64,000 nt of DNA from the NCBI GenBank assembly GCA_947475895.1, contig CANJMF010000015.1, forward strand, positions 1-64,000, given 5' to 3'. A model generated the notes under the pieces. The model saw only the letters and a list, made by a program, of their open reading frames with translations, had not been told where the DNA came from and did no database searches. Source of the stretch: Fidelibacterota bacterium (GTDB lineage: Bacteria; Pseudomonadota; Alphaproteobacteria; Rhodospirillales; Rhodospirillaceae). Below are positions 1 through 64,000 of this stretch, in pieces. The translations under genes were made by a program, and so were the position numbers. Each line of letters begins with the position of its first letter. Position 1 is the stretch's first letter.

Positions 1-111
1 AAGCACTACAACACCAAGCGGCCCCATTCAGCGCTCGGCTATAGGCCACCGGCGCCGGTGGCCTATAGCCCGATTCCAACACCACTCGAACAAAGCAAAG
101 TCATGCAGTAG
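1..111 (+). CDS. IS3-family transposase (integrase core), C-terminal end only
   Basis: Frame 1 is open from the first base to a TAG at 109-111 and encodes about 36 residues. It includes HYNTKRPHSALGYRPPAP, the conserved tail of the rve/DDE integrase domain of IS3-family OrfB transposases, where the hallmark is the RPHSxLGYRPPAP stretch. The DDE catalytic residues and the start lie outside the window. A candidate terminal inverted repeat follows within 40 bases, which fits a right-hand IS end. The family call is secure from the motif; the IS subgroup cannot be assigned from this fragment. Confidence 0.85.
   Translation, partial: KHYNTKRPHSALGYRPPAPVAYSPIPTPLEQSKVMQ
37..70. repeat. Perfect 34-bp palindrome inside the transposase tail
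   Basis: Bases 37-53 and 54-70 are exact reverse complements with no spacer, centred on GGCGCC. The palindrome overlaps the codons for GYRPPAPVAYS. In RNA it would form a very strong hairpin at the 3' end of the transposase mRNA. It has no T-run, so it is not a classical Rho-independent terminator. Confidence 0.9.
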
Positions 112-124
112 ACTAACATCTCGA

Positions 125-149
125 CTGGTACAGAAAATCGGTCAGGTCA
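125..149. repeat. Candidate right terminal inverted repeat of the IS
   Basis: The stretch starts CTGGTACAGAAAATCGG and ends GGTCAGGTCA, 14 bases after the transposase stop. Read inward it begins TGACCTGACC, resembling IS3-family ends that begin with TGA. The left end is outside the window, so neither the repeat pairing nor the target-site duplication can be verified. Confidence 0.5.
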
Positions 150-150
150 G

Positions 151-441
151 CAGCAGCGCTATATGCTCATCACGTCTCCAGGCAATGAACAGCTCTGGAT
201 CATGGACCGGAATGTGAAACCCGTCCCCGCGATTGTTGGAGGCTTTGGTGCCCACGGACGTAACGCCGGCAACTTCGTGACCCTTCACGGTTTGGCCGTC
301 GACTCTAAAGGCAACCTTTACACTGCCGAAACGGTCGACTCCGGCCGCGTACAGAAGTTCGTGCCGACTGGGACAATTTCGACTGCCGGTCTTCCACTGT
401 TTGAAGGCAGCCCGCACTACGCGCCGTTCCCGGGCAAATAG
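151..441 (+). pseudogene. NHL-repeat beta-propeller protein, 3' fragment cut by the IS end
   Basis: The frame is open directly from the IS into this segment, and the first ATG is at 163. The protein contains one clear NHL-type blade (LHGLAVDSKGNLYTAET, then a RVQKF strand) and part of a second (NEQLWIMDRN). Full-length NHL/SMP-30-like propellers are 250-400 residues, while only about 92 remain here. The ribosome would have no obvious Shine-Dalgarno upstream of 163. I infer that IS insertion removed the 5' part and left a non-functional 3' remnant. Confidence 0.6.
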
Positions 442-776
442 AATTGGGTAAATTCGCGGCCTCTATGAGCTAGCTGTGTTCCAGCCGCGACGGGCTCAAG
501 GCGCTCCTCCACCTTGAGCCCGATATCTACAAAGAGATTGGGCTTGGAGCTTAAGTGGCGAGGTACTCGCCTAAGAAGTGCATTACCTCTCAACGAACTA
601 CCGGTGTGAAGGTGAATATCTTTGGCTAGCAAGTCCTTATCGGCGACGTGTCCAAGTCAACTCTTGGTGGCTCTGTTTCTCCGTTGTTCCTTGTTAGACG
701 GCATCGAGCAACGCACGATATTATGCGTCTCCTGGCTCGATTTTCGTTCTAAACTGCATGTTTTGGGGAGGTAGCT
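442..776. other. Intergenic region before the first cassette
   Basis: No convincing gene is visible on either strand. It holds a hairpin at 491-522 and the leader of the gene at 777, with the ribosome-binding site GGGGAGG just upstream of its ATG. I looked for a sigma-54 -24/-12 pair (GG, ten bases, GC) and found none. A clear -35/-10 pair was not identified either. Confidence 0.5.
491..522 (+). terminator. Hairpin downstream of the NHL fragment
   Basis: CGGGCTCAAGG (491-501) and CCTTGAGCCCG (512-522) form a perfect 11-bp stem with a 10-base loop. No T-run follows, so termination strength is uncertain. It is about 50 bases after the NHL stop codon. Confidence 0.4.
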
Positions 777-1922
777 ATGCGCATTATGTTAGCGCGTCGA
801 TTCGCGCCCAGCGCTTTCGTCCTGATTGTTGCGATCGCGTGGCTGAGTGTTGATGTCCCGGCGAGGGCGGATTCAGTTGAGCAGGCGCCACCTCCAAACG
901 GTGTGATCGCATACGTTCTGACGACCTTTCAGCCCGCCGTCTACCAGACGGCCGATGCCAAAGCGGAATGTCCAAACGGACTCATCGCGAACCACGTTGA
1001 GCAATATGAAGCTCAATTTCCGACGGAAGAAGCGCGCAAAGCGCAACGCGAAAAATACGGCTACTTCCATAATCGCGGAAAGAACGGCGAAAACGTCCAC
1101 TGGTTTCCTGAAAGCATCGTCGATCCCGTGCCGTTCAGAGAGGCGGGGGGCAAGGTTGCGTTCGGACTGAACCTCGATGGAAAAATTGGGCCGAATGACT
1201 TCGTCTCGCCGGACGGCGAAGCCGGCATCGATAACGAATTGTATCGCGTTCTCGGTTGCATTGCGGGTTGGCGAGACGGCGGAGCGATGACGTTTCAAAA
1301 CGAAGTTCGTATGCGCGACAACCCGTACAATCGCATCCTCTTTGTTTTGTCTGGCGTCGACAATCTCGTGAACGATAACGACGTGACCATCAGAACCTAT
1401 CGCGGTCTCGACAACGTGCCGCTCGATAGTCTGAACAAGGGCGTGCCCGGCAGTACCCAGAGAATCGACTTTAAATACGGCCAGCGGTTCATGCACGTAT
1501 TCAAAGGCAAGATCGTAAACGGAGTGCTGACAACCGGGCCAGCCGATTACGTTATGCCGTGGTCGATCGTTGGCGACGGGCGTTTTTCAGCTGACGAGCA
1601 ATGGTATCGCGATACACGTTTTCGGCTGAAGCTGGACGCCGATCGCGCAGAGGGCCTTATTGCCGGATATGTGGATGTTGCGAAATGGTGGTGGGCTTAC
1701 ACCAAAAGAACTGCCGGCAAGCTCGATGACTACGTGCGTAACAGCCCGCCGTCGGTCTGGGTCGCTCTGAAAGCGCGCGCTGACGGATTTCCGGATCCTG
1801 TCACCGGGAAGAACACGGCCATTTCCACGGCGAGCGCGCTGCGGTTTGTGCGAGCCGAAGTCATCAACTTGCCAAAAGAGAACACGACACAGCGTGTTGC
1901 GTCAGCATCAGCGAAGAATTGA
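777..1922 (+). CDS. Secreted protein of unknown function, cassette 1 (gene A1)
   Basis: I do not recognise a named family. The 381-aa product has a Sec signal peptide (residues 1-31, ending PARA) and no further membrane segment. Distinctive stretches are AECPNGL near residue 63, FGLNLDGK in the middle and ELYRVLGC shortly after; the last two recur in the protein at 6830 (YGFDLDGK, ELARVLGC), as does a C-terminal NTAIS/NRAIS segment. The two are therefore paralogues. ATG 777 is preceded by GGGGAGG. The stop overlaps the start of the next gene, indicating one operon with the DUF1592, DUF1552 and PF03640-repeat genes. A periplasmic role linked to these partners is inference. Confidence 0.75.
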   Translation: MRIMLARRFAPSAFVLIVAIAWLSVDVPARADSVEQAPPPNGVIAYVLTTFQPAVYQTADAKAECPNGLIANHVEQYEAQFPTEEARKAQREKYGYFHNRGKNGENVHWFPESIVDPVPFREAGGKVAFGLNLDGKIGPNDFVSPDGEAGIDNELYRVLGCIAGWRDGGAMTFQNEVRMRDNPYNRILFVLSGVDNLVNDNDVTIRTYRGLDNVPLDSLNKGVPGSTQRIDFKYGQRFMHVFKGKIVNGVLTTGPADYVMPWSIVGDGRFSADEQWYRDTRFRLKLDADRAEGLIAGYVDVAKWWWAYTKRTAGKLDDYVRNSPPSVWVALKARADGFPDPVTGKNTAISTASALRFVRAEVINLPKENTTQRVASASAKN

Positions 1923-3643
1923 ACGCGGAAATGTTGCATAAATCATGTAATAGCGCTGCCCGCGTTCGTCGGTTGGCGAGCATGCTCCCGGTCATTGGTG
2001 CGGCATGTTTTTTAGTGAGCTGCAGCGACAGCTCATTGTCACATTCAAGCCAGCAGGCGTCTTCCGCTTCAAGCCAGCAGCCGTCTTCGCCAGCGGCTGT
2101 GACCAGGACCGCGCGTCTGAGAGTGATGTCGCAGGATGAATATACCTACGCCATCAGTGATCTGTTTGGGCCCGACGTCGCGGTGACGTTGACCGTTCCG
2201 CGAGCGCCCCGTGTGGGCGGTTTGTTGGCGGTCGGTACTGGGGTGGCGAGTGTCACACCGTCAATGGTTGAACTAATTCATCGTAATTCCCACCTTGTTG
2301 CTGACCAGGTGGTTGATGTGTCTCGCCGCGAATTCCTAGTCCCGTGTAAGCCGGTCGCCGTAAACGCTGCGGACGCGGCCTGTGCCGACAAATTTCTTAC
2401 CACCGTCGGGCGCCGGTTGTTCCGGCGCTCGCTGTCAGAAGCCGAACGCGCAAGCATGGTGATGATTGCCGGTGAGAGCGCTGAACGGCTCAAGGACTTC
2501 TACGCCGGCCTGTCCTTTACGCTGGCCGGGATGATTTCGTCGCCGCAATTCATGTTCCTTAAAGAGATCAGGGAGCCGGACCCGCATAGCCCAGGGCGTA
2601 TGCGGCTCACCGGTTATGCGAAGGCCCAAAGGCTCAGCCTGTTTTTCTGGGATTCTGTTCCTGATGAACAATTGCTGCGCGCGGCCGAAAACGGTGATCT
2701 CCATACGGCGCGGGGCGTCGCTCAACAAGTCGACCGCCTCGTGATGTCGCCACGACTTGAACGCGGCGTGCGGGCCTTTTTCAGCGATATGCTCGCCTTC
2801 GAAACCTTTGCCGATGTTGCAAAGGACGCCGTGATCTATCCCGCATTCACACAGGCGGCGGTTGCCGAGGCCAAAGAGCAGGCACTGCGGATGATTTCGA
2901 ATCACATCGTTGCCGAGCGCGGCGACTATCGTGATTTGTTTACCAGCCGAAAGACATTCCTGACGCCGAGTTTGGCGATACTTATGGGCATCGCCGCGCC
3001 CGCCCCAGGATGGTCGAAATATGAAGTTCCGCAGGACAGTCAGCGGGTCGGCCTGCTGAGCCAAGTGGGATTTACATCGCTTTATGCGCATCCAGGTCGC
3101 AGTTCACCGACGCGGCGCGGCAAGGCAATCCGCGAGCTCGTGTTATGTCAGAAAGTGCCCGATCCGCCGGCCAACGTTGATTTCTCCGGCTTCGAAGATA
3201 CGCGCGGTAAAATGAACACGGCCCGTGATCGTTTAACGGCACATGCGACCAACCCGGTCTGCGCGGGATGTCACAAAATTACAGATCCCATGGGCCTCGC
3301 TCTCGAAAATTTCGATGGTGCGGGACAATTCCGAACCACGGAAGGCGATGCTGCAATTGACCCGTCGGGCACACTCGACGGCATCGCGTTCAACACGCCC
3401 GCAGGCTTAGGAAAAGCCTTGCACGATAGCCCCGCTGTCACGTCGTGCCTGGTCTCGCGCCTTTACAGTTTTGCTGTGGGCAAGGCGCCCGGCGTGAACG
3501 AAAAAGATTACCTGGAGAAATTGAAGGCGCAATTTGCCAACGCTGGATATCGCGTTCCGGACCTGATGCGCATGATATCGAACGACGATGCATTTTTCCG
3601 ATCGGCCTCAGAGCCAACGACCGTTACTGCGAAGGCGCCATAA
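1919..3643 (+). CDS. DUF1592/DUF1588/DUF1585 lipoprotein with one c-type haem site (gene B1)
   Basis: This 574-aa protein matches the planctomycete-cytochrome-associated architecture. An N-terminal DUF1587-like segment (MSQDEYTYAISDLFG) is followed by DUF1595 (RLFRRSLSEAERA), DUF1592 (AQRLSLFFWDSVPDEQLL), DUF1588 (GRSSPTRRGKAIRELVLC) and DUF1585 (GYRVPDLMRMI). A haem-c motif CAGCH lies at residues 448-452. The signal peptide ends in a lipobox, LVSC with Cys35, so the protein is probably a lipoprotein. TTG 1919 overlaps the previous stop by four bases; ATG 1931 is an in-frame alternative. The family function is not established; exported oxidoreductase or electron-transfer roles are usually inferred from the haem. 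Confidence 0.85.
   Translation: MNAEMLHKSCNSAARVRRLASMLPVIGAACFLVSCSDSSLSHSSQQASSASSQQPSSPAAVTRTARLRVMSQDEYTYAISDLFGPDVAVTLTVPRAPRVGGLLAVGTGVASVTPSMVELIHRNSHLVADQVVDVSRREFLVPCKPVAVNAADAACADKFLTTVGRRLFRRSLSEAERASMVMIAGESAERLKDFYAGLSFTLAGMISSPQFMFLKEIREPDPHSPGRMRLTGYAKAQRLSLFFWDSVPDEQLLRAAENGDLHTARGVAQQVDRLVMSPRLERGVRAFFSDMLAFETFADVAKDAVIYPAFTQAAVAEAKEQALRMISNHIVAERGDYRDLFTSRKTFLTPSLAILMGIAAPAPGWSKYEVPQDSQRVGLLSQVGFTSLYAHPGRSSPTRRGKAIRELVLCQKVPDPPANVDFSGFEDTRGKMNTARDRLTAHATNPVCAGCHKITDPMGLALENFDGAGQFRTTEGDAAIDPSGTLDGIAFNTPAGLGKALHDSPAVTSCLVSRLYSFAVGKAPGVNEKDYLEKLKAQFANAGYRVPDLMRMISNDDAFFRSASEPTTVTAKAP
2044..2091 (+). repeat. 24-bp tandem repeat in the lipoprotein linker
   Basis: Units 2044-2067 and 2068-2091 match at most positions, both beginning TTCAAGCCAGCAG. 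They encode the Ser/Gln-rich linker SSQQASSA-SSQQPSSP just after the lipobox. The unit length keeps the frame, so slippage here would change linker length only. Confidence 0.8.
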
Positions 3644-3688
3644 CACTTCATCATTCAGCCCGACAATGACGGGCAGAGGAGCGACAAC

Positions 3689-5017
3689 ATGAATTCCTTG
3701 ACCAGACGCCGTGTTCTCAGAGGTCTAGTCGGCGGCAGTGCAGTTACCGTGGGCCTCCCGCTCCTGAATTGTTTTCTGAACGGCAATGGCAACGCGCTTG
3801 CAGACGGTTCGCCGATGCCAGTTCGGTTTGCGACTTGGTATTGGGCGCTTGGAATGCAAAAGCAGATCTTTGTGCCCAAGAAGGTCGGCGCCGACTATGA
3901 CCTGCCCGAAGAATTGCTTCCGCTTAAGGAAGTGAAGCAGCACATCAATGTCTACAGCAACTTTGACGTCCTGAGGGACTCGTCGCCTGCGGCTTGTCAC
4001 TATACGGGGTGGGTGGCTTTGCGTTGCGGCGCGGTACCGAAGCAGCGCGGTGAGTTGCCCAGCCCGAGCATGGACGTGTTCGTCGCTCAAAAGATCGGTA
4101 CGGGGACGCGCTTCCCGGCGCTCTACGCCACGGCCACCGGCAATCCCACAAATTCTTACAGTTTTCGCGGCACAAATGCCGTCAATCCTTCGGTCGCGTC
4201 GCCGCTTGAGCTTTATAATCAGGTGTTTGGCGCCGATTTTCAGAACCCAAACGAACCTGTCTTCACGCCAAACCCGCGGATTATGGTGAAGCGGAGCGTT
4301 CTGTCGGGCGTTGCTGAACAGGCTAAGGATTTTGAACGCGATCTTGGATCGGAAGATCGTGCCCGGTTGGACCAATATTTCACCGGTCTGCGCGATTTGG
4401 AACACCAACTCGCCGGTCAGCTTGAGAAACCAAAACCAATTCCGGCGTGCCACGCTTCGACGAAGCCGGCCGAAATTCCCGTTGGTCTTCCCTGGGAGCG
4501 GATCGCTCTTCGGCACAAACTTATGACCGAGATCTTGCAGATGGCCGTCGTTTGCGACCAGACGCGCGTGCTCAACATGGTTGGCGGGTCGGTGGACGCG
4601 ACTAAGGAAGGTATGGCCTCGACGCACCACACGACGACACACGAGGAAACGATCGACGAGAAGCTGGGATACCAACCGACCACGTCATTTTTTACCCGTC
4701 GCTCAATGGAAAACTGGGCGCAATTTGTCGGAGCGTTCGCCAATACCAAAGAAGGTGACGGCACTGTCCTTGATAATATGCTGATTTATGCGGACTCGGA
4801 CCAATCGTATGCCAGGGTTCACGGACTGGATGGTCTCCCAATGTTTACGGCAGGTCGGGCCGGCGGACGGTTTAAAACCGGAATTCACGTCAATGGCAGC
4901 AGTACCCCGGGAACACGCCTTGGCTACACGGCCTTGCGTACAATGGGCGTTGATTTTGACGCTTGGGGCACAGAGTCCAATCGCACCTCCAAAGAAATTG
5001 GAGAAGTCTTGGTATGA
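3689..5017 (+). CDS. DUF1552 protein with Tat-like leader (gene C1)
   Basis: The 442-aa product begins TRRRVLRGLVGGSAVTVGLP, a twin-arginine leader of the kind typical of DUF1552 proteins. The body has the family features: PSMDVFVAQKIG, the ARLDQYFTGLRDLEHQL helix, and a C-terminal TAGRAGGRFKTGIHV segment. DUF1552 proteins are usually encoded beside DUF1592-type proteins, as here. The spacing is 45 bases after gene B1, with GAGGAG as ribosome-binding site. The family resembles DUF1501/alkaline phosphatase-fold proteins, but no reaction is known. Its stop overlaps the next start as ATGA. Confidence 0.85.
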   Translation: MNSLTRRRVLRGLVGGSAVTVGLPLLNCFLNGNGNALADGSPMPVRFATWYWALGMQKQIFVPKKVGADYDLPEELLPLKEVKQHINVYSNFDVLRDSSPAACHYTGWVALRCGAVPKQRGELPSPSMDVFVAQKIGTGTRFPALYATATGNPTNSYSFRGTNAVNPSVASPLELYNQVFGADFQNPNEPVFTPNPRIMVKRSVLSGVAEQAKDFERDLGSEDRARLDQYFTGLRDLEHQLAGQLEKPKPIPACHASTKPAEIPVGLPWERIALRHKLMTEILQMAVVCDQTRVLNMVGGSVDATKEGMASTHHTTTHEETIDEKLGYQPTTSFFTRRSMENWAQFVGAFANTKEGDGTVLDNMLIYADSDQSYARVHGLDGLPMFTAGRAGGRFKTGIHVNGSSTPGTRLGYTALRTMGVDFDAWGTESNRTSKEIGEVLV

Positions 5018-6369
5018 TGCCCTACTTTCGGCCTTCGCGTTCGCGTCCCATTACGACCTTGGGCTTTTTAGCTGTTGTCGTGCTGGCTTTGGCCCCGTTC
5101 GAGAGAGCCGTTGCAGCGGAACGCTGGATTGAAGAACCGACACCTCAAAATTTTCACGTGGAAATGACGGATGTTAACGGACCGGTATTCGCTGATGCAC
5201 GCGGCATGACGGTCTACACGTGGAATAAAGACAAGAGTGGCGAGTCCTCCTGCAATGCTGATCGCTACACTGCCTACTATTCCCAAGAACATGATTTTGC
5301 CCTTCGGGAACCGGAGCGCCGGTTGGCCTGTGAACAAGTATGGCTTCCTGTCCACGCGGAGCCAAACGCGACACCGGTCGGAGCTTGGTCGATTATCACC
5401 AGGCATGACGGCTCGCGACAATGGGCCCACCGCAATGCGCCCCTTTACACCTATGCATTTGATCATATGCCGGGTGCCGTGAACGAAGTCGATCGAGATT
5501 GGCCGGCTGTACGCGAAAACGGCCGTCGACCCCTATCGCCCAAATTAGACAACCCGGCCAGCGTCATGGTGCAAGTGTTTCCCCAATGGGGCCGGGTGCT
5601 GACGACTCTCGACGGCGTGGTCTTGTATAGCGCCAACTTGAAATCGAAAAACAAAGATGGAGTTGGAGCATTCGCTCCATTCCTCATGCCCGAACTCGCT
5701 AGACCACACGGCGATTGGTCCGTGGTCACACTCAAGGATGGAAGCCAGCAGTGGGCCTATTTGGGCCGTCCGCTGTTCTATCCGGTATCGGAAAAGACCC
5801 GCGTCGAAGCTCCACCGGATTTTATCGCTGAGGGCGGATGGCGTGCGGCTCGGCTAATTGACGAAGATATTTCCGGTTGGAGCCCCGTCATCGTTCAGAC
5901 AGCTCCTACCCCGCCGGACGGTGTGATTGTGCAAAGGACGTCAGCGGGCGACGTGCTCGCGGATTCGCGTGGCCATACGCTGTATGCGATGCGTTGTACG
6001 GAAAGAACGCCGGACGAATTGGCCTGCGATAATCCAGGTGCCAGCGGACGTTATCATTCTGATGTCTGCGGCGCATGGGAGGCATGTGAGAAGACGTGGC
6101 CGCGCCTGTTGGCAGGGCCAAACGCAAAGTCCAACAACCGCACATGGTCCATCGCCGCAATCGATCGTACGACCGGACGCTTTGCATCAACGCCAGACAA
6201 AAATACCGTGCGCATTTGGCTTTACCGCGGGCACCCACTTTATATGTTTTCGGGGGACCTCAAGCCTGGGGATATTACGGCTCAATTCGTCAACGAGTAT
6301 GATGTTGACTACTATTATCTGCGAGTTCTTTCCACATCGTCGGACTACGACCCATCTCGTGTGCAGTAG
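5014..6369 (+). CDS. Secreted PF03640-type repeat protein (gene D1)
   Basis: The 451-aa product has a Sec signal peptide (hydrophobic TTLGFLAVVVLALAP, ending AVAA). It contains about four units of the secreted repeat family PF03640/COG4315, each with a DxxGxTxY strand (DARGMTVYTW, DSRGHTLYAM), a Cys-Trp element (CEQVW, CEKTW) and a GSRQWAHRNAPLYTY-type strand. Most COG4315 lipoproteins are short with two repeats, so this is an expanded form. ATG 5014 overlaps the DUF1552 stop by four bases; ATG 5017 is also possible. Function is unknown; the paired cysteines could form disulfides or bind a ligand. Confidence 0.8.
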   Translation: MMPYFRPSRSRPITTLGFLAVVVLALAPFERAVAAERWIEEPTPQNFHVEMTDVNGPVFADARGMTVYTWNKDKSGESSCNADRYTAYYSQEHDFALREPERRLACEQVWLPVHAEPNATPVGAWSIITRHDGSRQWAHRNAPLYTYAFDHMPGAVNEVDRDWPAVRENGRRPLSPKLDNPASVMVQVFPQWGRVLTTLDGVVLYSANLKSKNKDGVGAFAPFLMPELARPHGDWSVVTLKDGSQQWAYLGRPLFYPVSEKTRVEAPPDFIAEGGWRAARLIDEDISGWSPVIVQTAPTPPDGVIVQRTSAGDVLADSRGHTLYAMRCTERTPDELACDNPGASGRYHSDVCGAWEACEKTWPRLLAGPNAKSNNRTWSIAAIDRTTGRFASTPDKNTVRIWLYRGHPLYMFSGDLKPGDITAQFVNEYDVDYYYLRVLSTSSDYDPSRVQ

Positions 6370-6829
6370 CGGATGTGGCCGTTAGTCGAACTCTCCACTC
6401 GGCCGGAAGGTGAAAGCTGGGGTTCCCGCTCGACGGGCGGACCGAATGAACTTGATCTCCCGGATTGTTTTTTTCTTCAAAATAAACGGATGCTTTCATC
6501 ATCGGGGCAGATCGGTGAAGAAACTCGCGAGCCTAGGGTGGACCGGCCGGAAAGCTTGTTGAGATTTTGCCGTTATTGACGAGTGCACTGCAAAATGTGG
6601 AGAGAGCGCGGGGCATTGCAGAAAACCGCTAAATTCATTCCACCGGTAGTAAGGTTCGTTATTCATTTTGTGAGGCTGCCGACCTTTCTTCTCGATATAA
6701 TCTGATAGGGCACGGAGAACTCTGCGGGCGGCTCATGGGCTTTCTGGCGGGGCGGAGGGATTTCGAAAACGCGACGATGGGTGAGAAATTCAGGAAGTTC
6801 GGAATCGCTTTAATCGGAGGAGGGATTAG
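6370..6829. other. Intergenic region between the two cassettes
   Basis: No convincing gene is visible. A TATAAT hexamer at 6696-6701 could be a -10 element for the second cassette, but no good -35 sits 16-18 bases upstream. A strong ribosome-binding site, GGAGGAGGG, occurs at 6816-6824. The 460-base length suggests that the second cassette has a promoter of its own. Confidence 0.4.
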
Positions 6830-7966
6830 GTGACGACGCTCGCACGCAGCAAAAATTTGCCAAGTAAACTCGGGAGCCTTGCCGCTTTGGTGCTCCTTGG
6901 AAGTTTCGCAGCGTTTGACGCTGCCGCTACGGAGAGCAAAAGCTTCGTCATGTCCAGTTTTTGGCATGCGGCCAATAATTTAGAGGGCGACTGTCCTGGT
7001 GGCCTCAACCCCCGCTACAAAGAACAATGGGCCAAAAACCTCGCCGACCTTGGCTACAGTCCGCGCGAAGTTGGCGAAATCATGGAGCGAAACGTCAACG
7101 GGGATGCCCTTGACTACGAACACAACGAGCTGATGCGGATCATGGTGAATCGCGGCCGTATCAACGGTCAGGCCGTAAATGCCTACGCTCACCCAGTCGC
7201 GGTGAAAGACCCCCACCTCAAATCTTGGAACGGAAAGCTCGCCTATGGGTTTGATCTCGACGGTAAAGGTGTAACGCCTTCCTCCTTCGAAGATCCTGAA
7301 TCCCATGAAAAGGGCATCAAGCACGAGCTGGCGCGGGTTCTAGGGTGCAACGAACAGTTCCGCTCGCGTCTGCGGGAAGGTGGCGCGGCGTGGCAGTTCT
7401 TGTGGACCGCGGTGAAAGAGTCGGCGCCGGTCTGGACGATCACTGTCACCGGAGACGACCTCTCAAAGGATGGTCCTATCACCATTCAGTTCGGCCGCGG
7501 CATGGAAGGCGTCAAGCGCAACGGAAATGGAACGGCGCGCGCAGATATGACGTATCGCGCGGACCCGGATCCCCGTTTCGCGAACAATATTTATAAAGGC
7601 AAGATTGAGAATGGCGTGATTTCGGTCACTGAGTTTGGTCACCTGTTCCTTATTCAAGAACCGCTGCTCTATCCCAGGTTCACGCTCGATAAGTTCCATG
7701 CTCGTATGCAGATGAATAAGAACGGCGTCCTGGAAATTCTTATCGCCGGGTATCAGCCAATCGATGAAATTTATCATTGGTGCGGCAGCGCCAATATTTG
7801 CGCGGATACCAACTTCTGCGCGGAGCCGCCTGGTCTTTATCATCTCATGCGCAAATTCGCCGACTACGATCCCGATCCTCAGGCGGGTCAGAACCGCGCA
7901 ATTTCGGCGACATATTACTTGGAAGCGGTACCCGCCTATCTCGTGGACGTACAGAAGGGCCGTTAG
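6830..7966 (+). CDS. Secreted protein of unknown function, cassette 2 (gene A2)
   Basis: This 378-aa protein is a paralogue of the gene at 777. Shared features are the signal peptide, a CPGGLNP / CPNGL segment, YGFDLDGK, ELARVLGC and a C-terminal NRAIS stretch. It has extra cysteines late in the chain (WCGSANICADTNFC) that the first copy lacks, which could form disulfides. GTG 6830 is chosen because GGAGGAGGG lies 5-6 bases upstream. It leads a second A-B-C-D cassette. No family name is assigned, and a function specific to the cassette is inference. Confidence 0.75.
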   Translation: MTTLARSKNLPSKLGSLAALVLLGSFAAFDAAATESKSFVMSSFWHAANNLEGDCPGGLNPRYKEQWAKNLADLGYSPREVGEIMERNVNGDALDYEHNELMRIMVNRGRINGQAVNAYAHPVAVKDPHLKSWNGKLAYGFDLDGKGVTPSSFEDPESHEKGIKHELARVLGCNEQFRSRLREGGAAWQFLWTAVKESAPVWTITVTGDDLSKDGPITIQFGRGMEGVKRNGNGTARADMTYRADPDPRFANNIYKGKIENGVISVTEFGHLFLIQEPLLYPRFTLDKFHARMQMNKNGVLEILIAGYQPIDEIYHWCGSANICADTNFCAEPPGLYHLMRKFADYDPDPQAGQNRAISATYYLEAVPAYLVDVQKGR

Positions 7967-8014
7967 TGTGCCGCCGGTGAGCTTGGCACGCACGTCCTTG
8001 GGAGGATGTTGAAA

Positions 8015-9685
8015 GTGAAACGTAGATTATTGCTGTCGACGATTTTGGCAATCGGCGGCGCTTTAACCACCTTTGCTGACGCACGTGCCGAGGCCGGACA
8101 GGCTGCAGCGGCCTCTGATGGCGCAGCGGTCATGCGCCGTTTAACGCCCGAGCAATACGCCAACGTGATCGAAGAGGTGTTCGGCCCAGCCATAGAACTC
8201 GGTGGTCGTTTTGAGCCGGATCTCAGAGTCGATAGCCTCAACGAGGTCGGATCGGGTCGGGTCAGTATGTCCGCCACCGGTATGGCCCAATACTATTTAA
8301 TGGCACGTAGCATTGCCTCGCAGGCGCTCAGCGAAAAGTCCCGCAAAGTTATGTTGCCGTGCGCGCCGGCATCGGCACAGGAGCCTGACGACGCTTGTGC
8401 CGCACAATTTCTGAATCACGCAGGTGGGCTTCTGTTTCGGAGACCGCTTACTGAGAGCGAGCTGAGTATCTATGTGAAGACTGCCCATGAAGGTGCAGTC
8501 ACGACCAAAGATTTTTACACCGGCTTATCGTTGTCTCTGGCTTCTGTTCTTTCGTCGCCGCAATTTCTGTACCGGCAAACAACAGTTGCAAGTCGCCCGG
8601 ATCATAACGGGGCTTACACTTTAGATGCCTACGCGAAGGCCACGCGGCTTTCCTTCTTTCTATGGAACTCGATGCCCGATGCGGCGCTCATGGCGGCGGC
8701 GGAAAAGGGCGAACTCAATTCCGATAAAGGCGTCGCTAAGCAGATTTCGCGCATGCTCTCTAGCCCGCGCCTCTCCGAGGGCGTGCGTGCGTTCTTCGCC
8801 GATATGCTGCAGCTAGATGGCCTCAGCACGCTCGCGAAAGATTCTGTCCTGTATCCGAAATTCGATACGATTGTCGCACGCGATGCCCGCGAACAAATCC
8901 TACGGACAATTACCAACCACGTGGTGGATAATCGCGGCGACTACCGCGACATATTTACGGCCCGGACCACCTTTCTCACGCAACAGCTGGCGTCGGTTTA
9001 TCAGGTCCCGCTGGTCAACGACGTGCCGAATGGCGCGGCAGACACGTGGCAGCCCTACACGTTCGCGGCCGGTGATCCGCGCGTCGGAATTTTAACGCAA
9101 ATCGCTTTCGTTGCGCTCAACTCTCAGCCTGGTCGGAGTTCTCCGACTCTGCGGGGAAAAGCATTGCGTGAAGTCATTATGTGCCAAAAGGTTCCGGCGC
9201 CTCCCGCGGAAGTGAAATTCGATATCGTGCAGGATACTTCAAATCCCGAGTATAAGACGGCGCGCGCGCGGTTGACGGCGCACCGCGCCAATCCGGTGTG
9301 CGCAGGATGCCATAAGCTCATGGACCCCATGGGCCTCGGGTTGGAAAACTTCGACGGCAGTGGCGCGTTCCGCACCAAAGAGAATGAGACAGTCATTGAT
9401 ACGAGCGGCGAGCTCGACAATGTGAAATTTAATAATGCCGTCGAACTGGGAAAGGTCGTTCGCGAAAATCCTGCCACGGCGTCCTGCGTGGTCGACCGGA
9501 TGGTCGCTTATGGTCTTGGGCGCCCGGTGACGCGTACCGAGATGGCATGGGTGGACCTGGTTAAGCGCGCCTTTGCCAAGGATGGCTATAAAATACCCGA
9601 CTTGATGCAGACCATCGCGCGAAGCCCGGAGTTTTTCCGTTCAGAACGTCGTACGACCGAAACCCAAAAGGCTTCGGCGAACTGA
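8015..9685 (+). CDS. DUF1592/DUF1588/DUF1585 protein with one c-type haem site (gene B2)
   Basis: The product is a paralogue of the gene at 1919 with the same domain order: RLTPEQYANVIEEVFG, LLFRRPLTESELS, ATRLSFFLWNSMPDAALM, GRSSPTLRGKALREVIMC and GYKIPDLMQTI. The haem motif is CAGCH at about residues 429-433. It has an ordinary Sec signal peptide (LLLSTILAIGG, cleavage after ADARA) instead of the lipobox of copy 1. GTG 8015 is preferred because GGAGG at 8001-8005 abuts the in-frame ATG 8006 but is nine bases from 8015. It should be exported to the periplasm beside the DUF1552 partner. Confidence 0.85.
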   Translation: MKRRLLLSTILAIGGALTTFADARAEAGQAAAASDGAAVMRRLTPEQYANVIEEVFGPAIELGGRFEPDLRVDSLNEVGSGRVSMSATGMAQYYLMARSIASQALSEKSRKVMLPCAPASAQEPDDACAAQFLNHAGGLLFRRPLTESELSIYVKTAHEGAVTTKDFYTGLSLSLASVLSSPQFLYRQTTVASRPDHNGAYTLDAYAKATRLSFFLWNSMPDAALMAAAEKGELNSDKGVAKQISRMLSSPRLSEGVRAFFADMLQLDGLSTLAKDSVLYPKFDTIVARDAREQILRTITNHVVDNRGDYRDIFTARTTFLTQQLASVYQVPLVNDVPNGAADTWQPYTFAAGDPRVGILTQIAFVALNSQPGRSSPTLRGKALREVIMCQKVPAPPAEVKFDIVQDTSNPEYKTARARLTAHRANPVCAGCHKLMDPMGLGLENFDGSGAFRTKENETVIDTSGELDNVKFNNAVELGKVVRENPATASCVVDRMVAYGLGRPVTRTEMAWVDLVKRAFAKDGYKIPDLMQTIARSPEFFRSERRTTETQKASAN

Positions 9686-9712
9686 CGCCGACGACCGACA
9701 CTGGAGGCTGCA

Positions 9713-11035
9713 ATGAGCAAAATGATCCGTAGAACCGTCCTTCGAGGCCTCTTTAACGGGGCCGCGGTTACCGTGGGATTGCCGTTTTTGGATTGCTTTT
9801 TGAACAATAACGGGACGGCGCTCGCCGCAAATGGCAGTGCATTGCCGGTATGTTTTGGAAGCTGGCTGCAAGGGTTGGGCTTCAATCCCGGCATGTGGGT
9901 GCCGGAGAAGATCGGCGCAGGCTACAGGAATAATATCCAACTGAAATTGTTCGATCCGATCCGCGACAAAATCAATGTTTACAGCGGTATGAAATACTTC
10001 ATGGACGGCCGTCCGCACGAAACGCACACATCGACCTACCAGATCTGCACAACCGGCGCGGTGTTTGACAGCAGCCCGATCGGACCGAGCATCGATAGCA
10101 AAGTTGCGGATGTGATCGGAACGCGGACTCGTTTCCGCTCACTGGATGTCGCGCTCGATGGATCGCGCGCCAGCTGGAGCCGCCGCAGCGGCGCCTCCAT
10201 CAATCCATCGGAAGGAATGCCCGCCGCACTTTATAAGCGTGTCTTCGGCCCGGAATTTAAAGATCCAAACGCTGCCGAATTTACGCCGGATACGCTCGTC
10301 TTAGCTCAGCGCAGCGCGCTTTCTGCGGTTACTGAGCAGCGTCAGGACCTTTTGAAGCAGGTGGGGGCGAGTGACCGGGTGAGGTTGGATGAGTTCTTCA
10401 CATCGGTGCGCGAGATCGAGAACCAACTTGAAATCGAGTTGCAAAAACCAGCACCCACGATTGGCTGTAAGGTTCCGAAGGCCGAAGAAGAGACCACGGC
10501 GGACGCCGTTATCGAGAACATTGTCGCGAACAGTAAGATTATGTCTAAACTGATTTCGCATGCCATGGCATGCGGCCAAACGCGTGTGTTTAACGTCCTC
10601 TCAAACTCGAACAATTGGCGTCACGGCGGCAGTCCTTATAATTGGCACAGTTCAACGCACGAAGAATCCGTCGATGCAGCGCTTGGGTATCAGAAGGTTG
10701 TGTTCGGCTTTATTCAGGCCGCCAATCAGATTTTTGCCGACTTCATTACGAGCCTTGATCAAACGACGGAAGGCGCAGGCACCTTGCTCGACCGCACGCT
10801 GGTCTTGTGGCAAACGGATCACGGCGATGCACGCACCCATTCGATAGAAGAGATTCCGATCATGACCGCCGGCAGCGGCGGCGGACGTCTGAAAACCGGA
10901 ATACACGTTTCCGCTCCTGGCGAGCCGTGTACGCGCGTCGGTCTAACCGTTCAACAAGTCCTCGGCGTGCCGCTCAATTCATGGGGAAATCGATCCAACG
11001 AAACGACAAAGACATTCTCGGAAATTGTCGTTTAG
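9713..11035 (+). CDS. DUF1552 protein with Tat-like leader (gene C2)
   Basis: The 440-aa product starts MSKMIRRTVLRGLFNGAAVT, a twin-arginine-type leader, and is a paralogue of the gene at 3689. Shared signposts include VTVGLPFLDCFLN, GPSIDSKVADVIGTRTRFRS, RVRLDEFFTSVREIENQL and TAGSGGGRLKTGIHV. It follows gene B2 by 27 bases, with GGAGG before the ATG. Family function is not known. Conservation of the B-C pairing in both cassettes argues that the two exported proteins act together. Confidence 0.85.
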   Translation: MSKMIRRTVLRGLFNGAAVTVGLPFLDCFLNNNGTALAANGSALPVCFGSWLQGLGFNPGMWVPEKIGAGYRNNIQLKLFDPIRDKINVYSGMKYFMDGRPHETHTSTYQICTTGAVFDSSPIGPSIDSKVADVIGTRTRFRSLDVALDGSRASWSRRSGASINPSEGMPAALYKRVFGPEFKDPNAAEFTPDTLVLAQRSALSAVTEQRQDLLKQVGASDRVRLDEFFTSVREIENQLEIELQKPAPTIGCKVPKAEEETTADAVIENIVANSKIMSKLISHAMACGQTRVFNVLSNSNNWRHGGSPYNWHSSTHEESVDAALGYQKVVFGFIQAANQIFADFITSLDQTTEGAGTLLDRTLVLWQTDHGDARTHSIEEIPIMTAGSGGGRLKTGIHVSAPGEPCTRVGLTVQQVLGVPLNSWGNRSNETTKTFSEIVV

Positions 11036-11084
11036 ACCGACCCAGACGAAGTTTTGTGCCTTTAAGTGTATCGCGGAGATTAAA

Positions 11085-12455
11085 ATGAAGCATTACAAAG
11101 GCCTCGTGACGACTAGTACGGCAGTTGCCGTCGTCGTTCTGCTGACGACCGGCGCAACGCTGAAGCCGAACAGCCGGGAACTTGCACCTCTCGCGACGCC
11201 CGAAGGCATCACGAGTCAGCCGATAGGTACGGCAGCAGGGTATTCGCTAAGCAAGTACACGGCAAACAAACTGCCGCGGGAAAAGATCGTCTTCGCAGAC
11301 GCAGAAGGCATGACGCTCTATACCTACGATGCGGACGCTCCAAACAAACCCACATGTACCGGCGAATGCGCTAAGAGCTGGCGTCCGGCGCTGGCACCTC
11401 AAAATCCCAAACTCGCCGCCGGTTGGACGGTTATTGCGCGCGCGGATGGAACGCGCCAGTGGGCACTCCACAACAAACCGCTCTATACATTTGTTGAGGA
11501 TGAAGACATTGGTTCCGTGGGAGGTAGCAGCCCGAGACGCTTCGCCCGCGGACCGTTGATTCAGCCGCGTGGCATTCCGAGCAAGTCGATCCCCGCCGAT
11601 AAACCGTTGCCGGATGGCTGGCACGCCGCGATGATGTATCCGGCGCTGAGCGACAATATTCCAAGCGGCATTTCTATACGTGACGTCGAAGACGCCATGG
11701 CTCTGGCGTTTATCGACGACCGCACCGAAAGAACGCTTTATGCGTTCGAAGGGGACGCTAAAGCCGCCGAAAAAGCGTGTTCGAATCTTACATGCCGTAA
11801 TACGTGGACGCCTTTCAGTGCCCCCCGCCTCGCGATTGGCAGCGGCGATTTTGCGATCGCCTCGCGGGATGACGGAATCACGCAATGGACCTATAAAGGG
11901 CGCGCCCTTTTCATGAATGCCAAGGATGTTCAATTCAATGATGCGAACGGCATAGGAACGGATGAAAGGTTTCAGGTCGCGGCGCACGCAAGATATTTTG
12001 TGCCCGCGAACGTCCGTACACAGTCGACGCATCGACTTGGGAGGGTCTTGTCCACAGTTAACGGCCAAACGCTCTATCGTCGAAATAGCTATATAATGCA
12101 GACCGGCGGTGGACACAGTCTGCGGCGCGGCGACACGGTTCGGCCGGCGGTTGGTCGCGATCTGGGAATTGACCCGCACTGCACTCAAGAATGTGAAAAG
12201 TGGCGTCCATTTCTTGCACCAGTCGGAGCGGTCCCGTCTGGCGACTGGACGTTATATGAGCGTCCCGACGGCAGTCAGCAGTGGGCGAGCCGCGGTTACG
12301 CTCTGTGGACTTATGATGGCGATAAGTCGCCGGGGGACATCAACGGGACCGATACATACGATCTCGCAATATCTCACGATGACAAAACGGTCCTTGATAT
12401 TGGAACGCCTTACGACGGCGCTTGGGCGCTGTTTTGGGTTGCGGCATTCCCGTAA
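11085..12455 (+). CDS. Secreted PF03640-type repeat protein (gene D2)
   Basis: The 456-aa product is a paralogue of the gene at 5014. It has a hydrophobic N-terminus (TSTAVAVVVLLTTGATL) but no clear cleavage site. The first repeat shows the family pattern well: DAEGMTLYTYD, CTGECAKSW, then GTRQWALHNKPLYTF. Further repeats carry CSNLTCRNTW and CTQECEKW, so each has a paired-cysteine element. ATG 11085 is chosen for GGAG at 11075-11078; the upstream in-frame codon at 11025 would overlap the DUF1552 gene and spoil the leader. Function is unknown. Confidence 0.8.
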   Translation: MKHYKGLVTTSTAVAVVVLLTTGATLKPNSRELAPLATPEGITSQPIGTAAGYSLSKYTANKLPREKIVFADAEGMTLYTYDADAPNKPTCTGECAKSWRPALAPQNPKLAAGWTVIARADGTRQWALHNKPLYTFVEDEDIGSVGGSSPRRFARGPLIQPRGIPSKSIPADKPLPDGWHAAMMYPALSDNIPSGISIRDVEDAMALAFIDDRTERTLYAFEGDAKAAEKACSNLTCRNTWTPFSAPRLAIGSGDFAIASRDDGITQWTYKGRALFMNAKDVQFNDANGIGTDERFQVAAHARYFVPANVRTQSTHRLGRVLSTVNGQTLYRRNSYIMQTGGGHSLRRGDTVRPAVGRDLGIDPHCTQECEKWRPFLAPVGAVPSGDWTLYERPDGSQQWASRGYALWTYDGDKSPGDINGTDTYDLAISHDDKTVLDIGTPYDGAWALFWVAAFP

Positions 12456-12466
12456 GGGAAATTTTT
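12447..12466 (+). terminator. Short hairpin with T-run at the end of cassette 2
   Basis: TTCCC (12447-12451) pairs with GGGAA (12456-12460) and is followed by ATTTTT. The stop codon sits in the loop. The stem is only 5 bp, so it may be a weak terminator before the TonB receptor gene. Confidence 0.4.
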
Positions 12467-12544
12467 CGAGCATCAGGCGAGTGGTTTCTGAACGATAGCT
12501 GCGCTTTTTTTACTTACCGATTATTTTTTTAACCAGGGGGGAAT

Positions 12545-15418
12545 ATGATGAAGTTTTCTGAAGTAATGCTTTCGACGACCGCGATTTCGATCGCGCTTGC
12601 TGTTGGTGTGTCGGCGCCTGTCATGGCGCAGACGGCACCCAAGGCGGCCCAAACGGCCGAGCCGGCGCCTGTGGAAGAAATTGTCGTAACGGGATCGCGC
12701 ATCGTGCGCGAAGGTTACGAGTCTCCGACGCCTTTGGCCGTGGTCAGTGAAGAGCAGTTAAAGGGCAGTGCGGACAACAATCTTGTTGCTTATCTAGCCA
12801 CCCAGCCAGTGTTCACCGGAAACTCGACGACCAAGAACAACATAACAGCGGGAGCGTCGGGGAGCGTCGGCGTCAATACGCTCAATCTGCGCGGTCTCGG
12901 CAACAGAACCCTGGTTCTCCTGGATGGCCGGCGCCTCGAACCTGCGACGGCTGCCGGCGCCGTGGACATCAGTTCTTTGCCGCAACAGCTGATTTCTCGT
13001 GTTGACGTGATCACCGGCGGCGCATCGGCCGTTTATGGCTCGGACGCGGTCGCGGGGGTGGTGAATTTTGTTCTCGATAAGAATTTCACGGGCATCAAAG
13101 GTGAGTTGAGCGGCGGTTTGACAAATTACGGCGACGGCAAAAACTATAACATCGATCTGGCAGCCGGGACCGGGTTTGCCGATAACCGCGGCCATATCCT
13201 GCTCTCGGGCTCGATGTTCCATGCCGACCTCATTCCCGGGAACGCGCGTCCCTGGGCAAAGGAAGGCGGTCAGGTTTTGACCAATCCGGCCTATACGGCA
13301 ACCAACGGCCAGCCAGCCAATCTGTTCGTGAACCACGCTGCCTATGCGACGGGAACTCCTGGCGGCATCATTCTCAGCTCTACCGGCACATTGATTAATT
13401 CGGGTCCGTTAGCCCGCATCGCCTTTGGCGTGAATGGCGTGCCCTACTCGGTCGGATCATACGGCGACATCGTCGGCACCAACGGCATCGCGCAAGGGGG
13501 CGCCTGGCAGACCAACGATATGCGTACGGTTGAGCCTATTTCCACGGAAGAGGCGCGTGAGAACCTGTTTGGGAACGTGTCCTACGACATTACGGACAAC
13601 ATCTCGGCTTATGTGCAGTATTCGTGGTCACACGCCTCTGGGTTCACCCCCGTTGGTCCGGTTTTCAGGCAGGGCGGTTCGGCGGTTACGATTACGATCG
13701 ACAATCCTTTCATACCGGCATCGGTCAGGACCGCGATGACGGCTGCGGGCGCAACGTCGATCAGAGTGGGAACGTTTAACCAGGATCTGGGCATCGTTAA
13801 TCTCGAGTCCGACCGTTGGTCGCGGCGATACATCGCGGGTCTCCAGGGAAAATTCGATGCGTTTGGAAGCCCCTGGAATTGGAATGCCTCTTATCAGCGC
13901 GGCGAAGCCAAAATCACTCAATCGATCCCCACCAATATTTCGCTCGCAAATTATTTTGCGGCGATCGACGTGGTCGCCAATCCTGTGACCGGCGTACCCC
14001 AGTGCCGCAGCTTGGCGACGAACCCTGCTTGCGTCCCGTGGAATGTCATGGGAACCGACGTCAACGATCCCAATGGTGCGGCGTCACGGTTCATTCATCA
14101 TCGATCCCTGTCCTTTGAGAAAATCACACAGAATATATTTGCCGCGTCGGTGACCGGCGAGCCGTTTTCGTTGCCAGCGGGTCCGGTCTCGGTCGCGGCC
14201 GACGTCGAACATCGCAGCAACTCGATCAATATGAGCCGTGATGCATTGTCGGCGACCGCTGGGAATCTTTTTAATAACTCGCCTCTTATCGTCGGATCGA
14301 CGAAGGTCACGGAAGGCGCAATGGAGACGGTTATTCCGCTCTTCAAGGGATTGTCGTGGGTCGACAACTGGGATGTCACCGGAGCAGCCCGTTACACCAG
14401 CTATAACATTGCAGGCAATGTCTTTACTTGGAAAGTGGGTTCAACGTTTAGCCCGGTTCCCGACATCAAGCTGCGTGTCACACGCTCGCGCGATATCAAT
14501 GCGCCTAACGCGACGCAGAACTTCGACACCGGCACAGTCACGCGAAGCAATACGCCCGACCTGAAATACAACACCACTCCAATTGTCACGGTGACGAATA
14601 AAGGCAACCTAACCCTGAAGCCTGAAAACGCGGATAACTTCAGTGCCGGGATCGTCCTGCAACCCTCGTTTCTCGATGGCTTCTCAGTCTCCGCGGACTA
14701 TTGGACGATTAACATCCATGACGTCATCAACTCCCTTTCGGCGCAAAACGTCATTGCCTACTGTTATAATGGGACCAGGCCCGACCTTTGCGCCAACGTG
14801 ACACGCGATCCTACAACGGACCAAGTCACCGCAGTCAGCACCGGCCAATTCAACTTCGCTTTCCAGAAAACGCGCGGGCTGGATTTAGAGGCTTCCTATC
14901 GCACCTCCTTGGATAGCCTTGGCGTGCCAGGACAACTTGCCCTCCATGGCAATATGACGTTTTACTTTGAGCAGCGGGTGGACACCGGTCTCGTGGGGGT
15001 CGTGCCGATCGACTACGCCGGTGAAAATGGCTCAAACAACCTGCCGAACTGGCGTTTGAACACGACCATTTCCTACGATTTGGAGCCGGTTAAAGTAGCA
15101 CTGACAGCGCGTGCGTTCCCGTCGGGCAAAAAGTACGCCAACTACATCGGCTGCACTTCGGGATGTCCGACCAACACGGCCGCCAATCCGACCATCAACG
15201 ACAACACGCTGCCGGGAGCTTTTTATCTGGATATGTCTGTAAACTATGATGTCGAAGTCGGATCGGCTTCCGGCACAGTGTTCCTCAATGTAAAAAATCT
15301 AATGGATAGAGACCCACCGCTCACCAACGGAACTATATTCTTCGCGCCGCCGACAAACACGTACCTCTACGATACCTCTGGACGAGTCTTCCGTGCGGGG
15401 ATTCGCTTTAAGATGTAG
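12545..15418 (+). CDS. TonB-dependent outer-membrane receptor
   Basis: The 957-aa product has a signal peptide ending VMAQ, then a TonB-box-like EEIVVTGSRI near residue 45. The plug follows, with NLRGLGNRTLVLLDGRR and SAVYGSDAVAGVVNFVL, and then a long beta-barrel ending in RAGIRFKM with a terminal aromatic-rich strand. It would import a ligand across the outer membrane using TonB energy. The ligand cannot be read from sequence; its place after the two cassettes suggests it may supply or recover their substrate. GGGGGGAA precedes ATG 12545; ATG 12548 is an alternative. A strong terminator follows. Confidence 0.9.
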   Translation: MMKFSEVMLSTTAISIALAVGVSAPVMAQTAPKAAQTAEPAPVEEIVVTGSRIVREGYESPTPLAVVSEEQLKGSADNNLVAYLATQPVFTGNSTTKNNITAGASGSVGVNTLNLRGLGNRTLVLLDGRRLEPATAAGAVDISSLPQQLISRVDVITGGASAVYGSDAVAGVVNFVLDKNFTGIKGELSGGLTNYGDGKNYNIDLAAGTGFADNRGHILLSGSMFHADLIPGNARPWAKEGGQVLTNPAYTATNGQPANLFVNHAAYATGTPGGIILSSTGTLINSGPLARIAFGVNGVPYSVGSYGDIVGTNGIAQGGAWQTNDMRTVEPISTEEARENLFGNVSYDITDNISAYVQYSWSHASGFTPVGPVFRQGGSAVTITIDNPFIPASVRTAMTAAGATSIRVGTFNQDLGIVNLESDRWSRRYIAGLQGKFDAFGSPWNWNASYQRGEAKITQSIPTNISLANYFAAIDVVANPVTGVPQCRSLATNPACVPWNVMGTDVNDPNGAASRFIHHRSLSFEKITQNIFAASVTGEPFSLPAGPVSVAADVEHRSNSINMSRDALSATAGNLFNNSPLIVGSTKVTEGAMETVIPLFKGLSWVDNWDVTGAARYTSYNIAGNVFTWKVGSTFSPVPDIKLRVTRSRDINAPNATQNFDTGTVTRSNTPDLKYNTTPIVTVTNKGNLTLKPENADNFSAGIVLQPSFLDGFSVSADYWTINIHDVINSLSAQNVIAYCYNGTRPDLCANVTRDPTTDQVTAVSTGQFNFAFQKTRGLDLEASYRTSLDSLGVPGQLALHGNMTFYFEQRVDTGLVGVVPIDYAGENGSNNLPNWRLNTTISYDLEPVKVALTARAFPSGKKYANYIGCTSGCPTNTAANPTINDNTLPGAFYLDMSVNYDVEVGSASGTVFLNVKNLMDRDPPLTNGTIFFAPPTNTYLYDTSGRVFRAGIRFKM

Positions 15419-15445
15419 GCTTCGCTTATCAGCTTGTAGAGAAAA

Positions 15446-15481
15446 TGTGCCGACCGCAGTTTGCGGTCGGCACACAGTTTT
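15446..15481 (+). terminator. Rho-independent terminator of the TonB receptor gene
   Basis: TGTGCCGACCGCA (15446-15458) and TGCGGTCGGCACA (15462-15474) form a perfect 13-bp stem with a 3-base loop, followed by CAGTTTT. It lies 27 bases after the stop codon. Confidence 0.85.
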
Positions 15482-15483
15482 CA

Positions 15484-15888
15484 TTAGAAGAGATGCCGAT
15501 TTAGAACGATGAGAAGGGCTTCCAGTGTACGTAAACGACGCGCGGGGTTCGGACCTACGTAGACACTTCCCTGGCCCGAAGGCGGCGCGCTTACCGCACC
15601 CTCCGTATCCTTAGCCCAAAGCCACTTTAGAAAATGTGCAGGATCGTCGTCGAACGCACTCATGTTCGCAACGCGGACATTTAGAATGTGTTTTGGATTT
15701 TGCGTTGAATAAGCGAGGCCTGGGCCAACGACAGGTCCGCGCTCGACAAGCGACACATCGATTCCTTTCGCCAAGCCGCGCAAAAGGTGCGCTGCAAGTA
15801 CCGCCCCGGTAAAGCCGCCACCGACGATACCAACCCTTAATTTGCGGTCGGTCTGAATGTGTAACGCACTAGCGCTACCAAAATTCAT
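15484..15888 (-). pseudogene. FAD/NAD(P)-binding oxidoreductase, N-terminal fragment
   Basis: The first ~95 of 134 residues match the N-terminus of the PF13454/COG4529 FAD-NAD(P)-binding family. They contain the dinucleotide-binding glycines GIVGGGFTGAVLAAHLL, then VSLVERGPVVGPGLAYS, NPKHILNVRVANMSAF and FLKWLW. Family members are usually 450-600 residues, so most of the protein is missing, and the last ~35 residues look unrelated. The adjacent terminator at 15446 leaves no room for the rest. I infer a truncated relic. Confidence 0.7.
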
Positions 15889-16055
15889 GGAAAATCTTTG
15901 GGTACTTTAAATTCGAGATGTCACTTCGACAGTCTAGAACGCCGGTCCAACTTTGTTGGCCACAAAAATAAAAACATGCTCCTACTGTCCGAGTCTTAAT
16001 GCTGATTCCACAGCAACACCGATGGTGAATTAACAACACCGCATGCTGGTCAGCG

Positions 16056-16083
16056 GACAGACGGGCGCATTCTCGCGTCTGTC
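16056..16083. promoter_or_regulatory. Inverted repeat, candidate activator (UAS) site
   Basis: GACAGACG (16056-16063) and CGTCTGTC (16076-16083) are perfect 8-bp arms separated by 12 bases. The centre lies about 75 bases upstream of the predicted sigma-54 transcription start, within the range of enhancer sites for sigma-54 activators. Repeated CAACACC motifs at 16013 and 16034 lie just upstream. Binding by the adjacent regulator is inference. Confidence 0.5.
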
Positions 16084-16117
16084 TCAAAGGAAAAAATTGC
16101 AAATCACTGCGCCGGTG

Positions 16118-16135
16118 TTGGCACGGCGCGTGCTT
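16118..16135 (+). promoter_or_regulatory. Sigma-54 (-24/-12) promoter
   Basis: The sequence TTGGCACGGCGCGTGCTT fits the consensus TGGCACG-N4-TTGC with one mismatch. GG (16120-16121) and GC (16132-16133) are separated by exactly ten bases. It lies about 50 bases before the sigma-54 activator gene, suggesting autoregulation. Confidence 0.7.
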
Positions 16136-16186
16136 ATCCAGCCGTAAGGAACGAAAAATAATTACGCCAATCAGTTGGAAAAATCT

Positions 16187-17293
16187 GTGGTAACAGAATT
16201 TCATCCCGAAGTTGCGAGCGTCGCGTCACGCGAAAATATAGTCACGTTTGATAGCCTTCCGGCGCGGGCGCGAGCCATAAAGGCGACCGCGTTTGTCTTT
16301 AGCGACGCGCTTTCAAGCGCCCTTCACGAGCGCGTTCAAAAACTTTCGAAAAGCGATGCCACCGTGTTGATCGTCGGCGAGACGGGAACGGGAAAGGAAC
16401 TCATTGCCCGTGAAATTCATCGTCTGAGCGAGCGAAAGAATAAGTCATTTATTGGAATTAATTGCGCCGCACTTCCGGAGCATCTCGTGGAAAGCGAGCT
16501 TTTTGGCCATGAACGCGGGGCCTTCACAGGTGCGACAAGCCCTAAGGAAGGGTGGTTCGAGACCGCGAATGGCGGAACGCTCTTTCTGGATGAGGTCGGC
16601 GACCTGTCCCTAGGTACGCAGACAAAAATGCTGCGCGCGTTGCAGGAACGCGAAATCAATCGCGTGGGAGGGCGCGCTCCCATACCCGTCGACATAGGGT
16701 TCCTCGCGGCAACAAATGCGAATCTTGAAGAAGCGGTACGAGCAGGGCGGTTTCGTGAGGACCTATACTACCGGCTCAATGTCGCGCAACTCCGTCTCCC
16801 GCCCTTAAGAGAGCGGCCCGGAGACATTCTCCCGTTAGCGGAACACTTTTTGGAAAATTACCGCGTGCGATTGGGGATCGAGGCGGCGGTGCTGTCTGAA
16901 AGCGCTGAGGTCGCGCTCACGGCCTATGAGTGGCCCGGCAACATTCGAGAGCTAGAAAACGTCGCCCATCAGTCCCTGCTCGTGATGAGGGGCAATGTCA
17001 TTCAGCCGATCGACCTCAATCTCACGGGGTTTCGCCCAATCCGAGATGAGACGACGGCATCGAAAATACCCACTAGCGCATCCGAAGTTACGCCAGATCA
17101 CACTCCCGAGCTCGATCGCGTGATTACGCAGATTCTGTGCGCCGGCGGCCTCACCATATTTTCCAAAATCGAGGAAGCCATCGTGCGTAACGCGCTCTTG
17201 TACTCCGGGCACAATCAAGTCCAGGCAGCACACTTGCTCGGCATTAGCCGCAACGTTCTGCGTCACCGCCTCAAATTGTACGGACTGATCTGA
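16187..17293 (+). CDS. Sigma-54-dependent transcriptional activator without receiver domain
   Basis: The ~368-aa product has a short N-terminus (about 35 residues) directly followed by the AAA+ sigma-54 interaction domain. Visible motifs are Walker A GETGTGKE (residues 64-71), GAFTGA (111-116) that contacts sigma-54, Walker B GTLFLDEVGDLS, and FREDLYYRLNV with LPPLRERPGDI. A C-terminal Fis-type HTH ends in AAHLLGISRNVLRHRLKLYG. There is no receiver, GAF or PAS sensor domain, so activity may be controlled by a partner or by expression level. GTG 16187 is preferred weakly over TTG 16175. A sigma-54 promoter precedes it. Confidence 0.9.
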   Translation: MVTEFHPEVASVASRENIVTFDSLPARARAIKATAFVFSDALSSALHERVQKLSKSDATVLIVGETGTGKELIAREIHRLSERKNKSFIGINCAALPEHLVESELFGHERGAFTGATSPKEGWFETANGGTLFLDEVGDLSLGTQTKMLRALQEREINRVGGRAPIPVDIGFLAATNANLEEAVRAGRFREDLYYRLNVAQLRLPPLRERPGDILPLAEHFLENYRVRLGIEAAVLSESAEVALTAYEWPGNIRELENVAHQSLLVMRGNVIQPIDLNLTGFRPIRDETTASKIPTSASEVTPDHTPELDRVITQILCAGGLTIFSKIEEAIVRNALLYSGHNQVQAAHLLGISRNVLRHRLKLYGLI

Positions 17294-17419
17294 ACCAATG
17301 AATTCGATTGGTATTGAGTTACCCAGCGACGACAAGACGAAACTTCAATGAAATCCTGCGTGCGATCGACAGCGCGCGAGTCAGGTAGATTTGCAGGCGA
17401 ACCGGTCTAAACCTGAACG

Positions 17420-18139
17420 CTACATGCCGAGCTTCGCCTTGAGCTCTGCCGCGCTGCCCTGGAAGCCGTAAGCGGGACCGACGCGCTGCGAAAATTTCCT
17501 GGCCGCATCCAGCTTACCCACCACGACTGGATCAAAGCCAGCGTCGCGCACCAGCTGTTCGGCGACGCGTACCGCCTCCGCATCGTCGCCGGCGATTGGA
17601 ATCGCGAGCTTGGGATCGGGACGATTGGATTGGGTTTCGAACACAGTCGAACCCAAAGTGTTGAAGGCGCGCACCACTCTGGTTCCGGGGAGGTATTTCT
17701 GCGAAATAATGCCGATGCCGATTTCGTCGGCCTCCTTTGTGATCGCGGCGCCGTCGCGCGCCGGTACCGCATTGCAGGCGTCGAGGATAATTTTGCCTTT
17801 CAGGGCGTCCTTATGGTCGCTGCCGATCTGGGGCAGGGCGGCAAAGGGCACAGCGATAAATAGGGCGCGGCCGAAGGCGATGGCCTGCGCCACTGTGCCG
17901 GCGCTGGCGAGCGGCCCGAGTTTGGCGACAAGATCGCTCAAGTCGTCGGGATTGCGGGAAGAGAACATGACCGGATGACCGGCCTTGATCCACAGGCCGC
18001 CGATTAAGGCACCTATATTGCCTGCGCCGATGACGCCGATGGGCATCTTATTCTGTGCGAAGGCGGGCCGAAGACTGTGTGCAAGGGCAAGTGTGCCGCC
18101 AGCGACCAGCAGGGCGCGGCGGGTGAGATGTTTGCGCAT
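17420..18139 (-). CDS. NADPH-dependent F420 reductase-like protein with Tat leader
   Basis: The 239-aa product belongs to the PF03807 family (F420:NADP oxidoreductase-like). It has the Rossmann glycines GVIGAGNIGALIGGLW, then FSSRNPDDL for NADP 2'-phosphate recognition, FIAVPFAALPQI and VRAFNTLGSTVF. Such enzymes are normally cytoplasmic, but this one starts KHLTRRALLVAGGTLALA with cleavage after AFA, a plausible Tat leader. ATG 18139 is chosen because GGAGG lies 5 bases upstream. The substrate is unknown. The next gene on the other strand begins 181 bases away, so they are divergent. Confidence 0.8.
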   Translation of the reverse strand: MRKHLTRRALLVAGGTLALAHSLRPAFAQNKMPIGVIGAGNIGALIGGLWIKAGHPVMFSSRNPDDLSDLVAKLGPLASAGTVAQAIAFGRALFIAVPFAALPQIGSDHKDALKGKIILDACNAVPARDGAAITKEADEIGIGIISQKYLPGTRVVRAFNTLGSTVFETQSNRPDPKLAIPIAGDDAEAVRVAEQLVRDAGFDPVVVGKLDAARKFSQRVGPAYGFQGSAAELKAKLGM

Positions 18140-18320
18140 CGGATCCTCCCGTTTCTGACGATAGATTACGCTGATAGTGCGGATTCGCAACAGCCCTCCC
18201 AATTCTGCATGTCGTCATGGTCAGGCGGCGAGGCCCGGCGCCCTGCAGAAAGCGCTGCGCGGCTGTTGGTACCGCTTCGATTTTGCTGTAAATTCCACCA
18301 AGATAGGGGAGATACGCATC

Positions 18321-19109
18321 ATGAAACAGGTTTTTGCGGCGGCGGCGTTTTTATTGTGTGGCTGGGCATTTTCCGCGTCCGCCCAGGTCACCGGCTCCGA
18401 TCGCATGTCGACCTCCGATGGGAAGGTCGATATCACGCTGATTCAGCATGGAAGCCTCATGCTTAACTACAAGGATCAGCACATCCTGTTCGATCCGGCG
18501 CCGTTCTCCAATGCAAAGCCCGACGCTGTTGCTGCGCCTTACAAGGCGCTGCCCCAGCCCAGCTTCATCCTCATCACCCATATTCACGGCGATCACTTCA
18601 GCGTGCCGATTCTTCAGGCCATCGTCGGGCCGAACACCACCATCATCGCACCGCAGAATGTTCGCGACGCGATGCCCGCCGATCTTCAGGCCAAGACGAA
18701 GGTCATGAAAAACGGCGATAAGAGTATGCTTGGCCCGGTGGGTGTGGAAGCGGTGGCCATGTACAACATCACGCCCGACCGGTTGAATTTCCATCCCAAG
18801 GGCGTGGGCAACGGCTATGTACTTACCTTCGCTGACAAGCACATTTATGTCGCGGGTGATACTGAAGAGACGCCGGAGCTGGCGCATCTTGCCAATATCG
18901 ACATCGCCTTCATCCCAATCAACCTGCCCTACACCGAAGACGTCGCGGCGGCGGTGAAATGGGTGAAGGACTTCCGACCCAAGATCGTGTTTCCGTATCA
19001 CTATCGCAACGGCGACGGTACGACGAGCGATATGGCCGCGTTCCTCACCCAAGTCGGCAATGCCAGCATCGTCAGGCTGCGTAACCGCTGGTACCCGCTG
19101 TCGCAATAA
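18321..19109 (+). CDS. Secreted metallo-beta-lactamase-fold hydrolase (UlaG-like)
   Basis: The 262-aa product has a Sec signal peptide (FAAAAFLLCGWAFSASA) followed by an MBL fold of the UlaG-like subgroup. The metal motif is THIHGDHFS (HxHxDH). Later metal ligands are likely in YVAGDTEETPE and FPYHYRNGDGT. ATG 18321 follows AGGGGAG by nine bases; the longer upstream reading frame has no leader sense. A hydrolase acting in the periplasm is the likely role, with unknown substrate. It is divergent from the F420 reductase-like gene and may share its promoter region. Confidence 0.8.
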   Translation: MKQVFAAAAFLLCGWAFSASAQVTGSDRMSTSDGKVDITLIQHGSLMLNYKDQHILFDPAPFSNAKPDAVAAPYKALPQPSFILITHIHGDHFSVPILQAIVGPNTTIIAPQNVRDAMPADLQAKTKVMKNGDKSMLGPVGVEAVAMYNITPDRLNFHPKGVGNGYVLTFADKHIYVAGDTEETPELAHLANIDIAFIPINLPYTEDVAAAVKWVKDFRPKIVFPYHYRNGDGTTSDMAAFLTQVGNASIVRLRNRWYPLSQ

Positions 19110-19284
19110 CTTGTTTCTTCTCTAAACGCTCAGTTTGGGCAATTTCACTTTGTGAGAAAATTGTAGGTCTTGTCATAGCGGACAATGACCGAGCGGTTTT
19201 TATTTGCACTACTTAGCTACGGAGATCACGGCTGCGTACCAGCAATTTAAAGTGCGATGGCCGGCGTGCGTAGCAAAGGGAGGC

Positions 19285-20283
19285 ATGATGCTGAAGCTCG
19301 CTATTCTCGATGATTACACGCGCACAGCGCAGAAAAATGCCAACTGGTCGCCGCTCAAAGAAAAAGTAGAGATCACGTCGTTTGATCGGCATCTCTCAGA
19401 GGAAGAAGCCAAGCTCGCCCTCAAGCCATTCGATATTATTTGCACCATGCGCGAGCGTACGCTGTTTCCGCGCACGCTCTTTGCAAGTCTTCCCAATCTC
19501 AAGCTCGTGACCACCATTGCGGCGCGTCTGGTTGGTTTAGATATGGCGGCCGCGACGGAGCATGGCGTTTTGGTTTGTCATGATGACCTGCCGAGATCGA
19601 ATCCAAAGATCGTCAGCGCAACGCCAGAGCTTGCCTGGGGTCTTATGATCGCCACGGTTCGTCACATCATTCAGGAAAATCAAAACATTCGCCAAGGCGG
19701 TTGGCAGTACACGATCGGTGATTTCATTCTCCGTGGCCGCACACTTGGCGTATTGGGTTTGGGCCGGGTTGGAAAGCTCATCGCGAAGTATGGGTTGGCC
19801 TTCGACATGAACGTGATCGCGTGGAGTCCCAGCTTGACGGCCGAAGCCGCGGTTGAACTCGGTGCGCGCCGCGTTGAAAAAGACGACCTTTTCAAAGAGT
19901 CAGATGTTCTCATCATCTGCGCTGCGCTCAATGATCGTTCGCGCGGTACTGTGACAGCGCGCGAACTAGGCTTGATGAAACCGACAGCCTATCTCATCAA
20001 TCCGTCACGCGGCCCGATTGTCGATGAAGCCGCATTGATCGCGGTCCTACGCGATCGCAGGATCGCCGGCGCGGGCCTCGACGTATTCGATCAAGAACCG
20101 ATGCCCAAAGATCATCCATTCCGCACCATGGATAATGTCGTGGCGACGCCGCATCTTGGCTACAATGTGAACGAAGCCATGCACTACTGGTACACAGATA
20201 CCATAGAGACGGTTCAAGCTTTCGTTAATGGCTCACCTATCCGCATTGCGAATCCGGAAGCTTTACCAAAGGTCACCAGCTAA
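19285..20283 (+). CDS. D-2-hydroxyacid dehydrogenase family protein
   Basis: The 332-aa product shows the NAD-binding motif VLGLGRVGKLIAKYG mid-chain. The catalytic trio of the family is present: Arg in NPSRGPIVDEAAL, Glu in DVFDQEPMP, and His in ATPHLGYNV. It would reduce a 2-keto acid or oxidise a D-2-hydroxy acid with NAD(H) in the cytoplasm. The exact substrate is not predictable. AAGGGAGG lies immediately upstream of ATG 19285, so ATG 19288 may be the true start. The next gene follows 50 bases later in the same direction. Confidence 0.85.
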   Translation: MMLKLAILDDYTRTAQKNANWSPLKEKVEITSFDRHLSEEEAKLALKPFDIICTMRERTLFPRTLFASLPNLKLVTTIAARLVGLDMAAATEHGVLVCHDDLPRSNPKIVSATPELAWGLMIATVRHIIQENQNIRQGGWQYTIGDFILRGRTLGVLGLGRVGKLIAKYGLAFDMNVIAWSPSLTAEAAVELGARRVEKDDLFKESDVLIICAALNDRSRGTVTARELGLMKPTAYLINPSRGPIVDEAALIAVLRDRRIAGAGLDVFDQEPMPKDHPFRTMDNVVATPHLGYNVNEAMHYWYTDTIETVQAFVNGSPIRIANPEALPKVTS

Positions 20284-20333
20284 AACGGCGAATAATTTTT
20301 GTGTGATTTTCACGAACAAAAGGGAGGCGACAC

Positions 20334-20903
20334 ATGCAAACACGTAGAGATGTTCTTCAATCCGTGGCGGTCGCGATTGGCACGGTTGCTGCGGCAAAAA
20401 GTGCGTCGGCAGCTTTAACTGAAAATGGAAAGACGTGGTGCGTCTCGATTCATCCGCATTTCGATCGCGTGATGGGTCCGTGGGCCATCAAGCGTTTCGT
20501 CGATAAGGATGCGAAATTCGTCTTTGCCACGTCGGTAAAAATCGAAGATGCTGTGAAGGGCGCGATTCCCATCGGCTTTACGACCGGCGAATTGAGCATG
20601 CACGACGATAAAGGCACCTGCTATCACAAGGTCTTGGTAAAATATCAACTCCTCAACGACCCTGCGTTGGTCATCTTGGACAGGGTCAATAAAGCACTCG
20701 TCGATTGGGACCTCTCCAAAACACCCGTCGATATGACCGACCAATACGCACGGTGGAGTTTCGGTTTGTTGGGGCTTGCCAACGCGATCCTCGTGATAGC
20801 GAAGAACGATCAGGAAGCACTTGACCGCGGCTTCGCTAATTTCGATGCGTTGTATCAGTACATTACGGCCGAGCTGAAGAAAGGCGACGCGAAGAAGTCA
20901 TAG
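20334..20903 (+). CDS. ChrB-like (PF09828) domain protein with Tat leader
   Basis: The 189-aa product opens TRRDVLQSVAVAIGTVAAAK, a twin-arginine leader ending SASA. The mature part resembles the chromate-resistance exported/ChrB C-terminal domain. GKTWCVSIHPHFDRVMGPWA with IKRFVDKDAKFVFA matches the family pattern of W-x-DR-x-PW-x-RRF-x-D. A GELSMHD segment corresponds to the family's GELC-like stretch. No chrA chromate transporter is near, so a role in chromate resistance is not supported by context. AAGGGAGG precedes the ATG. Confidence 0.6.
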   Translation: MQTRRDVLQSVAVAIGTVAAAKSASAALTENGKTWCVSIHPHFDRVMGPWAIKRFVDKDAKFVFATSVKIEDAVKGAIPIGFTTGELSMHDDKGTCYHKVLVKYQLLNDPALVILDRVNKALVDWDLSKTPVDMTDQYARWSFGLLGLANAILVIAKNDQEALDRGFANFDALYQYITAELKKGDAKKS

Positions 20904-20986
20904 TCGCCGTCTGGCCATTCCCGAGCTTACGCCGTCGGCGACGCTGAAGAATCATTCTGTATTTATGAGCGACGCCAAGTAGCATC

Positions 20987-21920
20987 ATGAAATCTCTCGG
21001 GAGCAAAGCAACCGGCGCACGTCTCGCGCGCATGAAAGCCTCGCCGTTGTGGACGGGCGAGGGCTTTCGAAATGTGCACCCAATTATTCCGGGTTTGCGC
21101 GATCCGCACACACCTATGCCGACGATTTCGGAATTTATATGTGGTGGCGAGCGGCGTGTGCCGCAGGATCAATTACCGTCGCTGAATCCACTCGAAGCGT
21201 GGGCGAAGCGCCCCGAGACAGGTCTTCGCGCGACGTGGCTCGGACACTCCTACGGTCTTGATCGAGATCGACGGCCTGCGTGTACTCACGGATCCGGTGT
21301 GGGGGCCACGCGCATCGCCTTCGCGCCTTATCGGGCCCAAGCGCTTTCAGCCGGTGCCTATATCCATACAGGCCATGCCGCCGATTGATGTCGTCGTCAT
21401 ATCCCACGACCATTACGACCACCTCGATTATCCGACCATTCGCAAGCTCGCCAAGCTTGGGCTTCCTTTTGTCACGTCACTGGGCGTTGGCGCGCACTTG
21501 GAATCCTGGGGTGTGCAGCCTGAGCGTATTGTCGAACTCGATTGGTGGGAATCGCACACATTGCCAGGTACCGGCCTCACGATCACCGCCGCGCCGTCAC
21601 AACACTTTTCGGGGCGCGGCCTGAAAGATCGCAACGCGACCCTGTGGTCGTCGCTTGTGATCCGTTCGCAGCATCACGCGGTTTTCTTTAGCGGCGACAC
21701 GGGGCTGACCTCCGAATACGCGACAATCCGTGAACGCCTCGGACCGTTCGATCTGGTGATGCTGGAGGTCGGCGCGTTCCATCCGGCTTGGGGTGACATT
21801 CATCTCGGTCCAGAGAACGCACTTAAGGCGCTGGCGCTGCTGGGCGGCAGCCCCCTTCTTCCGGTGCATTGGGGAACGTTCGCCCCTGTACCCTTGCCCC
21901 AGCGTACATTGGGTATCTAA
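20987..21920 (+). pseudogene. MBL-fold hydrolase, frameshifted near 21251 (NAPE-PLD/RomA-like)
   Basis: Frame 2 from ATG 20987 encodes an N-terminus that reads well to ATWLGHS. The family continuation, TVLIEIDGLRVLTDPVW, is found in frame 3 from about 21252. Removing one T at 21251 would restore HSTVLIEID. The second half has the metal motif SHDHYDHLD and later FSGDTG and GAFHP. The end (VHWGTFAPVPLPQRTLGI) is shorter than the family, which continues after HWGTF. Either the gene is decaying or the sequence has an error. Confidence 0.75.
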
Positions 21921-21955
21921 GCCCCTCCGCCCCGTCGGCCCCAAAGCGGAGGGGC
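21921..21955 (+). terminator. Hairpin after the MBL pseudogene
   Basis: GCCCCTCCGC (21921-21930) pairs perfectly with GCGGAGGGGC (21946-21955) across a 15-base loop. The following AATTCTTA is only mildly T-rich. It directly follows the stop codon. Confidence 0.55.
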
Positions 21956-22091
21956 AATTCTTACCGCGCATCGCCGTTGCGTTGCGCCTGATGCGAGCTA
22001 GCGACGCTTTCGCGCTCGCGTTTCAATCGTGCGGGGTTCCTTCGTCCACGTGCTCAACATGATATTGTCCGGCCGTAGCTGCGCGATCGAC

Positions 22092-22129
22092 AAAAAAATC
22101 GCCGGCCCAAAGCGAAGTGAGGCCGGCGA
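22092..22129 (-). terminator. Rho-independent terminator facing left, with no gene assigned
   Basis: TCGCCGGCC (22099-22107) and GGCCGGCGA (22121-22129) form a 9-bp stem. An A-run (22092-22098) precedes it on the plus strand, which is a run of seven T on the minus strand after the hairpin. No convincing minus-strand gene lies between here and 22552. The rest of 21956-22440 holds nothing else I can support. Confidence 0.55.
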
Positions 22130-22440
22130 GAATTGAGTCGCGCGGGGGGGATGAGCCGCGGCGATTCTGAACAGCCACTTCTATGGGAAATGGTTGAGGC
22201 GTAGCAGCCTATTCAATAAAAAGTCTAACGAACGCAATCGCGCGTGAAAGACTCGGAAAGTACGTACGCGCGGTGCTGATCGAATGTAGTCGCGTTATGT
22301 AGGGTCTGCGACATGGCCGCCCTGTTTGTGCGCGGTAAAAAACAATTGTGTTGTCGCTGCCCTCGAATTTCTGTCGACGTGCTTTACACAAGCTGTTGGT
22401 GAAGCATTCCAAGCCATTGCAATCGCTCCATCTCGGGTCA

Positions 22441-22456
22441 TGGCTCAGTTCTTGCA
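22441..22456 (+). promoter_or_regulatory. Sigma-54 promoter of the PEP-CTERM gene
   Basis: TGGCTCAGTTCTTGCA has GG (22442-22443) and GC (22454-22455) exactly ten bases apart, with TGGC and TTGCA intact. The predicted start is near 22467, giving an ~86-base leader. PEP-CTERM genes in several bacteria are known to be driven by RpoN with PrsK/PrsR. Confidence 0.75.
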
Positions 22457-22552
22457 ATTGTAGTCGCACATGGCGGGCATCTGCTCGTCCTACATCGCCG
22501 ACGAAGGCGAGTCGCACTTTCCCTTCAACAAATCTGGACAAGGAGCTACCTC

Positions 22553-23287
22553 ATGAAGGTACGCAGCCTAAGAACTATGGTCATGGCCACCCCCTTCCTC
22601 ATCGGAATGGGCCTCGCGAGCAATGCCAACGCATCGTTTGTAATTGATGCAACTGTCGGCGGCGCCGCGACGGGCGTGACTTATGCCAACTTCGACAACT
22701 TGCCACTCGGATCACTCGGCGGAGTCAGCAACGGTATTACCGTTAGCTTTGTGCCCGACGGGCAAACCGTCACCGGTGCAGTCAGCGGCATTTATGCGGC
22801 GCCGTTTCTCTCAAACAGCAACGGCGTTCCGTTCGGCGACTCAACCGTTTCGGGTGCTGATACAACGAAATATCTTACGACCGGCTTAGGCCAGGTGAGT
22901 CTTCTTTTTCCAGGAATGGAAAAATACCTCGGACTGTTGTGGGGATCGGTTGATAACTACAACCATCTCGAATTTTTCGCAGGCATAACCTCCGTCGGTA
23001 CGGTGAGTGGCCTCGATATTTTCGCCAGTGCCAATGGAGATCGCGGCATTAACGGAACTTTCTACGCTAATATCGTCTCGAATCTCGCATTCGACCGCGT
23101 GGTTGCCACAAGCTCACAGTATGCGTTTGAATTCGACAACGTTGCGTACAACGAGAGCGATCCAGAAGAAGTCCCGGAGCCGATGAGCCTCGGCCTGTTG
23201 GGCTTAGGTCTTCTTGGTGTCGGCGTTGCCGCTAGCCGCCGCCGCAAATCGGCATCGGTTGGCACGGAACCGGCCCTCTTCGCGTAA
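22553..23287 (+). CDS. PEP-CTERM sorting domain protein
   Basis: The 244-aa product has a signal peptide (MATPFLIGMGLASNANA) and ends with a canonical PEP-CTERM tripartite tail: VPEP, the hydrophobic SLGLLGLGLLGVGVA, then the basic SRRRKSA. Exosortase would cleave this tail and release or anchor the protein at the surface. The central ~180 residues are Gly/Ser/Thr-rich and have no recognisable domain. AAGGAG precedes ATG 22553. No exosortase gene is in the window, so processing depends on one elsewhere. A sigma-54 promoter is present upstream. Confidence 0.9.
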   Translation: MKVRSLRTMVMATPFLIGMGLASNANASFVIDATVGGAATGVTYANFDNLPLGSLGGVSNGITVSFVPDGQTVTGAVSGIYAAPFLSNSNGVPFGDSTVSGADTTKYLTTGLGQVSLLFPGMEKYLGLLWGSVDNYNHLEFFAGITSVGTVSGLDIFASANGDRGINGTFYANIVSNLAFDRVVATSSQYAFEFDNVAYNESDPEEVPEPMSLGLLGLGLLGVGVAASRRRKSASVGTEPALFA

Positions 23288-23305
23288 ACCAAACTCGTCA
23301 CGAAC

Positions 23306-23343
23306 CTGCGGACGGTGGTTCAAATTCAAGCCACCGCCCGCAG
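23306..23343 (+). terminator. Imperfect hairpin after the PEP-CTERM gene
   Basis: CTGCGGACGGTGG (23306-23318) pairs with CCACCGCCCGCAG (23331-23343) with one A/C mismatch. No T-run follows. The remaining bases up to RecQ (23344-23598) hold no gene that I can support. Confidence 0.45.
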
Positions 23344-23598
23344 GCGCTTGCTGCTTAAGGCAGTCCTTGGTGCGCGCATTATGCGTGCCAAATGCGCCGC
23401 CCACGCCGACACGGCTCTGCTTTAAGAGTAGGATCGTGTAGACAGGGCGACGACATCTCAAATTGACCGTTTGATTGTATGTTATAATTTCACGTATTTT
23501 GGTGGATCTCTCCACCATCATCTTGGAACTAAACAGGCCTTTTTAGGGGTCGCGATGGCGTAGCTGGGAGATTGCACGCCTTTATCGGCTTTTTTTTC

Positions 23599-25404
23599 AT
23601 GAAAACGGCGCAACAGGTTTTACACGACGTCTTTGGCTACAGCGCATTTCGTCCAGGTCAGGAAGAAATTATTGAGCTGCTAACGGCGGGTGAGAACGTG
23701 CTCGCAGTCATGCCGACAGGCGCTGGTAAATCCATCTGTTATCAGATACCCGCAGTAATGGCCGCCGGGCTGACGATTGTGGTGTCGCCGTTGCTTGCCC
23801 TTATGGATGATCAAGTTGCGGCGCTGCGGACCAACGGCGTCGACGTTGCCTGTATCCATTCCGGGCTCTCGCGCGAACAAAATGTCCTCGAGTGGCAAAG
23901 AGTCAAAAGCGGCGCGAAGCTGCTTTACCTTTCGCCGGAGCGTCTGATGACCGAGCGCATGCTCAACGCCCTCGCGGCCCTTCAGCCGGCGATGTTCGTC
24001 GTCGATGAGGCTCACTGCATCTCAAAGTGGGGCGCAAGTTTCCGCCCCGACTACGAGCAATTGTCCCGGCTTCCCGACTTGTTTCCTGAAAGCGTGATCG
24101 CGGGGTTTACCGCCACCGCCGACAAAGCGACGCGCAGTGACATTGCGACGAAGCTCTTTCGCGGGCGCGGGCGAACCATCGTGCACGGCTTTGATCGGCC
24201 TAACTTGCGCTTGACGGTTGCAAACAAGGCGAACTGGAAATCACAGCTCATGGGCTTTCTGGAAGACAAAACCGGTCAGGCCGGAATTGTCTACTGCCTC
24301 TCGCGGAAGTTCACAGACGAGGTTGCCATGTACCTCAAGGAACAGGGGTTGAATGCGATCCCCTATCATGCGGGTCAGTCTGCCGAGCAGCGCAAGATCA
24401 ACCAAGATCGGTTTATGAGCGAAGACGCCGTGGTGATGATCGCGACGATCGCCTTTGGGATGGGCATCGACAAGCCCGACATTCGCTATGTGTGCCACCT
24501 CAATCTCCCCGGCAGCATGGAAGCTTATTATCAGGAGATCGGGCGCGCAGGTCGCGATGGCGCTTCGGCGGAAACTTTGCTTTTGCATAGCCTGGGCGAT
24601 ATGGGGCTGCGTCGCCAGTTCATCGCCAACGAAGGTGACGAAGCTCATCGCCGCCGCGAGCATCGTCGCCTTGATGCCTTGCTGGCCTATTGCGAAGCTG
24701 CCGAATGTCGACGCGTGACATTGCTGGCCTATTTTGACGAAGCATCTGGTCCGTGTGGCAACTGCGACAATTGTTTGTCTCCACCGGTTGTGGGGAACGG
24801 CACGGTGCGGGCGCAGGCGCTTCTGTCCACCGTTCGCCAGACTGGCGAAATGTTCGGCGCCGGCCATATCATCGACGTTCTGCGGGGCGTGGAATCGCAA
24901 AAAGTCCTCGAACGTCGACACCAGAACCTGGCGACTTTCGCGACGGGAAAGCAGTGGCCTAAAGACGAGTGGATGATCTTCGCCCGCCAGCTTGTTGCGG
25001 CGGGATTCCTTGGCATCAACATCCAAAAATATGGCGGACTCGAACTCAGTGACCGCGGGCGCGCACTCCTCGCCGGCGAGGGATCCTTTTCCTACAGGGA
25101 AGGAGGCAAGATACGCCCCGAACGTAAGGCCGCAAAAAAGAAAAGTGATCAACCAGTCGAGTCAGGCGATGTCTCCTTGCTTTCGCAGCTTAAGAAACTC
25201 CGTCTCGGCCTAGCGCGCGCGCGAAATGTGCCGGCTTATGTCGTCTTTCCCGATTCCACGTTGATCGAGATGGCGCGCGCACGGCCCACCACACTGGATG
25301 ATATGTCGGGCATCAGTGGCATCGGGCCAAAGAAGCTTAAGGAATTCGGGCCGACGTTCTTGCGCGCCATTACGGAAGCAGATTCGCAAGCCGCTGATCT
25401 ATAA
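23599..25404 (+). CDS. recQ: ATP-dependent DNA helicase RecQ
   Basis: The 601-aa product has every RecQ domain. Motif 0 is FGYSAFRPGQEEII and Walker A PTGAGKS is at residues 39-45. The DEAH box is at 136-139, and helicase C carries YYQEIGRAGRDG. The zinc site is Cys370, Cys386, Cys389 and Cys392; an RQC winged helix and a C-terminal HRDC domain follow. It unwinds 3'-5' and acts in recombination and fork repair. The usual aromatic-loop QWGHDFRPEY reads KWGASFRPDY here, a modest departure. ATG 23599 is chosen over an upstream TTG because it starts the conserved region. Confidence 0.95.
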   Translation: MKTAQQVLHDVFGYSAFRPGQEEIIELLTAGENVLAVMPTGAGKSICYQIPAVMAAGLTIVVSPLLALMDDQVAALRTNGVDVACIHSGLSREQNVLEWQRVKSGAKLLYLSPERLMTERMLNALAALQPAMFVVDEAHCISKWGASFRPDYEQLSRLPDLFPESVIAGFTATADKATRSDIATKLFRGRGRTIVHGFDRPNLRLTVANKANWKSQLMGFLEDKTGQAGIVYCLSRKFTDEVAMYLKEQGLNAIPYHAGQSAEQRKINQDRFMSEDAVVMIATIAFGMGIDKPDIRYVCHLNLPGSMEAYYQEIGRAGRDGASAETLLLHSLGDMGLRRQFIANEGDEAHRRREHRRLDALLAYCEAAECRRVTLLAYFDEASGPCGNCDNCLSPPVVGNGTVRAQALLSTVRQTGEMFGAGHIIDVLRGVESQKVLERRHQNLATFATGKQWPKDEWMIFARQLVAAGFLGINIQKYGGLELSDRGRALLAGEGSFSYREGGKIRPERKAAKKKSDQPVESGDVSLLSQLKKLRLGLARARNVPAYVVFPDSTLIEMARARPTTLDDMSGISGIGPKKLKEFGPTFLRAITEADSQAADL

Positions 25405-25420
25405 AGCGCGCATTCGCCAG

Positions 25421-27100
25421 TTAAAACGTTCGCCGCAAGTTGAACGAAACGAAATTTCGATCGGCGAAAGGCTGTTTCGTCGGGCCGCCGATAAAGTAGG
25501 TGACTCCAAGGAATCCTTTCCATACCACCCGGTACGTTGCCGAAATCCCGAATTCGAAGCTCCCGGCGCCTGCAATCTGACCGGCGTCGACGCTCGACCG
25601 CCCTGTAACCGCATAACCGATGCTCATGGGAAGGCTTATGTCGACGCCAGGCAACACGGCGAAATAGGCGGGTTCAAACTGACCGCGCATGCTGGCAGCG
25701 AACCGCGTCCGTGTCGGATCTAGCGCGCTTTTGTTAGCAGTGACGTTCAAACGTTGATTGGCAGCGAACTCGGCGCTGAAGTTGGCGGCGCTCCAAAAAC
25801 GACTGGGTGCGAAGGCGGTTATAATCGACATTTGGCCGTGCAAGGTATCGCCGCGTGCGTAAAGGGGGTGGTCGTTGCCGTCGGCCGACAGGCCCGCCGT
25901 TTCAATGAGTGCTGTGCTGACTAATGGCATCCGGCGCCGCACCGAAATCTCGGTGGCCACGTTACTGTCGCCCAAATAACCGCTAAAACTCGCACCGTAA
26001 ATTTGAATGCCTTCTGGGAAAACAAGCCGGTAATTTCCGACGACGCCGGTATTGGTTCCAAAAAGACTGGGATCGAGAATCTGCAAAGGGTTCGACGGGC
26101 CGGCGAAAATACCGCCGCCGGTGCCGTAAGCTTGCGGCTTTTCAAGTGTGTTTGCGCTTGCAACAGCGCCGGCGTGAAAATAGAGCACGGGCTCTTTCGC
26201 ATGAAAGCGTAGCGCGTAAAATCCGAAATCGCTGTCGCCGCGCATGATGCGAAGTGCTACGCCATACTGACCGGTTTGTGATGCCTCATCGTCGGCGGCG
26301 CGCAAAAGGTATTGATTACGCCCCACATAAAGTTTTGCGCCGCCGGCATCCACAAAGTCGGCCGCACTAAAATAGCTGCCTGAACCCGGCGATCGGCTTC
26401 GGCGCCATTCAAATTGATAATAGCCCTCCAATACAAATCCCGGCGCGATTTGCACGTTTCCCGAGGCCTGCGCCACGGGCATGTACACTTCCTTCGCGCG
26501 CGCCAACGGCACACTCAGCGCTTTGATCGAATCAATGGGCGCCTGACCAGCGGCGATTCCATTTCCCGCGAAGAAAAGGCTCTCACCCCACAACAATGCG
26601 TGACGACCCGCGCGCAGCGACACGGGCGTGCCGCCGATTTCTTCGTTGGCGTAAACAAAGCCGTTCAACAGTTCGATGTCGCGTCCGTGTAACCGCTGGA
26701 CCGCCGGGGCAAAATTACTCGGTAATGGATAAAAGCTGGCGGGTGTCGGGCTAGAATCGGGCTTGGCATTGTAGATCGTATCGTACCAGGCGGCCGCACT
26801 GGCGGCGACGCCCCAGTGCGCAAAAGCGACGTCCAATTCTGAGAGGATATCAAAGCGGTGCGAAACGAAACCCTGATGAAAATTGCGGTCACCGTCGTCG
26901 GCGTTGGGGCTGGTGATCAAAGCGAGCTCCGGCGTATTGAGCCGGAGAGCGGTGCTGTATTGAATCGTATTGTCCCATCGCACGGTCACGTCGTCTTGAT
27001 GGAGCAGTTCCACCGCCGCTGCCGGACACGCAATCGCGAAGGATGCGGTAATCGCGATGGCCGCTAAGCGCTTGTTGAAGGAGCGCGACAATTCCATCAT
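25421..27100 (-). CDS. DUF1302 outer-membrane barrel-like protein
   Basis: The 559-aa product has a signal peptide (LAAIAITASFAIACPAAA) and matches DUF1302. Signs include the early VRWDNTIQYSTALRL strand, FVSHRFDILSELDVAF, and RAGRHALLWGESLFFAGN. Many alternating strands and a terminal FVSFNLRRTF follow, typical of beta-barrel proteins. DUF1302 genes usually sit beside DUF1329 genes, as here, where the pair is divergent with 38 bases between starts. They often occur with RND exporters in envelope or hydrophobic-compound loci; no RND gene is adjacent here. ATG 27100 is used; 27097 is equally possible. Confidence 0.8.
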   Translation of the reverse strand: MMELSRSFNKRLAAIAITASFAIACPAAAVELLHQDDVTVRWDNTIQYSTALRLNTPELALITSPNADDGDRNFHQGFVSHRFDILSELDVAFAHWGVAASAAAWYDTIYNAKPDSSPTPASFYPLPSNFAPAVQRLHGRDIELLNGFVYANEEIGGTPVSLRAGRHALLWGESLFFAGNGIAAGQAPIDSIKALSVPLARAKEVYMPVAQASGNVQIAPGFVLEGYYQFEWRRSRSPGSGSYFSAADFVDAGGAKLYVGRNQYLLRAADDEASQTGQYGVALRIMRGDSDFGFYALRFHAKEPVLYFHAGAVASANTLEKPQAYGTGGGIFAGPSNPLQILDPSLFGTNTGVVGNYRLVFPEGIQIYGASFSGYLGDSNVATEISVRRRMPLVSTALIETAGLSADGNDHPLYARGDTLHGQMSIITAFAPSRFWSAANFSAEFAANQRLNVTANKSALDPTRTRFAASMRGQFEPAYFAVLPGVDISLPMSIGYAVTGRSSVDAGQIAGAGSFEFGISATYRVVWKGFLGVTYFIGGPTKQPFADRNFVSFNLRRTF

Positions 27101-27138
27101 GCTATGCTCGAGAGCAGCGCAAAGGGTCGGGGGAAGCA

Positions 27139-28494
27139 TTGGCGCGCCGTTGCAAAATCATGCCTTTGATCTTCGGGCTTATTCCGTTTGCCGCACACGC
27201 TGGCGTCACTGCCCGCGAAGCGCAGCTGTTGACGACGGCGCTTACGCCCGTCGGTGCCGAGCGAGCGGGCAATGCTGCCGGTACGATCCCGGGGTGGGAT
27301 GGTGGCTACACGGTCCAAGACCCTAATTACAGGCAAGGCGCCGTTCGTCCCGATCCGTTCGCGGCGGACAAACCACTGTTCAGCATCACGGCGACAAATC
27401 TTGCCGCGCATCGCGATCTTGTGCCGGAGGGCGCAAGCGCCATGTTCGCGAAATTCCCCGACTACCGCATGGACATTTATCCCACGCACCGGTCGGCTGC
27501 CGCGCCGCAAACGGTCTATGACAACATCCTTCAGAATGCGACACGCGCTCATGCGGCCCCCAATGGGATCGCATACGGTATTGAAGGTGCTGCCGGCGGC
27601 ATCCCATTTCCGATTCCCAAGAATGGGTTCGAAGCGGTATGGAATCATCTGCTCGCATTCTGGGGCGTGGCGCGCGAAACGCATCTCAGCACCTACGTCG
27701 TCTCTTCCAATGGAACGGCCGATCTGACCGCGGCGTATCGCGAAGTCGCCGACTTTCCTTATTACTATCCCGGCGCAACTCCCGAAAGCATCGGCGGGTA
27801 TTACTTCAAGACACGCCACATACAAGACAAGCCGGCCGCGCACGTCGGCGAAGGCTACCTCGCATGGCAGCCTTTGAACATCGCCAAAGATAAATTCGCA
27901 GCTTGGCGATACTTGCCGGGCGAACGGCGCGTACGGCGTGGACCCTCGCTCTCCTATGATACGCCGGACTCCGATGCCTCCGGATTTCAAATGCTGGACG
28001 AGTATTACCTCTTCTTCGGTGGGCTTGACCGTTACGATTTCAAGCTCGTCGGCAAGAAGGAAATGTATATCCCCTACAACAACAATCGGCTTTATGGATT
28101 GGGGGTAGACGCGGTGCTCGGGCCCCGCCACGCCAACCCCGACGCCCTTCGGTATGAGCTGCACCGCGTTTGGGTCGTGGAGGGCGAGCTCGCCAAAGGC
28201 AAAAGCCACATCGCGCCTCGACGTCGGCTTTATATCGACGAAGACACATGGTTTGTTGTGTACAGCGAGAGCTGGGATGAAGACGGCCGACTATGGAAAT
28301 TCGGCCACGGCACAATGTATCTGGCGCCCGATCTTCCGGCGGTCGTGCTTGGTAGTCAGCTTGTTTATGACCTCGTTCTCGGTGGTTATGTGTATAGCTT
28401 CGCTTTCAACGGGGATGCGACGCAATACAAGGTGACGCCGCCACATACTGCAGCGGAACTTTCCCCGGACGCACTTGCTCAAGGCGGTCGCTAA
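27139..28494 (+). CDS. DUF1329 periplasmic/outer-membrane lipoprotein-like protein
   Basis: The 451-aa product matches DUF1329, a LolA-like fold family. It has a short leader (IMPLIFGLIPFAAHAG), then ALTPVGAERAGNAAGTIPGW, and later WRYLPGERRVRRGPSLSYDTP and DEYYLFFGGLDRYDFKLVG. The family partner DUF1302 is divergent and adjacent. TTG 27139 is chosen because GGGGGAAG lies upstream; ATG 27160 lacks a ribosome-binding site. Its stop abuts the stop of the anti-sigma gene on the other strand with no gap. The lipid or hydrophobic ligand is not known. Confidence 0.8.
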   Translation: MARRCKIMPLIFGLIPFAAHAGVTAREAQLLTTALTPVGAERAGNAAGTIPGWDGGYTVQDPNYRQGAVRPDPFAADKPLFSITATNLAAHRDLVPEGASAMFAKFPDYRMDIYPTHRSAAAPQTVYDNILQNATRAHAAPNGIAYGIEGAAGGIPFPIPKNGFEAVWNHLLAFWGVARETHLSTYVVSSNGTADLTAAYREVADFPYYYPGATPESIGGYYFKTRHIQDKPAAHVGEGYLAWQPLNIAKDKFAAWRYLPGERRVRRGPSLSYDTPDSDASGFQMLDEYYLFFGGLDRYDFKLVGKKEMYIPYNNNRLYGLGVDAVLGPRHANPDALRYELHRVWVVEGELAKGKSHIAPRRRLYIDEDTWFVVYSESWDEDGRLWKFGHGTMYLAPDLPAVVLGSQLVYDLVLGGYVYSFAFNGDATQYKVTPPHTAAELSPDALAQGGR

Positions 28495-29232
28495 CTAAGC
28501 GTTGAGCCCGGAATAGGCGAGGCTCGCAAGACGGAGCATCTCACCGGCGGATACGTCGGCCAGCATAATGGTTCCCAGCACGTCATCCTGCCAAACGCAG
28601 ATGCGCAAATCGGACCGGCGCAACATTTCAAAACGGGGCGTGCCGGAGGAAGGCGTCAGGTACAGTGTAAACACGCGGCTTTGCACGTCGCGGTAATCAA
28701 GCTTCACGGCGCGCTTGTTCGCTGCGGCGTAAACATTAGCGGCTGTTAAGGAAAACCCCCGCTTGGACAGGTCGGGCGCCTTCAAGCGAAGTCCAAGCGT
28801 CTGACTCATTAAAGCGCCCGCGTCGTCGGCCGAAATGTTTTCGCGCAATCCGACCCGATTGGATCGCGAGGCAATCGCAGCCGTGATCACGTCTTCATCG
28901 TCGTCGGACGTTAAAGATCGATAAGCAGTCCAGCCGCCCGCAATGGCCACGACGCTCGCCGCCATTGCCATCCACGCGCGTCGATCGATCCGGGGCGGTT
29001 GCTGAAGTTTGAGGGGATCGATCATGCGTAGCCATGCGTCGGGAATCGGGTGCTCCATCAGCGGCGCGTATACTTCCTTGAGGCGGATTTTATCGGCGCG
29101 AAAGGCCGCCACACGCCGCGAAAGCACGGCGTCGTGTTCAATCGCACGCGCCACGTCGGCCGCGCGGGCAGGCGCAAGCTCGCCGTCGATGAAAGCATGA
29201 AGATCTTCGTCCGAGATCGGCAGGAGGTTCAT
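28495..29232 (-). CDS. Membrane-anchored anti-sigma factor
   Basis: The 245-aa product begins ISDEDLHAFIDGELAPA, the typical start of an anti-sigma domain that binds region 2/4 of ECF sigma factors. One membrane segment (AWMAMAASVVAIAGGWTA) lies near residues 85-103, followed by a ~140-aa periplasmic part. No zinc-type HxxxCxxC is present. The start overlaps the sigma factor stop as ATGA, so the pair is translationally coupled. It should hold the sigma factor inactive until an envelope signal acts on the periplasmic domain. Confidence 0.8.
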   Translation of the reverse strand: MNLLPISDEDLHAFIDGELAPARAADVARAIEHDAVLSRRVAAFRADKIRLKEVYAPLMEHPIPDAWLRMIDPLKLQQPPRIDRRAWMAMAASVVAIAGGWTAYRSLTSDDDEDVITAAIASRSNRVGLRENISADDAGALMSQTLGLRLKAPDLSKRGFSLTAANVYAAANKRAVKLDYRDVQSRVFTLYLTPSSGTPRFEMLRRSDLRICVWQDDVLGTIMLADVSAGEMLRLASLAYSGLNA

Positions 29233-29753
29233 GATTCTCTTTTCTCCCCCGGGATTGGAGGAAAGTCGATTTCGTACCGCAAGCGTTCACGTGCCCGCGC
29301 TAGCCGCGACATAACGGTGCCCAATGGAACGCCGAGTTCGCCAGCTGTTTCTCGATAGCTTAGTCCCTCCATGCCGACGAGCAGCAAAATTTGGCGATGC
29401 TCGTACGTCAGGCTTGATAGCGCGCGATCAAAATCGATGGCCGCGGCGGGGTCGCGGACAAAACTCATATTTGCGCTCAGGTCCTCTGCAGTCGTTAAGT
29501 CCACGCTGATTCCTTGGCGACGTTTCCGTCGAAGCTCATCGATATGGATGTTGTGAACGATCGACCGAAGCCACCCTCCGATACGTTCAACATGCTCGAG
29601 CTTCGTCCACTGCCGCAACGCACGTTCAATACAATCCTGTACGAGGTCGTCCGCCTCGGTCGCGCTGCCAATCAATACACGCGCATAGCGGCGCAGCGCG
29701 GGAAGTTGGGCGGTCAATGCCGCGACGAAGCTGTCCTGTGGGCGCGCCGTCAA
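29229..29753 (-). CDS. ECF-family RNA polymerase sigma factor
   Basis: The 174-aa product has sigma region 2 (ATEADDLVQDCIERALRQW and RSIVHNIHIDELRRKRR) and region 4 (SYRETAGELGVPLGTVMSRL). Region 3 is absent, as in all ECF factors. TTG 29753 is chosen because GGAGG lies four bases upstream and it opens a normal ECF N-terminus. A promoter with GGGAAT and CGTC at 17-base spacing precedes it, and the same promoter drives the divergent gene at 30054. Autoregulation is therefore likely. Confidence 0.9.
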   Translation of the reverse strand: MTARPQDSFVAALTAQLPALRRYARVLIGSATEADDLVQDCIERALRQWTKLEHVERIGGWLRSIVHNIHIDELRRKRRQGISVDLTTAEDLSANMSFVRDPAAAIDFDRALSSLTYEHRQILLLVGMEGLSYRETAGELGVPLGTVMSRLARARERLRYEIDFPPIPGEKRES

Positions 29754-29797
29754 ATGGCCTCCAAATCCGGCCGTTTATAAGCCCGCCGCACAATCAA

Positions 29798-29824
29798 GAC
29801 GCCTAATACCCCTTGTTTATTCCC
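29798..29824 (-). promoter_or_regulatory. ECF-type promoter for the sigma/anti-sigma operon
   Basis: On the minus strand GGGAATAAAC (29824-29815) acts as -35, and CGTC (29801-29798) as -10. Exactly 17 bases separate GGGAAT from CGTC. It lies 45 bases before TTG 29753. Confidence 0.75.
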
Positions 29825-29879
29825 TGGGAATAGACCGAATCCTACGGCGCCTGCCAATCGCGATATTTTTTGCCTCGAA

Positions 29880-29906
29880 GGGAATAAAGTAGCATCCGCT
29901 GGCGTC
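29880..29906 (+). promoter_or_regulatory. ECF-type promoter for the secreted protein at 30054
   Basis: GGGAATAAAG begins at 29880 and CGTC is at 29903-29906; GGGAAT and CGTC are 17 bases apart, as in the divergent promoter. Both have GG directly before CGTC. Transcription should start near 29915, leaving a leader of about 140 bases. The rest of 29754-30053 shows no gene. Confidence 0.75.
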
Positions 29907-30053
29907 AATACAACGCGCAGGGCCTAAACTCTTGCGTTCGCCGACGAGGGGCTCATCCAAAGAGAACGATAAGGCCGCACCGGGCCGGTTCAAAATGGCG
30001 GCGAGGGCGGTCGAGTTTCGCGGTAGCGGTAATTGTGACGAATGGAGGTTTAA

Positions 30054-31034
30054 ATGCGTATTGCACTGATGTGTGGCATCTCGGCGTTGGCGATCACCAC
30101 GGCGGCTTTTGCCGTCAACTCTACCGTATCGACGGTAGGGGAGGCGGATTCGTTTACGACGGGGTCCGCACCGGCCTCCGTAACGAAAAAATCGGCGGCC
30201 GAAAAGCAAAGCGCGGTTGTCGGAAGTAACTATGCCGTTATCACCGGAGCCATCGACGGGCTTGGCCAGCTAAATTCGTATATCCGCCTCTTCAACGGCG
30301 GGGCAGCGTCAACCAATTTCAGCATTACGATCGTCAATTCCGCGACCGGTCAGACGGTTGGGACGACGGCCACCGTGCAGGTTCCACCACTGGCGTCCAA
30401 ACAAATGATCCTGCACGACATTCTCGTGCTTGTTGCGCCGGGAACGGCCGCAGGCGGGACTTACGCGCTCTATATCCAAGCGCCCGAAGCAACGGCAGGC
30501 TATCAGCACGTCGTCTTCAACGGAGCGAGCGACCTCTTTGAAAATGCCAGTCTGTGCAAGACCCTGTTGAACCAAGTTGTGGCGCCGGTATCCAACAGCA
30601 TCGTCATGATCAACGTTCACACGTCGCTCATCGAAGACTTCGGCTATCCCATGCGACTTGAGTTCCACAATTTTGCTGATACAGCCAAAACCTACGTCGC
30701 AAAAGTCTACGATGCCTACAGCGGCACGCTTAAAGGCCAAATCAATATTTCAGCTCAAGCAAATACGTCTTATACAATCCCGTTTGTTACTAACGTTCAG
30801 AAAGCCGCTAGCGTAAACTGGACTCCCTCGGCTGCGGCTAACGAATTCTGGGCAAATGTCGTGATCACGGATTCGTCCGGCGCCGCACCAAACGCCACGG
30901 TTGGTGCCGTGATCGACACGTCCCGGAAACTTGGAACGTTAGCCAGCTCTAATATGTCGATGGCTTGTGCCGTGAACGCCGTGACGACGTCGACGGGCGG
31001 CGGCGGATTCGGCGGCGGCGACGTTACGTACTAG
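30054..31034 (+). CDS. Secreted protein of unknown function, likely ECF target
   Basis: I do not recognise a family. The 326-aa product has a Sec signal peptide (ALMCGISALAITTAAFA), then a Ser/Thr/Ala-rich segment. The body is rich in beta-strand sequence, with NSYIRLFNGGAASTNFSITI and MRLEFHNFADTAKTYVAKVY suggesting paired immunoglobulin-like modules. The end is GGGGFGGGDVTY. The ECF-type promoter at 29880 indicates control by the neighbouring sigma factor, so it may be an envelope or surface protein made under stress. This role is inference. Confidence 0.75.
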   Translation: MRIALMCGISALAITTAAFAVNSTVSTVGEADSFTTGSAPASVTKKSAAEKQSAVVGSNYAVITGAIDGLGQLNSYIRLFNGGAASTNFSITIVNSATGQTVGTTATVQVPPLASKQMILHDILVLVAPGTAAGGTYALYIQAPEATAGYQHVVFNGASDLFENASLCKTLLNQVVAPVSNSIVMINVHTSLIEDFGYPMRLEFHNFADTAKTYVAKVYDAYSGTLKGQINISAQANTSYTIPFVTNVQKAASVNWTPSAAANEFWANVVITDSSGAAPNATVGAVIDTSRKLGTLASSNMSMACAVNAVTTSTGGGGFGGGDVTY

Positions 31035-31202
31035 TGACTCGACCGTGACGTCCATCCCAGAGAGGGACGCTGCATGGTCCGAGCAATCCAAGGCCCCCGA
31101 TACCGCCAGCCTCGGGTTGCTCGCGAACAAGCCTCGCGCGTGCGTGTTTCGACCTGCCCGCGTGCGCGCGATGGTCTGTGGTCTCGCGACGTTGATGATG
31201 CG

Positions 31203-31730
31203 TCAGCGTCGCGGCCACATCCGGTTGAAGAGCCCGTCCTTCAGAACAAACTGGTGATAAACGGTAGCGCCAACGTGGGCGGCGAGCAGTACGTACAGCG
31301 CATATTGCCCAATCCCATGAAGATTTTCCATCTGATGCGCCAAGGCGCGGCTCAACGGCGCCAGCATGGGAAGGTCGAAAAGGCCGAAGAAACTCGTGTT
31401 GCGGCCGCGCGCGGCGACCGAGATGTATCCGGTTACCGGCATCAAAAAGATCAACGCATACAGTGTGACGTGCGTCGCCTTGGCCGCAACCCGTTGGAAA
31501 GCATTCATCTTCGGAAGGGGCGGCGGCGGATGGCCTGCGCGCCACGCCAGACGCACACACGCCAGAATGAATATGGTTACGCCGAACGATTTATGAATCA
31601 TCAACGTCGCGGATTGTGCGTCGTCTTCGTCCATCGCCCATGCAAAAATAACAACGAAGACGATACAGGCGGCGACCAGCCAGTGCAGCGTGATCGCGAA
31701 GCGTCCGTAAAACGGAGATTGTGATTCCAT
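31203..31730 (-). CDS. Cytochrome b561 family membrane protein
   Basis: The 175-aa product has four membrane helices and the histidines expected for two b haems: FAITLHWLVAACIV, LMIHKSFGVTIF, AAKATHVTLYALIF and NLHGIGQYALYVLLAAHVG. It would oxidise quinol or exchange electrons at the inner membrane. It diverges from the cytochrome and MtrAB-like operon, with 44 bases between starts. This placement suggests it may feed electrons into that periplasmic chain. GAGGTGGG precedes ATG 31730. Confidence 0.85.
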   Translation of the reverse strand: MESQSPFYGRFAITLHWLVAACIVFVVIFAWAMDEDDAQSATLMIHKSFGVTIFILACVRLAWRAGHPPPPLPKMNAFQRVAAKATHVTLYALIFLMPVTGYISVAARGRNTSFFGLFDLPMLAPLSRALAHQMENLHGIGQYALYVLLAAHVGATVYHQFVLKDGLFNRMWPRR

Positions 31731-31774
31731 CGCCCACCTCTCTTCAGGTCAACGATAGTCTCGGGTATTTCGGA

Positions 31775-32722
31775 ATGCTATGTGAATTCTTCAAACGAGC
31801 GGCAATGGGTACCGGTGTAGCGTGCGCGATAATCACGCATGCGTGCGCCGCATACGCTATCGATTGGACGCGCGCGGTTGGCAAAGACATCGTCCTGTTT
31901 TATCCCGCACAAATGTCGTGGGAGACGCTTCTAACGCAGTCGTCTCACAGCGGAGCGCAAAAATTCCGCGATGGCAAAAACTGCCGCGGATGTCATGAGG
32001 GCGAGGAGCCGGCGTCCGGAAAGCTTCTGGTGAATGATAAGGGTAGTGAGCCAACTCCCATCGCGGGCAAGCCAGGCTCCATCAAAGCGACCGTTAAGGC
32101 CGCGCACGACGCGGAGCGAATTTATGTGCAAGTGGGCTTTGATACGGGTGCCCAGCCGGATGCGGGCATGGACAAGGATTTCGCCACAAAAGTCGCCGTT
32201 ATGATCGACGATGGCGGCGTGCCGGAAGCGGCGCGCGCCGGGTGCTTTGCGGCCTGCCACGACAACCTCGCCCGGATGCCTAGCGGCGGGGAAGGGGATA
32301 CGACAAAATATCTTGCCCGCTCACGCGTTAGCGTAGGCCGTCATGGTGGCGATCAAATCAAGCCGGCCGAAGATCTTGCCACCGCCCGCGCACAAGGCAG
32401 CACACTCGAATATTGGCAGGCGCGCCTGAGGGCATCTGGTCCCGCCGAGGTCGTCGACGGCACTATTCTTGAGAAACGGCAGGAGAGCGCCCCTTCGGCC
32501 GTTTCGGCCGAGGCCGTTCAAAATGGAACGAAATGGACGGTGACCTTCAGCCGTAAGCTTGCCGCCGGGCCGGGCTACAAGGACTTCGCGCCGGGTAAAA
32601 CCTATACCCTGGGCGTATCGGTCCACGCCGGCCATACGGCAAAACGCTTCCATTACGTATCGCTGGAAAAGACGCTCGTGCTGGATACCGGGAAAGCTGA
32701 CATCATCGCACCGCGGATGTGA
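31775..32722 (+). CDS. Ethylbenzene dehydrogenase-related c-type cytochrome
   Basis: The ~315-aa product has a signal peptide (AMGTGVACAIITHACAAYA) and the EB_dh (PF09459-like) haem-binding fold. A CXXCH site, CRGCH, lies at residues 70-74. A second GCFAACHD element (Cys157, Cys161, His162) is CX3CH, a form also seen in this family. HDAERIYVQVGF and KTYTLGVSVHAGHTAKRFHYVS are typical strands. It should be periplasmic and may pass electrons to the decahaem protein. ATG 31775 is preferred; 31805 is possible. The stop overlaps an in-frame GTG of the next gene. Confidence 0.75.
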   Translation: MLCEFFKRAAMGTGVACAIITHACAAYAIDWTRAVGKDIVLFYPAQMSWETLLTQSSHSGAQKFRDGKNCRGCHEGEEPASGKLLVNDKGSEPTPIAGKPGSIKATVKAAHDAERIYVQVGFDTGAQPDAGMDKDFATKVAVMIDDGGVPEAARAGCFAACHDNLARMPSGGEGDTTKYLARSRVSVGRHGGDQIKPAEDLATARAQGSTLEYWQARLRASGPAEVVDGTILEKRQESAPSAVSAEAVQNGTKWTVTFSRKLAAGPGYKDFAPGKTYTLGVSVHAGHTAKRFHYVSLEKTLVLDTGKADIIAPRM

Positions 32723-32733
32723 GAAGGCGGGGG

Positions 32734-33672
32734 ATGAAGCGGGTGGGGATCCTTTGGCTATTATTACTCCTGTTCACGGGGGTCGCGCCGGCATTGGCGC
32801 AAAGCGACGCTGGCGCACCCGCGCGCGTTCTTGGAAACCCTGACGATCCCAACGCGTGCTTGAAGTGCCACGATGCGCCGAAAGTGACGTCGGTGCTGCA
32901 TACAGCACATATGCGTGAAACCGACGCCCGTACAAAGGTGGCGACGGAGGGCTGCCAGTCCTGTCACGGCGATAGCCACGAACACATGGCGCGCGTAGCC
33001 GAGGGCCAAAAGCGCCCCTTGCCGACGTTTGTTTTTAACGGCGCTAATATTTCGCCCGTCGTGTCCCGTAACCAAGTCTGTACCGGCTGCCACCAAGGCG
33101 GCGCGGTCATGTTTTGGCAGGCTAGCCCCCATGCGTCGTCCGAGGTGGCATGCGCCAGTTGTCACATCGCTCACTCCGCGCGCGATGTGGTCCTCGCTAA
33201 AACAACGCAAGCCAATACTTGCTTTGGGTGCCACGCCGAGCAACGCGCGGCCTCTCTAAAACCCTCGCACCACCCCGTTACCGAAGGGCAAATGGCATGC
33301 TCGGATTGCCATAATCCGCACGGTGCGGCCGGCCCACACATGTTGAAGGGCGGTACCGTTGTTGATACGTGCCTATCGTGCCACGACGAAAAACGCGGTC
33401 CGTTCCTGTGGGAGCATGCGCCGGTGCAGGAAGATTGCACGATCTGCCACACGCCCCATGGCTCCGTACAGGCGAGCTTGCTCAAGCAACGGCCGCCTTA
33501 CCTCTGCCAGACCTGTCACGACAGTTCGCTGCACAACAGCCAGCCATTTAGCGGCGCTAGCCTTCCCGGCGGTGCGCTGCCCTCTCGCCAAATGGTTCTG
33601 CGCGCATGTTTGAATTGTCACAGTGAGGTTCACGGCTCCAATCATCCCTCCGGCGTGCGATTGTCGCGATGA
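32734..33672 (+). CDS. Decahaem c-type cytochrome, MtrA/DmsE family
   Basis: The 312-aa product has a signal peptide (GILWLLLLLFTGVAPALAQ) and exactly ten CXXCH sites: CLKCH, CQSCH, CTGCH, CASCH, CFGCH, CSDCH, CLSCH, CTICH, CQTCH and CLNCH. Number, spacing and length match MtrA, PioA and DmsE periplasmic decahaems that sit inside an MtrB-type barrel. ATG 32734 is preferred for AAGGCGG upstream; GTG 32719 overlaps the previous stop. The next gene starts in an ATGA overlap, so the conduit subunits are coupled. Confidence 0.92.
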   Translation: MKRVGILWLLLLLFTGVAPALAQSDAGAPARVLGNPDDPNACLKCHDAPKVTSVLHTAHMRETDARTKVATEGCQSCHGDSHEHMARVAEGQKRPLPTFVFNGANISPVVSRNQVCTGCHQGGAVMFWQASPHASSEVACASCHIAHSARDVVLAKTTQANTCFGCHAEQRAASLKPSHHPVTEGQMACSDCHNPHGAAGPHMLKGGTVVDTCLSCHDEKRGPFLWEHAPVQEDCTICHTPHGSVQASLLKQRPPYLCQTCHDSSLHNSQPFSGASLPGGALPSRQMVLRACLNCHSEVHGSNHPSGVRLSR

Positions 33673-35912
33673 AGTGGCAGCCGCATGTCAACTGGACTGT
33701 ACTCGTAGCGCTCTTTGCGCCTGCCATGTCCTACGCGCAAAACGACGATTTTGTGCTGGATGCTGCCCCGGTGGCGCAGGCACCGCCGCCCGCGTTTCTC
33801 AATTCCGCTGAACTGGGCTTGGGATATCAAAGCACCGCGCCCTTCTTTCTCGCACGGTACGGCGGGGTTCTGCGCGACTCTCCTTATGTCATCTTTAAAG
33901 GCAGCATGGTCGGTGGCGACGCGTGGGATGCCAAAACGGCGCGCTATTGGGATGCCGATGTCAACGTGCTCGGCTTTGATGTGGGGTCGTTCCGCGCACG
34001 TTATGGCGAACAAGGAAAGTGGCGCGTGGGTGCGTCGTTTGACGGGTTCACCCGCGCCTATTCTGAAAGCGCGCAGACGCCTTTTGACGGAATCGGCAGC
34101 TCGGTTCTGACTCTTCCCTTAAATTGGGCAGCCGCGAATTCGTCCGCCGGTTTCGCGGCGCTCAACCAGAATCTGAAATCGGCAAAACTGCGGGTCGATT
34201 GGCAAACCGTTGCCGGCGATTTCGTGTTGATCCCAATTCCTCGCTATGAAATTCGTATCCATACAAGCCACCGCACGCGCGAGGGCTTGCGCAGTCAAAG
34301 TTTGCCGTTCGGACAAGAAGGCGATTATCCCGTTGGCATTTTCTTTCCACAAAAAGTCGACTACGAAAGCAATGAAATCGCGAGTTCCATAGGCTTCGCG
34401 AACGCGCGCCTTCAATGGAATGTCGGTTATACCTTTTCGGCATTCACCGACCACATCACCAGCACAACAGTACCAAACCCGTTCTCACGTTCATTAGGCA
34501 CGCCGTGGCCTGCGGGTATTTTCGCTGGTTATCCCAACGCGATAGGTCAATACAGCTCGCCGCCTGATTCCAGTGCGCATCAGTTTCTTGCCAACGCGGG
34601 CTACATGATTACGCCTAAGACGCGCCTGACGGCGCGCCTATCGTATACGCTGCAGAATCAGAATGATGCTTTTCTGCCGTATACGATCAATCCATATCTG
34701 TCCGCTCCGACACCGTTGCCGCGAACATCGCTCAACGGAAGTATTCGCAAAACGTACCTGCTGCTCGGATTGACGTCGCAACCTCTCGACCGCCTTGATG
34801 TGTCGGCAAGTTATACTTTTGACGATCGCGACAATCGTTCGCCCATGGACGTTTACAATTACATCGCCAACGACGTGCAAAATCAGTTTTCGCTGACACC
34901 TGGCGCCAGCCGCTATATTCGCTTGAATCTACCTCACAGCTTTACCTTTCACACCGCGAAGGCCGAGGCCAAATACCGCTTCGCACCGCGTGTCAGTTTG
35001 GCCTTGGGCTATACAGGCGATTTTCAATATCGCACCAATCAACAAGCTGCCTACACCGGTGAGCACGCGCTGAAAGCCAAGCTGCTCGGAACATTTGATT
35101 CTGCTTCGGGATGGATTTCCTATTCCTATGCTGACCGCCGCGGCTCGCGCTATAACGACGCGCTTGCGTGGAACCTCAGCCACACCCAGGCGTATTTGAA
35201 TGCCTCGGTGAACAATCGATCCATCGAGCATCCCGATTTGCGAAAGTACCACTTAGCCAACCGCACGCGGCAGGAAGCCAAAACCGGCATGACGTTCGAT
35301 GTCACGCGCGCAATATCGATGAATGTATCGGGCGGCTACGGCGCGACGACCTACCCGGACTCGCTTCTCGGTCTCACGCGCTCTAAATCGCTTCTGCTCG
35401 ATGCGGACGTGTCTTATGTCATCGAAAAAAACGTCACCGCCTCCGCGTATTACACATTCGAACGCATTCTCTCGCGCCAAAACGGCTATATCCTCGGCAA
35501 CGGCAATCTTACCAACGCCGCGCAGGAGTGGCAGACCGGCAACCGCGACATGACCCATACGGTGGGCGTCCGCGCCGACTGGCGTGCCGGAAAATACAAA
35601 GTCGGCGCCACGTATAATCTTTCTACGGGTGGTATGCATACCGATGTGGAGTCGACGCCGTTCGTGATTTACACGGTCACATCCGCGTTGCCGGAAACGC
35701 GCGAAATTACCCATAATTTGGGCGTTAACTTGGAATACGCTGTGCGCGTCGATACGACCATTAAGGTCGGCTATACTTTCCAGCATCATGTTAGTCGCGA
35801 TTGGCAATACGATTTAAGCCTTACGCCGGTGGCGCAGCTTCTCGGTTCGGGAATTATGCCGCCGCGATATACGGCTCACGTTGTAGCGCTGACGACACGG
35901 TTTGATTTTTAG
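33669..35912 (+). CDS. MtrB/PioB family outer-membrane beta-barrel
   Basis: The 747-aa product has a signal peptide (VLVALFAPAMSYAQ), a long series of amphipathic strands and a terminal aromatic, LTTRFDF, required for barrel insertion. Position and overlap with the decahaem gene identify it as the MtrB/PioB partner. It lacks any cysteine, so the CXXC found near the N-terminus of Shewanella MtrB is missing. No MtrC/OmcA-like surface cytochrome follows, as in some two-part conduits such as PioAB. It would let electrons cross the outer membrane; direction is not predictable. Confidence 0.85.
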   Translation: MKWQPHVNWTVLVALFAPAMSYAQNDDFVLDAAPVAQAPPPAFLNSAELGLGYQSTAPFFLARYGGVLRDSPYVIFKGSMVGGDAWDAKTARYWDADVNVLGFDVGSFRARYGEQGKWRVGASFDGFTRAYSESAQTPFDGIGSSVLTLPLNWAAANSSAGFAALNQNLKSAKLRVDWQTVAGDFVLIPIPRYEIRIHTSHRTREGLRSQSLPFGQEGDYPVGIFFPQKVDYESNEIASSIGFANARLQWNVGYTFSAFTDHITSTTVPNPFSRSLGTPWPAGIFAGYPNAIGQYSSPPDSSAHQFLANAGYMITPKTRLTARLSYTLQNQNDAFLPYTINPYLSAPTPLPRTSLNGSIRKTYLLLGLTSQPLDRLDVSASYTFDDRDNRSPMDVYNYIANDVQNQFSLTPGASRYIRLNLPHSFTFHTAKAEAKYRFAPRVSLALGYTGDFQYRTNQQAAYTGEHALKAKLLGTFDSASGWISYSYADRRGSRYNDALAWNLSHTQAYLNASVNNRSIEHPDLRKYHLANRTRQEAKTGMTFDVTRAISMNVSGGYGATTYPDSLLGLTRSKSLLLDADVSYVIEKNVTASAYYTFERILSRQNGYILGNGNLTNAAQEWQTGNRDMTHTVGVRADWRAGKYKVGATYNLSTGGMHTDVESTPFVIYTVTSALPETREITHNLGVNLEYAVRVDTTIKVGYTFQHHVSRDWQYDLSLTPVAQLLGSGIMPPRYTAHVVALTTRFDF

Positions 35913-35923
35913 AAGGGGCGTAA

Positions 35924-37525
35924 ATGTTGCCTTCCGCACCCAGCTTTGAACGTCTCGCGCTTAATCGCGTGACTTTCGGTGCGCGTGAAGACGATGTGCG
36001 CAAGGCAAAGGATATCGGTTGGAAGGCTTGGGTCGCTGAACAACTTAATCCTCCGGAAGGTGACGAAGAGCGCATCGCCGCACATATCAAAACGCGCAGT
36101 ATGCAGATTGCCTATGCCGTGCAACTTCCCGCGGGAAAAAGCCCGGGATGGCCGGCGGTGGACGAGCGGCGTGGACTTAATTATCTCGACGCGGACTTGC
36201 CAGCGATCTGGGAGATGGTCAGTAAAACTGAGATTTCCGTTGCACCAAACGAGCGGCGGCGCATTCAGCAAGAGCTGGCGGCTGCCACATGGATCCGCAA
36301 CACGCATGCCCGCTATCAAGTGCGCGAGTTCATGGCCGATTTCTGGAATTGCCATTTCAATATTGGCCGTCAGGAAGACATTTACGGTGCGGCCTCGCTG
36401 GCGGTCTTCGACAAAACCGTCACACGCCCACGCATTTTCGGCAATTTCCGCGATCTGCTCGAGGCCGTGGCCAGCAGTGCCGCAATGCTGCGATACCTCA
36501 ACAACGCCGCCAGCGGCGCTGCCAGGCCGACAGAAAACTATGTTCGCGAATTGCTGGAACTACATACGTTGGGCGCGCCCGTTTATCTCGGAGTCGAAGC
36601 GCCCGCCAAGGTAAGGCTGATTTCGGCTGGCGCGTTCAAGGTGAATGCAGGTTTTACGGATCAGGATGTTGTTGAAGCCGCGCGCGCATTTTCCGGCTGG
36701 ACCGTGGAACAAGGACAAGATGGTCCGAATGGAAAGCTTCCGTTCACTGGGCGATTTGCCTTCAATCCCATTCAACACACTCGGAGCGCAGGCGCTTTTA
36801 TGGGCGTTGATCTATCGCGCCATGAGGGGATTCAGCAGGGCCGTGTGATCCTCGATATTCTTGCGGCGCATCCGGCGACGGCCGAATTTGTTTGCGAGAA
36901 GCTTTGCCGCCGCATTTTTGGCGATATGCCGCCGCGCGCGGTTCTCGCGCGCGCAATTGCATCCTGGACTGCGAATCGCGATAAGCCGGACCAACTCAGC
37001 CAAGTCCTGACAGCCATTCTACTAAGCCCGGAAATGGGCGCACCCGCAGTAAAGGTCCGCCGCCCTTACGAGCGCCTCATCGCGCTGTTTCGCACGACCA
37101 GTATGGTGGTTCACGCTTATGACGATGCCTCGGATTCGCTCTCCGATCTCGGCGACGGGATGTTTGCTTGGCCGACGCCTGACGGCCGTCCCGACCGCGA
37201 CTCACACTGGCTCGCCAAGCCCGCCAATCTTCAATACTGGAACCTGATGTTCCATCTCCTGGATCATCCGGCTTTTAACACCAGTTTTACGGACCAAACT
37301 CCGGCGGCGATCACGCAGGCGCCGGCCGCTCTCGTGGAGTATTGGGTGGGAAAGATGGTCGGATACGCATTGCGTCCCGCCGGAATGAAAGCGTTGATTG
37401 AAGACGTCCAGGCCCCCATCGGCGTCATGGCGGCTTATCGCTCTAAGGGAAGCACTAATATCGAAAACGCACTTCGGCGGCTTGCCGTTCTGATCGCGAC
37501 ATCGCCCGAATTCGCGATGCGGTGA
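35924..37525 (+). CDS. DUF1800 family protein
   Basis: The 533-aa product matches DUF1800: FERLALNRVTFGAREDDVRK at the start, the YVRELLELHTLG motif, VVEAARAFSGWTVEQ, HPATAEFVCEKLCRRIF, and LTAILLSPEM. It has no signal peptide of its own. DUF1800 genes are nearly always paired with a DUF1501 gene, as here, and the partner has a Tat leader. Co-export as a complex is an inference from that. It begins 11 bases after the MtrB-like gene, with AAGGGG as ribosome-binding site, and so belongs to the same operon. Confidence 0.85.
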   Translation: MLPSAPSFERLALNRVTFGAREDDVRKAKDIGWKAWVAEQLNPPEGDEERIAAHIKTRSMQIAYAVQLPAGKSPGWPAVDERRGLNYLDADLPAIWEMVSKTEISVAPNERRRIQQELAAATWIRNTHARYQVREFMADFWNCHFNIGRQEDIYGAASLAVFDKTVTRPRIFGNFRDLLEAVASSAAMLRYLNNAASGAARPTENYVRELLELHTLGAPVYLGVEAPAKVRLISAGAFKVNAGFTDQDVVEAARAFSGWTVEQGQDGPNGKLPFTGRFAFNPIQHTRSAGAFMGVDLSRHEGIQQGRVILDILAAHPATAEFVCEKLCRRIFGDMPPRAVLARAIASWTANRDKPDQLSQVLTAILLSPEMGAPAVKVRRPYERLIALFRTTSMVVHAYDDASDSLSDLGDGMFAWPTPDGRPDRDSHWLAKPANLQYWNLMFHLLDHPAFNTSFTDQTPAAITQAPAALVEYWVGKMVGYALRPAGMKALIEDVQAPIGVMAAYRSKGSTNIENALRRLAVLIATSPEFAMR

Positions 37526-37530
37526 AGCCA

Positions 37531-38772
37531 ATGACCCTTTCCCGCCGCACATTGATCACGACCGCTGCCTCGGGCGCATTTCTAACCTCGTTAGCGCCCG
37601 GCGTGAAAGCAGCGTTCACCGCTCCCGGAACCGCGGCGCCGCGCGACATTCTCGTTGTGGTTTTCCTGCGGTTTGGGTGTGACGGCTTAACAATGGTGGC
37701 GCCTTCAGACGCTGGCGAATATCGCGACAAGCGTCCCACGATTGGCGTTCCGTCCTCCGGCGCCGACGCAGGATTACATCTCGGCGCGCTCGATGGCGTC
37801 CCCTTTTTCATGAATCGCAACGCTGCCGAGTTGAAGGCGCTGTATGACACCAAGAAATTGGCGATCGTACACGCGGTCGGTCTGCCCACAGACACGCGTA
37901 GCCACTTTGAAAGCCAGGACATGATGGAGCGCGGGTGGCTTCCCGGTAGTGCGCCGCTCCGCGGCGGCTGGCTGACGCGGCATTTGATAGCGCAGGCGCA
38001 GCCGACATCGGAATTGGGCGCCGTCGCGGCCGCAGCGGACGTGCACGTATCGCTCCACGGGTTACCTGGTGTCGTCGCTGTACCAGATGTCACGCAGTTC
38101 AACGTCACCGGCGGCGATTTCAATTTGAACGTTATCGACGCGATGAATGAGGGTTCTGACCGAGCGGCCGTTTCGGCGCGTGAGACGGTCAGCATGATTC
38201 GCAATGTTCAAGCGCGTCTCAGGGCCCTGCCAGACGATGAAAAAACCTCTGCGTATCCGGCTGGGGGATTCGCGACATCACTTAAATCACTTGCCAAAAT
38301 CATTAAAATGAACGCGGGCCTTGAAGTGGCCACGATTGATTTTGGTGGCTGGGACCACCACTACAATATGAATCTCTATTTTCCCGGTCATACGCAGCAG
38401 CTTTCAAAAACGCTGGCGGCGTTTTGGGACGATATGAAAGCATTTCAAGATCGTTTGACCGTCGTCACAATGACGGAGTTTGGACGGCGCTTGGATGAGA
38501 ACACGGCGGGCGGAACCGATCATGGTGCTGCGTCCTTCATGTTTGTGCTTGGAGGAGCGGTGCAGGGCGGGCGAATTTACGGCAAATGGCCTGGCCTGAA
38601 GCCGGCCGATTTACGCGAAGGTGATTTGCGGGTTACGACGGATGTGCGACAGGTTCTTCAAGAGATATTGGTGAAACGCCGCCGCGAGTCGGCTCCCGCA
38701 CAGATCTTCCCGTCACTGACCTACGCGCCACTAGATCTGATGGCCTCGCGAACAACACCCTCGATCAAATAG
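37531..38772 (+). CDS. DUF1501 family protein with Tat leader
   Basis: The 413-aa product starts SRRTLITTAASGAFLTSLAP, a twin-arginine leader ending VKA. The body matches DUF1501: VVVFLRFGCDGLTMV, VGLPTDTRSHFESQDMMERG, DFGGWDHHYN, TMTEFGRRLDENTAGGTDHG. Its fold is related to alkaline phosphatase/sulfatase. ATG 37531 is preferred; GTG 37522 overlaps the DUF1800 stop. Its function is unknown. The operon position suggests a link to the electron-conduit genes. Confidence 0.85.
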   Translation: MTLSRRTLITTAASGAFLTSLAPGVKAAFTAPGTAAPRDILVVVFLRFGCDGLTMVAPSDAGEYRDKRPTIGVPSSGADAGLHLGALDGVPFFMNRNAAELKALYDTKKLAIVHAVGLPTDTRSHFESQDMMERGWLPGSAPLRGGWLTRHLIAQAQPTSELGAVAAAADVHVSLHGLPGVVAVPDVTQFNVTGGDFNLNVIDAMNEGSDRAAVSARETVSMIRNVQARLRALPDDEKTSAYPAGGFATSLKSLAKIIKMNAGLEVATIDFGGWDHHYNMNLYFPGHTQQLSKTLAAFWDDMKAFQDRLTVVTMTEFGRRLDENTAGGTDHGAASFMFVLGGAVQGGRIYGKWPGLKPADLREGDLRVTTDVRQVLQEILVKRRRESAPAQIFPSLTYAPLDLMASRTTPSIK

Positions 38773-38891
38773 TGTTTCGGCAGACGCGCGGCCCCGCAAC
38801 TTAACGGCGACGGAATCGTTCGCGTTATAGATCCATTCGACCCTAGAGACGGGGATGCGTGGTGACCGACCGTGTCGCTTATGAGGGTGAA

Positions 38892-39362
38892 ATGAAATCA
38901 ATCAAAATTGCACGCAAGACTTCCCGCAATCTAAAGCAAGCGGGTCGCAATTTCGTTCAAAGCGCAGACCTGGCTGCGTCGGCGGGCCGCGTTATCGCCG
39001 CTCGGACGCGTGCTGCGGCAGTGGGAGACCACCGTGAACTAAGCCGCATGGTTCCCGAAAAAGCGGCCGCCTTCGGCGCTGGCGGGTTCGCTTTGGCGTT
39101 AGACTTCGCCCGTACGGCGGCACAGTTTCAACGTTCCATTACTGCGGACTGTATTGCACTCGGCTTACACGCATCGGCTATTGCTCGCGCGCGCAGTCCC
39201 TTTCAGGCCACCCTGGTCCAAAGCAGGGGCCTGGTGGCGTGGTGGACGCGTATGGCCGAACAGTCAGCCACACTGAGTGCGCAAATGATGCGTTTGCAAC
39301 ACGACATGACAGCGCCCATCGCCCGCACAGCGCGGGCAAACGCTAGCCGCCTGTCTCGATAA
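38892..39362 (+). CDS. Phasin-like protein
   Basis: The ~156-aa product is Ala-rich and almost entirely helical, with no signal peptide or cysteine motif. RNFVQSADLAASAGRVIAAR and MAEQSATLSAQMMRLQHD fit phasin-type amphipathic helices that coat polyhydroxyalkanoate granules. The match is by composition and pattern, not by a firm motif. ATG 38892 follows GAGGG by four bases; GTG 38859 is a longer option. The metallopeptidase gene follows 15 bases later. Confidence 0.5.
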   Translation: MKSIKIARKTSRNLKQAGRNFVQSADLAASAGRVIAARTRAAAVGDHRELSRMVPEKAAAFGAGGFALALDFARTAAQFQRSITADCIALGLHASAIARARSPFQATLVQSRGLVAWWTRMAEQSATLSAQMMRLQHDMTAPIARTARANASRLSR

Positions 39363-39377
39363 CCTGGACGGTGGCTC

Positions 39378-40439
39378 GTGAAACTATTTACCTGCCAGAA
39401 TTGCGCGCAGCTGCTTTTCTTTGAAAATACCAAATGCGAAAAGTGCGAACATCGCTTGGGCTATTTGCCTGAGCAAGAGACCCTCTCTGCTTTGATCCCG
39501 GAAGATGCGGTTTGGCGGACCTTTAATCCGTCGCCCACGCGGTATCGGTTTTGCGCCAACGCCAAATACGATGTCTGTAACTGGCTCATTTCGGAAAGTG
39601 CGCCCGAGGCATTTTGCGCCGCGTGCCGCTACAATCGCACGATTCCGGATACATCGGTAACCGACAATCGTTGGCGTTGGCAAAAGATCGAATTTGCAAA
39701 ACACCGGCTTATTTACACCATCTTGAAACTACAGTTACCGCTGGTAGCGCGCGATGAGGAACCGCAGCAAGGGCTTGCCTTCGATTTTCTCGCCGACCCA
39801 CCCATTGCAGGCCTACACGTATTAACTGGGCACGATGACGGCATTATTACATTGTCGCTTGCAGAGGCGGACAATGTGGAGCGCGAGCAACGACGCCTGC
39901 GACTGCACGAGCCCTACCGCACGCTGCTCGGTCACCTCCGACATGAAATGGGTCACTATTTCTGGGACCGCTTGGTCCAAGACACGGAAGTGTTAGAGTC
40001 TTTTCGCGCGCGCTTCGGCGATGAACGTCAGGACTATGATGCGGCGCTAAAAACGCATTACGAGCAGGGGCCGCCATCGAGTTGGCAAACCAATTTCATC
40101 AGTGCTTACGCAAGTACGCACCCTTGGGAAGACTTCGCCGAAACTTGGGCGCATTACCTTCATATCGTCGATACACTTGAAACTGCAGCCGCTTTTGGAT
40201 TAAGCGTCGAGCCTGCCGATGTTTGTGAAGGCACTTTACGTGCAAAGGTTGTTTTCGATCCTTACACCGTTATCAAGATCGACGACCTGATCGCCATGTG
40301 GCTGCCGCTCACTTATGCCGTTAACAGTCTTAACCGCAGTCTCGGTCAACCCGATCTCTACCCCTTCATTCTTACACCACCGGCTATCCAGAAACTCGGC
40401 TTCGTCAACGACCTCATTCACAACGCGCCGAGGGGCTGA
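39378..40439 (+). CDS. Zinc-ribbon, zinc-dependent metallopeptidase (PF15887-like)
   Basis: The 353-aa product has an N-terminal zinc ribbon (CQNCAQLLFF then CEKC, Cys6/9/20/23), a second cysteine set (Cys59, Cys67, Cys80, Cys83), and the zincin motif HEMGHYFWD with His189, Glu190 and His193. WEDFAETWAHYLHIVDTL lies downstream, as in the family. It is probably a cytoplasmic peptidase. Substrates are not known. The start is GTG 39378. A strong two-way terminator separates it from the convergent hemerythrin gene. Confidence 0.85.
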   Translation: MKLFTCQNCAQLLFFENTKCEKCEHRLGYLPEQETLSALIPEDAVWRTFNPSPTRYRFCANAKYDVCNWLISESAPEAFCAACRYNRTIPDTSVTDNRWRWQKIEFAKHRLIYTILKLQLPLVARDEEPQQGLAFDFLADPPIAGLHVLTGHDDGIITLSLAEADNVEREQRRLRLHEPYRTLLGHLRHEMGHYFWDRLVQDTEVLESFRARFGDERQDYDAALKTHYEQGPPSSWQTNFISAYASTHPWEDFAETWAHYLHIVDTLETAAAFGLSVEPADVCEGTLRAKVVFDPYTVIKIDDLIAMWLPLTYAVNSLNRSLGQPDLYPFILTPPAIQKLGFVNDLIHNAPRG

Positions 40440-40440
40440 G

Positions 40441-40482
40441 GGAAAAACAAAACGGCCGAAACCAAAAGGTTTCGGCCGTTTG
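40441..40482. terminator. Bidirectional terminator between convergent genes
   Basis: AAACGGCCGAAACC (40450-40463) pairs perfectly with GGTTTCGGCCGTTT (40468-40481) around an AAAA loop. An A-rich flank at 40443-40452 gives a T-run on the minus strand, so it fits best as the hemerythrin terminator; the plus strand has only TTT. Confidence 0.8.
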
Positions 40483-40523
40483 AAGATCGTCTCGCCTCTT
40501 ATCTTTGCGAATGAGTTTAGTCG

Positions 40524-41045
40524 TTAAGCCACGGGGTGACCGTGTTCCACTTTCCCGCCTTTAAGCGTTCTGGTGATCGGGGCCGGTAGGCCGGTCTTCT
40601 TGAACTTGGCGGCCAATTCGCCTTTGCGCGCTTGCATCTTTTTTCCAAGCGCCTCGAGGTCCACGTCGCTCTTGCGAAGCTGCGCAAAAAGACCGTCACG
40701 CTGCTCTTCTTCTTTAACGTGATGTTTTATTTCTTCCGATAGTACTTTCACTTTCGCGTCGTAGAACGCATCCTTGGGCGTGCCGGATTCAATTTCGGCG
40801 ATCATGAGTTTTGCCCCGTCATGCTCGACGTAGGCCTCGTCCAGCATATCCATCTCAACCACGCCCTTGCAGGCGGGGTAGAGGATTTCTTCTTCGATCG
40901 CCGTATGAATAAGAAGTTCCGTGCAGATTTTCTTCGCAAGATCGGCCTTCTTGCCGCGCGACTTTTCGTACTTCTCGAAAAGGTCCTCGACTTTGCGGTG
41001 GTCGGCCTTCAACAATGCAATTGCGTCCATCAGGGTTTTTGCCAT
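40524..41045 (-). CDS. Hemerythrin-domain protein
   Basis: The 173-aa product has the hemerythrin HHE pattern: DHRKVEDLFEKYE (His16), HTAIEEEILYPA (His47, Glu51), EHDGAKLMI (His75) and HHVKEEE (His108/His109, Glu113). These form a di-iron site that binds oxygen or NO. A Lys-rich tail (ARKGELAAKFKK) follows. ATG 41045 is chosen for AAAGG upstream. It is cytoplasmic. Stress or oxygen-related roles are usual for such proteins in alphaproteobacteria, but no specific function is shown here. Confidence 0.85.
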   Translation of the reverse strand: MAKTLMDAIALLKADHRKVEDLFEKYEKSRGKKADLAKKICTELLIHTAIEEEILYPACKGVVEMDMLDEAYVEHDGAKLMIAEIESGTPKDAFYDAKVKVLSEEIKHHVKEEEQRDGLFAQLRKSDVDLEALGKKMQARKGELAAKFKKTGLPAPITRTLKGGKVEHGHPVA

Positions 41046-41097
41046 GGGAATACCTTTGTGCACGAAGCGGACTCATGGTCCGCAATGATAAGGAGGG

Positions 41098-41316
41098 TTA
41101 GTGGTGCGACACTTGGCACACGAGATAAGGACGAATAGGTTCGTGCCCCAAAGTCTCATGATGCCAAACTTGATCAAGTTCGAGGCTATCAACCCACTGA
41201 CGGCAGTGAGTGCATCTGTAAACGCGCCCGTGATTTTTCGCCGAACCCGACACGCGCGGCGTCGGGGCGCGGTATTCTGGCTGACAATCGCTGTGCTCTA
41301 GCTCGTCGTCATACAT
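41098..41316 (-). CDS. Small CxxC/HH protein, hypothetical
   Basis: The 72-aa reading frame contains YRCTHCRQWVDSLELDQVWH, with one CxxC and a following HHETLGH, which resembles a small zinc-binding module. The ribosome-binding site (GTGAGG) is close to the ATG and weak. It lies 52 bases upstream of the hemerythrin start on the same strand, so it could be part of the same transcript. I cannot name a family. It may be real or chance. Confidence 0.4.
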   Translation of the reverse strand: MYDDELEHSDCQPEYRAPTPRVSGSAKNHGRVYRCTHCRQWVDSLELDQVWHHETLGHEPIRPYLVCQVSHH

Positions 41317-41501
41317 GCCTCACTTAACGCGTTAGGGAGGACTTTTGCTCCACGCGCAGTGGGGCCGACAGGCGTAATACTGAGAGTTTTTCGAACAAAG
41401 CGGCTTTAATGCGATTGAATTTTGGCCTAGGGGCCTCAACCTGCTGGCATCGGCGCTTTTAGCAGTCTTCCGGTCCCACAAAACCATCGGGAGACAGTGG
41501 G

Positions 41502-42320
41502 TTACTGGCTAGCCGTTCCCAACTGGGCGGTATCAAGCATGCTGCCTTTGAACAGGAAATTGCCGATATGGATATTGTTCATCCACGGGCATAGCCAAAC
41601 CTTGATGCCAGCGCCTTGGGCTTTCTGGCAAAACCAATAATCCTCCGACAGATATCGCTTCGACTTGGGATCAATCTCCGCCTGAAAATACATGGCGATC
41701 TCGCGCGAGCTGTCAAAATCTGCGGTTCCAACATGATCGGGCAAATAACGCGCCTCCGGATAAGCCTTCCCGAAGCGCTCCAGCGCGCTGCGCTGGATCA
41801 TCATGAATCCAGTTCCCGATTCGAGCACTTCCAAAACCTGATCGATGCGAAACGCGTCGCTGCTCTTGGGATTAAAAACGAAATCGCCCGTGAACCTTTC
41901 CAAAGCATTGGAGTCCTGAGCCGCGAACCCCTTTTCCACCGCGGCTTTTATTTTGTCCCAAGCGACGGCTTTTTTTGGATATGGACCGCAAACGACATCC
42001 TTGTCGGAGGCTGGATCGGCAATGGCCGCCAGCGCCATAACGTCCGCAGCCTGGAAACAAATGTCGGCATCGATGAACATGAGGTGCGTACAGTCCGAGC
42101 GCATGAATTCGTCGGCCAAGTAATTCCGCGCCCGCGTAATCAGGCTCTCATTGAACAGGAATCTGTATCTGACATCGACGCCATTCGCGGCGGCGAGCTT
42201 TGAAAGCTCGAGGCAGGAATTGGTGAACATCCCCGCGCATTGACCCCCGTACATGGGAGTGGCGACGAAGATCTTCCGCTTCCGCAATTCTTCCAGGACG
42301 ATTTTGACCTTGACCTGCAT
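41502..42320 (-). CDS. Glycosyltransferase family 2-like (GT-A) protein
   Basis: The 272-aa product begins KIFVATPMYGGQCAGMFTNS and has the GT-A nucleotide-sugar region LITRARNYLADEFMRSDCTH then LMFIDADICF, where DAD is the likely metal-binding DxD. GTGFMMIQRSALERFG and YLSEDYWFCQKAQGAGIKVW follow. It is a cytoplasmic sugar transferase with unknown acceptor. ATG 42320 follows GGGGACA. It diverges from the DUF72 gene. Confidence 0.75.
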   Translation of the reverse strand: MQVKVKIVLEELRKRKIFVATPMYGGQCAGMFTNSCLELSKLAAANGVDVRYRFLFNESLITRARNYLADEFMRSDCTHLMFIDADICFQAADVMALAAIADPASDKDVVCGPYPKKAVAWDKIKAAVEKGFAAQDSNALERFTGDFVFNPKSSDAFRIDQVLEVLESGTGFMMIQRSALERFGKAYPEARYLPDHVGTADFDSSREIAMYFQAEIDPKSKRYLSEDYWFCQKAQGAGIKVWLCPWMNNIHIGNFLFKGSMLDTAQLGTASQ

Positions 42321-42413
42321 TGTCCCCGCCCGCGCATACAACTTGAAAATACCTAACACGTTGGTACGGCGACCACAATTCGCAACCGCTGCGGCGTTTG
42401 GAAAACGGCCTCA

Positions 42414-42438
42414 GGAACTAGTTCTATGCACTTGCGTT
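42414..42438 (+). promoter_or_regulatory. EcfG-type general stress promoter for the DUF72 gene
   Basis: GGAAC (42414-42418), then 16 bases, then CGTT (42435-42438) match the alphaproteobacterial EcfG consensus GGAAC-N16-17-CGTT. The predicted start is near 42446, about 57 bases before the gene. Confidence 0.7.
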
Positions 42439-42502
42439 GTTCAACAGCGCGCGCATCGCACGCGTGGCGCGGAAATATTTACAGTGCTGGCGGAGCCATA
42501 TC

Positions 42503-43234
42503 ATGGCGCAACTCTATGTGGGTACGGCAGGGTGGAGCATTCCTAAAACGCATGCTTCAAATTTCCCTCGCGTAAGCACTCAGTTGGAACGCTATGCGCA
42601 GGTTCTTACGGCCGTAGAAATCAACAGCTCATTCTACCGCTCCCACAAGCCCAGCACATATACGCGGTGGGCCGCCTCGGTGCCGGACGGGTTTCGATTT
42701 ACCGTGAAGATGCCGCGCGAAATCACGCATATGCGCAAGTTGGTCGACGTTGCGGAATGTCTAACGCGTTTTCTCGCTGAAATAGAAGAACTCGGCAAAA
42801 AACTAGGGCCAGTGTTGGTGCAACTGCCTCCCAGCTTGCGCTACAATGAGGTGGCCGCGCTGAATTTTTTTGAATCTTTTCGCACGAAATTTGCCGGAGG
42901 TATTGCGTGCGAACCACGTCATTCCACTTGGTTCACTGAAGCGGTAAATGCGCGCTTTGAGGCGCTTCATATTGCCCGTGTGGTCGCCGATCCCCCGGTC
43001 GTGCCGCACGCAATCGAGCCCGGCGGCAATCGAAAGCTCTTATATTTGCGCCTTCATGGCGCGCCGAAGATATATTACTCGCCCTATGGGCCTGAACAGA
43101 TTTCCAAAATCGCGGCCGTCATGCGGCGCGCATCGGACGGCGCCGCAGCGTGTTGGTGCATCTTCGACAACACCGCTCTTGGCGAGGCGACGAAAGACGC
43201 CCTCGACCTTGTATCGCGCTTCGCTCGGCCTTAG
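42503..43234 (+). CDS. DUF72 (YecE-like) family protein
   Basis: The 243-aa product matches DUF72, a TIM-barrel-like family: LYVGTAGWSIP, VEINSSFYRSHKPSTYTRWA, FRFTVKMPREITHMRKL, GPVLVQLPPSL, ACEPRHSTWFT, YLRLHGAPKIYYSPYG and WCIFDNTALGEA. The function is unknown. ATG 42503 follows GGAG at 42491; the upstream frame has no family similarity. The promoter suggests induction in the general stress response. Confidence 0.85.
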   Translation: MAQLYVGTAGWSIPKTHASNFPRVSTQLERYAQVLTAVEINSSFYRSHKPSTYTRWAASVPDGFRFTVKMPREITHMRKLVDVAECLTRFLAEIEELGKKLGPVLVQLPPSLRYNEVAALNFFESFRTKFAGGIACEPRHSTWFTEAVNARFEALHIARVVADPPVVPHAIEPGGNRKLLYLRLHGAPKIYYSPYGPEQISKIAAVMRRASDGAAACWCIFDNTALGEATKDALDLVSRFARP

Positions 43235-43251
43235 TAATCAGGTCGAGCTAT

Positions 43252-43719
43252 TTATCGTTTCGCCAACGCTGTATTCGTGTTGCGAAGGCGGTGGCTGAAG
43301 ATCGTGCACATCTGAAACAAGACGGCGGGATTAGCCTTCAAGAACGTGCGAAAAGACTGGCGATCGATACGGAACGCAACAACGTCGGTAACGGCGGCAA
43401 CGTTGGCGGATCGCGGGTAGTCGTCGAACACCGACATTTCGCCGAAATAGGACGTTGGCCCCAAGGTCGTGATTGGGATACGCACTCCGTCCTTGGAGAC
43501 ATAAACTTCAACCGTTCCTTGCCGGACGATCAGCAGATCGTTCGTCGCTTCGCCCTCCATGAGGATAATGTCGCCGGCAGCAAATGATTCCGACGTGACG
43601 AGATTGAGAATTTCGTGGCGTTCCGACACCGGCACATCTTTAAACAGCGTTACGGTCCCAAAAAATCCAGGTCGTCGCCGTTCGCTTTTGTGTTGGCCAT
43701 TTGATCGCCCATTCCGCAA
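43252..43719 (-). CDS. Cyclic nucleotide-binding domain protein
   Basis: The 155-aa product is one cNMP-binding fold: LFKDVPVSERHEILNLVTSE, FAAGDIILMEGEATNDLLIV, then LGPTSYFGEMSVFDDYPRSA, the phosphate-binding cassette with the FGE and PRSA elements. There is no HTH, so it is not a Crp-type DNA-binding regulator. It may sense cAMP or act as a stand-alone regulatory module. It is cytoplasmic and its stop lies close to the convergent DUF72 stop. Confidence 0.8.
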   Translation of the reverse strand: MRNGRSNGQHKSERRRPGFFGTVTLFKDVPVSERHEILNLVTSESFAAGDIILMEGEATNDLLIVRQGTVEVYVSKDGVRIPITTLGPTSYFGEMSVFDDYPRSANVAAVTDVVAFRIDRQSFRTFLKANPAVLFQMCTIFSHRLRNTNTALAKR

Positions 43720-43948
43720 ACCCCTGACTATCGTTCTAAATCGTGCCGTGCCCGGCTCTGCATACCGAAAAAGCTTTCAAAAGACACGCGTTTCGTCTCA
43801 TGAGGCTGTAACCCCCATGCGTAAAGGAAGTCCTTCGAGCAAAAAGCTTAAAGGGGCGTTCTACCTGTGGATGAGAAGCGCGCTTCTAATTGTCGCGATG
43901 CTGGGTGAATTGGCTGTAGAGAGCCACAAAGCGCGGGTGTGCATCAGG

Positions 43949-45721
43949 TTAAGGTGAAACCGCACTCTGATCAGTGACAATAAATTGAGCGCGCGCCAAA
44001 TTGGCGAAGCGGCCATTGGCGGCCACAAGCTCATCAAACGTGCCGACCTCGACTATTCGACCGGCTTCAAATACGAGGATGCGTGATGCTTTGCGCACCG
44101 TCGATAAACGGTGTGCGATGACAAAGGTGGTGCGGTTTTGCATGACTTCATCGAGTGCGCGCATAACCTTGGTTTCGGTGTCCGCATCGAGCGCGCTCGT
44201 GGCCTCGTCGAGAATAAGAATGGGCGGATTCTTCAAAAGTGCGCGCGCGATCGACAGGCGTTGACGTTCCCCACCGGAAAGCGATCGGCCACGCTCGCCG
44301 ACGAGATCGTCGAACCCATGAAATTTGTTATCGATGAATTCAAGCGCTTGCGCACGCCTTGCGGCCTCGCGCATTTCGTCCGCGGTCGCATCGGATTTTC
44401 CGACGCGCAAGTTATCGGCAATCGAACGGTTGAAGAGCAGAGCCTCTTGAAACACGACACCGATGTTTCGGCGCAACGCGGCGAGTTTGAATTTTCGTAT
44501 GTCGACGCCATCGATTTCGATAATGCCGGACTGTGGGTCAAAGGCGCGGTGCAAAAGGGCGATGGCCGTCGACTTTCCGGCACCTGTAGCGCCTACAAGA
44601 GCGATGGTTTCACCCGGCATCGCTTTGAAATTAAGATTCGCCGCCGCGAGACGGTTTCCGTCATATGAAAAAGAGACGTCTTTAAACTCTACCAAACCGA
44701 CCAAGCGGACGGGATCTGTCGAGTCCGGCATATCGCGAATGGCAGGAACCGTATCCCAAACCTGGAAAAACTCAGCGAGCCGTGGGGCGTCCGAAACGAT
44801 GCGATTGACGAAGCTGACGACCTGTTCCAATCGCACGATAATAAGACCCGCGAAATTCATAAACGTGACCATTTCACCGATAGTCGCCTTGCCTTGGATA
44901 TGCAAAAACGTGCCCACGACGATGATTGCCAGAACAGTCAACGTCGTCGCGGTTCGTGTTAGAACCACTGCCAAGGCCCACCACGAAAGCACGGGCATCT
45001 GTGCCTTAAGAAGACGGTCGATGACGGTCCGTAACTCGGCAACTTCCTGATCCAGCCGCGCAAAGCTTTGCACCAGCGCGATGTTGCCCAGCGCATCGGA
45101 TGCACTCTCGGCAAGGTCCGAATAGTGGCGCTCGACAGAACTCTGCAAAGTTTGAGTCTTGCGAGCAATCACGGCTGTGAGGCTCGCGAAGACGACGCAC
45201 AGCGCGATTAGCAGCAGGGCAAGTCGCCAATTGATGAAGAGCGAAATCGGCAATAGAACCAGCAGCGAAATGAACGATGAGAGGTTGTCGCGGAAGAAGC
45301 CGAGCCACAAGCCCATCAAAGAATCGGTGCCTTGCAGCATCACCTTCATGAGGCGGCCCGAGTGGGTGTTGCCGTAATAGGTGAGGGGGAGTTGTAAGAC
45401 GTGCTCGAAATAACCGGTCAGAACAAGCTGGCGGCGGCGGTGAGAAAGACGGTCGGAATGAAGCGCGATCAGCGTCCCGCTCGCGATGGTAAATAAACCG
45501 AAGCCCGCCCAAGCACCTAAAAGCACGCTGAGATGCGACCAAGCTGGCGCGACGCTGGCGGCTTGCGCGTTGGTAAGGGTATCGATGATGCGCCCAAGTA
45601 GTATGGGATCTGCAAACTGTGCCGTGGACAAGGCCAGATTCGCGATTGCTAGCGTCCAAGCCAAGCGGCTTTCGGATCCGAGCAGCGCTAGCGCGCGGCC
45701 ATAGATGCGAACAATATTCAT
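43949..45721 (-). CDS. ndvA: ABC transporter, ChvA/NdvA-like cyclic beta-glucan exporter
   Basis: The 590-aa product is a fused half-transporter: six membrane helices in residues 1-320, then an ATPase with Walker [13 protein letters not shown], signature LSGGERQR and Walker [12 protein letters not shown]. The start, [20 protein letters not shown], strongly resembles ChvA/NdvA, which export cyclic beta-1,2-glucan to the periplasm in rhizobia. It dimerises. The assignment rests on recalled resemblance; other MsbA-type lipid exporters are the alternative. No glucan synthase is in the window. It follows the second ABC gene by 32 bases. Confidence 0.75.
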
Positions 45722-45753
45722 AGCGAGGATCTCATGAGCTTGGCCAAACGAAG

Positions 45754-47697
45754 TTAAGGAGCATGGCGAATAGAGCGATGTCGCCGGCCCTGCCGCCAGT
45801 TTGCGAACCGTTTACCCCAGCGCGGACGCGCGGTTGACGCCGCCGTCGAGCGAGGCTTCAATTTCAAACGATCCCCGCCGGAGTCATGAATGATCTGCAG
45901 TGTCCTTGTATGGTAAGTCGCAAGGTCTGGGCGATGCCCAATGCTTAAGACCGTTGTATCCTTGAGCTCGTCGTTGAACAAAGTCATGACGCGGTGTTGG
46001 CTTTCTTGATCCAGCGCGGCGGTGGCTTCGTCTAGAAACACCCAAGGCGGTCGATGTAAAATAAGCCTGGCAAATGCTAAACGCTGTTGCTCGCCAAGGG
46101 AAAGGCCTTTGTCCCACCGCCCTTCCTGATCGAGCGCGGCGTACAACTCGTCCAACCCGCATCGCTCCAGCGCTTTTTGCAAGACGTCGTTCGAAAACGT
46201 CTCGGGTGCGACGGGATAAGTTAAAGCGTAGCGCAATGTGCCCAGCGGCAAATAGGGCCGTTGCGGCATGAATGCCATGCTTTCCAAAGGCGGTGTCTTA
46301 ATCGTTCCCGATCCCCAAGGCCACAGCCCCGCAATAGCACGAAACAAGGTTGACTTGCCGGCCCCTGTTTCACCAACGATCAGGACACGATCACCCGGCA
46401 AGATATTCGCACTCGCATCGTCGATGACGCTCTGTCCATCGGGGCGAAGAATCTTCAGGCCTTGGAATGTCAAATGGCCGTCCGGATTTAAAACGCGTTC
46501 AATCCGTTCCGCGCCGTCTTCTACAATTGGCAACTCGTCCAGAGCCGCGCGAAAACGGCCCACACGGTGGATGGCCGCGCGCCAATCAGCTAAGCGTGAG
46601 AAGTTATCGACAAACCATCGCAATGACCCCTGCACCTGGCCAAACGCACCGGTTACCATCATCAAGTTCCCGAGCGTTAGATCACCGCCAAAATAAGCGG
46701 GGGCCGCAACCAGCATTGGCACAACGATGGACAGCCATCCTGTTCCGGCCGTAATGCAGGTGAGTTGGGCGAGGGATGTGGAAATGCGCCGCATCGTATC
46801 GACAACAGCCGAAAGTGCGCCTTCGAGCTGGCGTTTTTCATCCTTCTCGCCGCCATGCAGCGCGATGCTCTCGCCTGACTCGTTCACGCGCACGAGAGCA
46901 AAACGAAATTCCGCCTCGCGCGCGTATCTCTCGCCGTTTAGGGCGATAAGCGGCCGACCGATAAGCCAGGTTAGGCCGGAGCCAATGAAGGCATACACCA
47001 GCGCGCACCAAACCATGTAGCCGGGAATGGCGACGTTATGCCCCCCAATGTTGAATGCCATCTGCGTGGACAAGCCCCACAGCACACCGACAAAGGCGGT
47101 GAACTGCAGCAGCGAATTAATCGCGCCGCAGCTGAGGTCCGCCGTCGCATCGCCCAGCAAGCGCGTATCTTCTTGGATGCGCTGGTCCGGGTTTCGCCCA
47201 TCATCTCCCGCAAAGGTAAGTTGATACAGGCGCATGGGCTTGAGCCATTCGGTCAACAGATCGCGCGAAACCCATTCGCGCAAACGGTACTTCAAACGCT
47301 CCTGGAGGAATGTCTGTCCCACCGTAAGAGCCAGCATGATGCTGACAAGCGGCAGGAAAACCCAAAGGGAATGAATGAAGCCGGATAGATCTTTTTTTCC
47401 GATCGCATCGAAGAACTGGCCGTACCAAGTATTGAAGCGTACCTGCCCGACCATGCTGATGATCGTTACCAGGATCCAACCGACAAAAAGTGTCAACGCA
47501 ACCTTCGACCCCTTCACATGCCGCAGCGCGCGCGCGAAGAGGGATAGATCCCGCCCGATATTCAAATCGTGCATCGGAGCCGACACGCCGCTGTCTGCAA
47601 ATGAGGCTCCCGCTACCGTGGAAGCCGATGCTTTGCGCGCTCCCTCATGCCATGGGTGAGCGCCCGCGGAATGGCCTGATGAAAAATCGGCTTTCAT
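45754..47697 (-). CDS. ABC transporter ATP-binding/permease, SbmA/YddA-like
   Basis: The 647-aa product has a Gly/Ser-rich N-terminus, then a membrane domain of the ABC_membrane_2 type ([40 protein letters not shown]). The ATPase has Walker [35 protein letters not shown], signature [12 protein letters not shown] and Walker [12 protein letters not shown]. Such proteins (YddA and relatives) export or import peptides or fatty-acyl compounds. ATG at residue 42 is a shorter start. It may share a transcript with the ChvA-like gene. Confidence 0.8.
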
Positions 47698-47904
47698 AAG
47701 TGCCGCGCGCGCGAAATCTGGACGAATTTGGGTGAGTTACAGTTGGGCTCTCTCATTGATTGAGATAACGCGCGCACGCGCTAAACGTCGCGCTATCGCA
47801 ATCGTATACGCGAGCGCCAAAGGCATGAGATCGCGTGCTATTATTGCAATAAAATCAATTATTTAGGAGAAGAGGCCGGTGCGCCGGGTAAGCTCGTTCG
47901 AATC

Positions 47905-48459
47905 TCACTGCGGTCGCTTAAGAAAATCGTCGATGAAACTCATAACGCGGCCGAACTCAGCATCGATTTTGGACCCGAGTGTGCCAATGCCCGACCAATC
48001 CTTAAGCTGCGCGGACTTTTCGAGGTCGCCACACAGATCCGCCAAGTGGGTTGCAAAGGCCGAGCGCGCCGCGCCTTTTGCCGCGTGAGCTGCACGCGCC
48101 AGCGCGCTTGCGTCACGCGCGACAATGAGATCGCGGATTTCCTTTGCCGAACCCGCTTCGCTCGACTGGAAGAGCGTCAGCATTTCGCGCGCGAAAGCAT
48201 CGTCGGCGGCATGCATGACGTCGGACAGGCCTTTCACGTCGATCGGCACCGGTTCGTCGAATTTAGACGTGTGCATGTGTGCCTGCGGTGCCTCTGCTGC
48301 ACGCGCCGAATCGCTGGAGCGACGCAGCGCGATCGCGGCCGGAAGCCATTTCCGCATCATTTTATTCAAAGCGTCAAGATTGGTCGGCTTCGACAAATAA
48401 TCATCCATGCCGCTTATTTTGCGCAACGGCTCCCCGGTGATGCCCCCGCTGGGAATCAC
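47905..48459 (-). pseudogene. REC-Hpt remnant of a hybrid histidine kinase
   Basis: The 184-aa product starts with the last quarter of a receiver domain (GMDDYLSKPTNLDALNKMM, including the conserved Lys), a linker, then a full Hpt domain with the phospho-accepting His125 in ARAAHAAKGAARSA. The receiver Asp and all kinase domains are missing. It lies 64 bases downstream of the complete hybrid kinase on the same strand. The Hpt could still work as a phosphotransfer protein with that kinase, but the broken receiver indicates a truncated gene. The start is GTG 48459. Downstream 47698-47904 holds no gene. Confidence 0.65.
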
Positions 48460-48478
48460 TTTCCTTTTATTTATGCAG

Positions 48479-48526
48479 TAGCTTAATCGACCTTATTCGA
48501 CCCGATACTAATTCGCAATTAAGCTA
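48479..48526. repeat. Inverted repeat at the kinase/remnant junction
   Basis: TAGCTTAAT (48479-48487) and ATTAAGCTA (48518-48526) are perfect 9-bp arms separated by 30 bases. The right arm covers the kinase stop codon. It could be a scar of the deletion or a weak terminator; a T-run is absent. Confidence 0.55.
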
Positions 48527-50110
48527 AAGGCGTAGCCCGCCAAGGTACAAAGACACCGCATCCGCCAACTGCTCCAAATTGAACGGCTTCGAAAGCTTTG
48601 GAATGTTGGGGTCCACGTCCGCGGGCAACTCCGCGTACCCGGTCACCAAAAGCACAGGTAGATTGGGGCTCTGCTTTTTCAGCGTGCCGATTAGCTCCGC
48701 GCCGGTCATTTCCGGCATGGCATGATCCGTGATGACGAGGTCTACGTTGGATGCTTTGCTCAACGCGAGAAGGGCCTCTTTCGCGCTGCTGGCTTCAATG
48801 ACCGAATGGCCCAATTCTTCCAGCATGGCGGTCGTGTTCAGCAACACAAGCCGGTCGTCATCAACCACGAGAATGCATTTCGGTTGCAGGGCCACAGCCG
48901 CCGACGGCGCAGCCGCGGGTTCGGTGATCGCCGCGCCGGCTTCTGCAACCGGCAGCCAAATTTCTGCTGTCGTGCCTTCGCCGACGACACTCTTCACAAC
49001 AAACCGCCCACCCAATTGTTCGGCCATACCGTGAACCATGGAGAGGCCCAGGCCGGTGCCTTTGCCAACACCTTTAGTCGTAAAGAACGGCTCCATGGCG
49101 CGCAAAAGCGTTGCTTCATCCATACCGTGCCCGCTATCGCCGACCGCGAGTGCGACAAATTCGCCGGTCGAAGCAGCAATTTTGTGCGACAGGGCTTCAT
49201 CAATTGTTTCACGGCGCGCTGTCAGGCGGATGCTTCCGCCCTCCGGCATGGCGTCGCGCGCGTTGACCACGAGATTCAACAGCGCCGATTCGAGCTGATT
49301 GATATCCGCGCGCACCAACGGCAGTTTCTTCGGAACTTCGAACGCCAAAGAGAACGTAGGACCGAGGCTTCGTTCGAAAAGCGAAGCCAAATCGTTCACC
49401 AATGTATGAACGTCGGCCGTTTCGAGTTTCAGCTCTTGCCGACGCGCAAACGCCAGCATGCGTTGAATCAGCGTAGCGCCGCGTTTCGCCGCTTCTTGCG
49501 CATTGTCGATAAACATTTTCAATCTTTGATCGTCCGGCAGGCGCCTTTGCGCGAGCTCCAGGCTGGACATGATCGCCATCAACAGGTTGTTGAAATCGTG
49601 CGCGATGCCTCCGGTCAGCTTCCCGACGGCTTCAAGTTTTTGCGATTGAAACAAGGCTTCGCGGGCACGACTGAGTGCCATCTCGGCTTCGCGTTTTTCG
49701 GTTAAATCGCGCGTGATCTTCGCAAACCCGACCAGTTCGCCTTCCGGCGTGCGGATGGGATCGATAACGACGGCGGCCCAAAAGCGCGTCCCGTCTTTGC
49801 GCATCCGCCAGCCTTCACCGATAAAGCGGCCCGTCTCCCGTGCCGTCGCCAACGCGCGCGCGGGCGCGCCAGCCAACTTTTCCTCGGGCGTATAGAACCG
49901 CGAAAAGTGGTGGCCGATAATTTCGGAGGCTTGATAACCCTTAAGGCGCTGCGCGCCGGGATTCCAGCTCGAGACTTGGCCATCCACGTGCAGCATGTAG
50001 ATGGCGTAGTCGGTTATGGCATCGACAAGAAGACGATACCGGCCGTCTTCCGTAAGCGAGGCAAGAAACCGACCTTCCCTGCTAATGTCCGTTTGCGCGT
50101 CCAATGCCAT
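48524..50110 (-). CDS. PAS hybrid histidine kinase with C-terminal receiver
   Basis: The 528-aa product has a PAS domain (residues 22-140, with WNPGAQRLKGYQASEIIG), HisKA with phospho-accepting His171 in GGIAHDFNNLL, and HATPase with N box LVVNARDAMPEGG, GDSGHGMD and GTGLGLSMVHG. A receiver domain follows with ILVVDDDR, Asp462 in VITDHAMP and Lys508 in LSKPF. No membrane segment is present, so it senses a cytoplasmic signal. An EcfG-type promoter lies upstream. The REC-Hpt remnant downstream may receive phosphate from it. Confidence 0.9.
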   Translation of the reverse strand: MALDAQTDISREGRFLASLTEDGRYRLLVDAITDYAIYMLHVDGQVSSWNPGAQRLKGYQASEIIGHHFSRFYTPEEKLAGAPARALATARETGRFIGEGWRMRKDGTRFWAAVVIDPIRTPEGELVGFAKITRDLTEKREAEMALSRAREALFQSQKLEAVGKLTGGIAHDFNNLLMAIMSSLELAQRRLPDDQRLKMFIDNAQEAAKRGATLIQRMLAFARRQELKLETADVHTLVNDLASLFERSLGPTFSLAFEVPKKLPLVRADINQLESALLNLVVNARDAMPEGGSIRLTARRETIDEALSHKIAASTGEFVALAVGDSGHGMDEATLLRAMEPFFTTKGVGKGTGLGLSMVHGMAEQLGGRFVVKSVVGEGTTAEIWLPVAEAGAAITEPAAAPSAAVALQPKCILVVDDDRLVLLNTTAMLEELGHSVIEASSAKEALLALSKASNVDLVITDHAMPEMTGAELIGTLKKQSPNLPVLLVTGYAELPADVDPNIPKLSKPFNLEQLADAVSLYLGGLRL

Positions 50111-50231
50111 CCCAACTTAAACCTTACCGGCAGCCCGTTCTGCGCGGCACTTTGCCGAACGCTGATAAGGTGTCCTCAAGGGAACGCAAGGGCTCAGGGA
50201 TTAAGCTTCCCGAGATTACGCCCAATGTCAT

Positions 50232-50256
50232 AACGTGTATGAGGGCCAAACGTTCC
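50232..50256 (-). promoter_or_regulatory. EcfG-type general stress promoter for the hybrid kinase
   Basis: On the minus strand GGAAC (50256-50252) is followed by 16 bases and CGTT (50235-50232). This matches GGAAC-N16-17-CGTT and sits 122 bases before the kinase start. The cupin gene diverges from the same region. Confidence 0.65.
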
Positions 50257-50345
50257 CCAGGGCCGTGTAAAAGGCTCGAAGAGCTCATTTTCCGGTTATT
50301 TTAGCCTTCGAATTCACCGATTTAATCACTTTGCGGGGCAATCTG

Positions 50346-50774
50346 ATGAAAACTTGGGTCGGTCTCGCGTTGTGTCTCAGCACTGCGGCTGTTGCCGCCG
50401 AGACGCCCCCGGCTCCGCCGCCCGCGTCCCTTGCAAAGACATACGTAAGCCCCGGTGGGGTGACGCTGCATCCCCTGACGGAGCCCAAGGCATTCGGTGG
50501 TGCGGAGGTCGAAATGGGCGAGCTGACGTTTCCGCCCAATAGCGATTCCGGCGAGCACGTTCATGGCGTGACGGAAACGTTCTACGTGCTCGAAGGTGAG
50601 TTTGAGCACGTCGTTGACGGCAAAAGCACCATTTTACGTCCCGGAATGGTGGGAAGCGTTCGCCCGCCGGCGAAGGTGCGTCACAAAACCGGTGCAATGG
50701 GGGCTAAAGTCCTTGTTATCTGGGCGCCCGGCGGAGAGATGGCCCGCTTGGCAGCGCGGTGGCGTGCGCAATAA
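50346..50774 (+). CDS. Secreted cupin-domain protein
   Basis: The 142-aa product has a signal peptide (VGLALCLSTAAVAAE) and a single cupin fold. The metal motif lies in NSDSGEHVHGVTETFYVLEG (cupin 1, with HxH and E) and the second motif is near VRPPAKVRHKTGA. It would be a periplasmic metal-binding or small-molecule enzyme with unknown substrate. ATG 50346 follows GGGG by about eight bases. It diverges from the kinase gene. Confidence 0.75.
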   Translation: MKTWVGLALCLSTAAVAAETPPAPPPASLAKTYVSPGGVTLHPLTEPKAFGGAEVEMGELTFPPNSDSGEHVHGVTETFYVLEGEFEHVVDGKSTILRPGMVGSVRPPAKVRHKTGAMGAKVLVIWAPGGEMARLAARWRAQ

Positions 50775-50802
50775 CGGGGCCGAGATGGCTCTAGGCCGAA
50801 GA

Positions 50803-51657
50803 CTAAAGACGCTCAGCCTCAACGACCCAGATAGCACCTTTTAATAGAACACCGGTTGGCGTCGCGTACGGCCGCAACGCTTCACGAATTGCGCCTAGCG
50901 CTAAGCCTTGCGCAGCTTCCGGCTGACCTTCAAGCGCCCGGCTCGCCGCACCAATTTGCGACGCTTGCGACACGGCCTCTTCGAGATCGCCACCGCTTGC
51001 AATATCGAGCGTCAGATCTCTCGGCGAGATGCGCGGCACGCTAAAGCCCGCGTCAACAAGAATGCGTTTAACGCGTTCGACGTCGGCAAACGAAAAAGGA
51101 CCCGGATCTTCCGGTCCCGGTTTCGGTAGACGGGGTACGTGTTCATAGACTGCATGTAACGGCACACGCATCCACGGGTTCTCGTCGATCTTGCGCCAGC
51201 ACGTGAAAACCAATCGTCCGCCCGGCTTCAATGCTTTCCCGAAATTCACGAAGGCCGCGGTCGGATCGCCAAAGAACATCACGCCAAACCGCGACACTAA
51301 TACGTCGACAACCGGCGTCGGGAATGCGTGCTGCGCGGCGTCCGCGCAAATGAGGTCGACGTTTTTGCGTTGGGCAAGACGCTGCGCGGCGATACCGAGC
51401 ATAGGGGCGGATACATCAAGGCCCATAACTTTGCCTGCCGGCCCCACAAGGTCCGACAACGCTTCCGTCGTGCTGCCGCAACCGCAACCCAAATCAAGCA
51501 CCGACGCACCTCGTGCGACGCCGGCTTTTGCCAGCAGGATGTCGGCCACCGGCGCCAACATAAAATCGGTGTGCTTTTGCTGGTTGACCCAGCGCAACCC
51601 GCCCGCCCCATTCCAATATTCGATTTGGTCGCGATGCTGGTCTGTGGGATTGGACAA
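50803..51657 (-). CDS. Class I SAM-dependent methyltransferase
   Basis: The 284-aa product has motif I VLDLGCGCGSTTEAL, an acidic residue GLDVSAPML, DAAQHAFPTPVVDVLVSRFG (motif II), and LKPGGRLVFTCW (motif III). YWNGAGGLRWVNQQKHTD at the start is seen in UbiE-like methyltransferases. The substrate is unknown. TTG 51657 is chosen for GGGAGAG upstream. It lies 33 bases downstream of the malonyl-CoA synthetase gene, likely co-transcribed. Confidence 0.85.
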   Translation of the reverse strand: MSNPTDQHRDQIEYWNGAGGLRWVNQQKHTDFMLAPVADILLAKAGVARGASVLDLGCGCGSTTEALSDLVGPAGKVMGLDVSAPMLGIAAQRLAQRKNVDLICADAAQHAFPTPVVDVLVSRFGVMFFGDPTAAFVNFGKALKPGGRLVFTCWRKIDENPWMRVPLHAVYEHVPRLPKPGPEDPGPFSFADVERVKRILVDAGFSVPRISPRDLTLDIASGGDLEEAVSQASQIGAASRALEGQPEAAQGLALGAIREALRPYATPTGVLLKGAIWVVEAERL

Positions 51658-51690
51658 AAGACTCTCCCTTAAAGGTTTGCGCTCGAATTT

Positions 51691-53205
51691 TTAACTGAAG
51701 AGGCGCGCGTGCAAATCGCGTAGCGCTTTCTTCTGAACTTTGCCCATGGTGTTGCGCGGCAACTCGTCGGTGAACAGTACACGTTTCGGCCGTTTGAATC
51801 CTGCAAGACGCTCGGCGAGTTGTGAATTCATCTGTGATTCGGTCATGCCGGCCCCCGCATTCAGTTTGACAACGGCCACGACGGCTTCGCCGAAGTCAGG
51901 GTGCGGTACGCCGATCACGGCGCTTTCGGTAACGCCCGGTAGTGCGTTGATCGCGTCTTCCACCTCGACTGGATAGACGTTCAGTCCTCCCGAAATGATC
52001 AAGTCTTTTGCCCGGCCGATAATATAAACGTATCCACGTTCATCGATGTGCCCCAGGTCGCCGGTAATGAAAAAGCCATCGGCGCGGAATTCTTCAGCAG
52101 TTCGTTCCGGCATATTCCAGTAACCGCCGAAAACATTCGGCCCGCGAACTTCAATGACACCCACATCGCCCCGGATGGGTTTTCCCGTTTCCGGGTTCGC
52201 GATACGCACCTCAACGCCGGGCAGGGCCGGGCCAACGCTGCCGGGAATGCGCGCGCCGTCGTAAGGGTTGGATGTGTTCATATTGGTTTCGGTCATGCCG
52301 TAGCGTTCAAGAATGGCGTGGCCGGTACGTTCAGTGAATTCCGTGTGGGTCTGACTCAGAAGCGGGGCTGAGCCCGAAACAAACAGCCGCATATGCGCTA
52401 CAAGATCGCGCGTGAAAGCGGGTGCTCCCAACAAACGCGTATAGAAAGTCGGAACGCCCATCATGACGCTCGCGCGCGGCAAAAGGCGGATCACGTCTCC
52501 AAGCTCGAACCGCGGCAGAAAAAGCATTGAAGCGCCTGCCGCAAGGGTCACGTTCGTGCCCACGAACAAACCATGCGTATGAAAAATCGGCAGCGCATGC
52601 AGCAGCACGTCTTCAGCTGTGAAGCGCCAAAAACTGCAAAGCACATCTGCGTTCGAGCGCAAATTCGCGTGAGTCAACATGGCGCCCTTGGAACGCCCGG
52701 TGGTGCCGGATGTATAGAGAATGGCTGCAAGATCATCGGCGTTTCGCGCGATATCAGTGAAATCCGAACCGTGTTTCATGGCTGCCGCCATCAACGTCCC
52801 GCTGCTGTCCGGCCCCAAGGTCAGGCGATGCGCGATACCAAGCTCCGTGGCGAGGGCCGAGAGTGCCGATTCATTGGCGGGGTCGTGAATGAATGCACGC
52901 GGCGCGGCGTCGGTCAGGAAATATCGAACTTCGCTCGCTGTGTATGCAGGATTGAGCGGAAGATAGACGGCGCCGGCACGTAAGGTCGCAAGATAAAGCA
53001 AAAGGGCATCGGCGCTTTTCTCGGCTTGAACGGCAAGGCGATCGCCGGGCGCCAGCCCTAGGCTCATGAGAAGATTCGCGAGCCGACCCGTCTCCGTAAG
53101 CAGGTTGCCGTACGTAATGATCCTGCCATCGGACGTCTCAAGGAAAACCTTTTCCATATCTTCTGGAAAACGGCTTCTGAAGTAAGAAAACAAATCGTCT
53201 GCCAT
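51691..53205 (-). CDS. matB: Malonyl-CoA synthetase (MatB family)
   Basis: The 504-aa product is an acyl-adenylating enzyme with the P-loop ILYTSGTTGRSKGAMLTH. The stretch ERYGMTETNMNTSNPYDG is diagnostic of MatB, which makes malonyl-CoA from malonate, CoA and ATP. GDLGHIDERGYVYIIGRAKD follows, and the catalytic lysine lies in NTMGKVQKK. It is cytoplasmic. matA (decarboxylase) and matC are not present. ATG 53205 (MADDLFSYF) starts the family; the upstream extension does not. Substrate range may include methylmalonate. Confidence 0.85.
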   Translation of the reverse strand: MADDLFSYFRSRFPEDMEKVFLETSDGRIITYGNLLTETGRLANLLMSLGLAPGDRLAVQAEKSADALLLYLATLRAGAVYLPLNPAYTASEVRYFLTDAAPRAFIHDPANESALSALATELGIAHRLTLGPDSSGTLMAAAMKHGSDFTDIARNADDLAAILYTSGTTGRSKGAMLTHANLRSNADVLCSFWRFTAEDVLLHALPIFHTHGLFVGTNVTLAAGASMLFLPRFELGDVIRLLPRASVMMGVPTFYTRLLGAPAFTRDLVAHMRLFVSGSAPLLSQTHTEFTERTGHAILERYGMTETNMNTSNPYDGARIPGSVGPALPGVEVRIANPETGKPIRGDVGVIEVRGPNVFGGYWNMPERTAEEFRADGFFITGDLGHIDERGYVYIIGRAKDLIISGGLNVYPVEVEDAINALPGVTESAVIGVPHPDFGEAVVAVVKLNAGAGMTESQMNSQLAERLAGFKRPKRVLFTDELPRNTMGKVQKKALRDLHARLFS

Positions 53206-53432
53206 CAGGGGCTCGCAAATAACGTGTGATCGCAAGCGGTAGACATAGCCCATCTCCGCGCCCGTTCGACAGTCTAGAGTCATCGCGGATTTTGGGTCCA
53301 GGGCGCCTTGCGGGAACTTGCCGTTGGAGTCACGGGCGCGTGATGCGCACCATCGTTCGCAGATTAAACTCTAATTAGGTGCATCGTCCGCCCATCTCCT
53401 TGTAAACTCGAAATAACGAGGATGGAGGAACG

Positions 53433-55238
53433 GTGGCGGCGCCAATTAACATAGGAGTTTACAGTGATGCGCTGGTCGTGCTCGGCACGGCGGCTGTCAT
53501 TGTGCCTGTGTTTCGCCGGCTCGGAGTCAGTCCGGTTCTGGCGTATTTAGGGGCCGGCGCGCTCCTCGGCCCGCTGGGCCTTGGCTCACTTAGCGGCGTT
53601 TTCCATTGGTTATATTGGTTCACTGTCAGTGATTCGGGGAATCTCGCGGGCATCGCCGAGCTCGGGATCGTCTTCCTATTCTTTCTGATTGGGTTGGAGC
53701 TGTCGTTTCAGCGCCTAGTGGCAATGCGCCGGCTTGTGCTGGGCATGGGGACCGTGCAGGTCCTGGCCAGTACCGCGGTGATTGCCGGTGTGGCGTCCTT
53801 CTTTGGGCAGAGTACGCCGGTTTCCATGGTGCTCGGCATGACCTTGGCACTGTCATCAACGGCTATAGTGCTTGAACTTTTGTCGGACAAGGGACGGCTC
53901 GCGACAAGCACGGGTCGTACGAGTTTCTCGGTCCTGCTCGCGCAAGACATCGCGGTGATCCCGGTTTTGATGTTCATCTCGATCACCGGCGCCAATTCAA
54001 GCGACTCTGTCCTTTCGATCCTCGCGACAGCGCTATTGCAAGCCGGCATCGCATTGGTGGTGATTGTCGTGCTGGGGCGGCTGTTGCTGCGGCCGCTCTT
54101 TCGTCTTGTCGTCGGCGCGAAATCCAACGAACTGTTCATCGCGGCGGCGATTTTTGTGATCGTGGGCGCGGGTGTCCTGGCGCATCTCGCTGGCCTGTCC
54201 ATGGCGCTTGGCGCCTTTGTCGCCGGGCTTTTGTTGGCCGAGACCGAGTACGACAAGGCCATCGAAACGTCCATAGCGCCCTTTAAAGGCCTGCTGCTCG
54301 GCATTTTCTTTTTTACGGTTGGGGCGAACATCGACGTGCGTGAGGTTGTGCGCGAGCCGGCTTGGCTTTTGGCCGGCGTTGTCTCACTCATTTTCGTAAA
54401 GGCCGTTATTTTGATTTTGGCGGCGAAAACCTTCCGGGTGTCGTGGCCTGCGGCGGTTGAAACCGCACTGTTGTTGGGGCCGGGTGGTGAATTTGCGTTT
54501 GTCGGGATCGGTCTAGCTGCGTCGCTGGGGTTGATCGAGGGCCGCGTCTCGACCTTTGTGCTCGCGATTGTCGCCATCACCATGGCTTTGACGCCGTTGC
54601 TCGCCATGATCGGCGCGCGGGTGTCATCGCGCTTGGCGGCAAAGACACCGCCCGACCCCCACCTTCTTGCCCAGCCCAAGCATCAAGATAGGCACGCCAT
54701 CGTTGTTGGTTATGGTCGCGTCGGGAAGGTCGTGTGCGCGCTTTTGAAGGAGCACGACGTGCCGTTCATCGCGGTTGATCGTCATCCATCAACGGTCAGT
54801 CGCGAGCGGCGCGAAGGACATACAGTTTACTTCGGCGATGCGGCCGACCCCGCCTTTCTGGAAACGTGCGGCCTTTTGGAAGCCAGGGGGATGGTCATCA
54901 CGATCGATGCGCACGACGCCATCGACGAAATCGTCAGCAGTACACGGATATTGCGACCTGACATTTTGATCGTTTCGCGTGCCCGCGATGAAAAGCACGC
55001 AAGTCATCTTTATGCCATCGGTGCGACCGATGTGGTGCCTGAGACAATCGAAGCGAGTCTTCAGTTGTCGGAAGCCGCGTTGGTTGGATTGGGCATCCCG
55101 ACAGGACCTGTCATCGCTTCAATTCATGAAAAGCGGGACGAATTCCGCCTCACCTTGCAAAAGGCGGCACTGGAAGCCGGGCGCGACGCCAAGCATTCCA
55201 TCAAGGCCAAGCGCGCGTCGGCTCATAAGGCGTCGTAG
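53433..55238 (+). CDS. Kef-type (CPA2) monovalent cation/H+ antiporter with TrkA-N domain
   Basis: The 601-aa product has about 12 membrane helices in residues 1-390, with LGIVFLFFLIGLELSFQRL and ALSSTAIVLELLSDKGRL, typical of CPA2. A cytoplasmic RCK/TrkA-N domain follows with the Rossmann motif HAIVVGYGRVGKVVCALL. It would export K+ or Na+ in exchange for H+, gated by nucleotide. It is closer to YbaL/KefB than to NhaA. GTG 53433 follows GGAGGAAC. It diverges from the MatB gene. Confidence 0.88.
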   Translation: MAAPINIGVYSDALVVLGTAAVIVPVFRRLGVSPVLAYLGAGALLGPLGLGSLSGVFHWLYWFTVSDSGNLAGIAELGIVFLFFLIGLELSFQRLVAMRRLVLGMGTVQVLASTAVIAGVASFFGQSTPVSMVLGMTLALSSTAIVLELLSDKGRLATSTGRTSFSVLLAQDIAVIPVLMFISITGANSSDSVLSILATALLQAGIALVVIVVLGRLLLRPLFRLVVGAKSNELFIAAAIFVIVGAGVLAHLAGLSMALGAFVAGLLLAETEYDKAIETSIAPFKGLLLGIFFFTVGANIDVREVVREPAWLLAGVVSLIFVKAVILILAAKTFRVSWPAAVETALLLGPGGEFAFVGIGLAASLGLIEGRVSTFVLAIVAITMALTPLLAMIGARVSSRLAAKTPPDPHLLAQPKHQDRHAIVVGYGRVGKVVCALLKEHDVPFIAVDRHPSTVSRERREGHTVYFGDAADPAFLETCGLLEARGMVITIDAHDAIDEIVSSTRILRPDILIVSRARDEKHASHLYAIGATDVVPETIEASLQLSEAALVGLGIPTGPVIASIHEKRDEFRLTLQKAALEAGRDAKHSIKAKRASAHKAS

Positions 55239-55239
55239 T

Positions 55240-56628
55240 CTAACCCGACAATTTCTCGAGCGAGATGTTGCGCGTGCGTTCGCCCATGATGCCGATGATC
55301 AGCATCACGGCGACCATTGCGGCCGCGATGAATAGAAACACACCTGTCGTGCCGTAGTGATTGAGGAAGAAGGCGATGACGAAGGAGTTGAACACCGTCG
55401 ACGCGCGGCTCCACGAATACACAAAGCCCGATGCGCGCGCGCGAATTCCAGTGGGGAAAAGCTCCTGCTGATAGACGAGGAACGTATAAGCAATCATGTT
55501 CCCCGCGATGGTCAAAAGCACGCCCATCACAATCACGCCGCCGGCATGGGTCATCTGGCTGAAGATTAGACCGCAAACAATATTCACGCCGGCCATGACC
55601 ACAATCACATGCTTGCGCTCGAATTTGTCGGCCACAAAAATGCCGATCAGCGGTCCCAGCGGCGCCGCCAGCGCGATGATCGTGCCGTACAGTAAGCTAC
55701 TGGTAACCGCGATCCCCTGACTGATCAAAAGCGTCGGCACCCAATTGGCAAAGCCGTAATAGCCGATGCTCTGAATGACATGGAACATCGTCAACATAAG
55801 CGTGCGTTTGCCATAAGGTGCGACCCACATATCTTTGAAGCTGGCGCGTGCAATGATCGGCTCGGGCGCGGGAATGGGGGGCAGTGCTTGACCGATATCC
55901 TTCGCAACCTGCGCTTCGATCCGGGTCAGAATTGCGTCAGCTTCGGCGACCCGGCCTTTTTGTGCCAGCCACCGGGGGCTTTCCGGCAAACGCAGCCGAA
56001 GCCACCACACAGCAACGGCGCTTAACACACCGATCCCGACGACCCAGCGCCAGCCATCGATGCCATACGGCGCGTTGGGGACAAGCAAATACGAAAAGAA
56101 TGCAGCGGCCGGGGTTGCCAGGAAACCAATGGCAAGTGCGACGGCAAAGGCGCGGCCACGAATATGCTTCGGAGAAAGCTCGGCCAGATAAGCGCCAATC
56201 GTCATCATCTCAACGCCAAGGCCGATGCCGCTGATGAAGCGCCAAAAATTGAGACCGAACGCCGTGGTCTGAAAGGCCATCATCGCCGAGGCGGCGGCAT
56301 ACCAAAGCAGTGAAAAGGTGAAGATCGTGCGCCGGCCATACTTATCCGCCACGAACCCGCAAGCCATGGTGCCGATGGTCAGGCCGGAGAAGAGCGCCGC
56401 GATGAAACTCGCGATGCCTTGAGTCCCGAACAGGCCAGGGGTCGTTGCGCTCAGGATGCCGCTCCTGACCAGACCGGGCGCGATGTAGGACGTGAGGAGC
56501 TGTTCGTAGAGTTCGAAGAACTGTCCGAGGCTGAGCATCAAGATCATGATCCAGATGGTCCGGGTCGCGGGCAAGCGATCAAGCCGCGCGGAAATAAGAC
56601 TCGCGTCCATGTGGTCAGCGGTCGCCAT
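55240..56628 (-). CDS. MFS transporter, sugar/organic-acid porter type
   Basis: The ~462-aa product has 12 membrane helices. Family signs are GFVADKYGRRTIFTFSLLWY, ELSPKHIRGRAFAVA and PESPRWLAQKGRVAEADAIL, the last being the mark of the sugar-porter branch. A sugar or aromatic/organic acid substrate is likely. ATG 56628 follows GGGG by eight bases. It lies 117 bases downstream of the hydratase gene and its stop abuts the Kef stop. Confidence 0.82.
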   Translation of the reverse strand: MATADHMDASLISARLDRLPATRTIWIMILMLSLGQFFELYEQLLTSYIAPGLVRSGILSATTPGLFGTQGIASFIAALFSGLTIGTMACGFVADKYGRRTIFTFSLLWYAAASAMMAFQTTAFGLNFWRFISGIGLGVEMMTIGAYLAELSPKHIRGRAFAVALAIGFLATPAAAFFSYLLVPNAPYGIDGWRWVVGIGVLSAVAVWWLRLRLPESPRWLAQKGRVAEADAILTRIEAQVAKDIGQALPPIPAPEPIIARASFKDMWVAPYGKRTLMLTMFHVIQSIGYYGFANWVPTLLISQGIAVTSSLLYGTIIALAAPLGPLIGIFVADKFERKHVIVVMAGVNIVCGLIFSQMTHAGGVIVMGVLLTIAGNMIAYTFLVYQQELFPTGIRARASGFVYSWSRASTVFNSFVIAFFLNHYGTTGVFLFIAAAMVAVMLIIGIMGERTRNISLEKLSG

Positions 56629-56745
56629 GAAATTATCCCCCCGGTGGCCGAGCGGCATTGCGCCGTTCGTCTGTGCGTCGCGTTATTTCTTAAACGATGT
56701 CGTCTCGGCAGCCAAAGAACATCCCCGTGAACGCGTACCTGATTG

Positions 56746-57537
56746 TCAGGTGATTTCCACCTCGATGGGCGGCAGGCCTGTCACGGTAAAGCGGTAGCGT
56801 TCGCCGGGTTTCACAAAGACAGTCGGCACAATGCTGCCCGTGCTAACCCACTGACCTGGCTCAAGGTCCCGTGCCCGCGCCTGTAAATGCCGCGCAAGCC
56901 AGAGGACCACATTTAGGGGATCGCCTGCGACGTCGTTGCTGGAGCCCTTATCCAAGGCGGCGCCGTCGCGATACAGAATGCCTTCGCGATCCTTCAGGCT
57001 CTTGAGCTCAGCGGCGCGCACGGACGGGCCGAGGACTGATCCCGCATTCCAACTATTGTCGGCCACCATCGAGATGGCCGCAAGTTTGGTGTAATCGGCG
57101 GCGCTGTCTTCGATGATCTCGAAGGCGGCGCACACGTCGTCGATCAGGCTTTCCAGCGGCGGTGTTGTTTTCGAATGCACGGCGTCCTTAATGTCGGCAC
57201 CGACGCGCACGGCAATCTCGCTTTCCACGCCCAGCCTCGCATAGCCGGCGTGACGCAGGGTCGCCGGGGATTGCAAAATACGATTGCGAAGAATGGATCC
57301 ACAAATGGGTTCGGTTACGCCGCATAGTTTTTGCATGCGCGGCGTCGTGAGGCCAATTTTATAACCCGCGACATCCGTTCCTTGGGCTTGGCAGAGGTGC
57401 GCCACATAACGGTCCTGAACGCCGTAAGAAAACGTCATGTCCGGCGTCTCGTCGGACTCATAGATCGATGTGAATTGCGCGAGGCGCGCATGCTGTTCCG
57501 TCAGGGCCAGCGCAATATCGTCGGCAGATCTTCTCAC
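56746..57537 (-). CDS. 2-keto-4-pentenoate hydratase/FAH-family protein
   Basis: The 263-aa product matches the MhpD-like branch of the fumarylacetoacetate hydrolase fold. It has VAGYKIGLTTPRMQKLCGVT, ARLGVESEIAVRVG with the metal-binding acidic residues, AAFEIIEDSAADYTKL, and VLWLARHLQARARDLEPGQW. Members hydrate 2-hydroxypentadienoates from aromatic ring cleavage or decarboxylate oxalocrotonate. GTG 57537 follows GGGAGGGAG. It may act with the MFS transporter downstream on the same strand. Confidence 0.8.
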   Translation of the reverse strand: MRRSADDIALALTEQHARLAQFTSIYESDETPDMTFSYGVQDRYVAHLCQAQGTDVAGYKIGLTTPRMQKLCGVTEPICGSILRNRILQSPATLRHAGYARLGVESEIAVRVGADIKDAVHSKTTPPLESLIDDVCAAFEIIEDSAADYTKLAAISMVADNSWNAGSVLGPSVRAAELKSLKDREGILYRDGAALDKGSSNDVAGDPLNVVLWLARHLQARARDLEPGQWVSTGSIVPTVFVKPGERYRFTVTGLPPIEVEIT

Positions 57538-57675
57538 CGGCTCCCTCCCAGAATGCTGCGGCCCAGAACTCTACAACAGCACATGCGAATTGGCGCGCGC
57601 CTTTTCGCACACCTTCTCGCACTGGCATAATAAGTTGTAGCATTGCGGCCGAACGCGTTTGGGGAGAGACGGCAC

Positions 57676-59145
57676 ATGGAAACTCTGGATCGTCGCGCAT
57701 TTCTTCGAGGATCGACCGCCGTCGGTGGCTTGGTCGGTACGGGCGTACCTGCTCTTACGGCGGCGGCGCAAACCGTCCAATCCCCGACACTTCCTCTCGA
57801 ACAAAATATCACCGCGCGCCTTGCCGCCTATGCGGTCAAAGCAAAGTTCGCCGACTTGCCATCGTCTGTCCGCACAGAAGCCGCGCGCTCGCTGTTGAAC
57901 TGGATCGGCGTCGCCGTCGGCGGGTCGCGCCATGAAACCATCGCGATTGTGCTTGCGGCGCTCAAGCCCTTCTTCGGCCCGCCGAAAGCAAGTCTGCTCG
58001 GCCGTGCCGAGCGCGTCGATGGCTTACACGCAGCCCTCATCAACGGGATCAGTTCGCATGTTTTCGATTATGACGACACGGACTTGGCCACCATCATCCA
58101 TCCCAGCGCGCCGATTCTTCCAGCCATGTTCGCGCTCGCCGAAGACCGCACCGTGAGCGGCCCTGATTTCATGAACGCGTTCGTGCTGGGTGTCGAGGCC
58201 GCGTGCCGCATCGGTCGCGCCGTCAATCCGGCGCACTACGCGCTCGGTTGGCATATCACCGGTACGGCCGGCGTTTTCGGCGCGGCGGTCGCGTGCGGAA
58301 AGCTGCTTGGTCTTGACGAGCAACGTATGCGTTGGGCGATCAGCCTGGCCGCAACGCAGCCGGTGGGGTTGCGCGAAATGTTCGGAACGATGACCAAAAG
58401 TTTTCATCCCGGCCGCGCCGCGCAAAATGGACTCACGGCTGCACTGCTGGCCGCGCAAGGCTTCACCAGTTCCGACGCCGCCCTCGAGGCCAAGCGCGGA
58501 TGGATGCCGGTCATCAGTACAGAGCAACACTACGACATCATCGTAGATGGCCTCGGCCAACGCTACGAAATCACGCGCAACAGCTACAAGCCGTTCGCCT
58601 GCGGCGTCGTGATTCATCCCATCATCGATGGTTGTATCCAACTTCGCAACAAACACCGCCTAAAGGCATCCGACATTGAAGGCATCGATCTGGCCGTCAA
58701 TCCGCAAGTAATCGAGTTGACCGGCAAGCGCACGCCGCAAACGGGGCTCGACGGCAAATTCAGCGTCTACCACGCGGCAGCGGTTGCGATCATCGCGGGC
58801 ATGGCAGGCGAAAAGCAGTTCAGCGACGAAATCGTTCGCGATCGCGCCGTGGTCGCGTTGCGCGATCGCGTCCAAACTACCGTCGAACCGGGGCTCCACG
58901 AAGATCAGGCCAAGCTCGTAATTCGCCTCAAAGGCGGGCGCCGTGTCGAACAGTTTATCGTTCACGCGCTCGGCAGTGCCGAGAATCCCATGAGCGATAA
59001 ACAGCTCGATGCCAAATTTATCGATCTGGCCAACGGTATTCTTCCGGCCGACAAAACGCGCCGCTTGATGAACCTCTGCCGTGAATCCGAGAAGCTGCCG
59101 GATATTGCCGCCATTGCCCGCGAGGCATCGCTCGCGGTGTTGTAG
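57676..59145 (+). CDS. MmgE/PrpD family protein with Tat leader
   Basis: The 489-aa product has the MmgE/PrpD fold: LLNWIGVAVGGSRHETIAIV, HVFDYDDTDLATIIHPSAP, GWHITGTAGVFGAAVACGKL, KSFHPGRAAQNGLTAALLAA and RNSYKPFACGVVIHPIID. These enzymes dehydrate methylcitrate or decarboxylate cis-aconitate in the cytoplasm. This copy, however, begins LDRRAFLRGSTAVGGLVGTG, a twin-arginine leader ending AAAQ, so it may be periplasmic. ATG 57676 follows GGGGAGAG. It stands alone on the plus strand between leftward genes. Confidence 0.85.
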   Translation: METLDRRAFLRGSTAVGGLVGTGVPALTAAAQTVQSPTLPLEQNITARLAAYAVKAKFADLPSSVRTEAARSLLNWIGVAVGGSRHETIAIVLAALKPFFGPPKASLLGRAERVDGLHAALINGISSHVFDYDDTDLATIIHPSAPILPAMFALAEDRTVSGPDFMNAFVLGVEAACRIGRAVNPAHYALGWHITGTAGVFGAAVACGKLLGLDEQRMRWAISLAATQPVGLREMFGTMTKSFHPGRAAQNGLTAALLAAQGFTSSDAALEAKRGWMPVISTEQHYDIIVDGLGQRYEITRNSYKPFACGVVIHPIIDGCIQLRNKHRLKASDIEGIDLAVNPQVIELTGKRTPQTGLDGKFSVYHAAAVAIIAGMAGEKQFSDEIVRDRAVVALRDRVQTTVEPGLHEDQAKLVIRLKGGRRVEQFIVHALGSAENPMSDKQLDAKFIDLANGILPADKTRRLMNLCRESEKLPDIAAIAREASLAVL

Positions 59146-59148
59146 CCG

Positions 59149-60441
59149 CTAAAGCTGCTTCGCAACCGACAGATCGAGATCTGATCCCGCCTTGAGGCGT
59201 TTTCGAAGCTCGACCATATCCACGTCCTTCGACCAGGCGGCAATCACGATCACGGCGGCCGCGTTGCCGATGATATTGGTCAATCCGCGGATGCGGGACA
59301 TAAAGGGATCAATCCCCAGGATGAGTGCAAGGCCCGCAATCGGCACGCTGGGAATGACGGCCAACGTGGCCGCAAGTACGATAAAGCCTGCGTTAGCAAA
59401 TCCCGTGGCCCCCTTCGATGTGAGCATGGAGACAAGAATGATCACCAGCTCCTGCTCCAACGTAAGGTCGATGTTGGTCGCCTGCGCTATGAACACGACA
59501 GCAAAGGTCATGTAGATCCCCGTGCCGTCCAAATTGAACGAGTAACCCGCCGGAACCACCAGCCCAACGACGGATTTCGAAACGCCCAAGCGCTCGAATT
59601 TCTCCATCAAACGCGGCATGACGACCTCGGAGCTCGCCACGCTAAACTGCACCAAGATCTCTTCGAAAATGTATTTGCACAGCGCGAACAGGCTGAAACC
59701 GACGCGTGCGGCCATGGGCGCCAAAATAACGACGATAAAGAAAAGGCATGTGCCGAGGAATGTGAGCAGCAGCGTCATAAGCGGCATCAGCGCGCCGAAA
59801 CCGAACTTGCCGATCGTAAAGGCCATGCCGCCAAAAGCGCCGATGGGCGACAGCACCACCAGAATCTCAACAATCGAAAACATCACCTTCGTGATGCGGT
59901 CGATCATGTCTTTGACCGGCGTACCGTAAGCGCCGATTTTCTTCAGCGCGAATCCGAACAGCAGCGACACCAACAGAACCTGCAAAATCGCACCGCGCGC
60001 GAACGCGTCGACGAAATTCTCAGGAATGATGTTCAGTAAAAAGTGCGTGACGGTTTGGTCGTGGGCCGCCGTCGCATAGTTTGCGACCGCGTTCGCGTCG
60101 AGGCTATTGATGTCGACGTTCATGCCCTCGCCGGGCCGCAAAAGATTTGCGGAAATCAGCCCAATGATCAGGGCGAGGGTCGAGAAGAAATAAAAGTAAC
60201 CGAGTGTTTTCGCGCCCAGGCTGCCCACGGCGCGCAGGTTATCGATACCGTTGATGCCCGACACGATGATGCAAAACACAATGGGCGCGACCAGCATTTT
60301 GACGATTTTGATATAGCCGTCGCCCAGCGGCTTCATCTGCGCCGCCATGTCCGGCGCGATGACGCCAAAGATGATTCCAAGCAATGCCGCAATCAGCACC
60401 TGATTGTGGAGCTTCCTGTAAAAAGGAATCTTCTTCTTCAT
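59149..60441 (-). CDS. dctA: C4-dicarboxylate/H+ symporter, DctA type
   Basis: The 430-aa product matches the dicarboxylate/amino acid:cation symporter family. It has LVAPIVFCIIVSGING, IPENFVDAFARGAILQVLLV, QFSVASSEVVMPRLMEKFER, GYSFNLDGTGIYMTFAVVFI and SMLTSKGATGFANAGFIVLA. In DctA the hairpin usually reads TSSSE; here it is VASSE, a small change near the substrate site. It imports succinate, fumarate, malate or related diacids at the inner membrane. It is the last gene of a leftward operon and lies 28 bases after the MmgE/PrpD stop. Confidence 0.88.
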   Translation of the reverse strand: MKKKIPFYRKLHNQVLIAALLGIIFGVIAPDMAAQMKPLGDGYIKIVKMLVAPIVFCIIVSGINGIDNLRAVGSLGAKTLGYFYFFSTLALIIGLISANLLRPGEGMNVDINSLDANAVANYATAAHDQTVTHFLLNIIPENFVDAFARGAILQVLLVSLLFGFALKKIGAYGTPVKDMIDRITKVMFSIVEILVVLSPIGAFGGMAFTIGKFGFGALMPLMTLLLTFLGTCLFFIVVILAPMAARVGFSLFALCKYIFEEILVQFSVASSEVVMPRLMEKFERLGVSKSVVGLVVPAGYSFNLDGTGIYMTFAVVFIAQATNIDLTLEQELVIILVSMLTSKGATGFANAGFIVLAATLAVIPSVPIAGLALILGIDPFMSRIRGLTNIIGNAAAVIVIAAWSKDVDMVELRKRLKAGSDLDLSVAKQL

Positions 60442-60469
60442 AGGCGGCCGTCCCCCCGGGATCGATAGC

Positions 60470-61846
60470 TTAGCGCGGTATAGCTACCTGCCGCATGAAA
60501 TCATTCACGTTCGCAATGTCATCGAACTTCAAGATTGCGTGTGCCAGCTTTTCCGCCAGCGGCTTCCCAAGACTCGGCTCCGACAATTGCATGAATTTCC
60601 CCCGCAGTTCGGCGGCGCTGAAGAAATTGTCCGGCTCGCCTTTTGGGATAATCACTTTCTTTTTAAAGACGGTCCCACGCGCCTTAATGGTGGTGTTGCC
60701 CGACAAGTTAGCGGGATACTCGGCTTCGATTTCCGCATCGTGCTCGCAACGTACCTTCGGCAAAAGCGAACGGATCACCGGATCGTTCAGCAAAGCATAG
60801 CTATCCCACGCCATTTGCCCCGTCGCCAACGCCGCCGACAGCACAAAGGGTCCGCTGAATTGCGCGTCCACGGTATTGAGCGGATTGGCCTTCTTGTCGG
60901 CGGGTGCTCCCACCAGCAGCATGCCGGCGGTCGAAAGTCCGTACGTGATGCTATCGACTTCCTCCGGCTTCAATTTGTGTTCGGCGCGGATTGCGAGAAT
61001 GGCATCGATCCCCGCATGTCCGAACCGGCACGACGGATAGGGTTTCACGCCGGTTGCCATCAATTCAAACACGTGCCCCAAATCCTGCACCACCCGCGCG
61101 GGCGTCGGGTTCGGCGCGTAGCCCGTGAGAAACCCGTGCTTGCCTTCGATGGCTTCGCTCGCACCCTTAAAGCCTTCGCGCGCGAGCGTCGCGGCGCTTA
61201 AGCCCGCCATGCTCGACCAGCCCACCTGAAAACGCTTTGTCCACGCGCCGTTCACTAAAAACTGCAACCGGCCCGCGCTTTGGCTGAGCGCGATCCCAAG
61301 CGCCGACGCGACACCATCGGCGCTCAAGCCGAAAACCCGCGCCGCCGCTGCGGCCGCGCCGAAAGCGCCGCACGTTGCGGTCGGATGAAATCCCCGTTGA
61401 TAATGTTCGCCGGCCGGTAACGCGACCGCGAGGCGGCATGCGACTTCATAGCCGCTGACGATAGCGGCCAAAACATCCGCGCCGGAAGCGTTCACCATTT
61501 CGCCGGCTGCGATGGCGGCCGGAACCACAGGCGCGCCGGGGTGCAAGGTGCCTGCCGCGTGGGTGTCGTCGAAATCTAGGCTGTGCGCCAATGTGGCATT
61601 CACCAGCGCCGCGCCGACAGGGCTATAGGTTGCGGCATCACCAAATACGCGGTGTTCGCCGGTGCCCAGACCCAGCGCCGCGACCGCCGAAAGCAGCGAC
61701 GGCGTGCTGTCGGATTCAACGCGCGCCCGCACGATGTTGCCGACGAGATCAAGAATAAGAAGGCGCGTGCGGTCAACAACCTCCGGCGGCAAGGTTTTCA
61801 GCGACGTCGATGCGCAAAACGCGGCGAGGTGTTGCGTGATACCCAT
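60470..61846 (-). CDS. MmgE/PrpD family protein (cytoplasmic copy)
   Basis: The 458-aa product has the family motifs LLILDLVGNIVRARVES, HSLDFDDTHAAGTLHPGAPV, FHPTATCGAFGAAAAAARVF, and YPSCRFGHAGIDAILAIRAE. It has no leader, unlike the copy at 57676. The family includes 2-methylcitrate dehydratase and cis-aconitate decarboxylase. In this operon, with CoA-transferase, hydratase and DctA, a role in C4-C6 carboxylate breakdown is likely, but the precise reaction is inference. ATG 61846 follows AGGA by nine bases; MRDR upstream is less likely. Confidence 0.82.
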   Translation of the reverse strand: MGITQHLAAFCASTSLKTLPPEVVDRTRLLILDLVGNIVRARVESDSTPSLLSAVAALGLGTGEHRVFGDAATYSPVGAALVNATLAHSLDFDDTHAAGTLHPGAPVVPAAIAAGEMVNASGADVLAAIVSGYEVACRLAVALPAGEHYQRGFHPTATCGAFGAAAAAARVFGLSADGVASALGIALSQSAGRLQFLVNGAWTKRFQVGWSSMAGLSAATLAREGFKGASEAIEGKHGFLTGYAPNPTPARVVQDLGHVFELMATGVKPYPSCRFGHAGIDAILAIRAEHKLKPEEVDSITYGLSTAGMLLVGAPADKKANPLNTVDAQFSGPFVLSAALATGQMAWDSYALLNDPVIRSLLPKVRCEHDAEIEAEYPANLSGNTTIKARGTVFKKKVIIPKGEPDNFFSAAELRGKFMQLSEPSLGKPLAEKLAHAILKFDDIANVNDFMRQVAIPR

Positions 61847-61866
61847 GGCTGGTTTCCTGTCTTGTG

Positions 61867-62721
61867 TTATCGCGCGTAGGCGAGTGTTGCGGTCGCGCAC
61901 GTCTTTCCGTCTTTATTGAAGGCGCGCAAATCCGCGCCACCATCCGTCTCTTCGAGGCAGAGATCGAACGGATGAATATCAAACAGCGGGCTCTGAAAAC
62001 GCACGTTGAATTCAGTCACGCGGACCTTGGGGCGGTGCCGATAAAAATGATCCATCAGCAGCACGGCAATCAGCGGCCCGTGAACCACCAGTCCCGGATA
62101 GCCTTCTTCGCGTGCGTAATCGCGATCGTAGTGAATGCGGTGGCCATTGAAGGTCAGCGCCGAAAATCGAAACAACCGCACAATGTCGGGCGTGATCGAG
62201 CAGATAATGGCCGAAGACGGAGGCTTTTTTTCTTCTTTCGGCGCGGCAGCAACGGAAGGCGCACTCGTCTTTGCGGGTGCGTCACGATAAATGATGTCGT
62301 GCTCCTCGGTCACGGCCGGTACGCCGCCGGACGAAATCACATGCCGCACTTTCACAACGACCAACTGGCCCGAGGCGCCATTTTTGGCCGTAATATCGAT
62401 AATCTCCGACCGTCGTTCGATATCGGTCCCCACACGAATGGGATTCGCAAAACTTAAACGCGATCCCGCCCACATGCGGCGCGGCAGTGGAATGGGCGGC
62501 AAAAATCCGCCGCGCTTGGCATGGCCGTCGTGATCGATTTCCGATTGCGGGTATTGGGGCAAGAAATTCATCCAATGTCCCAGGGGCGGAACTTCGCCTG
62601 CGGTCCATGGCGGTCGCGCGTAATCAAGCAGCGCTGCAAGCCGCCACAAGGGCGCTTCGGTGGTGTGGTCGGTGTGCGTTTCGCTCCGCCCGATCCAGCT
62701 TTTCAGCGTTGCCTCATCCAT
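61867..62721 (-). CDS. FAS1-like/MaoC-type hot-dog hydratase (3-methylfumaryl-CoA hydratase-like)
   Basis: The 284-aa product has two hot-dog domains. The N-terminal one (WIGRSETHTDHTTEAPLWRL and MWAGSRLSFANPIRVG) resembles the FAS1-like dehydratase of mesaconyl-C4-CoA or 3-methylfumaryl-CoA hydratases. The C-terminal MaoC domain has FSALTFNGHRIHYDRDYARE and GYPGLVVHGPLIAVLL. It hydrates an alpha,beta-unsaturated diacid CoA ester. ATG 62721 overlaps the CoA-transferase stop as TGATG, so this start is secure. The substrate fits the CoA-transferase next door. Confidence 0.85.
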   Translation of the reverse strand: MDEATLKSWIGRSETHTDHTTEAPLWRLAALLDYARPPWTAGEVPPLGHWMNFLPQYPQSEIDHDGHAKRGGFLPPIPLPRRMWAGSRLSFANPIRVGTDIERRSEIIDITAKNGASGQLVVVKVRHVISSGGVPAVTEEHDIIYRDAPAKTSAPSVAAAPKEEKKPPSSAIICSITPDIVRLFRFSALTFNGHRIHYDRDYAREEGYPGLVVHGPLIAVLLMDHFYRHRPKVRVTEFNVRFQSPLFDIHPFDLCLEETDGGADLRAFNKDGKTCATATLAYAR

Positions 62722-63842
62722 CACGCAAACTCCGCGCGAATGGCCGCGCTGTGTTGTCCCAATGCGGGCACGGGGCCCGATGCGCCGGCGCTTTCCCGCC
62801 ACTGCCACGGATGCGCGGGCAGGGATATGGGACCTGTTGGCGATCCGATCTCCATGCGGCGCAATTGCGGGTGTTGCGACAACTCGGCCACGGAGTTCAC
62901 CGCGCCGAATGCGATGTCGCCCGCGCGCAGCCGCGCAACAAACTCCGCGCCTGTCAGCGGTTTCAATATGGCGGCAATTTCCTGATCCAGCGCCGGGCGG
63001 TTTTCGCAGCGCTTCACATTGGATACGAACCGTGGATCACGCGCCATATCGGCGCGCTGAAAAACCTTTTCGCACAAGGAAACCCACTCGCGCTCATTCT
63101 GGATCGAGATCACCACTTGCTTGCCGTCGCCGGCGGTATACACGCCGTAAGGCGCGATCGATGGATGATTGAGCCCCATGCGTTTAGGCGCGGCGCCCGC
63201 GTAATCCTGATACATCAAAGGTGCGGCCATCCAATCGGCCGTGGCGTCGAACAGCGATACGGCGACGCCGTTGCCTTTGCCCGTGCGCTCGCGCGCGAAC
63301 AGCGCTTGCATAATCGCACCGTGGGCATTCATGCCGCAGCACAAATCCGAAATCGAAACACCCACGCGCCCCGGTGCTTCGGGCGAACCCGTAATGCTCG
63401 CCAGTCCCGTCTCGCACTGAATCAAAAGGTCATAGGCCTTCATATCCGTAAAGGGACCTTCCTCGCCGTACCCGCTGATGTCGCAGGTCACAAGGCGCGG
63501 ATAGCGCGCGCGCAAATCGTCGGACCCAAAGCCCGCACGCTTGGCGGCACCAGGCGCCAAATTCTGAATAAATACGTCGGCCTTCGCGAGCAGTCGCTCC
63601 AGCAGCGCCGCGTCCGCCGGATTCTTGATATCCAGCACCAGCGATTCCTTGCCGCGATTAAGCCACACGAAATAAGCGCTCTCGCCGTGAACAACATGAT
63701 CGTACGCGCGCGCGAAGTCGCCTTCCTTGCGCTCGATTTTAATAACGCGCGCACCCGCATCGGCCAGGCGCGACGTGCAGAACGGCGCGGCAACGGCCTG
63801 CTCAAGTGCGATAACAAGAATGCCTTCGAGGGGGCGCGCCAT
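62721..63842 (-). CDS. CaiB/BaiF family CoA-transferase (type III)
   Basis: The 373-aa product has GILVIALEQAVAAPFCTSRL at the start, ARVIKIERKEGDFARAYD, FVWLNRGKESLVLDIKN and LVTCDISGYGEEGPFTDMKA. Asp166 in VSISDLCCG fits the position of the catalytic aspartate of the family. It moves CoA between dicarboxylates, for example from succinyl-CoA to citramalate, itaconate or mesaconate. The start lies one base after the upstream acyl-CoA dehydrogenase stop, and the end overlaps the hydratase start, so all three are tightly coupled. Confidence 0.9.
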   Translation of the reverse strand: MARPLEGILVIALEQAVAAPFCTSRLADAGARVIKIERKEGDFARAYDHVVHGESAYFVWLNRGKESLVLDIKNPADAALLERLLAKADVFIQNLAPGAAKRAGFGSDDLRARYPRLVTCDISGYGEEGPFTDMKAYDLLIQCETGLASITGSPEAPGRVGVSISDLCCGMNAHGAIMQALFARERTGKGNGVAVSLFDATADWMAAPLMYQDYAGAAPKRMGLNHPSIAPYGVYTAGDGKQVVISIQNEREWVSLCEKVFQRADMARDPRFVSNVKRCENRPALDQEIAAILKPLTGAEFVARLRAGDIAFGAVNSVAELSQHPQLRRMEIGSPTGPISLPAHPWQWRESAGASGPVPALGQHSAAIRAEFA

Positions 63843-63843
63843 A

Positions 63844-64000
63844 TCAGAACGACTTCGGCAGGCCGAGCACGTGCGTCGCCACGTGCGAGAGGATGAGGTT
63901 CGTCGAAATCGGCGCCACTTGGTAAAGGCGCGCTTCGCGGAATTTGCGCTCGATGTCGTATTCCGCCGCGAACCCGAAACCGCCGTGCGTTTGCAGGCAC
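63844..64000 (-). CDS. Acyl-CoA dehydrogenase, C-terminal end (partial)
   Basis: The minus-strand frame entering from 64000 encodes CLQTHGGFGFAAEYDIERKF, then REARLYQVAPISTNLILSH, and ends LGLPKSF with TGA at 63846-63844. This is the conserved C-terminus of acyl-CoA dehydrogenases, in which the QxHGGxG segment contacts FAD. The rest lies outside the window. It is the first visible gene of the leftward operon, directly coupled to the CoA-transferase. Confidence 0.85.
   Translation of the reverse strand, partial: CLQTHGGFGFAAEYDIERKFREARLYQVAPISTNLILSHVATHVLGLPKSF

What the first reader, a model, noticed from the sequence alone, without database searches (positions are those of the whole stretch)
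777..12455. Four-gene exported cassette duplicated in tandem
Genes at 777, 1919, 3689, 5014 and at 6830, 8015, 9713, 11085 are paralogous pairs in the same order. Each cassette has an unknown ~380-aa secreted protein, a DUF1592-type protein with one CXXCH, a Tat-exported DUF1552 protein and a multi-repeat PF03640 protein. A TonB receptor follows. Sequence divergence is large, so the duplication is old and both copies were kept with all partners. This suggests a working exported machine that has not been described; a role in taking up or modifying a polymer or redox-active ligand is inference.
Basis: partly seen in the sequence, partly recalled or inferred. Interest (0 to 1): 0.85.

Follow-up and report, generated by a model that had tools for sequence, protein, structure and literature searches.

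The report
Exported four-protein cassette, repeated genome-wide
Two neighbouring sets of four exported proteins in this bacterium are not a local duplication but two distant members of a family of about fourteen such sets in its genome, an uncharacterised module (a heme-site protein, a phosphatase-fold protein, a repeat protein and a new protein family) found among nutrient-breakdown genes.

Summary
The eight genes are real and of the stated families. "Duplicated in tandem" is wrong. The genome holds 14 DUF1592-type B, 14 DUF1552 C, 21 multi-repeat PF03640 D and 22 gene-A paralogues in 20 runs, 99 kb or 3% of 3.3 Mb. Cassette 1's closest relative is a block on another contig (73-87% identity per gene); seen from cassette 1, cassette 2 is the most distant paralogue for all four genes, and a tree of C rejects their sister grouping (AU p 0.0004).

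"A working module" is well supported. Homologues of A lie with D, B and C in distant Proteobacteria (25 of 33 fully flanked copies with all three); 20 of 20 B genes in six isolates lie near an A; the four families co-diverge; one A-B pair is fused. The expansion is genus-wide (18 of 18 relatives tested).

The parts
777..1922 (+). gene A of cassette 1: exported 381-aa protein of a family without Pfam or NCBIfam entry; predicted mostly antiparallel strands with helical insertions
   Evidence: AF2 model pLDDT 89.6, pTM 0.90; two invariant Cys among 91 sequences
1919..3643 (+). gene B of cassette 1: DUF1592/DUF1588 (PSCyt3) protein with a lipobox-like site near its N-terminus (start codon uncertain, TTG at 1919 used)
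3260..3274 (+). single CXXCH motif of B1 (CAGCH)
   Evidence: counted from the ORF start at 1919
3689..5017 (+). gene C of cassette 1: DUF1552 protein with twin-arginine motif, alkaline-phosphatase-superfamily fold
4625..4648 (+). His-rich HHTTTHEE motif of C1; H314, H318, E319, E320 invariant in 48 sequences
   Evidence: counted from the ORF start at 3689
5014..6369 (+). gene D of cassette 1: exported PF03640 multi-repeat protein (frame open from 4963)
6830..7966 (+). gene A of cassette 2 (378 aa)
8006..9685 (+). gene B of cassette 2; CXXCH at 9299-9313
9713..11035 (+). gene C of cassette 2; in a deep separate clade with same-genus relatives
11085..12455 (+). gene D of cassette 2 (frame open from 11025)
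12545..15418 (+). TonB-dependent receptor: neighbour, not shown to be a fixed part
   Evidence: receptors do not co-diverge with A

Best explanation
The window holds two distant members of a large family of four-gene cassettes that encode an exported (periplasmic or outer-membrane-attached) redox module. SHOWN by computation: four protein families inherited together, two tight pairs (B with C, A with D), many copies per genome, located among catabolic genes; B has one heme-c motif, C the alkaline-phosphatase fold with a His-rich conserved motif, A a predicted fold without a significant match. INFERRED: B and C form the conserved catalytic core, in which C binds metal and the substrate, and B passes electrons through its heme to soluble and membrane cytochromes (as the cytochrome c' and b561 genes next to A-B-C in Sphingobium suggest); A (possible ligand-binding barrel) and D (Cys-rich repeats) are the faster-evolving parts that fit each copy to a different compound. 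The compound enters through TonB receptors, is oxidised or activated outside the cytoplasm, then imported and degraded by the neighbouring CoA-type pathways. Copy number would reflect substrate range, but the receptor is not a fixed partner.
For: Linkage: of 33 A copies with at least 6 kb on both sides, 30 have D within 1 kb, 27 B and 28 C within 6 kb, 25 all three, 1 none. Six isolate genomes: 20 of 20 B lie within 4 kb of an A (coordinates). Co-divergence within one genome: A-D r 0.92, B-C 0.94, cross pairs 0.74-0.80 (13 or 14 cassettes, all p 0.0002); without the twin block and cassette 2 still 0.67-0.95, p at most 0.0042; receptor against A gives -0.25, p 0.74, n 8. A-B fusion ORF of 893 aa at C17. 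Redox: one CXXCH in 14 of 14 B; cytochrome c' (E 4e-26) and b561 (E 5e-19) directly after A-B-C in S. herbicidovorans, annotated likewise in Sphingobium TomTYG64. Core against variable: own-genome median pair identity C 51%, B 45%, A 38%, D 32%; mean column identity C 70% of 48 and A 41% of 91 sequences. Catabolic setting: of 101 neighbour proteins NHL in 8, FMN_dh in 5, acyl-CoA dehydrogenase in 4, glyoxalase/VOC in 4, MFS in 4; one neighbour is 3-oxoadipyl-CoA thiolase above its cut-off. Fold of C.
Against: No activity, ligand or complex was measured; no solved structure related by sequence was found for any of the four. One heme motif per B and no flavin, PQQ or molybdenum domain found in A-D leave the substrate-oxidising centre unidentified. 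The fold of C is that of hydrolases. A and D occur without B and C in 6 of 20 runs of this genome; B-C occur without A and D in the five loci fetched from other classes of the phylum and without A once in Sphingobium TomTYG65, so the four are two pairs rather than one obligate machine. A DUF1592 protein with a cellulose-binding module is on record in Cellvibrio (PMC6004670, one passage), which favours a carbohydrate role. The 79 loci were chosen by likeness to A and many are cut by contig ends.
Confidence: 0.38

Rival explanations
1. A hydrolytic module: C is an exported phospho- or sulfo-ester (or other ester) hydrolase, A and D bind the substrate, and the heme protein B is only a structural or sensory partner.
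Against: Between residues 44 and 63 of C, around the first strand, where the superfamily usually has an Asp metal ligand (recalled), no Asp is invariant or nearly so in 48 sequences. Every C of this genome sits with a B whose heme motif is intact (14 of 14), which a plain hydrolase would not need.
Confidence: 0.22
2. An electron-delivery module: it reduces an extracellular partner (oxygen-activating enzyme, metal or mineral) rather than oxidising a nutrient.
For: A DUF1587-bearing cytochrome protein of Cellvibrio, Cbp2D, was studied for its potential to donate electrons to polysaccharide monooxygenases (PMC8981238, one passage). A domain comparison of Pseudomonas lists DUF1588, DUF1587, DUF1592 and DUF1595 among unknown domains to add for anaerobic respiration (PMC7789669, one passage). 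KshA-type Rieske oxygenase genes lie directly after C in L182 and L187.
Against: No polysaccharide monooxygenase is among the 25 (of 164) Pfam families shown for 101 neighbour proteins. Rieske oxygenases of this type are cytoplasmic (recalled). None of the 8 cassette-bearing genomes of the window's family that were tested has a KshA_C match.
Confidence: 0.15
3. A steroid- or terpenoid-specific system.
For: 12 of the 15 plasmid records with a match to C are Sphingobium: 11 named Tom and S. herbicidovorans; a paper on Tom isolates reports steroid saponin catabolism, and alpha-tomatine degradation by S. herbicidovorans MH (PMC10653915, passages). A lone A lies beside genes annotated 3-beta hydroxysteroid dehydrogenase and beta-xylosidase. 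KshA_C proteins follow C in two genomes; a 3-ketosteroid dehydrogenase-like protein, below its cut-off, lies in L186.
Against: No KshA_C match in the window's genome, in 6 other same-genus genomes, in one same-family genome, or in four Steroidobacteraceae isolates, all of which carry cassettes. Neighbours in the window's genome look like 2-hydroxyacid, fatty acyl, branched-chain and aromatic (3-oxoadipyl-CoA) routes (partly by eye).
Confidence: 0.1
4. A surface-binding or nutrient-capture module (barrel A with D as scaffold) that serves TonB uptake, without chemistry.
Confidence: 0.12

Closest known systems
PSCyt3/PSD proteins (DUF1588, DUF1592, DUF1585, DUF1587, DUF1595) next to an unknown gene family, described for Verrucomicrobia and Planctomycetes (PMC5615132, section 13 read)
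   Same: B has the same kind of domain set; B and C are adjacent here and, without A, in five loci of other classes of the phylum; function unknown there too
   Different: those five loci have long B proteins (853-2369 aa) and no A or D; the four-gene cassette and its setting are not described in the papers found. That the unknown neighbour in that paper is DUF1552 is my inference; its figure S7 was not seen
DUF1800/DUF1501 pair (one copy in this window, 35924-38769)
   Same: another pair of families of unknown function; DUF1800 matches the C-terminal part of B weakly (E 0.003-0.004, below cut-off)
   Different: no gene A or D beside it in the window
Alkaline phosphatase superfamily (ENPP, PafA, sulfatases)
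   Different: conserved HHxxxHEE motif; no invariant Asp near the first strand; paired with a heme-motif protein in 14 of 14 cases in this genome
SCO0930-type lipoprotein / PF03640 repeat proteins
   Same: D has five PF03640 stretches and matches NF040526 (E 3e-18 and 3e-31) far below its cut-off
   Different: lipobox-like site in only 2 of 21 D copies by a crude pattern; co-diverges with gene A
Polysaccharide utilisation loci (SusCD type)
   Same: works like, by layout: many paralogous copies per genome, near TonB receptors and catabolic genes
   Different: receptor does not co-diverge in eight cases; a heme-motif protein in the core; SusD was not looked for

Membership tests
PSCyt3/DUF1592 protein family (B) | Pfam PF07631 and PF07627 above curated cut-off | tested here: met
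   (101.5 and 96.6 bits; 118.7 and 99.7 bits)
PSCyt3/DUF1592 protein family (B) | CXXCH heme-c motif | tested here: met
   14 of 14 paralogues
PSCyt3/DUF1592 protein family (B) | heme actually bound | not testable with these tools
   needs protein
DUF1552 / HXXSHH (C) | PF07586 above curated cut-off | tested here: met
   14 copies in the genome
Alkaline phosphatase superfamily (C) | overall fold | tested here: met
Alkaline phosphatase superfamily (C) | canonical two-metal ligands and nucleophile | tested here: inconclusive
   no conserved Asp near strand 1; nearly invariant D371 and invariant H400 could be later ligands; no residue superposition was possible
PF03640 secreted repeat (D) | PF03640 above curated cut-off | tested here: met
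   89 and 130 bits, five stretches each
Calycin/avidin-like barrels (A) | fold | tested here: inconclusive
Any Pfam or NCBIfam family (A) | match above cut-off | tested here: not met
Tandem duplication (as claimed) | the two cassettes are each other's nearest relatives | tested here: not met
Steroid catabolic system | KshA-type oxygenase in the genome | tested here: not met
   0 KshA_C matches in G000; other steroid genes were not searched genome-wide
SusCD-like locus | receptor as co-inherited fixed part | tested here: inconclusive
   Mantel r -0.25, p 0.74, n 8, receptors picked by position
SusCD-like locus | SusD-type lipoprotein | not tested
   no search was made

The most novel reading that the evidence does not exclude
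A new class of periplasmic multi-substrate oxidoreductase in which an alkaline-phosphatase-fold protein and a mono-heme protein form a conserved catalytic core and a new barrel family plus a repeat protein act as exchangeable specificity parts; one bacterial genus has built its carbon diet on 2 to 23 copies per genome.
Probability: 0.25. Interest if true: 0.85.

Novelty: new variant of a known kind. Interest (0 to 1): 0.62.

Why it matters
Relatives of B, known from Planctomycetes and Verrucomicrobia, have no known function (PMC5615132). The genus-wide expansion here (3% of a 3.3-Mb genome), the two-pair structure, the slower and faster evolving halves, and named isolates with one to seven copies (Hydrocarboniphaga effusa, Kordiimonas aquimaris, Steroidobacter, Peristeroidobacter) turn an open question about four unknown families into one that can be tested by gene deletion in cultured strains.

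Tried and rejected
Tandem duplication: rejected. TonB receptor as part of the cassette: no co-divergence in 8 cassettes; I picked the receptor by position, and three of the eleven receptor places in these regions (two at a distance or split into pieces, one cut by a contig end) were not used. Steroid-only function: pursued because of Sphingobium, KshA and 3-beta-HSD neighbours, rejected as a general account because the tested genomes of the window's family have no KshA_C. An acquisition by this genome alone: suggested by the class and phylum samples, in which the one same-family genome G344 and the same-order genomes had none, rejected when same-genus relatives were searched. PDB relatives by sequence for A-D: none credible. 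Fold relatives of A: no family stands out. Literature: the listings show no functional description; one search gave the Sphingobium paper; PMC8078820 (passages) lists a modelled PF03640 repeat without a convincing template. Neighbour clustering by BLAST was spoilt by spurious antisense frames in GC-rich DNA and replaced.

Limits of counts. One search scanned 101 of the 135 neighbour proteins listed and shows 25 of 164 families. In some searches at most 5 candidates per genome were scored, so copy numbers there are lower bounds. One search used 89 of 102 outside A stretches (near-duplicates dropped) plus the two of the window; one search used 46 of 57 C stretches (47 after dropping near-duplicates, one more left out) plus two. 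In one search the D and A nearest to the B-C pair were taken where a run has two. Two short single-domain PF03640 ORFs (C14, C3) are not counted among the 21 D. The tree uses 29 C proteins that I chose (14 own, 5 cassette-2 relatives, 10 outside). Of the six DUF1552-bearing genomes other than G000 and G183, five were fetched; G725, with a weak match, was not.
Full report
WHAT IS THERE. The window has two runs A-B-C-D on the + strand, 777-6369 and 6830-12455, then a TonB receptor at 12545-15418. Pfam and NCBIfam scans: A has no family; B carries DUF1592, DUF1588 (PSCyt3), DUF1595 and DUF1585 domains above cut-off; C is DUF1552; D has five PF03640 stretches in each copy. Each of the 14 B paralogues of the genome has exactly one CXXCH, and each of the 14 C a twin-arginine motif. 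A and D begin with hydrophobic stretches that look like signal peptides (by eye and by the crude count; no predictor was available); B1 has a lipobox-like site.

HOW MANY. It has 14 PSCyt3 matches, 14 DUF1552 matches and 66 PF03640 stretches. After fetching the regions I count 22 A, 14 B, 14 C and 21 full-length D in 20 runs by my grouping, 99,357 bases, 3.0% of the genome; two short PF03640 ORFs are left out. Fourteen runs have B-C, all 14 with an A and 13 with a D; six runs have only A and D. A-B-C-D, D-A-B-C and B-C-D-A orders all occur. At C17 A and B form one 893-aa ORF, with C next and no D beside it.

NOT A TANDEM DUPLICATION. Between the two window cassettes identity is 25% (A), 42% (B), 40% (C) and 25% (D). 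Seen from cassette 1, cassette 2 is the most distant of all paralogues for each gene (21st of 21, 13th of 13, 13th of 13, 20th of 20), while the block at C5:73252-78802 is 79, 82, 87 and 73% identical. The dS values of that block pair are alike (0.62, 0.64, 0.53, 0.71) with dN 0.08-0.16, as expected for one block duplication with selection against change in all four genes. A tree of 29 chosen C proteins puts cassette 1 with the C5 copy (100/100) and cassette 2 in a deep separate clade with same-genus relatives; holding the two window genes together costs 416 log-likelihood units (AU p 0.0004). Those relatives are A-B-C-D blocks (53-76% identity) in four same-genus genomes, five blocks, two of them cut within D by the contig end. 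In four blocks the sequence reaches far enough to show a TonB receptor next upstream and not cassette 1; beyond the receptor L236 has an A-D pair (34% and 31% to A1 and D1) and L237 another A (44% to A2). The fifth contig is too short. So cassette 2 is an old four-gene unit, and I take its place beside cassette 1 to be due to rearrangement.

A MODULE THAT TRAVELS TOGETHER. A profile of A found 79 loci in named genome records (the best 80 of 260 stretches are kept, so near relatives are favoured). In these, 104 A stretches of 700 bases or more were found; 87 have a D within 1 kb, 71 a B or C within 6 kb, 8 neither. Of the 33 with at least 6 kb on both sides, 30 have D, 27 B, 28 C, 25 all three and one none. 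B-C-D-A is the commonest order outside: D lies immediately upstream of A in 61 of 84 A copies with enough upstream sequence, and B immediately upstream of C in 53 of 63 C (maps). In six isolate genomes (Steroidobacter agaridevorans, Peristeroidobacter agariperforans, P. soli, S. gossypii, Hydrocarboniphaga effusa, Kordiimonas aquimaris) the 20 B copies (7, 5, 3, 3, 1, 1) all lie within 4 kb of an A (my comparison of the coordinates). Within G000 the distance matrices of the four families agree: A-D r 0.92, B-C 0.94, cross pairs 0.74-0.80, all p 0.0002; without the twin block and cassette 2 they are 0.93, 0.95 and 0.67-0.72, p at most 0.0042. A nearby TonB receptor gives r -0.25, p 0.74 with 8 cassettes, which serves as a control for the method and is a result against the receptor as a fixed part; the sample is small. 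The cassette is thus two tight pairs, B-C and A-D, linked to each other more loosely.

DISTRIBUTION. The family is rare: A in 6 of 385 genomes of the class and 2 of 398 of the phylum, DUF1552 in 8 of 398, G000 included each time. But all 18 other genomes of the genus that were searched have PSCyt3 copies (2 to 23), as do 4 of 6 of other genera of the family (3 to 22), and 0 of 16 of other families of the order; one more same-family genome, G344, has no DUF1552. A occurs in 19 of 19 genus genomes, G000 included, with 2 to 37 matches. Many of these genomes are fragmented, so the numbers are rough. The expansion is a trait of this genus and of part of its family. Record titles are a poor guide to its name: L114, titled Candidatus Marinimicrobia, is identical over 3,300 bases to a locus of same-genus genome G757.

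EXCEPTIONS. B-C without A or D: five loci from genomes of the same phylum but other classes (G645, G546, G467, G715, G610), with B of 853-2369 aa; in G546 my profile missed the C frame that Pfam had found. B-C without A in Sphingobium TomTYG65, whose only detected A lies 200 kb away. A with B and C but no D hit: Sphingobium loci L160 and L162, G183, G140 and 3 of the 10 G246/G326 loci, while Novosphingobium RL4 and G099 have a D. In some of these another gene follows C: cytochrome c' and b561, an exported-looking VOC protein (L160, G183) or a KshA-type Rieske gene (L182, L187); in L184 nothing stands out, and in G140 A follows two small genes after C.

SETTING. Of 101 proteins within 7 kb of cassettes in G000 (135 were listed), Pfam finds NHL repeats in 8, FMN-dependent dehydrogenases in 5, acyl-CoA dehydrogenases in 4, glyoxalase/VOC in 4, MFS in 4. 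Several have Tat-like leaders (by eye). Of eight own-genome neighbours scanned against NCBIfam one reaches equivalog level, a 3-oxoadipyl-CoA thiolase (684 bits, cut-off 597). A KshA-type gene directly follows C in G246 and G326 (E 3e-55, 5e-58). Twelve of 15 plasmid records matching C are Sphingobium: 11 named Tom and S. herbicidovorans. The paper on such isolates, of which I saw the passages, reports isolates from alpha-tomatine-treated soil with saponin and steroid genes, and alpha-tomatine degradation by S. herbicidovorans MH. This is association only. KshA_C was found in 7 of 40 genomes tested, among them G246, G326, H. effusa and four genomes not known to carry cassettes, but in none of the 8 cassette-bearing genomes of the window's family, none of the four Steroidobacteraceae, and not in K. 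aquimaris, G183, G140 or G099. Steroids may be one use, not the general one.

READING. What is shown is a conserved, selected four-family module with export signals, a heme motif and an alkaline-phosphatase-fold partner. What is inferred is that B and C oxidise or activate organic compounds outside the cytoplasm and that A and D adapt each copy. The heme motif in every B, the cytochrome c' and b561 genes beside A-B-C in Sphingobium, the oxidative enzymes around the cassettes and the slower evolution of B and C support this; the absence of a recognised substrate-oxidising cofactor and the hydrolase fold of C speak against it. I give it 0.38.

LITERATURE. Searches with DUF1592/DUF1552 (4 papers), the other DUF names, PF03640 names (mostly unrelated), DUF1800/DUF1501 names, Steroidobacter with these names and Pfam accessions listed no paper that describes the four-gene cassette or a function for B or C; apart from the passages named here I saw listings only. 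PMC5615132 (section 13 read) says that PSCyt3 genes usually lie next to an unknown family, that nothing is known of their functions, and suggests a role with carbohydrates. PMC8981238 (one passage) concerns a cytochrome domain of a DUF1587-bearing Cellvibrio protein; PMC6004670 (one passage) lists a Cellvibrio DUF1592 protein with a CBM2; PMC7789669 (one passage) lists these domains in a design for anaerobic respiration. Only open-licence papers are held, so this is no proof of absence.

Noticed in passing
window 35924-37522 and 37522-38769: A DUF1800 (E 7e-95) and DUF1501 (E 3e-29) gene pair, both families of unknown function, lies in the same window.
   Followed up: partly
G000 C17:20577-23258 (L054:677-3358, - strand): Gene A and gene B are one 893-aa open frame, with C next and no D beside it.
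   Followed up: partly
L162 11402-12747: In S. herbicidovorans plasmid pMSHV gene A is annotated as two overlapping ORFs, so it may be broken there or mis-sequenced.
   Followed up: no
L240 7485-8735: A lone gene A in Sphingobium TomTYG65 beside genes annotated beta-xylosidase, NADH:flavin oxidoreductase (PF00724, E 3e-57) and 3-beta hydroxysteroid dehydrogenase.
   Followed up: partly
L182 13781-14770, L187 13576-14571: KshA-type Rieske oxygenase genes directly downstream of A-B-C.
   Followed up: yes
L114 and G757: A record titled Candidatus Marinimicrobia is identical over 3,300 bases to a locus of a genome of the window's own genus, so the title or the grouping is doubtful.
   Followed up: no
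G000 C31 (6296 bases): A whole contig consists of one cassette, a sign that such repeats break the assembly; copy numbers in fragmented relatives may be off.
   Followed up: no
G000 C16, C6, C7 near cassettes: Several small VOC (glyoxalase-like) proteins with Tat-like leaders and NHL propellers recur beside cassettes.
   Followed up: partly
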